Made by a program: the position numbers and the translations under genes. A stretch of 34,446 nt of DNA from a virus: the IMG/VR virus record IMGVR_UViG_3300045790_001829, positions 1 to 34,446 of that record. The stretch is one strand, 5' to 3'. A model generated the notes under the pieces. The model saw only the letters and a program-made list of their open reading frames with translations. It made no database searches and was not told the DNA's origin. Positions 1-34,446 of the stretch are shown here, piece after piece. Position 1 is the first letter of the stretch; every line of letters begins with the position of its first letter.

Positions 1-274
1 GTAGCTCTGTCCAGTTTAAATATAACTCATCTTCTTTAGCATCATTAACTCTACCAACGCAGATCTTTATATTAACGCCAGTAAAAGGTTCTGTCATTAC
101 AACAGATATCCTTTCTGGTAGTGCCTTTGGGTAAAGACGATGATCAAATCGAGCATTAGTTATTGGTAGTTCTTCGTTAGTGAGACTATCAAATGTAATC
201 TCCATAACAGAACTCTCAAATAACTGCTCAGAAACAGGGGCAGGTGGAACCCACCCCTGAAACTCTTTAGGCAT
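1..274 (-). CDS. hypothetical protein following the capsid gene, 3' end outside window
   Basis: The reading frame starts with ATG (complement of 272-274), encodes MPKEFQGWVPPAPVSEQ and continues without a stop for 91 codons to the window edge, so its C-terminus is missing. It begins 8 bp after the capsid stop on the same strand, so it is probably co-transcribed. The upstream sequence offers only a weak Shine-Dalgarno (AAGAG). No family was recognised. Its position directly after the major capsid gene is where head-completion or connector proteins are often encoded, but this is inference from order only. Confidence 0.6.
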   Translation of the reverse strand, partial: MPKEFQGWVPPAPVSEQLFESSVMEITFDSLTNEELPITNARFDHRLYPKALPERISVVMTEPFTGVNIKICVGRVNDAKEDELYLNWTEL

Positions 275-282
275 TCAAACTC

Positions 283-1557
283 TTAGCTTAAGAGAGAACA
301 TCCACACTCGATCCTATAGATCCAGTCTTCGTTCAGGATTTTACAAGCATACCAGCTTTTCCAACCTACTGAACCAGACTGACCCAATGGATCAGTTACT
401 GCTGGTTGTGGCATCACAACCTTAGGCACAACTGCGTCATAACCTGAGAGTGTTACACACCCTAAGGACTCGGCAGAAAATATAAGCACAGGATAAACCT
501 GGAACTTTGCACCAGCAGGAGTTAGTACCATTGTGGTATTACCTCCATGAACTGCACCAACAGAAGTAGTTGCACCTGCTTCAGCATAGTCACCAGTATC
601 AGCTACAGTACCAGCAGTCGAACCAAAAGATTGTCCGGTATGACCAGCAACATATGCAGCTCCCTGAGTGAGTGAAACATTCAAGTTTTTGTATGCAGTT
701 CCAGCCGGATCTTTTCCGAATGGTGCTGCTTGAGTTGTAAGAATAAAACGAATAACGCCTACTGCTCCTACTTCTCCAGGTAGCATTTGTTGTCCGTTAT
801 TACTGTACTTCTGGTAAGGAATAAATCCGGGAAGCCCTTCAATATCTTTACGAAGATCAGTATGACAAACTGCTACATATGCTTCTGGCACTGGCTCAGT
901 TGCATATTTAGGGGATGGAGTCATCTGTTTAGCAATCTTACGTGCCTCCTGATATTCCAGTGTACGCACTGCAGTATCGAGAAGATTCGTATTTGATGTT
1001 TGAGATGAAGCGTTAACACCAATTGTGTTACCGAGTGTTTTAGTAACAGTCGCTCGTGTAGTCCCACCAGCATAAGCTGCTTGAGTACCAGAACGTGCGT
1101 GTAGGTATGTAAGGAAATCCATCAGTTCTGCAGCCTGAATTGATTGACGTTCAGTAATTTGCTGAATGATTGGATCTTGTGCTGCTGCTACGAGAACATC
1201 AGTTGTGGCAACGTATGAACCGTATTGGTTCAATTTTACCTTAATGATTGTTTGTAGCAAACTATCGGCAGGAGGCTTTACACCTTCAGCCAAAGGGACT
1301 AAGGGTAGTCCAAACTTTTCAAAACGCTTCCAACGAACATCAAGTCCACCGTTACGTTCTTTTGTTTCTTTCTGTGCAAAACGAGAGAAAACCATGTTTC
1401 TCTTTGCAATTGCTAGAAACTTCTTTTGTATTTTAATAGCCTCTGTTTCATCCAGAGACCCGTATTTCATAGTTCCTGCAACAGTTACCTGCCCAGTACC
1501 ACCACGATTATGTGCGCCAGCAGGAGTATTCCCACCAGAAACCCAGTTATTTGCCAT
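283..1557 (-). CDS. major capsid protein, N4-gp56 family
   Basis: This 424-aa protein would form the icosahedral shell. The features seen fit the N4-gp56 capsid family: an N-terminal helix-rich stretch ending in FSRFAQKE, then GLPLVPLAEGV (around residues 82-92), a QYGSYVATTDV segment, and DPIIQQITERQS leading into the long spine helix. The C-terminal half is rich in G, A, T and S, as expected for the A-domain and beta-strands. Length is normal for the family. It lies 55 bp downstream of the scaffold gene and ends with TAA. The ribosome site is weak (AGAG before the ATG), unusual for an abundant protein. Family assignment is from motif resemblance only. Confidence 0.85.
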   Translation of the reverse strand: MANNWVSGGNTPAGAHNRGGTGQVTVAGTMKYGSLDETEAIKIQKKFLAIAKRNMVFSRFAQKETKERNGGLDVRWKRFEKFGLPLVPLAEGVKPPADSLLQTIIKVKLNQYGSYVATTDVLVAAAQDPIIQQITERQSIQAAELMDFLTYLHARSGTQAAYAGGTTRATVTKTLGNTIGVNASSQTSNTNLLDTAVRTLEYQEARKIAKQMTPSPKYATEPVPEAYVAVCHTDLRKDIEGLPGFIPYQKYSNNGQQMLPGEVGAVGVIRFILTTQAAPFGKDPAGTAYKNLNVSLTQGAAYVAGHTGQSFGSTAGTVADTGDYAEAGATTSVGAVHGGNTTMVLTPAGAKFQVYPVLIFSAESLGCVTLSGYDAVVPKVVMPQPAVTDPLGQSGSVGWKSWYACKILNEDWIYRIECGCSLLS

Positions 1558-1612
1558 AGTCTTGCTCTATTATAATTTTAAATTAAAGTAAAGAGAACAA
1601 GATAATTAAGAC

Positions 1613-2143
1613 TTAATCGCCTATTGCATCAAATAATGCTTCGCCTGTTAAGCCTTGAGTCGAATTTGTCATACCAGACTGAGACTGTGAACCGCCCATT
1701 AGTTGTGAAGCTTGTTGTCTGCGAACATCCTGGGGATCTTGACCCCCATACATTTGCCCTCCACTTCCATTAAGCTCAAGATACATTCGTATAACCTGTA
1801 TCTTTGCTTCATTGTCTCCTTGAGTCATAGCTGTCCTGTACATCGAATCCTTATTCACCCATTCTATAAAAGAACGATCATCTTCGATTTGAGGCCAAAC
1901 ACCATGCCCAAGTTGCCCGTCAAAAAATGACTGCCGTGTCATAGACTCAAACTTTTGATTCAAGTCATTGATTGGTGTGTCATATTTATCTTCGACAAAT
2001 CTACTTATCTTGTCATCAAAGTTTTCTTGTTGTTGAGACTTAAATGCTGCCATTTGTTTTCTTACGAGACGCTCTGCAATTCTTTCCGAAGTTCTCATTA
2101 CTTCGGGGAAATCTTCGATCACTCGTAAATCATCTTCTGACAA
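1613..2143 (-). CDS. scaffold-like protein, C-terminal part (after in-frame UAG)
   Basis: The stop-free frame actually extends back to the UAG at 2222-2224, the same frame as the upstream 65-aa ORF. The first usable start is a TTG at 2143 with no clear Shine-Dalgarno, giving 176 aa; the next is an ATG about 14 codons later. The protein is acidic and helical (IAERLVRKQMAAFKSQQQE), has a middle domain with FFDGQLGHGVWPQIED, and ends in a Q/S/G-rich tail and EALFDAIGD. Position between portal and capsid, together with composition, indicates a head scaffold. Read through the UAG, both parts form one product of about 268 aa, a usual scaffold size. The 26 codons between UAG and TTG encode a charged helical stretch (LRARLAVIERENELNAQ), which suggests they are translated. 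It could instead be a separate gene with internal initiation. Confidence 0.65.
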   Translation of the reverse strand: MSEDDLRVIEDFPEVMRTSERIAERLVRKQMAAFKSQQQENFDDKISRFVEDKYDTPINDLNQKFESMTRQSFFDGQLGHGVWPQIEDDRSFIEWVNKDSMYRTAMTQGDNEAKIQVIRMYLELNGSGGQMYGGQDPQDVRRQQASQLMGGSQSQSGMTNSTQGLTGEALFDAIGD

Positions 2144-2221
2144 TTCATCTTCATCTACATTATTTTTAGCCTGTGCGTTAAGTTCGTTTTCACGTTCTAT
2201 TACCGCTAGCCTAGCTCTTAG

Positions 2222-2419
2222 CTATTGATTTTCGCCCTCTTTTTTTTGCTGTGCGCTATATGCACGATCAGCGTGAGGTCGGATATCTTCGTAGCTTTTA
2301 GTAACTGAAGCTAATTGTTTTTTTAACTCAGTTAATTCTTCATTTGATACTGAGTTGTCTTGTTCTTGCTCTGGCATTTCTCCATTAAGAGGTGCTTCTA
2401 GCATATTATTACTCATCAT
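2222..2419 (-). CDS. scaffold-like protein, N-terminal part (ends at UAG)
   Basis: This 65-aa acidic ORF begins MMSNNMLEAPLNGEMPEQEQ, passes into a short predicted coiled coil (EELTELKKQLASVTKSYED) and ends KKEGENQ at a UAG. Low-complexity acidic N-terminus followed by coiled coil is typical of the start of phage scaffold proteins that sit between portal and capsid genes. The frame continues open after the UAG into the 1613-2143 gene. The ATG overlaps the end of the preceding gene (GATGAGTAA), so translation is probably coupled; no separate Shine-Dalgarno is clear. It may be a short separate product, with a minor readthrough product, or the remnant of a gene cut by an amber mutation. Confidence 0.65.
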   Translation of the reverse strand: MMSNNMLEAPLNGEMPEQEQDNSVSNEELTELKKQLASVTKSYEDIRPHADRAYSAQQKKEGENQ

Positions 2420-2717
2420 TATGGGTTAGCGACTCACGAATCAAACGATCAAGGTCAAGTACATTCTTGATTTCTTTGATCTCTCCGATGAGTACATTAA
2501 AACTAGCTACTGAAGTTCCGTCATAGAGGGGCTTCTCTGAGAGTCTTCCCTCTTTCCGTTTAAGTCTAGCCAATAAAATATTAGAGAGGCTCTTCCATCT
2601 GGGGTCTTCCTCCAGAGTCAGAAGGTATTCCAGCTTCTCCTTGTCCAGACTGTTGCTCTTGTGCAACTGCCTGTTGTTGCTGTTGTTCTGCTTCCTGCTG
2701 CTGTTGAATTTGAACAT
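2409..2717 (-). CDS. small conserved-looking protein overlapping the portal 3' end
   Basis: This 102-aa frame begins at ATG 2717 (GGAAG lies 9 nt upstream) inside the portal gene and overlaps its last 137 bp in another frame. The first 30 residues are N/S/K-rich and simply mirror the CAG/CAA-rich portal tail. The unique part is more protein-like: LEYLLTLEEDPRWKSLSN, then LYDGTSVASFNVLIGEIKEI and LDRLIRESL. Small helical proteins of this kind, with a DPRWK-like segment, are common between portal and scaffold genes in phages; their job is unknown. The true start could be a TTG around codon 18. It ends in TAATAA, overlapping the scaffold start by 11 bp. Confidence 0.6.
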   Translation of the reverse strand: MFKFNSSRKQNNSNNRQLHKSNSLDKEKLEYLLTLEEDPRWKSLSNILLARLKRKEGRLSEKPLYDGTSVASFNVLIGEIKEIKNVLDLDRLIRESLTHNDE

Positions 2718-4731
2718 TCTGTTGTTCTTCCATTAGTTCTAATAATAAGATTGAAGTCTGTTGTAGCATATCAGGTAAGTCTCCTGTAGATATATCTGCT
2801 CCTTCTTTTATCTTAGCCAATCTTTCCTGAATAATTCCTTTTCGTATATCTGCTGCTACTGCTTTCTTTTCATCTACTACTGCTTTAGTTTGGTATGAGA
2901 CATTTTCCATCTCCATTTCTTGGGCTTGTTGCTGTTGCATCTGAGCCTGTTGTTGTTCAGCTTCTTGTGCAGATTCTTCTTCCGATTTAATAAGACCATC
3001 TATCTCAAGCCCTAATCCTGCCTTTAAAGGAACGGCTAGCTTCTCAAAATTAAATCTGCCCCGCATTTCTGGTACTTGACCAACTACTTGTATAAGCTGA
3101 AGCACTTGTTGTATTGTAACTTCTTTTGCCATGAAAGTATCATAGCTTTTTGCTAGACAAAGGAAGTCACCTTTAATGCCCATGTCCTTTGAGTCTGCCA
3201 TTAGCCAATGATAGATCGCTTGGACATTTGCTGAGATCATATTATTTAAAGACCGCACAACTCCACTTGTTAATTTATTAGAGTTTTCGTTTAATATCTG
3301 CATACCAGTAGCAGTTTTAGTCTGGTACTGTGCTCCTGCTCCCATTCCAATAGGAACTTGTCCTGATGCTAAGTCAGTATTCCTTTCAATAATTTTAAGA
3401 AGATCTACTAATCCGTTAGTAACATCTGGTATACTTACCGATTTAAAAGCGTCATTAACACTCTCTCCTGCTTTTAGTCGCCAGATTTTTCCTGGATACA
3501 TCTCATAGAAATCATCTTGTGTTGAATCAAATGCATTAGGATTAAGTGCTGCCATAGGCAATGAAGACATTGTCTTACCTTCAACTATCATCCCATATAC
3601 AAAGTTCATCATGTCTTGATCATCTCGGATAGCTTCATATATACCGCTACCCCAAATGGAATCTTCTTGTTCCTGCCAATAACAGAAATCGTATGGGATT
3701 CTCCCATCAAAAGGATTTTCAATTGCACGTAAAACTTTAGAGCCTAGAACTGTAATAACTACAGGCATGTGTATTGGCTGACCTTCTTGATTAGCAGGTA
3801 TATCCATGTATGGTTCAATGTCTTCCCGACCCAACCCCCTATGCCATAGCTCTAATATAGTAAAGTTCTTGGTCTCTTCAACACCAGAGTTATAACGTCT
3901 TGGGCTTATACCGCCTGAATCCATTGATGTTTGACCTTCTCCTGTATCAATACAGCTTTCAACCAGCATCGGATCAATAGCACCATTAGACTTAATTGCC
4001 ATCATCCTCAGTTCTTGTGCAGATAAGAACCTTCTTTGTATAACCCAATCCATATCTGACTTACCTGTTGCTCCAGGTGATGGGAACGTATCCCAAATGG
4101 AAATCCATTCAACATGTGGAACCATCTCAGACTCAACAGCTTCCTCTATGATCTCTAACTGTGGGTCACGATTTGCTGTCTGATACAGTGGGTAATCAAC
4201 TTTCTTTAGTACAATAGACTTAGTAACCCCAGTACCATAAAGGGTCATTTCATTAATAGACTTGCTTAGAGTATCTTCGTAAAATGTTTCGTCAAGGACA
4301 TCTCTAATTTTTTGCTCGCAATTTTTAGCACGATTAGTAGCTTCATCATAAGGACTGGAAGATTCCAACAAATCAGGAGCAACAAATCTTGGCCTGCGTG
4401 ATGGACTAAGTTTAAACGGGACTTTGCCTGCTTGGAGAGTAGACGATAAAAGTTTTGTTCTTGCTTCATGTACTTTACGTTTTGTTAAATTCACATAAAT
4501 TCCACGGGCTTTAGCAACATCGACTGCTTTGGATGTTGTATCTGGGAATTGGCCCCGCATAGCGTGCCATCCGGACTCCCAGATTTCTTCTTTCGTTTTG
4601 CGATCTGAATCTGCTGCACCCTGTTGATACAGCTCTTGGACTATCAGACCAAGAGAATCAGGGATTAGCCCCTTCTTTTCTTCTTGGTCATCTGTAATAT
4701 AGTTATTGCTTTCGGCAATTGGTTCTACCAT
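2581..4731 (-). CDS. portal protein
   Basis: This 716-aa protein should form the dodecameric ring at the head vertex through which DNA is packaged and ejected. The N-terminal region is helical; the core contains VEWISIWDTFPSPGATG, the IPYDFCYWQEQEDSIWGSGI segment, an IRDDQDMMNF helix and GQVPIGMGAGAQYQTKTATG, a pattern usual in podoviral portals, where a GxG/Q-rich tunnel-loop region precedes the crown. From about residue 595 it turns into a Q- and E-rich coiled tail (EAEQQQAQMQQQQAQ) resembling long portal barrel helices. The start ATG lies only 3 nt after the stop of a tiny upstream gene, so coupling is likely. Its last 137 bp also encode the start of the next gene. Confidence 0.85.
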   Translation of the reverse strand: MVEPIAESNNYITDDQEEKKGLIPDSLGLIVQELYQQGAADSDRKTKEEIWESGWHAMRGQFPDTTSKAVDVAKARGIYVNLTKRKVHEARTKLLSSTLQAGKVPFKLSPSRRPRFVAPDLLESSSPYDEATNRAKNCEQKIRDVLDETFYEDTLSKSINEMTLYGTGVTKSIVLKKVDYPLYQTANRDPQLEIIEEAVESEMVPHVEWISIWDTFPSPGATGKSDMDWVIQRRFLSAQELRMMAIKSNGAIDPMLVESCIDTGEGQTSMDSGGISPRRYNSGVEETKNFTILELWHRGLGREDIEPYMDIPANQEGQPIHMPVVITVLGSKVLRAIENPFDGRIPYDFCYWQEQEDSIWGSGIYEAIRDDQDMMNFVYGMIVEGKTMSSLPMAALNPNAFDSTQDDFYEMYPGKIWRLKAGESVNDAFKSVSIPDVTNGLVDLLKIIERNTDLASGQVPIGMGAGAQYQTKTATGMQILNENSNKLTSGVVRSLNNMISANVQAIYHWLMADSKDMGIKGDFLCLAKSYDTFMAKEVTIQQVLQLIQVVGQVPEMRGRFNFEKLAVPLKAGLGLEIDGLIKSEEESAQEAEQQQAQMQQQQAQEMEMENVSYQTKAVVDEKKAVAADIRKGIIQERLAKIKEGADISTGDLPDMLQQTSILLLELMEEQQNVQIQQQQEAEQQQQQAVAQEQQSGQGEAGIPSDSGGRPQMEEPL

Positions 4732-4734
4732 TAC

Positions 4735-4806
4735 TTATTTTTTCCCTGTTTTCTTCTTCTTCTTTTTCTTTGGTGCAGGTTTTGGTTTTAATCCGTACAT
4801 ACCCAT
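4735..4806 (-). CDS. 23-aa lysine-rich peptide
   Basis: The frame encodes MGMYGLKPKPAPKKKKKKKT followed by GKK and TAA. It has one of the best ribosome sites in the late block (AAAGGAGATATT before ATG), which is the main reason to call it. It sits between a 69-aa lysine-rich gene and the portal, whose ATG follows its stop by 3 nt. Tiny genes beginning MGMYG with poly-lysine tails occur near portal genes in some aquatic phages, as I recall; function is unknown. A polycationic peptide could bind DNA or RNA during packaging, which is only a guess. Confidence 0.55.
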   Translation of the reverse strand: MGMYGLKPKPAPKKKKKKKTGKK

Positions 4807-4811
4807 AATAT

Positions 4812-4830
4812 CTCCTTTGTAATTATTACC
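4812..4830 (-). repeat. 19-bp direct repeat, copy 1 (gene-end/ribosome-site module)
   Basis: The plus-strand 19-mer CTCCTTTGTAATTATTACC occurs here and identically at 5041-5059. Read on the minus strand it contains the stop TAA of the preceding gene, the 11-nt palindrome GTAATAATTAC and the AAAGGAG ribosome site of the following gene. Confidence 0.85.
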
Positions 4831-5035
4831 TACCGTTATGGACTATAGCTTTTTTTTTCTTTTTTTTCTTTTGATCAGGGGTAGCTTTTCTGCTTGCACT
4901 AACATCGCTTCTCAAAACTTCCCATTTTATTCTTTGAATGTCCCAAGATGCCAGAGAACCATCTTTCCCTTTAGTAAAAACTTTACCTTCTGCCTGTCTT
5001 TCAGAAGCACTTTTCTTTTTTTTTACATGAGACAT
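4826..5035 (-). CDS. 69-aa lysine-rich small protein
   Basis: The protein starts MSHVKKKKSASERQAEGKVF, has a central KDGSLASWDIQRIKWEVLRS segment that looks foldable, and ends in a run of lysines before AIVHNGR. The ribosome site is strong (AAAGGAG then TTTTT before ATG). The lysine run is encoded by A8 and A9 tracts (plus-strand T runs at about 4850-4868), where polymerase slippage is possible. It belongs to a set of three small basic genes between TerL and portal. No family was recognised; abundant basic composition suggests nucleic-acid contact, which is inference. Confidence 0.65.
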   Translation of the reverse strand: MSHVKKKKSASERQAEGKVFTKGKDGSLASWDIQRIKWEVLRSDVSASRKATPDQKKKKKKKAIVHNGR

Positions 5036-5040
5036 AAAAA

Positions 5041-5059
5041 CTCCTTTGTAATTATTACC
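5041..5059 (-). repeat. 19-bp direct repeat, copy 2 (gene-end/ribosome-site module)
   Basis: This is identical to 4812-4830, 229 bp away. It likewise spans the TAA of the upstream gene (96 aa), the GTAATAATTAC palindrome and the AAAGGAG of the next gene, implying duplication of an intergenic module. Confidence 0.85.
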
Positions 5060-5345
5060 ATTTACATTTGTCAGCCCAGTAAGCAGCAGACATTTTACCC
5101 TTAGCTATATTTTTACCATGCCTTGCTTTAAAAGACTTTCTCTTTGCTTTCATTTTATCTGACTCACCACCCTTAGGTTTACCCGCAGTAGATGCACCCT
5201 GTTCTCCAAATCGAATAGTTTTAATCTTACTACCAACTTTTGCAACTACAACGTGGGACTTTGTTTTGTGGGAAGGAGTTTTTTTGCATTTATTATAACC
5301 AGAAACCCCAGCTCTGGCTAGTCTTGGATCTGGTTTAGATGACAT
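5055..5345 (-). CDS. 96-aa basic conserved phage protein of unknown function
   Basis: The protein starts MSSKPDPRLARAGVSGYNK and contains TKSHVVVAKVGSKIKTIRFG, EQGASTAGKPKGGESDKMKA and a C-terminal RKSFKARHGKNIAKGKMSAA followed by YWADKCKW. I recognise this pattern as a small protein recurring in aquatic phage genomes near terminase and portal genes, but I do not know an assigned function. It is strongly basic, with two lone cysteines. The start has no clear ribosome site; upstream is AT-rich and may carry a promoter at 5388-5417. Confidence 0.75.
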   Translation of the reverse strand: MSSKPDPRLARAGVSGYNKCKKTPSHKTKSHVVVAKVGSKIKTIRFGEQGASTAGKPKGGESDKMKAKRKSFKARHGKNIAKGKMSAAYWADKCKW

Positions 5346-5387
5346 AGATTTAATCTAAAAAATAATTAAAAAAACCATTTATGATAC

Positions 5388-5417
5388 AGTGTACGTCTAA
5401 TTAATATGGCTCGTCAA
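5388..5417 (-). promoter_or_regulatory. candidate sigma70-like promoter before the small basic genes and head genes
   Basis: On the minus strand TTGACG (complement of 5412-5417) is followed after 18 nt by TACACT (complement of 5388-5393). It lies in the 88-bp gap between TerL and the 96-aa gene, pointing toward portal and capsid. The -10 is a 4/6 match, so this is moderate evidence only. Confidence 0.35.
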
Positions 5418-5433
5418 CTAAATGAATTCTTTA

Positions 5434-7224
5434 CTATGACTTGACATAGTACTCTGTACGTTGAGATTTAGGAAAAGAGAATGTAGGTGATGGATCATGA
5501 GGATACATATAACACATGTATGCAGCAATTGCTAAAGACATAACCCTGTCATCGTGGCAACCATGCTGTGCTATCTCCTTACCATCTTTGTTAATAACAA
5601 ATGTCTGAAGCTCATCAACTGTTGTCTTGGAGAAGATATCTATCTGCCTTTCTCTTATCAATCTTCGCAACAGATCGAGTATTAACTTCCTTGTTTTTAT
5701 ATTAGTATTGAACCCTAATCTCTTTTTCTGTCTTTGTCCACGTTCGTCAAGGGCTTTCTCTATATACAAATTCTCGTATGAATGTATTGATGATAGAAAC
5801 TTTAATGTTAATAAACCATGATTGTTATTTTCAACTGCAACCAGGGCCAGGTTATACCAAGTTGCAATAGTTTTAATAACCCATGCTAACAGATCTGGGT
5901 CAATTCTAGCTGACCAAGTAGCGCACTCTTCATAGGTCTCCGCATCTAATACAGTAATAACTGAGTAATCCGAATCTCCTGTTTGGCTCAGTATGCCTTC
6001 AGATACATCTACTCCTATCCTATATTCTCTCCCTATTTGTGGTGGATTAAATACTGAGAGTTCGCCTTCTTTATGCCTTTTCATAAAGTAACGCATTTCT
6101 TCCGCACCATTCTTATAATTAAAACCATTAACAGGTACTTCAAATTTCGTTGGTGGTGATTCTCTATCCCTTTCGTCTGCGTCAAACCACATCTGAGTTA
6201 GTGTAACGCTATCAAAAGCACTGCGTCCTGAAGCCACAAACGCTTCTCTCGCAGTAGTAGGATACTCTTGATGGAATACATTTAGATCACCTTGGCATTC
6301 TGGTGATATTATTTTGTTCCTACGCCACTTCAAATTTTCTGGAGTAATTTTAAATACTATATCCCCTTCTTTAGTCTTGTAGGATATTTCTACACCTAGT
6401 AGCCCCTTCTCTTCCTCTGCTCCAAATGTAGGGTTATTCCCCATTGTTTTAATAAAACTATCATCTTTCTTTTCTTCTTTAGTTAATTCTGTCTCGTACT
6501 CATCAAATACAAACCATGGAAAGAAGATCGGTTTCAATCCTGAATCATCTTTTTCTGCACGCCACCACTCACGTTCAAAGTAATTCCCTACTCCCTTTGC
6601 TGTGCTCTCTAGCCATATTTCTGTACCATAGCCCTGCATTACACAGTTCATAAGACCTGTCGCATATTCTTTTGCTCTACTACCCCACCGTGCTACCTCT
6701 GAACAATGGAGCATATCAATACCAGCTCCTACAACTTCTGATCCTTCAACAGTACTCATGCCGTAACGAGAGTTAAGACCCTTTCCATCTACCGAACCCC
6801 ACGTTAACTCTTGCTTACCACTATAGTGAGAAAGGGGTTTAATAAAGTCTGGGTAGTTTTGTTCCATAACCTTAGTCATCTGGAACATCTCTGAGGTTGT
6901 ATTCTTTGAATGCGTGCAGATATGCACTAATTGGTTAAACATAGTAGCTGCACGTTTAAACATTCTTGCTTGAACATAGGTCGAGATACCAAAACGCCTT
7001 GCCTTTAAAACAATAATTCTGACATGGCCTATGTCTTTAAGCTGTTGCTGTGCAACCTCGTGCAATATTTTTTGCACTGAGTTCATCTTGAAAGGGATAA
7101 GTTTTTTAGTCCCAAGCTCTTGAATTTTAAGGCAATAATTAAAATAAGCCTTGTGATCTTGCAGCCGATCCATCAGCTCTTGCATTGCTTCTTTGTTAGA
7201 TTTTTTAGGAGCTACTAATTCCAT
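5434..7224 (-). CDS. terminase large subunit (ATPase and nuclease)
   Basis: This 596-aa protein is the motor that pumps DNA into the head and cuts it. The N-terminal ATPase carries IIVLKARRFGIS (residues 70-81), the R-rich Walker A variant found in many large terminases, then a Walker-B-like GIDMLHCSEVARW. The nuclease domain shows YRIGVDVSEG (about 405), with the first metal-binding Asp, then VENNNHG (about 466) and CHDDRVMSLAIA (about 555), with the last acidic pair. Length is normal. It ends with UAG immediately followed by UAA. Only 5 bp separate it from the upstream HNH gene. Confidence 0.92.
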   Translation of the reverse strand: MELVAPKKSNKEAMQELMDRLQDHKAYFNYCLKIQELGTKKLIPFKMNSVQKILHEVAQQQLKDIGHVRIIVLKARRFGISTYVQARMFKRAATMFNQLVHICTHSKNTTSEMFQMTKVMEQNYPDFIKPLSHYSGKQELTWGSVDGKGLNSRYGMSTVEGSEVVGAGIDMLHCSEVARWGSRAKEYATGLMNCVMQGYGTEIWLESTAKGVGNYFEREWWRAEKDDSGLKPIFFPWFVFDEYETELTKEEKKDDSFIKTMGNNPTFGAEEEKGLLGVEISYKTKEGDIVFKITPENLKWRRNKIISPECQGDLNVFHQEYPTTAREAFVASGRSAFDSVTLTQMWFDADERDRESPPTKFEVPVNGFNYKNGAEEMRYFMKRHKEGELSVFNPPQIGREYRIGVDVSEGILSQTGDSDYSVITVLDAETYEECATWSARIDPDLLAWVIKTIATWYNLALVAVENNNHGLLTLKFLSSIHSYENLYIEKALDERGQRQKKRLGFNTNIKTRKLILDLLRRLIRERQIDIFSKTTVDELQTFVINKDGKEIAQHGCHDDRVMSLAIAAYMCYMYPHDPSPTFSFPKSQRTEYYVKS

Positions 7225-7229
7225 TAGCT

Positions 7230-7640
7230 TTACTCATCTCTCTTAATAGTTAGAACATACTCATCATATGGAATAGTACCTTTCTTTATATTACATTCTT
7301 TGCAGCATACCGAAAGGTTTTCTTCAGCTATAATCTGTTCTCTGGTATCTAGTCTTGAGATGGGATACATGTGGTCTAGCACCCAATCGCTTTCTGGAGC
7401 CAGCCTCTTTCCACATAGATAGCATGGGGCTGTTTCATGGTCACTCTCTTTTGCTTTAATCCAACACTTTACATACGTAGTCCTATTGTAACCACCCTTA
7501 CGTAGTCTTATCTTGCCTTCCTCTTTAGCTCTGTAGAATGCTGCCTTGTCCTTACAATTACGGTTGCAATATTTCTGTGTACCTGATGCACGTGGTTTTG
7601 AAAAATATTTTTTCTTGCAATATTCACAGAACTTTAACAT
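7230..7640 (-). CDS. HNH endonuclease with N-terminal zinc finger
   Basis: The 136-aa protein has an N-terminal treble-clef-like finger (C5, C8, C25, C29 in FCEYCKK and QKYCNRNC) and a C-terminal HNH nuclease: CYLCG (C73, C76), WVLDHMYPISR with D89/H90, and ENLSVCCKECNIKKG with N108, C113, C116. HNH proteins next to TerL often assist DNA cleavage at packaging; a homing endonuclease is the alternative. Here the gene lies in line with the packaging genes on both sides, which favours the packaging role. Its stop is 5 bp before TerL, and its ATG overlaps the stop of the RuvC-like gene. The N-terminal finger resembles those in the 8091-8678 protein. Confidence 0.85.
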   Translation of the reverse strand: MLKFCEYCKKKYFSKPRASGTQKYCNRNCKDKAAFYRAKEEGKIRLRKGGYNRTTYVKCWIKAKESDHETAPCYLCGKRLAPESDWVLDHMYPISRLDTREQIIAEENLSVCCKECNIKKGTIPYDEYVLTIKRDE

Positions 7641-8107
7641 TATACTAGCGTGCTCATGAATCTTGCAATTAAGATTGCATCTGATATGCCGTGGTCTTTC
7701 TTTCTAGTTAGTTTTATATCAGGATAAAGTTGGTTAACCTTCTGAATAGACGAACCTTTTTCTTTAGGCATGTCTGCAAGTATAGCTTTCTTCCAGGATG
7801 GAGGTCGTATCAAGATGTACGGCAAGCCCATGCCCACGCACAGCCCCCTCAGAAAACCGTAACTAGCCATATATCTGCCACTCGATACGATCCCCTGGTT
7901 CGGCATCGTTTGTGATTTCTCTATACCAACTATAAGGTTGTCATACTTCGGAGAGAACCTAGCAAATATATTATGTAACTCAGGTTCATTAAGCTCCCTT
8001 TTCTTTGCAACCTCAATGATCGGCATATCTTGATAATGAATAACATTTAATTTCTTATCTAATACTGCTAACGCTCCAGAAAATCCTGGATCAATACCCA
8101 AGTACAT
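7640..8107 (-). CDS. RuvC-like Holliday junction resolvase
   Basis: This should be an RNase H-fold nuclease that resolves branched DNA before packaging. Visible residues are D6 in MYLGIDPGFSGA, E63 in VGIEKSQ, and D138/D143 in KKDHGISDAILIARF, together the acidic set of RuvC. I chose the ATG at 8107, giving 155 aa, because the catalytic strand begins directly there and a G-rich site (GGGGGG, 5-6 nt upstream) precedes it. A start at 8194 would add 29 residues inside the upstream gene. The chosen start still overlaps the upstream gene by 17 bp. Resolvases near terminases are common in phages lacking an endonuclease VII. Confidence 0.88.
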   Translation of the reverse strand: MYLGIDPGFSGALAVLDKKLNVIHYQDMPIIEVAKKRELNEPELHNIFARFSPKYDNLIVGIEKSQTMPNQGIVSSGRYMASYGFLRGLCVGMGLPYILIRPPSWKKAILADMPKEKGSSIQKVNQLYPDIKLTRKKDHGISDAILIARFMSTLV

Positions 8108-8678
8108 CCGACACCCCCCATATCCTAGATAGTTCAGCCTGAATTTTCTTTTCTTCTGATTCAGGAAGTTGCCAAGGGGAAACGCTATCATCATTTTTCA
8201 CAACGATCTCATCACCATACCTAGTAATCTCACCTCCCTTATTTAAGAAATCTTCTACCGCACTTTTAAGTTCTAGCCTTTCAGGAGTCTTAGAGTTTAC
8301 AAACGAAGCTTTAGTTACTGTCCTTTCACCAAAAGTTGGAGACCCCCAGCTTGGCATAAACCTAGCTGCAGAACATCGCATCTTTGGATTATTAGCTGTA
8401 GCCTCACGCTTAGCAGCTCTACGTTTATTATTTTCTACTTGCCAGCAATGTGCATTGCAATATTTTTGTCTACTAGTTTTAGGTATAAATGAAGTACAAC
8501 ATGTAGCGCATTTAATTAAATCGTGGACAAGTCTGCTTCTTCTTATTTTTGCTATCTCAATTTTTTGAGAATACGAACATCTGTCACAACAGTAACGTTG
8601 TCGGTGAGCTGGTAATTCTCCTTTGCAGAAAGAACAACGCTTTATACTCTGACGAATTTTATGCGCTAGTGGATTCAT
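8091..8678 (-). CDS. double zinc-finger protein of unknown function
   Basis: This 195-aa protein has two CxxC...CxxxC fingers in its first 80 residues: C15, C18, C30, C34 and C57, C60, C74, C78. The second (CATCCTSF...QKYCNAHC) is very similar in spacing and wording to the finger of the HNH protein two genes on. The rest is basic, then has a small VEDFLNKGGEITRYGDEIVV module of the type seen in short phage regulators, and an acidic tail. It may bind DNA in the packaging complex or regulate late genes; neither is shown. It overlaps its neighbours at both ends (4 and 17 bp), so it is part of the operon. Confidence 0.7.
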   Translation of the reverse strand: MNPLAHKIRQSIKRCSFCKGELPAHRQRYCCDRCSYSQKIEIAKIRRSRLVHDLIKCATCCTSFIPKTSRQKYCNAHCWQVENNKRRAAKREATANNPKMRCSAARFMPSWGSPTFGERTVTKASFVNSKTPERLELKSAVEDFLNKGGEITRYGDEIVVKNDDSVSPWQLPESEEKKIQAELSRIWGVSDVLGY

Positions 8679-8914
8679 TTACCCTCCATCTCAACCATAG
8701 TAAACATAGTGCCTACATTATCTGCCATGTCTAAAAAATATGAATCAGCTTTTAAGTTTTTATTTTCGGCAGTAGCAATAAGATCTGCATATGGGACACC
8801 CGTCTTCCAAGATGTAGCTGCCGAAGCTAACATTAACGCAAGCATAGCTCGTGAATCCATAATCATTTTCTGTTCTTCTTTAATCTGAGCTGGGGTCTGT
8901 TTCTTTCTTGGCAT
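8675..8914 (-). CDS. 79-aa hypothetical protein
   Basis: The protein starts MPRKKQTPAQIKEEQKMIMD, has an alanine/leucine-rich helix (SRAMLALMLASAATSWKTGV) and ends MFTMVEMEGK. It overlaps the TerS-like gene by 35 bp and the zinc-finger gene by 4 bp (ATGA-type junction), which supports translation. No family was recognised. The helix is too charged at its flanks to be called a membrane segment confidently. Confidence 0.6.
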   Translation of the reverse strand: MPRKKQTPAQIKEEQKMIMDSRAMLALMLASAATSWKTGVPYADLIATAENKNLKADSYFLDMADNVGTMFTMVEMEGK

Positions 8915-9497
8915 TTGGTTCCTTTGTGAATACGCCTTCGATTACATCCTCTACTTGAGGATTCATTTGAACATCTAATTGTTTAAGAGCATCCTCAACC
9001 CTGAAGACATTCTCATTCTTCTGCTCGATGTATTTGTACTCATTAGGCATAGCTAATGCGATACGCTCACTCCTAATGATATCCATCACTGTCTTTGCCT
9101 TTGCTGATAGCAACTCCACCTCTGCCTTCTCGTTAGAGAGAAGCACCATCTCTTTCAACTTATTAAGCTCATCTAAATGCTGGTCTGATATAGTTGCTCT
9201 TGAGTCTGCATACTTCTTTATCATCTGGGTATGTACGTTAGCCAGAGCGTCCTCTCTCTTGCAGGCATACTCCCAGTCCCCCGCAGTAACATAGCTCTGC
9301 AATGTGCTTCGCCATATACCGTACTTGTCTACTATCTGCCCTCTAGTGAGAAGACCTGACTCGTAGTCAACCTTAATCGCAGCCCTCATAACAGCTCTGT
9401 GGTGAGCCTTCTCATGCTTTGACCCAGTAGTAACTTTAGTGGTGTTCTTATTGCCCTGCTTCTTTACCTTAACTCTAGTGCCAATTTTACTCTCCAT
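8880..9497 (-). CDS. probable terminase small subunit
   Basis: This 205-aa protein has a basic N-terminus, then a helix-turn-helix (SGLLTRGQIVDKYGIWRSTL, ending SYVTAGDWEYA, about residues 50-80), followed by a long helical middle (ISDQHLDELNKLKEMVLLSN) and an acidic tail. A DNA-binding HTH ending in a 'GDWE'-type motif plus a helical oligomerisation region is the usual plan of phage small terminases, which recognise the packaging site and recruit TerL. It is upstream of TerL in the same operon, though five genes apart. A generic regulator is the alternative. Confidence 0.6.
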   Translation of the reverse strand: MESKIGTRVKVKKQGNKNTTKVTTGSKHEKAHHRAVMRAAIKVDYESGLLTRGQIVDKYGIWRSTLQSYVTAGDWEYACKREDALANVHTQMIKKYADSRATISDQHLDELNKLKEMVLLSNEKAEVELLSAKAKTVMDIIRSERIALAMPNEYKYIEQKNENVFRVEDALKQLDVQMNPQVEDVIEGVFTKEPNAKKETDPSSD

Positions 9498-9888
9498 GGT
9501 TGTATAAGCTTACAAAGTTGCAAAATTTGATGGGGATGTCGTAGAAATCTTCACCAGCAGGATTGCGGGTGTTGGAAATGTTCTTGATGTACTTCTCTTT
9601 TAAGTTAACTCCGTTTACTAAGACTGCCTGACTACAATCATTATTCAATACCCAGAATATTAATCTGTCAGACAACCCCAGCAACGATCTCTTTCTCACA
9701 GGAATATGTACAGTAGGCCAATGCTTATTCCATTTTCCAGACCAACCTGATTTTATTTCAACCTCGTGATGCTCTTCTACGGTAGCCTTGATGTCGGCCT
9801 TGTAATCTTCTGTGTCAGGGTTAAGAGTGAGACCCTTATTCTCTAACCAGCCCCTTACCGCATCTTTAGCTCGTTGATCAAACTCCAT
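9487..9888 (-). CDS. small PD-(D/E)XK nuclease-like protein
   Basis: In this 133-aa protein the segment YKADIKATVEEHHEVEIKSG (about residues 28-47) has an Asp followed after a strand by ExK, the catalytic pattern of PD-(D/E)XK nucleases. A following SLLGLSDRLIFWVLNNDCSQ stretch looks like the next core helix and strand. The protein is near the minimal length for such a fold. It overlaps the TerS-like gene by 11 bp. It could be a real nuclease, for example in DNA processing, or a degenerate fold; the motif was found by eye only. Confidence 0.5.
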   Translation of the reverse strand: MEFDQRAKDAVRGWLENKGLTLNPDTEDYKADIKATVEEHHEVEIKSGWSGKWNKHWPTVHIPVRKRSLLGLSDRLIFWVLNNDCSQAVLVNGVNLKEKYIKNISNTRNPAGEDFYDIPIKFCNFVSLYNHGE

Positions 9889-9908
9889 GTACTGATCACG
9901 AAAAAATA

Positions 9909-10193
9909 CTATAAAAACCCCCTCATTCCCTTCATTAAATCTTCAATAGGTATCTCGCCCATTTCCTGTAGACCATCATCTAACTGCTGCGCTCTGTGAG
10001 TAGGATGGCGCAACTCTTCTTCTTTTTGCTTCTTGAGCTTGTTTAATAAATTAACTTCCTTAGCTTGTACCTTCTGGTTATGCCAGTAGAGTGCATCGCC
10101 TTTTAGTGGGCCACCCTTATCCCAATGAGAAGGTTGTGGTACAAACGCTATCCCTAAACCAAGTATCGTAAATATTAATATTAAATTGTACAT
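9909..10193 (-). CDS. 94-aa membrane-anchored or secreted protein, first gene of the late operon
   Basis: The N-terminus YNLILIFTILGLGIAFVP is a single hydrophobic segment (signal anchor or uncleaved signal). The rest is soluble, with a charged helix (LLNKLKKQKEEELRH) that may form a coiled coil and a GMRGFL end. The ribosome site is AAAGGA, 7 nt before ATG. It is the first gene after the promoter at 10237-10266. Layout (one membrane segment, periplasmic helix) would suit an inner-membrane spanin or an inner-membrane accessory protein; the length is short and no lysis neighbours are visible, so this is tentative. It ends in UAG. Confidence 0.65.
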   Translation of the reverse strand: MYNLILIFTILGLGIAFVPQPSHWDKGGPLKGDALYWHNQKVQAKEVNLLNKLKKQKEEELRHPTHRAQQLDDGLQEMGEIPIEDLMKGMRGFL

Positions 10194-10236
10194 AATGCAA
10201 TCCTTTAAGATTCGTGCTCAGGCTTTGGTTGGGTAT

Positions 10237-10266
10237 AGTATAATTCAAATTGTGAAATAGTGTCAA
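10237..10266 (-). promoter_or_regulatory. sigma70-type promoter of the leftward (late) operon
   Basis: On the minus strand TTGACA (complement of 10261-10266, perfect -35) is followed after 18 nt by TATACT (complement of 10237-10242, 5/6 match). The start of transcription would fall about 35 nt before the first gene at 10193. Use by host RNA polymerase is inferred. Confidence 0.75.
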
Positions 10267-10295
10267 GTATTATTTTATGCGGCCTTGTGTTAGAA

Positions 10296-10387
10296 GGGGT
10301 TGGGGTCAAAAAAGTTGGGGGGGTAGATAAGAGAGTAGGAGTCCCATATATATATTAGTACGGGTGGGTGATCGCCCCTGGGGGGGG
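10296..10387 (+). other. two G-run clusters flanking an AT tract
   Basis: Cluster one (10296-10323) has runs of 4, 4 and 7 G; cluster two (10362-10387) has runs of 3, 3 and 8 G. Between them lies a tract with alternating TATATATATA. Both could form G-quadruplexes with one long (11-nt) loop. The position between divergent promoters suggests control of transcription or a packaging/replication site, without proof. Confidence 0.5.
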
Positions 10388-10475
10388 TCTTGCGTCATGC
10401 CTGTGATTACACAAATCCTTTTTTTAGTATCCTATCAAATCTTTATTTTCCTGCAAAACCCTTCGTCTCGAATTT

Positions 10476-10504
10476 TCTACATTTTCGTAAAGTTCTGCTA
10501 TACT
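10476..10504 (+). promoter_or_regulatory. early promoter with extended -10
   Basis: TCTACA (10476-10481, 4/6 match) and TATACT (10499-10504, 5/6) are spaced 17 nt apart, and TGC directly before the -10 makes an extended -10 box that can compensate for the poor -35. It would start a leader of about 100 nt before the 133-aa gene at 10613. Confidence 0.65.
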
Positions 10505-10544
10505 GGAAACAGATGTCAGGAGATATTCTCCCACGACATCAGGC

Positions 10545-10587
10545 ACATACACGCATTATGCGTGTGTGTTGCAGGGCAACATTGCCC
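10545..10587 (+). promoter_or_regulatory. hairpins in the leader of the first early gene
   Basis: An 11-bp stem (10545-10555 with 10559-10569, core ACACGCA/TGCGTGT, loop TTA) is followed by GGGCAA...TTGCCC at 10574-10587. They lie just upstream of the CACGGAG ribosome site and could protect the mRNA 5' end. Confidence 0.6.
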
Positions 10588-10612
10588 ACGCACACTCGTA
10601 CACGGAGACACG

Positions 10613-11014
10613 ATGAGTGAATTAAACGCAGAAATCCTAAAAACCCTTCTGGCTATTCAGGCCAACCAAGAGCTGTTACTAGCCCAAAGCGGTGACAAGC
10701 ACGAGTTCATCCAGCCAAAGGCTGGGAAGAAGAAGGCGAAGAAGACGGAGCTCCCGAAGTGGGATTTTCTCCGGGCCGGCAAGGGTAAGGCGAAGCCTCA
10801 GGTAAAGGCGAAGCCGAAGGCTAAGAGCCTAGCGAAGCAGTCTTTCGACGGAGCGAAGCTCTTGATGAAATCCTGTGGATACCTGGCCGATTTTCACAAG
10901 GCTTTCAAGGCGTACAAGGAAAAGCATAACCTTGTAGGCACAGTCGAGAAAGAGCGTTACTATGAGGCGTATGTAGCTTGCTACAAAACCATGCCTTTCG
11001 TCGTAACGTCCTAG
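10613..11014 (+). CDS. 133-aa basic early protein, separate transcription unit
   Basis: The ATG at 10613 has CACGGAG upstream. The protein begins MSELNAEILKTLLAIQANQE, has a very basic A/K/P middle (residues about 42-75, with KAKPQVKAKPKAK) and a C-terminal helical region with FDGAKLLMKSCGYLADFHKA and a tyrosine-rich end. The basic linker resembles nucleic-acid-binding tails such as those of HU- or histone-like proteins, but no fold was recognised. About 21 of 25 lysines are AAG, unlike the AAA-rich neighbouring genes, and the gene is GC-richer. With its own extended -10 promoter, leader hairpins and a strong terminator it looks like a highly expressed first-acting gene, possibly for host takeover. 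It ends in UAG. Confidence 0.75.
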   Translation: MSELNAEILKTLLAIQANQELLLAQSGDKHEFIQPKAGKKKAKKTELPKWDFLRAGKGKAKPQVKAKPKAKSLAKQSFDGAKLLMKSCGYLADFHKAFKAYKEKHNLVGTVEKERYYEAYVACYKTMPFVVTS

Positions 11015-11020
11015 TCCCAG

Positions 11021-11053
11021 ACCCCTACTGCTAACGTGGTAGGGGTTTTTTTT
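11021..11053 (+). terminator. intrinsic terminator after the first early gene
   Basis: ACCCCTAC (11021-11028) pairs perfectly with GTAGGGGT (11039-11046) and eight T follow through 11053. It isolates the 133-aa gene from the rest of the early block. Confidence 0.93.
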
Positions 11054-11162
11054 ATGTCTACTGAGCAGTAGCGTAAACAGTTGCTTTACTGTAGGCACGT
11101 TATCCCTTGGCACATCCAGTGTTACAGGGAACAGTCCCCCTAACCCAAAACGAGAGTAGATT

Positions 11163-11291
11163 ATGAAGATAGCACAAGCAATAATCCACATAGCAATGGC
11201 GCTTGCAATAGGTGCAAGTGTTCTGTTGCTGGCAATCAGGATTGGAGAATACATGCAGGTAATAAGCCAGCCTGCATTGGAGGCAATGTGA
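11163..11291 (+). CDS. 42-aa single-pass membrane microprotein
   Basis: The frame encodes MKIAQAIIHIAMALAIGASV followed by LLLAIRIGEYMQ and a short polar tail. The hydrophobic segment spans about residues 6-26, so the product should insert in the inner membrane. The ribosome site is weak (GAGAG). Its ATGTGA end overlaps the GTG start of the next membrane peptide, which argues for real translation of both. Function is unknown. Confidence 0.5.
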   Translation: MKIAQAIIHIAMALAIGASVLLLAIRIGEYMQVISQPALEAM

Positions 11292-11383
11292 TTGATTTCA
11301 CGGAAGCCTGTTGTTTCTGCCTATATGTAGTAGGTGGAAGTTTATTAATCATTAGTCTGCTAGTGATAGCAAGCTTAATCTAA
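11288..11383 (+). CDS. 31-aa membrane microprotein, GTG start
   Basis: The frame starts with GTG overlapping the previous stop (GTGA) and encodes MIDFTEACCFCLYVVGGSLL followed by IISLLVIASLI. It is almost wholly hydrophobic after residue 6 and has three cysteines close together (CCFC). It depends on coupling, as no separate ribosome site is seen. A short membrane peptide in the early block may disturb host membrane functions or exclude other phages; this is speculation. Confidence 0.4.
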   Translation: MIDFTEACCFCLYVVGGSLLIISLLVIASLI

Positions 11384-11397
11384 CCTAAGGAGAATGT

Positions 11398-11640
11398 ATG
11401 ACTATGAACTATAAAGATGGTCAGTATCTATGTACTGAAGCTAAGGAGGAGTATCTATGGAAAGTCACAAGGGAACTTGTGGAAGAAGTTAGATGCGATG
11501 CTTCTTATAGTGAACCTCTTGACCCTGAAGGTAACAAGGTTAAGAAGTTACTTAAGGAACACTTCAAAACTATGACCATCGTTAATGAGGTACTTGATAA
11601 ACTACACCATGAATTCTGGGTGTGTTATGAAGACAAATAA
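11398..11640 (+). CDS. 80-aa hypothetical early protein
   Basis: The ribosome site is strong (AAGGAG, 6 nt before the ATG at 11398). The protein begins MTMNYKDGQYLCTEAKEEYL, is acidic and helical, and ends HHEFWVCYEDK. No family was recognised. It is the last gene before a 405-bp non-coding stretch. Confidence 0.65.
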   Translation: MTMNYKDGQYLCTEAKEEYLWKVTRELVEEVRCDASYSEPLDPEGNKVKKLLKEHFKTMTIVNEVLDKLHHEFWVCYEDK

Positions 11641-12045
11641 CTAAAACTTGGTAAACAACAAGTGAAGCATAGATCTTAGCGTGGAGCTACATCTCCGAAC
11701 ATCGAGGTGTAGTACCATGTCAAACATATCGGGTATAACCCCCTGTTATTACTACAATGCTTGATATGTAAATGTAATTAATTATATTTATTATATATAT
11801 AGCTTTAATAAATAATATATTAATTAATATTACTTAGATACTACCAGTATATGTAGCTGAATAACTCTCCTGCTTAAAACCCTGCTGAATTGGAAGAAGA
11901 TAAGCTCATGTATGTGATCGTACTTGCGTTCGATCTCCCTTCCAATCTAGGGGTGTTTTAAACATCCCATTAGGACATTCAGTCCTACCTGAGTAGCTGT
12001 TCATAGTTGCTCAGCACTAAGTTAACTCCTAAACGGAGAAGTAGT
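11641..12045 (+). other. hairpin-rich, AT-rich non-coding region (405 bp)
   Basis: No gene is supported. A chain of inverted repeats is present: 11687-11695/11704-11712 (9 bp, loop 8), 11724-11730/11763-11769 (7 bp), a 66-bp nearly pure A/T tract (about 11769-11834), 11889-11896/11939-11946 (8 bp, ATTGGAAG/CTTCCAAT) enclosing 11916-11920/11931-11935, then 11950-11957/11961-11968, 11971-11976/11982-11987 (TAGGAC/GTCCTA) and 11991-11997/12006-12012. A structured leader RNA or small RNA, or an origin-type element, would explain this. None of the helices is followed by a T run, so they are not simple terminators. Confidence 0.65.
11761..11788 (+). promoter_or_regulatory. candidate promoter inside the hairpin-rich gap
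   Basis: TTGATA (11761-11766, 5/6) and TATATT (11783-11788, 5/6) are 16 nt apart. Transcription from here would give a leader of roughly 250 nt, containing the hairpins between 11889 and 12012, before the gene at 12046. The AT-rich setting makes chance matches likely. Confidence 0.4.
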
Positions 12046-12303
12046 ATGTCTGCAAACACAATGATCCCCAAGCTTAGCTGGGAAAACTGCAACAGGAACA
12101 GACCAGCATTTCGGCATGCGTTCCAAGACACTGGTGTTGAAGAATTCGTTCCTGATAGGCACGAGTTCATTCTCTCTGTTGGCGAATCAAAACCAACAGG
12201 GCGAATCCGTCTGTGCCCATCCTCTCTCGTAAGGAGAGACATCCTCACTAAGAATGAGGAAACAGTTTGGTCTATACATGGAGAGATTGCTTTTCATGTT
12301 TAG
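12046..12303 (+). CDS. 85-aa hypothetical early protein
   Basis: The ATG at 12046 is chosen for its ACGGAGAAG ribosome site. The sequence runs MSANTMIPKLSWENCNRNRP, with VPDRHEFILSVGESKPTGRI suggesting beta-structure and an IHGEIAFHV end. It has two well-separated cysteines. No family was recognised. Its stop is UAG, followed by a strong hairpin. Confidence 0.6.
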   Translation: MSANTMIPKLSWENCNRNRPAFRHAFQDTGVEEFVPDRHEFILSVGESKPTGRIRLCPSSLVRRDILTKNEETVWSIHGEIAFHV

Positions 12304-12313
12304 CTAAACGTAG

Positions 12314-12338
12314 ACTAGGCCACATATCGTGGTCTAGT
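12314..12338 (+). promoter_or_regulatory. 10-bp intergenic hairpin without T run
   Basis: ACTAGGCCAC (12314-12323) pairs with GTGGTCTAGT (12329-12338) with one G-U pair and a 5-nt loop. It lies between two early genes and ends just before the AAGGAG of the next one. It may be an RNA-processing or stability element or a protein operator. Confidence 0.6.
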
Positions 12339-12358
12339 AACACACAAGGAGAAGTAAA

Positions 12359-12514
12359 ATGAGCAAAAAAGATATAGTCAGGGCCATCCTGAAAGGGATG
12401 GAGAAAGAACAAAAACAGACACTGCTGGACTGCGAACAGTCCTTGCATAGAAGATATAGTGTCTCAGGGCTGGAACATCATTTCAGCCATTACCTAAACC
12501 TAAAGGAGAAGTAA
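12359..12514 (+). CDS. 51-aa hypothetical early protein
   Basis: AAGGAG lies 7 nt before the ATG. The frame encodes MSKKDIVRAILKGMEKEQKQ, then a charged helical stretch and HHFSHYLNLKEK. The stop TAA overlaps the next ATG (TAATG), and the AAAGGAG of the next gene lies in its last codons. It looks like a small helical protein; no function is suggested. Confidence 0.6.
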   Translation: MSKKDIVRAILKGMEKEQKQTLLDCEQSLHRRYSVSGLEHHFSHYLNLKEK

Positions 12515-12855
12515 TGGAAACGATCTTATGCGAATGTGGCTCGGAGCAAACTGAGCCTATGCAGGCAAACCATGACGACTATATTGCATACCGTTGTCAT
12601 TCATGTGGTGATATGTTTCAATTGGTTCCTGATGTACATCAGTACATTACTGCGCCAGTAGAACCAGATAAGATTCTTTTTGATGAGGAGATGAGGCATG
12701 ACACTGGAGGTATTCCACCAGAAGAATACTTCTTGTTAGACTTGGAGCCTCTCAGTGATGGAGATGTAGAAAGCATGGCTCTACGTTGGCTTGAAGCATC
12801 TGAATCAGTAAGTGAAGAACTAGCGCAACAGTTTGATGTAGAAAGGGAATTATGA
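12514..12855 (+). CDS. 113-aa zinc-ribbon protein
   Basis: The N-terminus has CECG (C6, C8) and, after a 20-residue loop, CHSCG (C29, C32), a probable zinc ribbon. The rest is strongly acidic with EEYFLLDLEPLSDGDVESMA. Acidic zinc-ribbon proteins in early phage regions may contact host transcription proteins or mimic DNA, but this is inference. Start is certain from AAAGGAG at 5 nt. The ATGA overlap links it to another zinc-ribbon peptide. Confidence 0.65.
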   Translation: METILCECGSEQTEPMQANHDDYIAYRCHSCGDMFQLVPDVHQYITAPVEPDKILFDEEMRHDTGGIPPEEYFLLDLEPLSDGDVESMALRWLEASESVSEELAQQFDVEREL

Positions 12856-13001
12856 CAAATATAGGTGACGAATGCACCGAGTGTAGGAGGGACACATCAT
12901 TCGGCAGTAGTTTATTTGTAGACCGAATTCCTTCCGGCACAGATGACTTTGAGGGTTATTTATGCCCTGAGTGTCAGCTTGTCGATGTAGAAGAAGAATA
13001 A
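12852..13001 (+). CDS. 49-aa acidic zinc-ribbon peptide
   Basis: The frame overlaps the previous stop (ATGA). It encodes MTNIGDECTECRRDTSFGSS and, after a linker, YLCPECQLVDVEEE: two CxxC knuckles 30 residues apart, a compact zinc ribbon. Few other residues are conserved-looking, but the paired cysteines strongly support coding. Together with the 113-aa neighbour it forms a tandem of zinc-binding early proteins. Confidence 0.6.
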   Translation: MTNIGDECTECRRDTSFGSSLFVDRIPSGTDDFEGYLCPECQLVDVEEE

Positions 13002-13128
13002 AGCTTGCTATTAATCTGATAGTAAGTTAAAATTTACTGCGTGGTTCATAAGGTTGAAGGCCATGCCACTAGTATCAACGGTTTATGGGCCATAGCAGTG
13101 TAACAATATGTCAAAGGAGAATATGGAC

Positions 13129-13443
13129 ATGGATATAAATATGACAGACTTTACTATCTTCAGAGAAGATGGAAGTCTTGATTTGCAAAAGTTGTCTTGG
13201 GGCAGTGATTCAGAAAAAAGTGCGATGTCAGTCTTTCGTTTAATTTCTGCTGTTGAAAAAATTCACAATGATACAGAAAAGATTATTTTTCAACTAGAGA
13301 AAAAATTAACTGAAGAAAAAGATCATGCTAAACGCTATGAAGAACATTGTAGAGACGAAAAAAACTACAGTCATTGGAATGGTCATAATGGTGGAGTCGT
13401 TTATACTCTTGAAAACGTAATAAAACTAATAAAGGAGCAATAA
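13129..13443 (+). CDS. 104-aa acidic coiled-coil early protein
   Basis: Three in-frame ATGs are possible: 13108, 13123 and 13129. AAGGAG lies at 13114-13119, inside the longest version, leaving 3 nt to 13123 and 9 nt to 13129, so I prefer 13129. The sequence has a helical heptad region (IHNDTEKIIFQLEKKLTEEK) and a C-terminal GGVVYTLENVIKLIKEQ. No family was recognised. The 127 bp before it have no gene; they hold a CATAA...TTATG-type hairpin with TTGA/TCAA inside. Confidence 0.6.
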   Translation: MDINMTDFTIFREDGSLDLQKLSWGSDSEKSAMSVFRLISAVEKIHNDTEKIIFQLEKKLTEEKDHAKRYEEHCRDEKNYSHWNGHNGGVVYTLENVIKLIKEQ

Positions 13444-13517
13444 TGGAGATAGTAATACTTCTAGGTGTCATAGTTGTGGTTGTTTTAATCACGATAGACA
13501 TCAAGGATAAGTATTAA
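13443..13517 (+). CDS. 24-aa membrane peptide
   Basis: AAGGAG lies 5 nt before the ATG, which overlaps the preceding TAA. The product MEIVILLGVIVVVVLITIDI plus KDKY is one hydrophobic helix with a charged C-terminal end. The good ribosome site and the tight fit between neighbours support expression. This is the third membrane microprotein of the early block. Confidence 0.5.
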   Translation: MEIVILLGVIVVVVLITIDIKDKY

Positions 13518-13664
13518 ATGAGACATAGCCTTAATGAACAGAGCTTGTACGATATCATGCTTGAACTTATACGGACTACTCTGTATGAAGATAACCCTAA
13601 TGGAGAAGTAAATGAAAACATTGACAACACAAGAATCCCAGATAGCGACGATGATCTGCTCTAA
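13518..13664 (+). CDS. 48-aa acidic peptide overlapping the ATPase gene
   Basis: The ATG follows the preceding stop directly (TAAATG). The frame encodes MRHSLNEQSLYDIMLELIRT and an acidic C-terminus ending DSDDDLL, and overlaps the first 53 bp of the ATPase gene in another frame. It has no ribosome site of its own but fills an otherwise empty gap. The helical N-terminal half looks protein-like; the overlapped part may be incidental. Confidence 0.4.
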   Translation: MRHSLNEQSLYDIMLELIRTTLYEDNPNGEVNENIDNTRIPDSDDDLL

Positions 13665-14778
13665 AGCAGGCATTCCTATTTTTATGCACTCACACCAAGG
13701 TGTAGGTAAAACATCTTTGGTGAAGCAATTGCACAGGCACATTCAAAAAACTAACCCAGATTTTGGGCTAGTTGATATACGATTGTCGCAAATTGAGGGC
13801 ATAGACATACGTGGATTGATGCAGATAGTAGATGGCAGAACAGTCTATTGTCCACCATCTTATTTGCCAACTGACCTAGATAAAAGACTTATAGTTTTCT
13901 TTGACGAAGTCTTACTCGGAGAGCCAGATGCATTAAAAGCCGTAATGCAATGGGTTTGCGAAGGTAAAGTTGGAGACCACCTGCTGTCACCCCACACCAC
14001 ATTCATTGGTGCATCCAATAGATCAAAGGATGAAGCAATGAATACAAGGATGTCTGGGCCTATGGCTAATCGTTGGTGTCATATCGAGGTTGATAATGAT
14101 CTCGATGAGTGGATAAGGATTTCCCGCAACGGATTCCAGAACAACGGAGAGTATCTGCCGGACTGGGACGCACTCCCTGAGACTCTCGGAAGAGAGTGTG
14201 GGATAGATCTTGACGGAAGGATTATGTTCTTCATCAAGCATCAGGATCGTGATGACAATCCAGTGTGGAGAAACTTCGACAAGTCTAGGTTCCGAAATGG
14301 CGACTATGCCCACGCAACAATGCGTTCCTGGCATGACGTATCAAGGATTCTTACTGTCCTTGAGCGTGACGAAGATATATGGAACCAAATACCAACAATC
14401 AAAAAGATACGCAGAGCATTAGTCTGTGGTCTTGTTGGTGACGGAGTCGGCACTTCGCTCACTGGTCTTATCGATCAACTCGATAAGCTAGTTGACATCG
14501 AAGATGTTAAGAAGCGTGGTGACAAAGCAAAGTTACCAGATAAAAACGATCCTATGTGTCTAGGAATAACGTGGATTAGTGTAGGTGCGTTGACTAATCA
14601 GAGACACTTTAACTGTGATACTGCGGATAACATCCTGCGGTACATTAATAAATTAGGTGAAGAGATATCACCTGACCTCCCAAAGACAACTCAAAGTTTG
14701 ATTGAGAATGCAGGCAACGCAGATGTTTTAGCTGCCTGTGAGCAATCAAAGGAGTATCACACCTTAATATCGGCATAA
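13612..14778 (+). CDS. MoxR-type AAA+ ATPase
   Basis: This 388-aa ATPase has Walker A HQGVGKTS (K33, T34), Walker B LIVFFDE (93-99), a sensor-1 Asn in FIGASNRS (N136) and an arginine region RMSGPMANRW. After the core comes a helical C-terminal domain. MoxR-type ATPases act with a VWA-domain partner to remodel or insert cofactors in target complexes; that partner is encoded at 16097-17491, three genes on. A similar ATPase/VWA gene pair is known in N4-like phages, where its job is unsettled. The ribosome site GGAG lies 6-9 nt before ATG 13612. Confidence 0.85.
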   Translation: MKTLTTQESQIATMICSKAGIPIFMHSHQGVGKTSLVKQLHRHIQKTNPDFGLVDIRLSQIEGIDIRGLMQIVDGRTVYCPPSYLPTDLDKRLIVFFDEVLLGEPDALKAVMQWVCEGKVGDHLLSPHTTFIGASNRSKDEAMNTRMSGPMANRWCHIEVDNDLDEWIRISRNGFQNNGEYLPDWDALPETLGRECGIDLDGRIMFFIKHQDRDDNPVWRNFDKSRFRNGDYAHATMRSWHDVSRILTVLERDEDIWNQIPTIKKIRRALVCGLVGDGVGTSLTGLIDQLDKLVDIEDVKKRGDKAKLPDKNDPMCLGITWISVGALTNQRHFNCDTADNILRYINKLGEEISPDLPKTTQSLIENAGNADVLAACEQSKEYHTLISA

Positions 14779-14782
14779 CACG

Positions 14783-15049
14783 ATGGCAGTTTATGTAGCA
14801 GTCGCTCCGTTCCAATGGAGATGGAGCAACACAATAGATAGTGCAATTCGTAAGTCGCTATCTTCTTATAAGGCTGGCAACTTTAAGGATTGCAGTAGCA
14901 GTTCTTCCTTGCCTGTTAAACTGTACCTGTTGAATCGTCAGCTCAATGAGATGATGGAGAAGTGGGTACTGAATGAAGACACAACATATCTTGGTACATA
15001 CAGAGCCTTCTCAAAGAATGGTTCATGGGTATGGGCTAAGTATATATAG
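14783..15049 (+). CDS. 88-aa hypothetical protein in the ATPase/VWA operon
   Basis: The frame starts 4 bp after the ATPase stop and encodes MAVYVAVAPFQWRWSNTIDS, a CSSSSSLPVKLYLLNRQLNE segment and a C-terminal AFSKNGSWVWAKYI. It is aromatic-rich and probably mixed alpha/beta. No ribosome site is clear, so translation is likely coupled. It ends in UAG, and the following 41-aa gene is in the same frame two codons later, so readthrough would fuse them. No family was recognised. Confidence 0.65.
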   Translation: MAVYVAVAPFQWRWSNTIDSAIRKSLSSYKAGNFKDCSSSSSLPVKLYLLNRQLNEMMEKWVLNEDTTYLGTYRAFSKNGSWVWAKYI

Positions 15050-15055
15050 GAGAAT

Positions 15056-15181
15056 ATGGAAGAAGAACCTAGCTGGCTGACAAACGAGGATGATTACAAC
15101 GAGAAGTTTTATCCTCAAGATAAACCGGAGAAACAAGACCCGGATAACCCAGAATTTTATACAGGAGATTTAGATGAATAA
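15056..15181 (+). CDS. 41-aa acidic peptide
   Basis: TAGGAGAAT precedes the ATG. The product MEEEPSWLTNEDDYNEKFYP plus KPEKQDPDNPEFYTGDLDE is about one-third acidic. Its end overlaps the start of the 302-aa gene (GATGAATAA). Acidic peptides of this size may act as DNA mimics or adaptor tails; that is speculation. Confidence 0.5.
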   Translation: MEEEPSWLTNEDDYNEKFYPQDKPEKQDPDNPEFYTGDLDE

Positions 15182-16082
15182 AGAACCAGAGATAATTACG
15201 GGTGCTGTTCTAGTTTCCCTTGACCTAACAAACTTTGGGTTAAGTAAGAAAATAGACGCAGGAGTAGCAGTCGCTACTCACTTCAACTCCATGGTAATGT
15301 TTGGTACTGGAGGAGAAACAACTCGCAGTTCCAAGCACATCATTGCGAAGAGTCTTTACGATGACATCGCAAAACATCAACGCCAAACTCGTAAGGAACA
15401 CAACGAGTATACTGCAGGTATGCGATGGGCTAAGGGACAAGACATCATGTCCACTAAGATCTTTTCTGGAGGGTCGGGGCAACAAGCTCCCTATGAATCA
15501 TGGCGTAAAGAAAGGGAGGTTAAGCTGGATCATATGGCTCATGAATTTGCGTATAAGTCTTACCCATTAGGTAAGACACAAGCGCAGAATGATTTGGGTG
15601 CGTTGTATAATAGCGATGACTACCCAAGCAGCCAGGAAGTATACGATTCTATAGGGATGGTTGTAACTATAGATCCAATACCTAAAGGTTCAGACTTTAG
15701 GTGTTCACTTGATCCTGTTACTCAAGGAGAGCTGGTCAAAGACTACGATAAAAGACTTGAGTCAATACAAAAACAATCAGTGCTTAAGTTAATCACTGCT
15801 CTTAGCTCTAAGCTAGTACACATTACCGACTCGATTAAAAACGACAAGGTAATACATAACTCCACACTAGATGAACTGTATAAATATGCAGATTCATTGC
15901 CTGCCATTGACTTTACTAGCGACTCAACGCTTAAAGATTTAGCGGATCGAGTAGTAAAAGAAGTTACTTGCGATGGGCTTCGTAACAAGGATCTACTTAA
16001 AGATCCCGATGCAAAAGATACTGTTGAGAAATCGGCAACTGATATTGCAAACAACCTAGATGCCTATGCTGAAACACTTTAA
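15174..16082 (+). CDS. 302-aa protein between ATPase and VWA genes, unknown function
   Basis: The start is supported by AGGAG before ATG 15174. The N-terminus has a VSLDLTNFGLSKKIDAGVAV segment, followed by GTGGETTRSSKHIIAKSLYD and QTRKEHNEYTAGMRWAKGQD. This is a globular alpha/beta part that looks well conserved in type, followed from about residue 195 by a helical C-terminal half. No catalytic motif was recognised. Being flanked by the MoxR ATPase and the VWA protein, it is probably a third member of the same complex or its substrate. This is inferred from position only. Confidence 0.7.
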   Translation: MNKEPEIITGAVLVSLDLTNFGLSKKIDAGVAVATHFNSMVMFGTGGETTRSSKHIIAKSLYDDIAKHQRQTRKEHNEYTAGMRWAKGQDIMSTKIFSGGSGQQAPYESWRKEREVKLDHMAHEFAYKSYPLGKTQAQNDLGALYNSDDYPSSQEVYDSIGMVVTIDPIPKGSDFRCSLDPVTQGELVKDYDKRLESIQKQSVLKLITALSSKLVHITDSIKNDKVIHNSTLDELYKYADSLPAIDFTSDSTLKDLADRVVKEVTCDGLRNKDLLKDPDAKDTVEKSATDIANNLDAYAETL

Positions 16083-16096
16083 CTAAAGGTAAACTT

Positions 16097-17491
16097 ATGG
16101 AAGAGAATGTAGTGCTAGCCAAGAGAGCCACTAAGAAATATGATGAGGCAGTGCGTTACCTATTACAGTCTAACCCTACGCTAGGGATTATTCTGTTAGA
16201 GAGACTGCGCCCTGTGGTTACATATGATGTTGATTGTTATTACACAAATGGAATAGTGATCGGGTACAATCCTAATGCTGTAATGCGTATGTCAATATTG
16301 AATAACGTATTCATCATAGCACATGAGATCATGCACAACCTCATGTGTCACTCAACAAGACGTAACAATCGTGATCATAGGCTATGGAATGTAGCAGGAG
16401 ATTACTGTATCAATAGTATCCTTACTAGTATGCGTATTGGTGAGATGCCAACAGATCCTGATGGCAATCCTAATGGTCTGATAGACGACAAGTACGATGG
16501 TACTAAGCTCAGTACCGAAGCTGTGTATGACATGCTTAATGAGAAAATGAAGCCTAAGAAGCATGATTCGCTTAAAGAAAAACTAAGTAAATTAAAAAGC
16601 AATACTCCAAGTGAGGGTACACCTCAGGGTGACGGACATAATGCGGACAATCCGATTGAGTCCGATAAACCCGACACTATAGAAGATCTTATATCTAAAC
16701 ATTTCAAGGAGGAAATTATTAAATCACAGATGGGATTAGTTGAAGACTTTGTCGCAGAAATACCCGACAAATGGACAGCAAGTACTGATACAAACATACC
16801 TGTATCGGGACAAGAGCTTGAAGATATGTTTATTGAAGCTCGTATACATGGTGAGTTTGCTGGAGAAAAATCCTCCGGTGAAGGAGGCTTTGATCTTCAT
16901 GGTATTGTTGAGTTGAACTCCTTAGAGACTGTGTCTTGGGAGCAAGAACTTCAAGAGTATCTCACTATAAAATGTAAGTCTAAAAAGAACTGGATGAAAC
17001 CTTCCAACAAATGGTTACAGCATGGGTTCTGGATGCCAACAAGAGGAGGTAAGAGTATAGATGACATTGTCATTATGATAGACGAGTCTGGTTCAATGAG
17101 TGAGAGAGAAATTCAAGCTGTCTTTACTAACATGAGTGATCTATTTGAGAGTGGAGACATACCACTCTGTAAAGTAGCGGTCATACACTTCGCAGGTTAT
17201 AGTTGGGTGCATGATGAGCATGTTGAAGTAGTTGAGGAAGGTGACATGCCAGAGTACAAACGTAGGGTAAGTGGGGGCACTAACTTTCAAGGTGCGTTTA
17301 ATAAAGCAAAGGAGATGGAGGTCTTAGGTAATATAAATCCAAGTTGTTACATAGTAATGACTGATATGGAAGACCAGTTTCCTCCAGAACCAGACTTCCC
17401 TGTGCTATGGATGTCGACACAATCAATGGAACAAATATCTTGTTGGCCTGGGATTCCAGAGTATGGTAAATTTACACACCTCGTAGTGTAA
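16097..17491 (+). CDS. DUF2201-type metallopeptidase-like and VWA-domain protein
   Basis: This 464-aa protein has two domains. The N-terminal part has AHEIMHNLMCH (H76, E77, H80, H85), a zincin-like HExxH, followed by RDHRLWNVAGDYCIN, the pattern of the DUF2201 N-terminal domain. After a polar linker (about 185-225), the C-terminal VWA-like domain has MIDESGSMS (MIDAS DxSxS, about 329), GGTNFQGAF with the MIDAS Thr, and IVMTDMEDQF with the MIDAS Asp. All three MIDAS parts are intact, so metal-dependent ligand binding is likely. It is the natural partner of the MoxR ATPase. Whether the HExxH site cleaves protein is not known. Confidence 0.85.
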   Translation: MEENVVLAKRATKKYDEAVRYLLQSNPTLGIILLERLRPVVTYDVDCYYTNGIVIGYNPNAVMRMSILNNVFIIAHEIMHNLMCHSTRRNNRDHRLWNVAGDYCINSILTSMRIGEMPTDPDGNPNGLIDDKYDGTKLSTEAVYDMLNEKMKPKKHDSLKEKLSKLKSNTPSEGTPQGDGHNADNPIESDKPDTIEDLISKHFKEEIIKSQMGLVEDFVAEIPDKWTASTDTNIPVSGQELEDMFIEARIHGEFAGEKSSGEGGFDLHGIVELNSLETVSWEQELQEYLTIKCKSKKNWMKPSNKWLQHGFWMPTRGGKSIDDIVIMIDESGSMSEREIQAVFTNMSDLFESGDIPLCKVAVIHFAGYSWVHDEHVEVVEEGDMPEYKRRVSGGTNFQGAFNKAKEMEVLGNINPSCYIVMTDMEDQFPPEPDFPVLWMSTQSMEQISCWPGIPEYGKFTHLVV

Positions 17492-17497
17492 CATAAA

Positions 17498-17600
17498 ATT
17501 CGTTACTATTCGTTACTCAGTAACGGTAATTCGTTACTATTCGTTACTATTCGTTACTCGGTAACAGTAATTCGTTACTATTCGTTACTCGGTAACGGTA
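17498..17600 (+). repeat. iteron array: seven ATTCGTTACT repeats with three palindromes
   Basis: The 103 bp consist of three units of 31, 41 and 31 bp. Each has two, three and two copies of ATTCGTTACT in direct tandem, and ends in C(A/G)GTAAC(G/A)GTA. At the end of each unit the repeat and this tail make a palindrome such as CGTTACTCGGTAACG. It lies between the VWA gene and a small gene, inside the replication block. Iterons of this type bind replication initiators or act as operators. Confidence 0.92.
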
Positions 17601-17624
17601 ATTTTAATCTACATGAAGGACAAT

Positions 17625-17801
17625 ATGGCTATAGAACAATGGAAAATAACATCAGAAGAGTTTGTAAATCAGTTAGAAAAATTTTTAAAAGACTCTTCTA
17701 CTAACGGAGAATACAATTGGGACTGGCTAAAAATAGACTTAGATGATGGCGGTATGACTGTAGCTCTCACAATCTGGGATTTAAAAGAGGATAAGGAGTA
17801 A
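17625..17801 (+). CDS. 58-aa hypothetical protein
   Basis: I chose ATG 17625, 4 nt after AAGGA; an ATG at 17613 would place that site inside the gene. The product MAIEQWKITSEEFVNQLEKF is followed by NWDWLKIDLDDGGMTVALTI and an acidic tail. It is short, acidic and probably alpha/beta. It is the first gene after the iteron array and 2 bp before the exonuclease gene, so it may be a partner of recombination proteins or a regulator at the array. Neither is demonstrated. Confidence 0.6.
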   Translation: MAIEQWKITSEEFVNQLEKFLKDSSTNGEYNWDWLKIDLDDGGMTVALTIWDLKEDKE

Positions 17802-17803
17802 CT

Positions 17804-18688
17804 ATGAGCATAATATTACATGACTTTAATAATGAGGATTGGCAAACAATCAGACCTCAGTACTCTCTCGGCCCCTACTTAGGGGGCAGTGAGATCGGCT
17901 CAGTTAGTGGGGATAACTCCTTCACTTCAGGCTATACTCTTATGAGGAGGAAGCGTGGAGAAGAAGAGTACCCTGATATATCTGGGCAATTAAATGTTAG
18001 GCGAGGCAATACGCTAGAGCCTATTGTACTCGATGAAGTAGCAGACATGCTTGATACTAAGATCTTCAAGCCGAATTGTATGCTGCTTCATGAAGAGTTT
18101 ACTTGGGCTATCGCTGACTTCGACGGCATCACTGACAACGGATGGATAGTTGAGGTAAAGACTACATCATCCTACCCTAAGATTGAACAAGCAAAGAGTG
18201 GTGTTGTTCCTCCTGACTATATGTGTCAAGGCGATCACTACTTAGCGTTCACTCAGTTTGATGGGTGTCCAGAACCTGGGGAGTATTTCAAGGGTGTTGT
18301 CTATGCAATCTTGCATCACATACATCAGCCCCCAATCATATTAACCGTAACTAGAGAGGAGAGGATTGAGAACACAAAGAAGCTAATGATAATGGAGGAA
18401 GGGTTCATTGATATGTTTAAGCGTAAGGAAATGCCTGAACCTGATGGTCATCCTTCAACATCAACAAGCCTTAGGAAACAGTATGATACAGGAAGAAAAG
18501 TTCTTAGCCCGTTAGAGAAACACATCTCTCTAAAAGAAGCATACAAAGATGCTTGTTTCAAGATTAAGATTCTTGAAAAGATTAAACATCAGGCTGGAAA
18601 CAGTCTACGTGCAGAAATGGGTGGAGAAATACAAAGGATATCCGGAGTATGTAGCCTCGACAAGAGGAATATATTGCGTGTTAACTAA
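17804..18688 (+). CDS. YqaJ-type viral recombinase exonuclease
   Basis: This 294-aa protein carries the lambda-exonuclease-like (PD-(D/E)XK) pattern: LGGSEIGSV (25-33), RRGNTLEPIV with E72, WAIADFDGITDNGWIVEVKT with D105/D107, E117 and K119, and CQGDHYLAF with Q142. It should degrade one strand of double-stranded ends and hand the other to an annealing protein, encoded next. The pair forms a Red/RecET-like recombination system used in repair and concatemer formation. AAGGAG lies 5 nt before the ATG. Confidence 0.88.
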   Translation: MSIILHDFNNEDWQTIRPQYSLGPYLGGSEIGSVSGDNSFTSGYTLMRRKRGEEEYPDISGQLNVRRGNTLEPIVLDEVADMLDTKIFKPNCMLLHEEFTWAIADFDGITDNGWIVEVKTTSSYPKIEQAKSGVVPPDYMCQGDHYLAFTQFDGCPEPGEYFKGVVYAILHHIHQPPIILTVTREERIENTKKLMIMEEGFIDMFKRKEMPEPDGHPSTSTSLRKQYDTGRKVLSPLEKHISLKEAYKDACFKIKILEKIKHQAGNSLRAEMGGEIQRISGVCSLDKRNILRVN

Positions 18689-18719
18689 CTTAATTAACCA
18701 TTTAATAATAGGATACATT

Positions 18720-19448
18720 ATGGCTAAGTTTAATACAATTGACATCAAAGGTAAAAAGTACGTTGAAGTAAAGGAACGAGTCAAGGCGTACTGGGAATTG
18801 TACCCCAAAGGTCGTATCGTGACAGAAATTATTCATCACGATCTTAAAGAAGGAACAGTGATCATGAAGGCCAGCGTCTATGACAGTGAAGGCAACATCA
18901 AGGGCGATGGACATGCTCATGAATTCCAAGCTGATCGTACTAGCATGGTCAACAAGACCTCATTCATTGAGAACTGTGAGACATCTGCTATAGGTAGAGC
19001 CTGCGCTACCGCAGGTATACTTGTAGAATATGGGATGGCTTCTGCGGATGAGGTTACGTCGGCTATCAAACTAGGTAAGGAAATGGATGATGCTAAGATA
19101 AAGAAATCTATCAGCTCATTTACCACCGCAACAACTAAACCCAAGGTTGTTAAGCCTGCTATGGATCTTACTCCTGTATCTGAGGCTACATCGAGTCAGT
19201 TAGAAAGCATTATGGGCAAGAGTAAACCTGTACTGACAAGCGGAGCAACCGCTAATAATAAACTCATTGCTCTAAACGTCAAAGCGATGAAGGTTACTAC
19301 TGGAGTCGAAGGCAAGGCTGTTAGTGATGAGTACAGGAAGTTACTTGCTGATCATAAAGATGAGGTTCTTCCTAAAGCATTGTGTGATCTTGTTGTTGCA
19401 TCTTTAAATGCAGCTAACGATAAAATTACTAATGATAACATAGCTTAA
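18720..19448 (+). CDS. putative single-strand annealing protein
   Basis: I chose ATG 18720 (TAGGA, 7 nt upstream), giving 242 aa. The first 130 residues show KGKKYVEVKERVKAYWELYP, VIMKASVYDSEGNIKGDGHA and MVNKTSFIENCETSAIGRAC. This pattern recurs in phage proteins beside exonucleases and resembles the core of Erf/Rad52-like annealing proteins. The C-terminal part is a low-complexity linker and a small helical domain. It follows the YqaJ exonuclease, which favours the annealing role. The fold was not verified. Confidence 0.6.
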   Translation: MAKFNTIDIKGKKYVEVKERVKAYWELYPKGRIVTEIIHHDLKEGTVIMKASVYDSEGNIKGDGHAHEFQADRTSMVNKTSFIENCETSAIGRACATAGILVEYGMASADEVTSAIKLGKEMDDAKIKKSISSFTTATTKPKVVKPAMDLTPVSEATSSQLESIMGKSKPVLTSGATANNKLIALNVKAMKVTTGVEGKAVSDEYRKLLADHKDEVLPKALCDLVVASLNAANDKITNDNIA

Positions 19449-19471
19449 CCCTTCTCATATAGGAATACATA

Positions 19472-20263
19472 ATGATAAAACTCAACAACACATTAACAGT
19501 TGAGCATGAGCTGAGCAGGTTCTTATTCAAAGATCCTATCTCCTCTACTTTACTGTGGTACTTCCTCCTTGACCATCCTGGGGAAGAAGACAACGGCTCT
19601 TCAGTATCAATCAAAGAGTTAGCAGACAAGCTAGCCTTCACACCAAGGGTGATCCAGAAGAGAATAGATTACCTTGAGGAGATGGGGTTTATTAAAAGCT
19701 TTACCCCTGAATTTTATGGTGGGCAAAGATTGCCTAGTATATATCAGATTAATTTTGAGTCTGATTTCTATGTTAAGCCAGCAAAAAAGAGAGTGCTCCC
19801 TAAGATGGAGCAGTCTGCTGATGTAGACCTCATGATAAAAAGATTTACTGATATAAATTTTGCAACGCACGGCCTAGAGTACAAACCTGACGGGCCACAA
19901 CGTAGCAAGTGGGTCAAGGGCGCAGAGAAAATTCTCACACTCAAGACAGATGGTGCTGAGTTTAGCATGGATACATATGAGAAGGTTGTTACTTTTTTAG
20001 CTGAGCAAATGAAGGAGTCATTGAAGCCAGAGCCTGCGCCTTACATGATGCAGTGTAGGGACTTAGGTAATCTTGTATACACACACCCTTCGCAGTCAGA
20101 CTGTAAATACATTAATGCTTACAGGAAAATGAGTTCGGGCAGTACAATACAGTACGAGTCCTCAGTAGTAATCAACGACATCCTAAAGGAGAATGATGAG
20201 CAGACAATCGGACATACAGAAAATGGTAGCACAACTTATGATAGTTTATGGGAAGAAGTCTAG
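19472..20263 (+). CDS. winged-helix replication initiator-like protein
   Basis: This 263-aa protein has an N-terminal winged helix (VSIKELADKLAFTPRVIQKR, then LEEMGFIKSF) of the type in phage replication initiators (lambda O, DnaD-like). A long linker follows, then a helical domain with GPQRSKWVKGAEKILTL, typical of proteins that contact a helicase loader. Its 3' end overlaps the next gene, a putative loader, and DnaB follows, so initiator-loader-helicase order is kept. The iteron array at 17498-17600 is a possible binding site. It ends UAG-UAA. Confidence 0.7.
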   Translation: MIKLNNTLTVEHELSRFLFKDPISSTLLWYFLLDHPGEEDNGSSVSIKELADKLAFTPRVIQKRIDYLEEMGFIKSFTPEFYGGQRLPSIYQINFESDFYVKPAKKRVLPKMEQSADVDLMIKRFTDINFATHGLEYKPDGPQRSKWVKGAEKILTLKTDGAEFSMDTYEKVVTFLAEQMKESLKPEPAPYMMQCRDLGNLVYTHPSQSDCKYINAYRKMSSGSTIQYESSVVINDILKENDEQTIGHTENGSTTYDSLWEEV

Positions 20264-20729
20264 TAAAGAAGAGTGTAACAACCTCATATCTATCTGGCAG
20301 AACGCTCTCGCTAAGTTGAATGAGCAGGAACTTAGGGTAGGATTCCAAAACCTTATGAAGACTAGGGTTAAGTCGGGTATGCCCAGCCCTGCTGAATTTT
20401 ATGATGCCCTTAACAGTGACATACATGATGATGCATTGATGGCATGGAATCAATTGTTCCAAGCACTCAAGTCACATCCTGGCAGACCTATATGTTTTAT
20501 GGATTACATATTAGCTGAAACATGTAGGAGAATGGGTGGGTTAACATTCTTTGGGAGTCTTTCATCCAATGAGTTATCATTCCAAAGGAAAAGTTTCATG
20601 GATACATATGCTATCCTTGCCAAGCAAGGGGATTCATTTGATCCAGTATGTCATGGTACATACGAAGCGAAGCCTATTGAAATGCCTACTATGGCAAGTA
20701 GGAGATCTATTTCAGGAGGTGAGTTATGA
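20196..20729 (+). CDS. putative helicase loader (lambda P-like)
   Basis: I chose ATG 20196, 4 nt after AAGGAG; the adjacent ATG at 20193 is too close. The 177-aa product is helical, with ISIWQNALAKLNEQELRVGF, VKSGMPSPAEFYDALN and AETCRRMGGLTFFG. The small C-terminal-type PSPAEF motif appears in P-like loaders and related replication proteins. No Walker motif is present, so it is not DnaC-like. It overlaps the initiator by 68 bp and DnaB by 4 bp. The function is inferred chiefly from order. Confidence 0.6.
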   Translation: MSRQSDIQKMVAQLMIVYGKKSSKEECNNLISIWQNALAKLNEQELRVGFQNLMKTRVKSGMPSPAEFYDALNSDIHDDALMAWNQLFQALKSHPGRPICFMDYILAETCRRMGGLTFFGSLSSNELSFQRKSFMDTYAILAKQGDSFDPVCHGTYEAKPIEMPTMASRRSISGGEL

Positions 20730-22060
20730 AACCAAACATATCTACAGAGGTATCATTGCTGAGTATATGCCTAGCATATCCAGACTTATTACCTAGTATA
20801 AGAACAACAGTCCAACCAGATATGTTTGCTGACTCTAAGAATGGTATCATATATAACACTGCTCTTGAGTTGTTTGATCTGGGTAAGAGTGTTGATACTG
20901 TTACAGTATCGTCTGAGATCATGAACAACAATACCTTGATGAATAAGTTTGGTGGTGAGATGGATGTTCAGGACTCCTTCATGAATGTGATGGAGGTTGA
21001 ACCTAAAGTAGAGAACTTCCAAGATTATTCTGATATAATAATCAGAGCATATCGTAAGGAACATGCAAGTAAGGAAGCACATAAGACTGCCGAGAAAATA
21101 AAGGCTGGTGCTGATGCTAGCTCTGTAGTTGAGAGCCTTACTGAAACCATACAGGAGTTGGAAAGATCTTCTTCAAAACCATTCTCCTCCTTCTTAGATA
21201 TAGCCAAGACCGAAGTTGATGAGATCCATAACCGTAGTGATAAAGGTGAGGTAAGTATATCGGAGCAGTTTGTTCCTACACCTTTTAAGAGTCTGAACAA
21301 TTTTATATATGGGTTCAGGTATGGATCTCTGTCACTTCTTGGTGCTAGACCAGCGATGGGTAAGACTACTGTTGCTGTCGCACTTGCCGCTGATGCCGCA
21401 CGTAGGGGTATCAAGACCCTATTCATTTCCATTGAGATGAACAAGACTGAGATAGCACAGAAGTTTCTGTCTCATGTTAGCGGGATACACTTCAATAAGA
21501 TACTTGAGGGCTACACATTTGAGCAGTCTGATTGGGATACAATGCTAAGCACGATGGGAGATCAGCATGAAGCGTGGTCTAAGAATCTTTCTATTGATGA
21601 TACCTCTGAGACTACAACAGATGTTATGCGTTCAATTAACTGGGGCATTAACGAGGGGTATAAGTATATAATCGTTGACCACTTGCATGAGCTAGCCTTT
21701 GATGACAGACGATCACACATCTCATTGACTGAGGCATTGGGAGATTTTGTTAAGCGTCTAAGGAATACAGCTCAAAGAAATAACATAGCGTTACTCGCAC
21801 TGTGCCAGCTTAACAGAGAGGTTGAGAAGAGATCATCCAAGATCCCTATCTCAAGCGACCTTGGAGAGAGTGGTACTCTTGAGCGTGTAGCACATAACAT
21901 TTTATTTCTACACCGACAAGAGCAGAGCAAGGGAGAGATTGACCTTGTTGTTGCGAAAGCACGTGGTGGATTAACAGGTATCGCTACCCTCGACTTCGAT
22001 GGTGGTACTAATAAAGTTCAAGACCAAACCGCATCCAGCAGTAGTTGGTCTAGCAATTAA
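20726..22060 (+). CDS. dnaB: replicative DNA helicase, DnaB family
   Basis: This 444-aa protein has an N-terminal DnaB domain ([20 protein letters not shown]) and a RecA-like motor with Walker [13 protein letters not shown] (about 203-214), [15 protein letters not shown] (H1a), Walker [11 protein letters not shown] (about 313-322) and [14 protein letters not shown], typical of DnaB. No primase domain is fused. It should unwind the fork, loaded by the preceding protein. AGGAGGTGAGTT before ATG is one of the strongest ribosome sites seen. Confidence 0.93.
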
Positions 22061-22082
22061 TCTTATAATCTATAAGGAAATC

Positions 22083-22754
22083 ATGGAACATAACAGGAGA
22101 GTACTGCCCCCAAGACGTAAAGGATTCACGCAGAAATCAAAAATTGGTGGACATAAAGTATACCTGAGAACAGGTGAGTATGAAGACGGAAGCTTAGGAG
22201 AAATCTTTATCGACATGCACAAAGAAGGTGCGGCATTCAGATGCCTCATGAATAACTTTGCAATTGCTATCTCACTTGGGCTACAACATGGGACTCCATT
22301 AGAAGAGTTTGTTGATGCATTTACATTCACAAAATTTGAGCCATCAGGTATGGTTCAGGGCAGTGAAGCTATTAAGATGTCAACGTCTATCTTAGATTAT
22401 ATCTTCAGAGAATTAGCCGTATCTTATTCTGGGAGAAATGATCTGGCTCATGTAGTACCAGAAAAACTAGAAGAAAAAGAATTACTAAGATTCGCAACCG
22501 ATAAAGAGTCGGGGTATGATGAAGGTCATATGATAGTAACAGACTCAGATGGTTTAGAGGTTGATGAAGAAGCAGTAGAAGATAACAAACATCGTTATCT
22601 GTCTGGCTCTGCACCAATAGTAGATAAGATCGCAGAAGCAAAGATGAAGGGCTATGAAGGCGAGGGCTGTACTAACTGTGGTCAATTCACGATGGTAAGG
22701 AACGGCTCATGTCTTAAGTGCAACTCATGCGGTGAAACTTCTGGCTGTTCATAG
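22083..22754 (+). CDS. nrdJb: stand-alone C-terminal part of class II (B12-dependent) ribonucleotide reductase, NrdJb-like
   Basis: I chose ATG 22083 (AAGGA, 4-5 nt upstream), giving 223 aa. The protein matches the C-terminal TSCPD region of Nrd[68 protein letters not shown] and a YIFRELA helix. It ends in a cysteine-rich tail CTNCGQFT...[10 protein letters not shown], like the redox-active end that re-reduces the enzyme. Its length is close to NrdJb (about 231 aa), the separate subunit in Pseudomonas aeruginosa. No catalytic NrdJa part is found anywhere in the window. It may recruit a host NrdJ, complement a subunit off-window, or do something else. It ends UAG-UAA. Confidence 0.82.
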
Positions 22755-22765
22755 TAAATTTATAC

Positions 22766-22794
22766 TTGACTTATATAAAATAAATATATATAAT
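22766..22794 (+). promoter_or_regulatory. near-consensus sigma70 promoter
   Basis: TTGACT (22766-22771, 5/6) and TATAAT (22789-22794, 6/6) are exactly 17 nt apart. It starts about 60 nt before the HTH gene at 22858 and would drive HTH, SSB and the ribbon-helix-helix gene. The following 60 bp are almost pure A/T. Confidence 0.8.
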
Positions 22795-22857
22795 AAATAA
22801 TTAATTAATTATTATTTTATTATATTAATATTTTATTACTTAAAAAGAAAAGGTTTT

Positions 22858-23079
22858 ATGGAAGGAGAGAAGTTCAGCTTAGAAAGTTTTCCCCGTAACT
22901 TACGGAACGCTATGCATCAATGTGACATTACAAGTACTTGGTTTGCTAAAGAAATGGGAGTGTCTCGGATGAGTGTGTATAACTGGAGAGCTGGGCGAGC
23001 AGACCCACCACTTAATAGGCTGTTTGAAATAGCATTGGTCTTAAAGACTGATGTTGGGCAGCTACTTACTAAACTTTAA
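22858..23079 (+). CDS. HTH (XRE-family) transcription regulator
   Basis: This 73-aa protein is essentially one helix-turn-helix: LRNAMHQCDITSTWFAKEMG, SRMSVYNWRAGRADPPLNRL and FEIALVLKTDVGQLLTKL, the classical cro/C1-type layout. Its own promoter (22766-22794) and the AT-rich leader are likely operator targets, and autoregulation is plausible. It may also act on the divergent promoters near 10.3 kb. With no integrase seen, it does not by itself indicate lysogeny. Confidence 0.82.
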   Translation: MEGEKFSLESFPRNLRNAMHQCDITSTWFAKEMGVSRMSVYNWRAGRADPPLNRLFEIALVLKTDVGQLLTKL

Positions 23080-23094
23080 TAAAGGAAAAATACT

Positions 23095-23457
23095 ATGGCT
23101 AACTTTAACAAAGCAATTCTATCAGGTAACATAGGCAGTGACCCTAAAGTAGCAGATGACGGAAGTTGGACACACGCTTCAATAGCAACATCTAACTCAT
23201 GGAAAGATAAGAAGACTGATGAGTGGCAAGAGAAGGTTCAGTGGCATCGCATCATGGCATATGGGTATGTCAGTGAGAAGCTTGCTAAGTGTAAGAAAGG
23301 ACAGAACATAATGGTAGAAGGAAGCATTGATTATTTTGAACCTAAAGAAGAGGGGCAGAATCCTTCTGCTTACATTAAAGCAGAGAAGATTATAACTTCT
23401 CCAGTATCTAAGAGTCAAGAATCAAACGGAGCGAAGGATGATATTCCGTTCGGCTAA
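23095..23457 (+). CDS. ssb: single-stranded DNA-binding protein
   Basis: The 120-aa protein begins FNKAILSGNIGSDPKVADDG and includes VQWHRIMAYGYVSEKLAKCK and GQNIMVEGSIDY, the OB-fold pattern of bacterial SSB, and ends DDIPFG, close to the acidic DDDIPF tip that recruits partner proteins. The linker is short. It should coat ssDNA during replication and the exonuclease/annealing reaction. AAAGGAA precedes ATG by 8 nt. Confidence 0.93.
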   Translation: MANFNKAILSGNIGSDPKVADDGSWTHASIATSNSWKDKKTDEWQEKVQWHRIMAYGYVSEKLAKCKKGQNIMVEGSIDYFEPKEEGQNPSAYIKAEKIITSPVSKSQESNGAKDDIPFG

Positions 23458-23713
23458 GACTAAACCAATATCAATACGTCTACCTGTTGAAGTTATTTGT
23501 GAGTATCAGAAAAGAGCTGACAAGGAAGACGTAGCACTGTCTAAAGTTTTGGCTAATGCGTGTGTCTTATGGCTAGAGGCTGAAAAGCAAATGGATTTGC
23601 AGCACGCACCAGAACAGCAGCCAGTAAAAAATACAGTGGCGGTTGAAAGTAATAAAGTACACCTCACTGATCCATTTAAGTATAAGCCCCATACATTTTT
23701 TGAATGGGATTGA
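23438..23713 (+). CDS. ribbon-helix-helix protein
   Basis: The 91-aa protein overlaps ssb by 20 bp in another frame (GGAGCGAAG before ATG). Residues 8-52 (TKPISIRLPVEVICEYQKRA...LSKVLANACVLWLEAEKQ) match the ribbon-helix-helix plan: a short beta strand KPISIRLP then two helices. It probably dimerises and binds DNA. The C-terminal half (HLTDPFKYKPHTFFEWD) is unique. As the last gene of the early block it may regulate early promoters. Confidence 0.7.
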   Translation: MIFRSAKTKPISIRLPVEVICEYQKRADKEDVALSKVLANACVLWLEAEKQMDLQHAPEQQPVKNTVAVESNKVHLTDPFKYKPHTFFEWD

Positions 23714-23881
23714 TTGCGGGCAGGTAAACGAAACGGGGAAACCTTGCACTCTATCTGGTAGGTATGAGTGTTTCTCGCTGGATTGCTCCACTAAAGCAAG
23801 GCCGGACTAAGGGGATCTACAACCTGTGAAGTATACAAAGAGAGTGGACTATCTTAATACTGCGGATGCCTGCCACTTTTT
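23714..23881 (+). ncRNA. candidate structured RNA and terminator between the convergent blocks
   Basis: GGCAGGTA (23719-23726) pairs with TGCCTGCC (23867-23874; one G-U), closing about 140 nt and followed by TTTTT (23877-23881). Inside lie CCTTGC/GCAAGG (23742-23747/23796-23801) enclosing two hairpins (ACTC/GAGT and TGGA/TCCA with a TTGC loop), then AGTAT/ATACT (23830-23834/23857-23861) around AAGA/TCTT. No protein is encoded. The nested order fits one multi-branched RNA transcribed from the plus strand, ended by the U run. The 3' strand GGATGCCTGCC resembles the B12-box of cobalamin riboswitches, but their other elements are missing. Function is unknown. Confidence 0.45.
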
Positions 23882-23884
23882 AAA

Positions 23885-24301
23885 CTAAGTTAATTTTAAA
23901 GTTTTCTCGCCATCTTTTTTTTTCTGTTGTATCGAGCATAACTTAGTGACATCATAGACATACTTAGCATTGACTGCTGTAAGTACCTGAACATGAGCAA
24001 GATTCTCAAGGAACCATCTCCAAGAATTATCACGTTCATATATTTCCATAGTACATTTTACTATTTCAAAAACAGCTTCTGGTTTTAGTACCCTTTGGAT
24101 GCCAGGACTGCTAGCCATTGTGTGGAAGTAACGTGCATACCAATAGTATTTCTCATCTTGAGGCCAAGGCTCATGTCCGCCTTGTTCAGATTGTTTCATT
24201 TCTAATTCAGCATCAACTTTTTTATCTACTTGCTGCGAAGACATGTGTATAGTACACCCACTAAAGATTAGTATTAAAATAAATAGTGTTGTGTTATACA
24301 T
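23885..24301 (-). CDS. 138-aa lipoprotein
   Basis: The N-terminus MYNTTLFILILIFSGCTIHM is a type II signal with lipobox-like FSGC (Cys16), followed by a charged region (VDKKVDAELEMKQSEQGG) and a helical domain with a YYWYARYFHTMASSP segment and MEIYERDNSWRWFLENLAHV. It should be lipid-anchored. GAGG lies 8 nt before the ATG. A superinfection-exclusion lipoprotein or an outer-membrane spanin are possible; the length is large for a spanin. It is the last gene of the late block. Confidence 0.7.
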   Translation of the reverse strand: MYNTTLFILILIFSGCTIHMSSQQVDKKVDAELEMKQSEQGGHEPWPQDEKYYWYARYFHTMASSPGIQRVLKPEAVFEIVKCTMEIYERDNSWRWFLENLAHVQVLTAVNAKYVYDVTKLCSIQQKKKDGEKTLKLT

Positions 24302-24315
24302 TTTGGTTACCTCTC

Positions 24316-27300
24316 TTAACGGAAAGCCTTACTCTTAACTGCCTTGTTAATAAACATGTTCCTTAACTGGTACAATCTGTCCATCTTAGCTCCCTTAACA
24401 TCAGCACCCATATCCATATCATTTCTTACATCAGTAATGCGAGAGTTTATATCGTTAATACTTCTTTGTTTCTTCTTTAAGAAGGCTTTGTACTTTAACA
24501 ATTCTTTTTTATTATCATATATTTCATTGAACTTTTCTGTGTTACCAATCTTCTTTGCAAAGTTCATGTCTTGAACAGTTTGTTCTAGCTCCTTAAGTCT
24601 CTCATAAAATACTGTACCAGACTTTGTGTTCCTAAGCGGTGAAGATTTAAATATTCTTCTAGCTGCTGGGTGATCTAACAGTTTACGAGCTGGTCTTTCA
24701 GGAAATTCACCGACACTTGTTGTCAACATATCAGCAACACCAAGAATAGATGAGCCTGCCCAACCAAAGTAACCATTGATTAAATGTTCTAGCTGATAAG
24801 GAGAAAGCTTTAGCTTATCTATAGGAGAGTTCTCTAGTATCTGAGATGCGAGTATCAAAGTTTCAGATGTATACTTACCATACCTTAGACTAGGAGACCT
24901 ACCCTGACTACCAAGAGGCTCTATATCTCTATCAAAATATAGATTTTTATTCATACCCAATTCTATAAGTGGCTTGATTGCTTGTGGAACAGGTACAATA
25001 CCAAACTCCCTAGACACAAGAGTCTTTACTCCAGTAGATAAAGCCTTACCATAATCAGGGTTCTCCGCCTCTGCTAATTTAAGTGCTCTCCAAGCAATGT
25101 TACCTACAATAGAAAATTCATGAGGTTTAGGCATCTTATAAACAACTTCAGTGCCAGGGATTTTAATCCACCAGTAAGTATCCTTATCGTAATCAGGTCT
25201 GTTCTGGTATTCTTCGTCATCTTGGTAAAGCATTTCCTCAAAGATAGAAGCTAGTAAAACCATAGAACTTACAACAGCTACTGGCTTTGGGTTGTTCAGG
25301 ACTGCTCTCCCTATCTTATACTTACCTTGCAACAATGAGTTTGCAAATGGGGTAAGCGATGTTACTAATCTGACCCAGTCAGATCCTCCATGAAGAGTGA
25401 AGTCCATTAAATCTCGTGCTTCAAAAGCCGCTTCGGTCTGACTCTTACCTCCCTCCATCAATGACTTAAACAAAGTCGCTCTGTTAGCGTTCTCTAGTTT
25501 GTCACCCACCTTTGCATAAGAATCCCATAAACCCATACCCAAAGACTTTGCTTTCTTAAGTGAAGAAAGAAATGTTTCATCTGTTTCAGGGTTGTTTATA
25601 ATGTATCCTGTAGAAAGCTCCTTGTTAAGGATTGTTTCTCCATAGTTAGGATCTTCTGATCTAGTGTATGCAAACTGTATGTACCCACCGGATACTAACA
25701 TATCTGCTTCTTTATTTTTTAAAGTTGTATACCCAGCATAAGCATTCTTTATTAAGTTGTAACCTATATCAGAAGTACCAGCTGCAGACACAGTGTCTCT
25801 TACAATATTGTTTATTTTAAATATAGGATTAGCCGTTACGATCTGAGTAAGTAATCCCTTTGCCGATATTAAATACTTAAAACCAGGGAACTTAGTCTCT
25901 GCACCTAGTGATGCCAACGATTGATAGAGTAATTTATTATTAATATTATAAAGTTTTTCCTTACCATCTTCTAATACACGTAACGATCTAGCTGAAGCAG
26001 AGTCCGTTGGAGAGACCATCATCTGGGATGAGTCCATTGGATCTGTAATTTTAAGTGCAGATCTTATGGTTGTATTAGCAGCATCATTTTTAATTGACGC
26101 ATCTATTATATGTAACCAGTTATGTAACAGATTATTAAACGGGTCACTCATAGCTTTGTCTGAACCCTTTAATCTTTTAACTCCCTTCTGACCAGTTAAC
26201 GCATTATAATCCACAGGCCCGCCTTGCTTTGCGTTACCTATATCCTCCTCAATTATCCTATAGAATGGTACATAAAATTCTTGTTCAAAGTTTTCAGCAA
26301 CAGTCTTGTCAAGAAGCCCCATATCAATCCCTAACTTAATAACAGCACTGTTCATATCCATAAGATCTTTACGCACATTTTCATAAATTGCTGCCCTTGG
26401 AATCATTGCTCCTGTTGTAGCATCTTTCATTTTACCTTCGTTGTACCGAAGTCCTGCATCAATGTTAGCGTCAGTGTACCAGTTCTCTTTGCCAACCCCT
26501 CTAAGTTTGTCGGCCCTATTAAAAGCCATCCATGCCATAAATTGTTTTCTCTCAGTCTCTGTGCCAAGAGGTTTTAAGGTTTCAAAAACACTCTTAGTAT
26601 TCTTATCCAGTATAGTTTCATTAACCACCACTCCATTAACGTTTCTTTTTTCAACCTTAACACCAGAATGCCTTAGTATAGTAGCAAGAACTCCATCAGA
26701 TCTTTTGGCAAGGCGAGTAACCATGTACTCTGTCATGCCTATGTCTTCACTTATGTTCCTGAATGGATCAACAATAGAAGATACAAGACTGCGTCTAATA
26801 CCGTGCCACCATGAACTGTCTTTAGCAAACTCTGTATCTGTAGTATATATTTTATTCCACGATTCCCTTGCTGACTCAGGTAAGTCAGATCTATTAAAAG
26901 ATTCATCTTGTTGTTTAATAGATCTTTTATTTATTGTACCTATGTTTTCAATAGTCCTTATAGGTGCGCCCGTTCTTAATTTATCAGCAGATCTAAGTAA
27001 AAGCATCTTGATATCACGCTCACTCCAAGTGATGTTTACTCCTAGATCAAACATCACCTCTCTAAACCATGTTGATACCTTATCCCATAAGGTAGGCGGT
27101 GCATCTTTATATAAATTATCTGCTTGATAAGCTAGATATTCTTTAGCCGCCTGTCTTGATCTTTCGACACTAGTACCTTCTCCAACATTATCTAAATAAG
27201 AATTGTAAATTTCATCCGGTAAAGTTTTCTGTATCAAATCTACCAGCTTGTTAAAGTTTACCTCACCAAGAGAACTCTCAAGGCCAAGATGACCTATTCC

Positions 27301-30300
27301 TTCATGCCATAATGTCTTTAATACTTCATCTGTATTAGTGTGAGATGACCTAACAATATAAATCTTTCCATCTTCAAACATACCATATACATCAGACTCA
27401 CCCTTACCATCTGGTAAATCAATATAAGTATCAACAACTTCTATGTTGGGTATACTTGGAAATTTATTTGCAAACTCGTCAACGACACCTTGTACTTCTT
27501 CAAGTCTAAGCGATGGTTGTGTATGATCAATGCCTCCTTCTTCAATCCTCCTATTCCTCAGTCTCCTTCGCTCAATAGCCTCGTTAGATTGTCTAGTTTC
27601 TAGTTCTGCATTTGCGTCCCAGCCAGGAGTGCTCCCCATGACAGTGCTTTCAACAGAGCTTTCAGTAGAAGGAGTACCCAAAGAGAAAACTTCTTCTCTT
27701 AAGTTTGGATCTGTATCTTTAGCTAATGGATCTAACATCAACTCAATACTCGCAGTATTATTTTGATTTATAGATTCTGAATCTACGGAGTCTTCTAAGA
27801 TACTCGCACCAAGTCTATTAATAATTTCATTGTTGTGTTCATTCTCTATCCTAGAGAAGTCAGGGTTGTTACTCTTAATGTCTTCAATAAACTGTTGCGC
27901 TAGTTCTTCACTCTTAAATGTAACAAAGCCTTTGAATTCTTTTTCTTTTGAAACCTTCAAGTTACTATCAAGCCAGAAAACTTCAACAGAATTTTTGTTT
28001 CTTATATCTAAATGAGCATACTTAACTCTCTTTTCATCGTGTGCTTTCGTTAACTCTTTAAGTATGTCTTTACTTCTGAATAGATTTGTATACACCTCTG
28101 ATGAACTATCATCTTTTAATTCCGAAGACTCTAGCTTACGACTAAGCTGACCTCTAGGTTTATTTTTCCCAAAATTATCCTTACCTTTTCTTCCGAGTAT
28201 TCTTTTTATAACAGCAGGTACTTCTATCTTATTGACTTCACCATCTACTACACGATAGTCCTCACTGACAGGTAAGATGTACCAAATGTTGCCCTTAACT
28301 TTATGGACTACCTCAAATCCTAATCTTAATTCTTCGCCCATAAAAGTATCTATAAAATTAGTAATCCCAGGGGACTCTAATCCAGTAGCTTGTTGGTCAA
28401 AGATATCTTCTACTTCATTAGGATGTATCAACCATACGTTAGGTGGAGATGGTTTCTTAGTAGGGGTAAGGCTCTCGGCAGACAGAGCATTCTCAGAGAG
28501 GAACCCTTGTTGGATAGGGGCTTGTTCTGTGGGCGTGGATTCAGTCGTATCAGTATCAACTATTTTTGATTTTTTTTTTGGAATAAGATCTAAAGGTTCA
28601 GAACCTTTTCTTGTTAAAGCTGCATTGATTTCTATACGATCACCTTTAGTTAAGATAGGCCAGAATTTTTCCTCCATATCAGCCCTTAAGGAATCCATAT
28701 CTTGTTCAGTTTGAACACGACCAATCAGCCAGTCTCTCATTCTATTACGTATAAGATTAACTAAACTCTTTGGAGCCTTAGTATACCCAAGATCTTTTGC
28801 AATCTGTTCAGTAAAGTCCTTGCTACTTTTATATTTTGAACCGTCCCAAGCAGATACATCCTGATAATAATTCTTTCCGGGTGAAGTAATTATAGCTGTC
28901 CACTTACCTTTTGTATCTCCCGGCAAAAGAATTGTTCCTAAGTTATCTTCAGCCTGATCTTCCTTTCTTGCTGTAAGTTCTTCTATCGTAATTTTAGGTG
29001 AGGCTACAATTGATGGCTGAACAGTCTCACTTGGCTCTGCATTATCTGTAGTGACAGGAGTGCTAACCGGAACAGATTCTTTTCTAGGTTTAGCAGTAGC
29101 TGCTTGAGGTTTAAGTTTTCTGCCCGATGGTTTGGATATTTTTTCAGCAAGAGCAACGTAATGTCCGGCATGTATATTCCAGCTAGGTGTCCATACAGCA
29201 GTAACAACTTCTTTAGTAGCAGATTCTGAATTTTTAATTGATCCTTCATAATTATCTATACCCATATTATCTACATCTACGCCTGCCTCACCACCTATTC
29301 TCTTTATTACTGGGAAGCCTGCCTTACCTTCATTACTCCATAAATGATACGAAAGCTCCTCGTCACTAAATCCTCTGCCTTCTTCAGGAAGTTTGGATCT
29401 TAATTGATCTATTGCCTTGCTAGTATTTTGTATCTTATTTAAGTTCTTATTCTTCTTACTGAACATTCCTTTATTCAAACCAGTACTCAACTTTGATAAT
29501 GCTTTAGCTGCTGCCTCTCTCATCTGAGGTGCAAGTACATCATCTTCAATAACAGTTAAAGGTTCGTTTCTTTTCTCTTCCAGCTTGGCTTGTAGTCTAT
29601 TACTCTCAGCTACCATGCCTAACTGCGGTTCTAGTTCGTTAGCAGGTGAGTTGTTTCTGGTTATACTATCTGCTAGTCCTTCTGAGTATTCTTTAGACTC
29701 TTCTCTTGCTCTAGCTTGTACATCTTCACCAGTATTTGGGTCGATAAGTGGTTCGGTAAACTGAATATTGTTAGTGCTTACAGGCTCGTTAATATCAATC
29801 GTTATATTTTTAGTACCTGATTTAAAATCATGCGCCATTCTAATAAGGTCATAACCATTTGAATAAAGCACACTTATTAATTCATCTTCATTAATGTCCA
29901 TATCTAACGATACATTTATAGCTGTATCCTCAACTGCTACAGAATCCCTTTGAAAATTTATTCTCTCAGGCCATGTCTTTTCGATAGAGTCTAATGTCTC
30001 TTCTACAAAATCATTAGGGTACTTGTTGTTATTCTTTTTATAAGCTTCCTTAATATTCTTTATCTTTTTATTAACAGTTCTTTGGCTCTTGCCTTGGTCA
30101 TTAATAGGAAGGCGATCACCAACAGGTGCAACACCCTGTCTAACTGTAGTCTCTCCTTGAGAAGGAAGGGCAGTTACTTTTAAAGAATTAATCTTATCAC
30201 TTAACTTTATTATTTCTTGATTCAATTTTTTTAATTTCTTTTTTTCTATAGGATTAGCACCTATTGCTTTTTTATGTGACGCTATCTTTTTCTTCTTACT

Positions 30301-33300
30301 CTTATCTAGTTCATTTAAACTTTTACTAATAACCGCAATTCTTTCCAGCCTTGAGTCTTTCTCAGCCTTAGCTTTTGGTCTTTTCTTAGCAAGTGCTTTC
30401 TTCTCAGCCTGTAGTGCGTCTCTTTCTTTTTTAAAAAAGTCAGGTGACTTTGAATCTACTTGTTTCTCCACTTCTTCTTGCTTTTTAATTTTTTCATTCA
30501 GTGTGTCGTACTTTCTTTCAACAACAGAACGAGTCTTTTCTAAAGCTAGTATCTCTGTAGAGTCTTTACTTTCTTGACGCTCAATAATATTAGTGACTGT
30601 TTCAAAAGAACTGCTAGCTTGATTGGTCTTACCCTTACCTTCCTTAACATTAATATAAGATTTTGGTTGCCCAGTTTGAAGATGCCTTAACGCATTCTCT
30701 GCTGTACCCTGATTAATTTCTTTTTTCGGAACAAGAATATTAGGTGTAGTTAGATCTTGTTCTCTCGGAGCATAGTGATCATAGAATATAATCTTGCCAT
30801 CTATTATGCCTGCAAACTTAATTAGACTAAGGCTAGTTTCTGGCCTTGCTTTAAACCCTGTCCCTGGTTGAAGCCCAGCTTTCACTCTATCTATTTTAGT
30901 TTGAGCATCAGGGCCACCTTCTTTTATTGTATATGTAAGCTTGCCACTAGAGTTTGGTCTTTCTATTAATACAGTTTGGTTAATAAACTGTGAAACATTT
31001 TCATCGTCTATTGTTTGTGGTAGTTCGTTATTATTTTTATCATAATGTTTAAGATTAGGGTTCTCTCTGTAAATAGATGGATCAATTATTACTTCTTCTA
31101 CTGGTATATTTATAGCTGTATCAGAGCCAGTAAATGTAGTTGGTTCAGCAACAGACTCAACTACTGGTGGAGTAAGATTAAGTTTCTTAGATATACGGGC
31201 GACTATACCTGCACGGGTTTGAGAATCAATATCATATTCACTTTCTTTTTTACCCGGCTTCTTCCTTATATCTCTTCCTTCTCCGTTATCTTTTAACTTC
31301 TTATCTTTAGCAAGCTTTGCAATATCCTGTAAGATCATCCCTCTTACTTCTTTAGTCTTATACTCAGCTCCCTTTCCTTCAGAATACTGTTTGAGAACTC
31401 TCTGTATATCTGATACTGATTTTTCTTTATTAAGAATACCTTCGCTTACATTAGCGGTGGATGTAGGAGTCTGAGACGCTTCTGTATTAACAGATGTACC
31501 TGCCCTCCGCTTCTTCTCTAGTATAAGTGCGTTCCGGTTACGTATATATGATGGTATGGTGGATGGCTGTTTTTCTTCTTGAGCTGCCTTAATACGACGG
31601 TCTTGTTGTTCTATCCCCTCGTTTATTTGTTCATCACTTAATGATGATACAGTTTGTGACCCCTCCCCCCAATTTGCTGTTTCTAATATAAAGTTATTAT
31701 CTTTAGGATCAGTAGTATCATATTTCCCACCTAATAATACTTGTTTACCTGTGTCTGGATCTATAATTTTAACAGTACCTGCCTCACTCCTAGCAAAAAC
31801 CTCAACCTCAATAGGCTTACCATTTGGAAGATAAACAGTAATAACTTCCTTCCCCTCTGTTGCTACCTGTTCTATCTCATTTTCAGTAGCAAGCTCTGCT
31901 TCCGCATTGATTGGTGTCTTCTTGACTCTAGGCTTAGCTTTAACTGGAGGTGTTTCTAAATAATCTCGTTCTTGTTTCTCTTCTATCTTAATCTGCTTGT
32001 CTATTTCTCCGTATGTTAACTCTGGATTTTCTTGAGCAAGTACTAGTAACCTTTGTGCTCGTTTATTCCTTTGACCTTCCGGTATATTTAAAATACTTTT
32101 TACAAGAGCACCACTACTTTTATGAACAACAACATTAACATAAGACTTTTTGCTAGCACTTTCAGATCTTATTGTTTCAGTTTCATCTACAGTTTCTACA
32201 GTATCGTTACTAGTTCCTGAAGTTTTGTTCCTGTCACTGTTTATTTTATTAACAATATTGTTTATTTCTTTTAAAGATAAATCTGGGTTAGCATTTATTA
32301 CTTCTAAATTAATGTTCTCTATTTGAGTTCGTTCAGCCTCCGGGTTATTAGAGATCATTTCATAAATAACTTTGACTTCACGATCCTTAATCGTAGATCC
32401 TATGCTGCCTTCTTCAGTAGCGTCCCCTGTAGTTTCTTCTGGTGTGACATAGTTATCTAGTGCTTCTTGATAAATAGATGCAGTCTCCTTACGTTCAGCT
32501 AACTTTTCTTTGCTGTTAAACTCACCCATTAAAGAATCACCTGATCGAAGGAGAGACAATTCTTCATCTATAATATTTGCTTCTCGAGGATCTGTAATAT
32601 TTTTGCGCCAAGCAACAAAAGTTGCAGGATCTTTCTTATCTACTACTCTTCGTGTAGTAAACTGCAACGGCCCCTTTGGAATAAAGTCAAGATCTCCTGG
32701 TTTCTTGTAATCTAACTTCCCTTTGTTATAACCATCCTCAATAATATTTGCCTTGCCAGAACTATAATCACTATATGTTTTTATCCCTCTACCGAAACCC
32801 CCAAACATACCTACAGTACCACCAACTAACCCTTCATAGATTGCACCCGAAATACTTGTTTCATATTCAGGGATATCATTAACACCTGCACTCTCCATGG
32901 CTTTCGTCTTAGCTTCATTTGAAAACTCTTGAGAGATTACTGATGCAGAGCTTTCCTGAAGAGCTTCACGAGCAGCAGCGTTTCTTGCAGCTCTACCTGC
33001 TGTTGCTACCTTACCTGATCCAGCTTTCATTAACGCAGAGAACTTCCCAGGAACTGGGAACCAGTTTACAGGGTTCATAAAACTAGCAATACCAACTTTA
33101 GCAGCACTGGTATCTGCCTCATCCATTAAAAGTTCTTGTACTTTAATCTGTATTTCTTTTTCAGTAGCATCATTTAATTTCTCGCCTTCTCCTAATGCTT
33201 CTTCCATTTTCTTACGAACTTCTGGATCACTAACTACATCCAGATAACTAAATCCCATCTCAACTAAAGCAATTGATACTCCACCAGCAAGTAAGCTTGC

Positions 33301-33912
33301 AAGCACAGTCGGCACACTTAAGGCTGCAAGTGCAGGTGTCGCTACTGCTGCTACTCCTGCAGACAGAAGCAGTTGTGGCCCTAACTGGGGTACTACTGCA
33401 GTAACATCAAAAAGAAATTGCGATACAACATTCTGCCCATAAGTAGATTGGTTTTGGAAGTTTTGGATTATAGAGTTTTCCATGTTGGCATTATCTATCT
33501 CCTTCTGCTCAGCCATCACCCCTTCTATATCCCCAGTAGCACGTTTATATTTCATTTGTGCTACATCAGCAATGCCACCCATCACGTTAACAGACTGCTC
33601 AACTGCTCTACTAGCACTTCCTAAAATTGTGTCATCTCTATTAAAGTCTCCTGGATTATTACTTTCGTCTAGGTTCATAAGACCATAGACTTTATTTAAT
33701 TCTTCTTGGCTATAGTCCGGCTTACTTTCAGATAAATCTCTTTGGACTTGACTTCGTTTTGCCCTCCATTTTTTATAAGGGTTAGATATGAAATCATATT
33801 CAGAGTTCAGTTCATTATCATACTCTGCTAAAGTATCAACTAAAGGAGTAGAAGCTGGCCTATCGGTTCTTTGTATTCTTCTTGTTTCAAAACCTGTGTC
33901 TTGCTCTGACAT
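24316..33912 (-). CDS. giant polyvalent internal virion protein (3,198 aa)
   Basis: The ATG at 33912 has AAAGGATAGGT upstream. Residues about 165-225 are hydrophobic (VVPQLGPQLLLSAGVAAVAT) and 355-380 are glycine-rich, fitting membrane insertion at ejection. Long acidic and P/T/S linkers follow, with a lysine-rich coiled coil at about 1120-1244. A zincin-like domain lies at about 2120-2330: LWHEGIGHLG (H2203, E2204, H2208) and AAKEYLAYQAD. From about 2350 a helical part runs to a 2840-2960 module with SLTPFANSLLQGKYKIG and TYWWIKIPGTEVVYKMPKPH, the look of the LPD38-type large-polyvalent-protein domain. Such proteins are packaged in the head and injected with the DNA. No RNA-polymerase motif (T7/N4 type) was seen. 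Confidence 0.8.
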   Translation of the reverse strand: MSEQDTGFETRRIQRTDRPASTPLVDTLAEYDNELNSEYDFISNPYKKWRAKRSQVQRDLSESKPDYSQEELNKVYGLMNLDESNNPGDFNRDDTILGSASRAVEQSVNVMGGIADVAQMKYKRATGDIEGVMAEQKEIDNANMENSIIQNFQNQSTYGQNVVSQFLFDVTAVVPQLGPQLLLSAGVAAVATPALAALSVPTVLASLLAGGVSIALVEMGFSYLDVVSDPEVRKKMEEALGEGEKLNDATEKEIQIKVQELLMDEADTSAAKVGIASFMNPVNWFPVPGKFSALMKAGSGKVATAGRAARNAAAREALQESSASVISQEFSNEAKTKAMESAGVNDIPEYETSISGAIYEGLVGGTVGMFGGFGRGIKTYSDYSSGKANIIEDGYNKGKLDYKKPGDLDFIPKGPLQFTTRRVVDKKDPATFVAWRKNITDPREANIIDEELSLLRSGDSLMGEFNSKEKLAERKETASIYQEALDNYVTPEETTGDATEEGSIGSTIKDREVKVIYEMISNNPEAERTQIENINLEVINANPDLSLKEINNIVNKINSDRNKTSGTSNDTVETVDETETIRSESASKKSYVNVVVHKSSGALVKSILNIPEGQRNKRAQRLLVLAQENPELTYGEIDKQIKIEEKQERDYLETPPVKAKPRVKKTPINAEAELATENEIEQVATEGKEVITVYLPNGKPIEVEVFARSEAGTVKIIDPDTGKQVLLGGKYDTTDPKDNNFILETANWGEGSQTVSSLSDEQINEGIEQQDRRIKAAQEEKQPSTIPSYIRNRNALILEKKRRAGTSVNTEASQTPTSTANVSEGILNKEKSVSDIQRVLKQYSEGKGAEYKTKEVRGMILQDIAKLAKDKKLKDNGEGRDIRKKPGKKESEYDIDSQTRAGIVARISKKLNLTPPVVESVAEPTTFTGSDTAINIPVEEVIIDPSIYRENPNLKHYDKNNNELPQTIDDENVSQFINQTVLIERPNSSGKLTYTIKEGGPDAQTKIDRVKAGLQPGTGFKARPETSLSLIKFAGIIDGKIIFYDHYAPREQDLTTPNILVPKKEINQGTAENALRHLQTGQPKSYINVKEGKGKTNQASSSFETVTNIIERQESKDSTEILALEKTRSVVERKYDTLNEKIKKQEEVEKQVDSKSPDFFKKERDALQAEKKALAKKRPKAKAEKDSRLERIAVISKSLNELDKSKKKKIASHKKAIGANPIEKKKLKKLNQEIIKLSDKINSLKVTALPSQGETTVRQGVAPVGDRLPINDQGKSQRTVNKKIKNIKEAYKKNNNKYPNDFVEETLDSIEKTWPERINFQRDSVAVEDTAINVSLDMDINEDELISVLYSNGYDLIRMAHDFKSGTKNITIDINEPVSTNNIQFTEPLIDPNTGEDVQARAREESKEYSEGLADSITRNNSPANELEPQLGMVAESNRLQAKLEEKRNEPLTVIEDDVLAPQMREAAAKALSKLSTGLNKGMFSKKNKNLNKIQNTSKAIDQLRSKLPEEGRGFSDEELSYHLWSNEGKAGFPVIKRIGGEAGVDVDNMGIDNYEGSIKNSESATKEVVTAVWTPSWNIHAGHYVALAEKISKPSGRKLKPQAATAKPRKESVPVSTPVTTDNAEPSETVQPSIVASPKITIEELTARKEDQAEDNLGTILLPGDTKGKWTAIITSPGKNYYQDVSAWDGSKYKSSKDFTEQIAKDLGYTKAPKSLVNLIRNRMRDWLIGRVQTEQDMDSLRADMEEKFWPILTKGDRIEINAALTRKGSEPLDLIPKKKSKIVDTDTTESTPTEQAPIQQGFLSENALSAESLTPTKKPSPPNVWLIHPNEVEDIFDQQATGLESPGITNFIDTFMGEELRLGFEVVHKVKGNIWYILPVSEDYRVVDGEVNKIEVPAVIKRILGRKGKDNFGKNKPRGQLSRKLESSELKDDSSSEVYTNLFRSKDILKELTKAHDEKRVKYAHLDIRNKNSVEVFWLDSNLKVSKEKEFKGFVTFKSEELAQQFIEDIKSNNPDFSRIENEHNNEIINRLGASILEDSVDSESINQNNTASIELMLDPLAKDTDPNLREEVFSLGTPSTESSVESTVMGSTPGWDANAELETRQSNEAIERRRLRNRRIEEGGIDHTQPSLRLEEVQGVVDEFANKFPSIPNIEVVDTYIDLPDGKGESDVYGMFEDGKIYIVRSSHTNTDEVLKTLWHEGIGHLGLESSLGEVNFNKLVDLIQKTLPDEIYNSYLDNVGEGTSVERSRQAAKEYLAYQADNLYKDAPPTLWDKVSTWFREVMFDLGVNITWSERDIKMLLLRSADKLRTGAPIRTIENIGTINKRSIKQQDESFNRSDLPESARESWNKIYTTDTEFAKDSSWWHGIRRSLVSSIVDPFRNISEDIGMTEYMVTRLAKRSDGVLATILRHSGVKVEKRNVNGVVVNETILDKNTKSVFETLKPLGTETERKQFMAWMAFNRADKLRGVGKENWYTDANIDAGLRYNEGKMKDATTGAMIPRAAIYENVRKDLMDMNSAVIKLGIDMGLLDKTVAENFEQEFYVPFYRIIEEDIGNAKQGGPVDYNALTGQKGVKRLKGSDKAMSDPFNNLLHNWLHIIDASIKNDAANTTIRSALKITDPMDSSQMMVSPTDSASARSLRVLEDGKEKLYNINNKLLYQSLASLGAETKFPGFKYLISAKGLLTQIVTANPIFKINNIVRDTVSAAGTSDIGYNLIKNAYAGYTTLKNKEADMLVSGGYIQFAYTRSEDPNYGETILNKELSTGYIINNPETDETFLSSLKKAKSLGMGLWDSYAKVGDKLENANRATLFKSLMEGGKSQTEAAFEARDLMDFTLHGGSDWVRLVTSLTPFANSLLQGKYKIGRAVLNNPKPVAVVSSMVLLASIFEEMLYQDDEEYQNRPDYDKDTYWWIKIPGTEVVYKMPKPHEFSIVGNIAWRALKLAEAENPDYGKALSTGVKTLVSREFGIVPVPQAIKPLIELGMNKNLYFDRDIEPLGSQGRSPSLRYGKYTSETLILASQILENSPIDKLKLSPYQLEHLINGYFGWAGSSILGVADMLTTSVGEFPERPARKLLDHPAARRIFKSSPLRNTKSGTVFYERLKELEQTVQDMNFAKKIGNTEKFNEIYDNKKELLKYKAFLKKKQRSINDINSRITDVRNDMDMGADVKGAKMDRLYQLRNMFINKAVKSKAFR

Positions 33913-33914
33913 AC

Positions 33915-34446
33915 CTATCCTTTTCCTTTAGTAAGTGTCTCTAGTTTCTCAAGATTATCTTTAGTGCGATTGTTATCTTTATCGGCATAAGTTTTCTTGA
34001 AATGTTCACTATTCTTAAACTCATTTATCATACCTTGAGCATCAGTTTTATTAGGATTTGATGACCAACTTTTTAAATGACCTTCAAATTTTTTAAACTT
34101 CTTCATCCAACTGGAACCCATGTTAAATGAAAGATCTAATAAGAATGATTGTAACTCTTTAGGGTAGCTAGCCATAGCTTTATCAAGGTAAGTATGTTTA
34201 GCTACCAACTCACCAAGATGTTTCTTTAACATAATATCTGTAGCTATGTTCTGTTCATAACCACTAATTTTTAATTTACCTCGTTGCTCATGAGTAGCAT
34301 ATTTTATCTTATGATCTTCTTTAGGCATATTAATATATCTTAAGAATTCTTTTTTCTTTGAAAAATTATCTCCAAATATTTGATCAGCAATATCTTCTTT
34401 TTCATTATAGCTCATAGATGTCATGTTGTCGTACATGTTAAGACCC
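33915..34446 (-). CDS. lysozyme-like protein (GH24-type C-terminal lobe), N-terminus outside window
   Basis: The frame stays open through the right window edge, so the ATG at 34436 is not reliable; the codons before it read G-L-N, which would fit the end of the TIGxG(H/L)N motif of phage lysozymes. The visible part has LQSFLLDLSFNMGSSWMKKF followed by FEGHLKSW and a C-terminal HFKKTYADKDNNRTKDNLEK, the second-lobe pattern of T4-type (GH24) lysozymes. The catalytic Glu would be off-window. Being just upstream of the giant virion protein (UAG stop overlapping its ribosome site) it may be a structural, wall-penetrating lysozyme instead of the endolysin. Confidence 0.65.
   Translation of the reverse strand, partial: GLNMYDNMTSMSYNEKEDIADQIFGDNFSKKKEFLRYINMPKEDHKIKYATHEQRGKLKISGYEQNIATDIMLKKHLGELVAKHTYLDKAMASYPKELQSFLLDLSFNMGSSWMKKFKKFEGHLKSWSSNPNKTDAQGMINEFKNSEHFKKTYADKDNNRTKDNLEKLETLTKGKG

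Follow-up and report, generated by a model that had tools for sequence, protein, structure and literature searches.

One of the closest described arrangements is that of the Stenotrophomonas phage StenR_269 (OR838459.1), in which a gene annotated as scaffolding protein lies between the genes for the portal and the major capsid protein. Its product is coiled-coil-like and has 334 aa, and no interruption is annotated in it. In Pseudoalteromonas phage vB_Pun_Y3, an unnamed gene of 885 bases occupies the same place. Scaffold genes can be essential, and nu3 of phage lambda is listed as such (PMC10695390). An ordinary phage amber mutation is one base change giving UAG inside a conserved structural gene. 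Reassignment of UAG to an amino acid is genome-wide, and its mark is a low coding density when the standard code is applied (PMC11210395).

The window analysed here is the whole stretch of 34,446 nucleotides, positions 1 to 34,446 of the record IMGVR_UViG_3300045790_001829, from an uncultured phage. A scaffold-type gene lies on its minus strand at 1613-2404. It is flanked on one side by the portal gene (2581-4731; PHROG 332, head-tail adaptor, E 3e-43), with a small gene at 2409-2717 also on this side, and on the other by the major head protein gene (283-1557; PHROG 1357, E 1e-47). This placement between portal and major capsid protein has the same order as in StenR_269, whose capsid protein is related to that of the window (28% identity). 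The scaffolding protein of StenR_269 is coiled-coil-like, as the protein of the window is predicted to be, but the searches used gave no sequence similarity between the two.

Searches of PHROGs and Pfam with the intact protein of the relatives gave no significant family, and the weak matches were dismissed because they resemble coiled-coil noise; the protein of the window likewise matched no profile family. The joined protein of the window, with X at the stop, had no tblastn match among 50,697 phage records. An AlphaFold model, of low confidence (mean pLDDT 64.5, pTM 0.31), is all-helical, with long helices predicted at residues 21-85 and 101-165. The product is thus likely a scaffolding protein, which is reasonable from gene order, size and helical character rather than from demonstrated homology.

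The small gene at 2409-2717 (minus strand) is conserved, with 98-102 aa. Its frame differs from that of the portal gene, whose 3' end it overlaps, and in the relatives compared it stops just 5' of the scaffold start; Pfam gave no match for it. On the plus strand, an ORF of 141 aa at 1166-1591 is antisense to the major head protein gene. It is open in the near-identical contig L001 described below and shorter in two further relatives, L041 (131 aa) and L039 (107 aa), and it is probably a by-product of the codon usage of the other strand.

On the minus strand from 2419 to 1613 there is a single reading frame. The translation of 1613-2449 has just one internal stop in it, a TAG at 2224-2222 that is flanked as AAT CAA TAG CTA AGA. 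The ORF list divides this frame into an upstream ORF at 2222-2419 (minus strand, 65 aa, ATG start) and a downstream ORF at 1613-2143 (minus strand, 176 aa, TTG start). The initial annotation had described both as one frame split only by this UAG, with CAA directly 5' of it, and the translation agrees on both points. The start common to the relatives of the group, ATG CTA GAA, corresponds to position 2404 of the window. Counted from there, the UAG is codon 61, and the intact gene has 262-264 codons in the relatives (263 in L001). Only the window, L001, L002, L014 and L017 have a further in-frame ATG upstream, at 2419. The single long gene proposed earlier is retained, with 262-264 codons from the shared start instead of a joined product of about 268 aa.

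Protein identity to the relatives is 73-99% and runs straight across the UAG, which means that the frame is coding on both sides of the stop. The next possible start is the TTG at 2141-2143 (codon 88), and the 26 codons that separate it from the UAG are also conserved at the protein level. Judged from these alignments, the UAG breaks one genuine gene in the window record and does not separate two chance ORFs.

The scaffold genes of relatives were compared at the UAG, as the initial annotation had suggested, and a sense codon was found at this place in every case. With the downstream part of the gene as query, IMG/VR gave 29 loci, 28 of which reach codon 61, and all 28 have GAG there. In a second scan of IMG/VR, codon 61 was left free (NNN) between degenerate flanking codons. 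It gave 33 contigs, including a group less closely related (L043, L052, L056 and L061), and GAG (Glu) was the codon in 33/33, with no other codon seen at the position of the window's UAG (2222-2224). A codon-degenerate scan of IMG/VR for the UAG version found no relative; its sole match, L031, was rejected as an unrelated contig matching the pattern by chance.

Two contigs are nearly identical to the window. L001 (IMGVR_UViG_3300047669_000047) has 2 mismatches in 6004 bp (99.97% DNA identity) and carries the same gene intact at 3601-4392, between portal and major head protein; L002 has 4 mismatches in 5614 bp. Both have GAG at codon 61 and a frame open across the site. Within the gene, each differs from the window at exactly two positions, 2224 and 2177. 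The change at 2224 is G-to-T, which makes GAG into UAG. The second private difference, 47 bp away at 2177, is C in the window and T in L001 and L002, and is synonymous (AAC/AAT); the AAC is also present in three relatives. On this comparison of sequences, the UAG is a single substitution private to the window record among the records searched, which may leave out those closest to the window, so that more copies with UAG may exist.

The stretch of L001 at 6005-10084 runs beyond the left end (position 1) of the window, and a 142-aa gene matching window positions 2-274 is cut at this end, which shows that the genome is larger than the window. Toward the other end of the window, at 24316-33912 on the minus strand, lies a very large ORF. 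It encodes 3198 aa and has a Pfam LPD38 domain at residues 2899-3076 (E 3e-33). Its C-terminal end matches PHROG 18222 (unknown function), and two relatives have a 2913-aa version.

We consider it almost certain that the UAG is a private nonsense substitution in one scaffold-type gene, whether by an error (of the consensus or from minor reads) or as a recent amber variant. The G-to-T change at 2224 in this one record turned the Glu codon 61 into the stop. Among the four options listed in the initial annotation, a recent amber mutation and an assembly error are kept, and regulated readthrough and host suppression are set aside in view of GAG in all 33 relatives. About 4.9% of the possible single-base changes in these genes create a stop, and hence one nonsense change among few private differences is unremarkable. 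Downstream of the UAG the gene has no decay relative to L001, as the only other difference in it is synonymous, which indicates that the change is recent or artificial.

Of the two origins, an error in the metagenome assembly, in the consensus or from minor reads, may be slightly favoured over a real, recent amber variant segregating in the phage population. The two private differences are separated by 47 bp while the rest of the 6 kb is identical, a spacing expected by chance in about 1.6% of cases. This clustering, together with the AAC in relatives, is a hint against two independent base-call errors. It is plausible that a short patch from another (minor) haplotype is present, either brought in by the assembler or truly existing.

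If the stop is real, translation would end after 60 residues, at a codon that falls inside the first long helix of the low-confidence AlphaFold model, and the fragment would miss three quarters of the protein. Without suppression of UAG by the host or complementation by a co-infecting phage, the genome should then be defective. In a host that does not suppress UAG, a real amber in this scaffold-type gene would be expected to cripple the phage. The change resembles an ordinary phage amber mutation in its single base and its conserved target gene; unlike ordinary amber mutants, it is known from assembled metagenomic sequence alone, and may stem from assembly or sequencing. The literature on phage readthrough and on scaffold amber mutants was used as background only.

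Suppression or reassignment of UAG by the host, by which the codon is read as an amino acid, would explain why an amber is tolerated in a gene that growth normally requires, and UAG recoding occurs in other phages (PMC11210395). For this phage such a host is very improbable, since UAG acts as a normal stop elsewhere. In the window and the four relatives examined, terL ends in UAG, always at one and the same residue; the gene at 21999-22754 ends in UAG in both the window and a relative, and TAG terminates 8 of the 33 listed genes. This agrees with the earlier view that UAG is a genuine stop elsewhere and wholesale recoding unlikely. No other window gene that could be compared with relatives is interrupted. 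Among the genes compared, the window has neither the many interruptions nor the avoidance of UAG as terminator that mark recoding of UAG (genetic code 15 or similar), and the genome-wide loss of coding density is absent.

The suppressor tRNA proposed for a search was also sought: ARAGORN found no tRNA in the window, which is a fragment of the genome, or in the stretches of relatives searched; a suppressor carried by the host may nevertheless exist. One candidate for a second broken gene, at 13612-14778, was rejected. The ORF of the relatives begins 21 bases earlier, where the window has an in-frame stop; these bases lengthen the ORF on the upstream side of MKTLTTQE, the start that both share, hence there is no break.

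Leaky or regulated readthrough of the UAG, giving a short scaffold of 60 aa and a long one of 263 aa, is in line with a frame that is open and conserved on both sides, and CAA also stands before the stop at certain plant-virus readthrough sites. What counts most there is the sequence 3' of the stop, and that of the window does not match. The stop is in no relative, even those at least 99.93% identical, whereas at a readthrough site it would be kept in close relatives and followed by conserved context or RNA structure. Around codon 61, conservation of silent sites is 0.32-0.40 above expectation, close to the 0.33 averaged over the gene, and this lack of excess gives no sign of an overlapping element.

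Folding of the RNA 3' of the UAG does not clearly go beyond shuffled sequences: z is -1.82 over the longest stretch tried, and -0.82 and 0.31 over the shorter ones. In L001, which has no UAG, that longest stretch has almost the same fold, and a readthrough stem-loop at this place was rejected. With this evidence, readthrough has very little probability. It is just as doubtful that the UAG is fixed in the population of this phage and partly suppressed by its host, by which a little full-length scaffold would be made along with large amounts of a 60-residue N-terminal helix. This pair of short and long scaffold would be very recently acquired and lineage-specific, absent from all relatives found.

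Two separate genes, the downstream one with its own start at TTG 2143 or ATG 2098, are the least probable of all: the mechanical ORF list does give two ORFs and ATG 2098 is Met M103, conserved in ten aligned relatives, but the relatives have a single uninterrupted gene in which the 26 codons before the TTG are kept as protein, a conserved start shortly after the UAG was looked for in them and is absent (the TTG is CTG in 3 of the 21 distinct relatives), and no strong ribosome-binding site is seen by eye before the internal starts, as had been noted before for the downstream part.

The interruption first observed in this gene is confirmed, with an explanation that is ordinary. When only one metagenomic contig carries an isolated in-frame stop, comparison with near-identical contigs should come before any proposal of readthrough or recoding. 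For this phage and its relatives, the UAG matters little beyond annotation: a gene caller would report two short ORFs in the window where the relatives have a single gene of some 263 codons. The readthrough hypothesis for the scaffold-type gene can be dropped.
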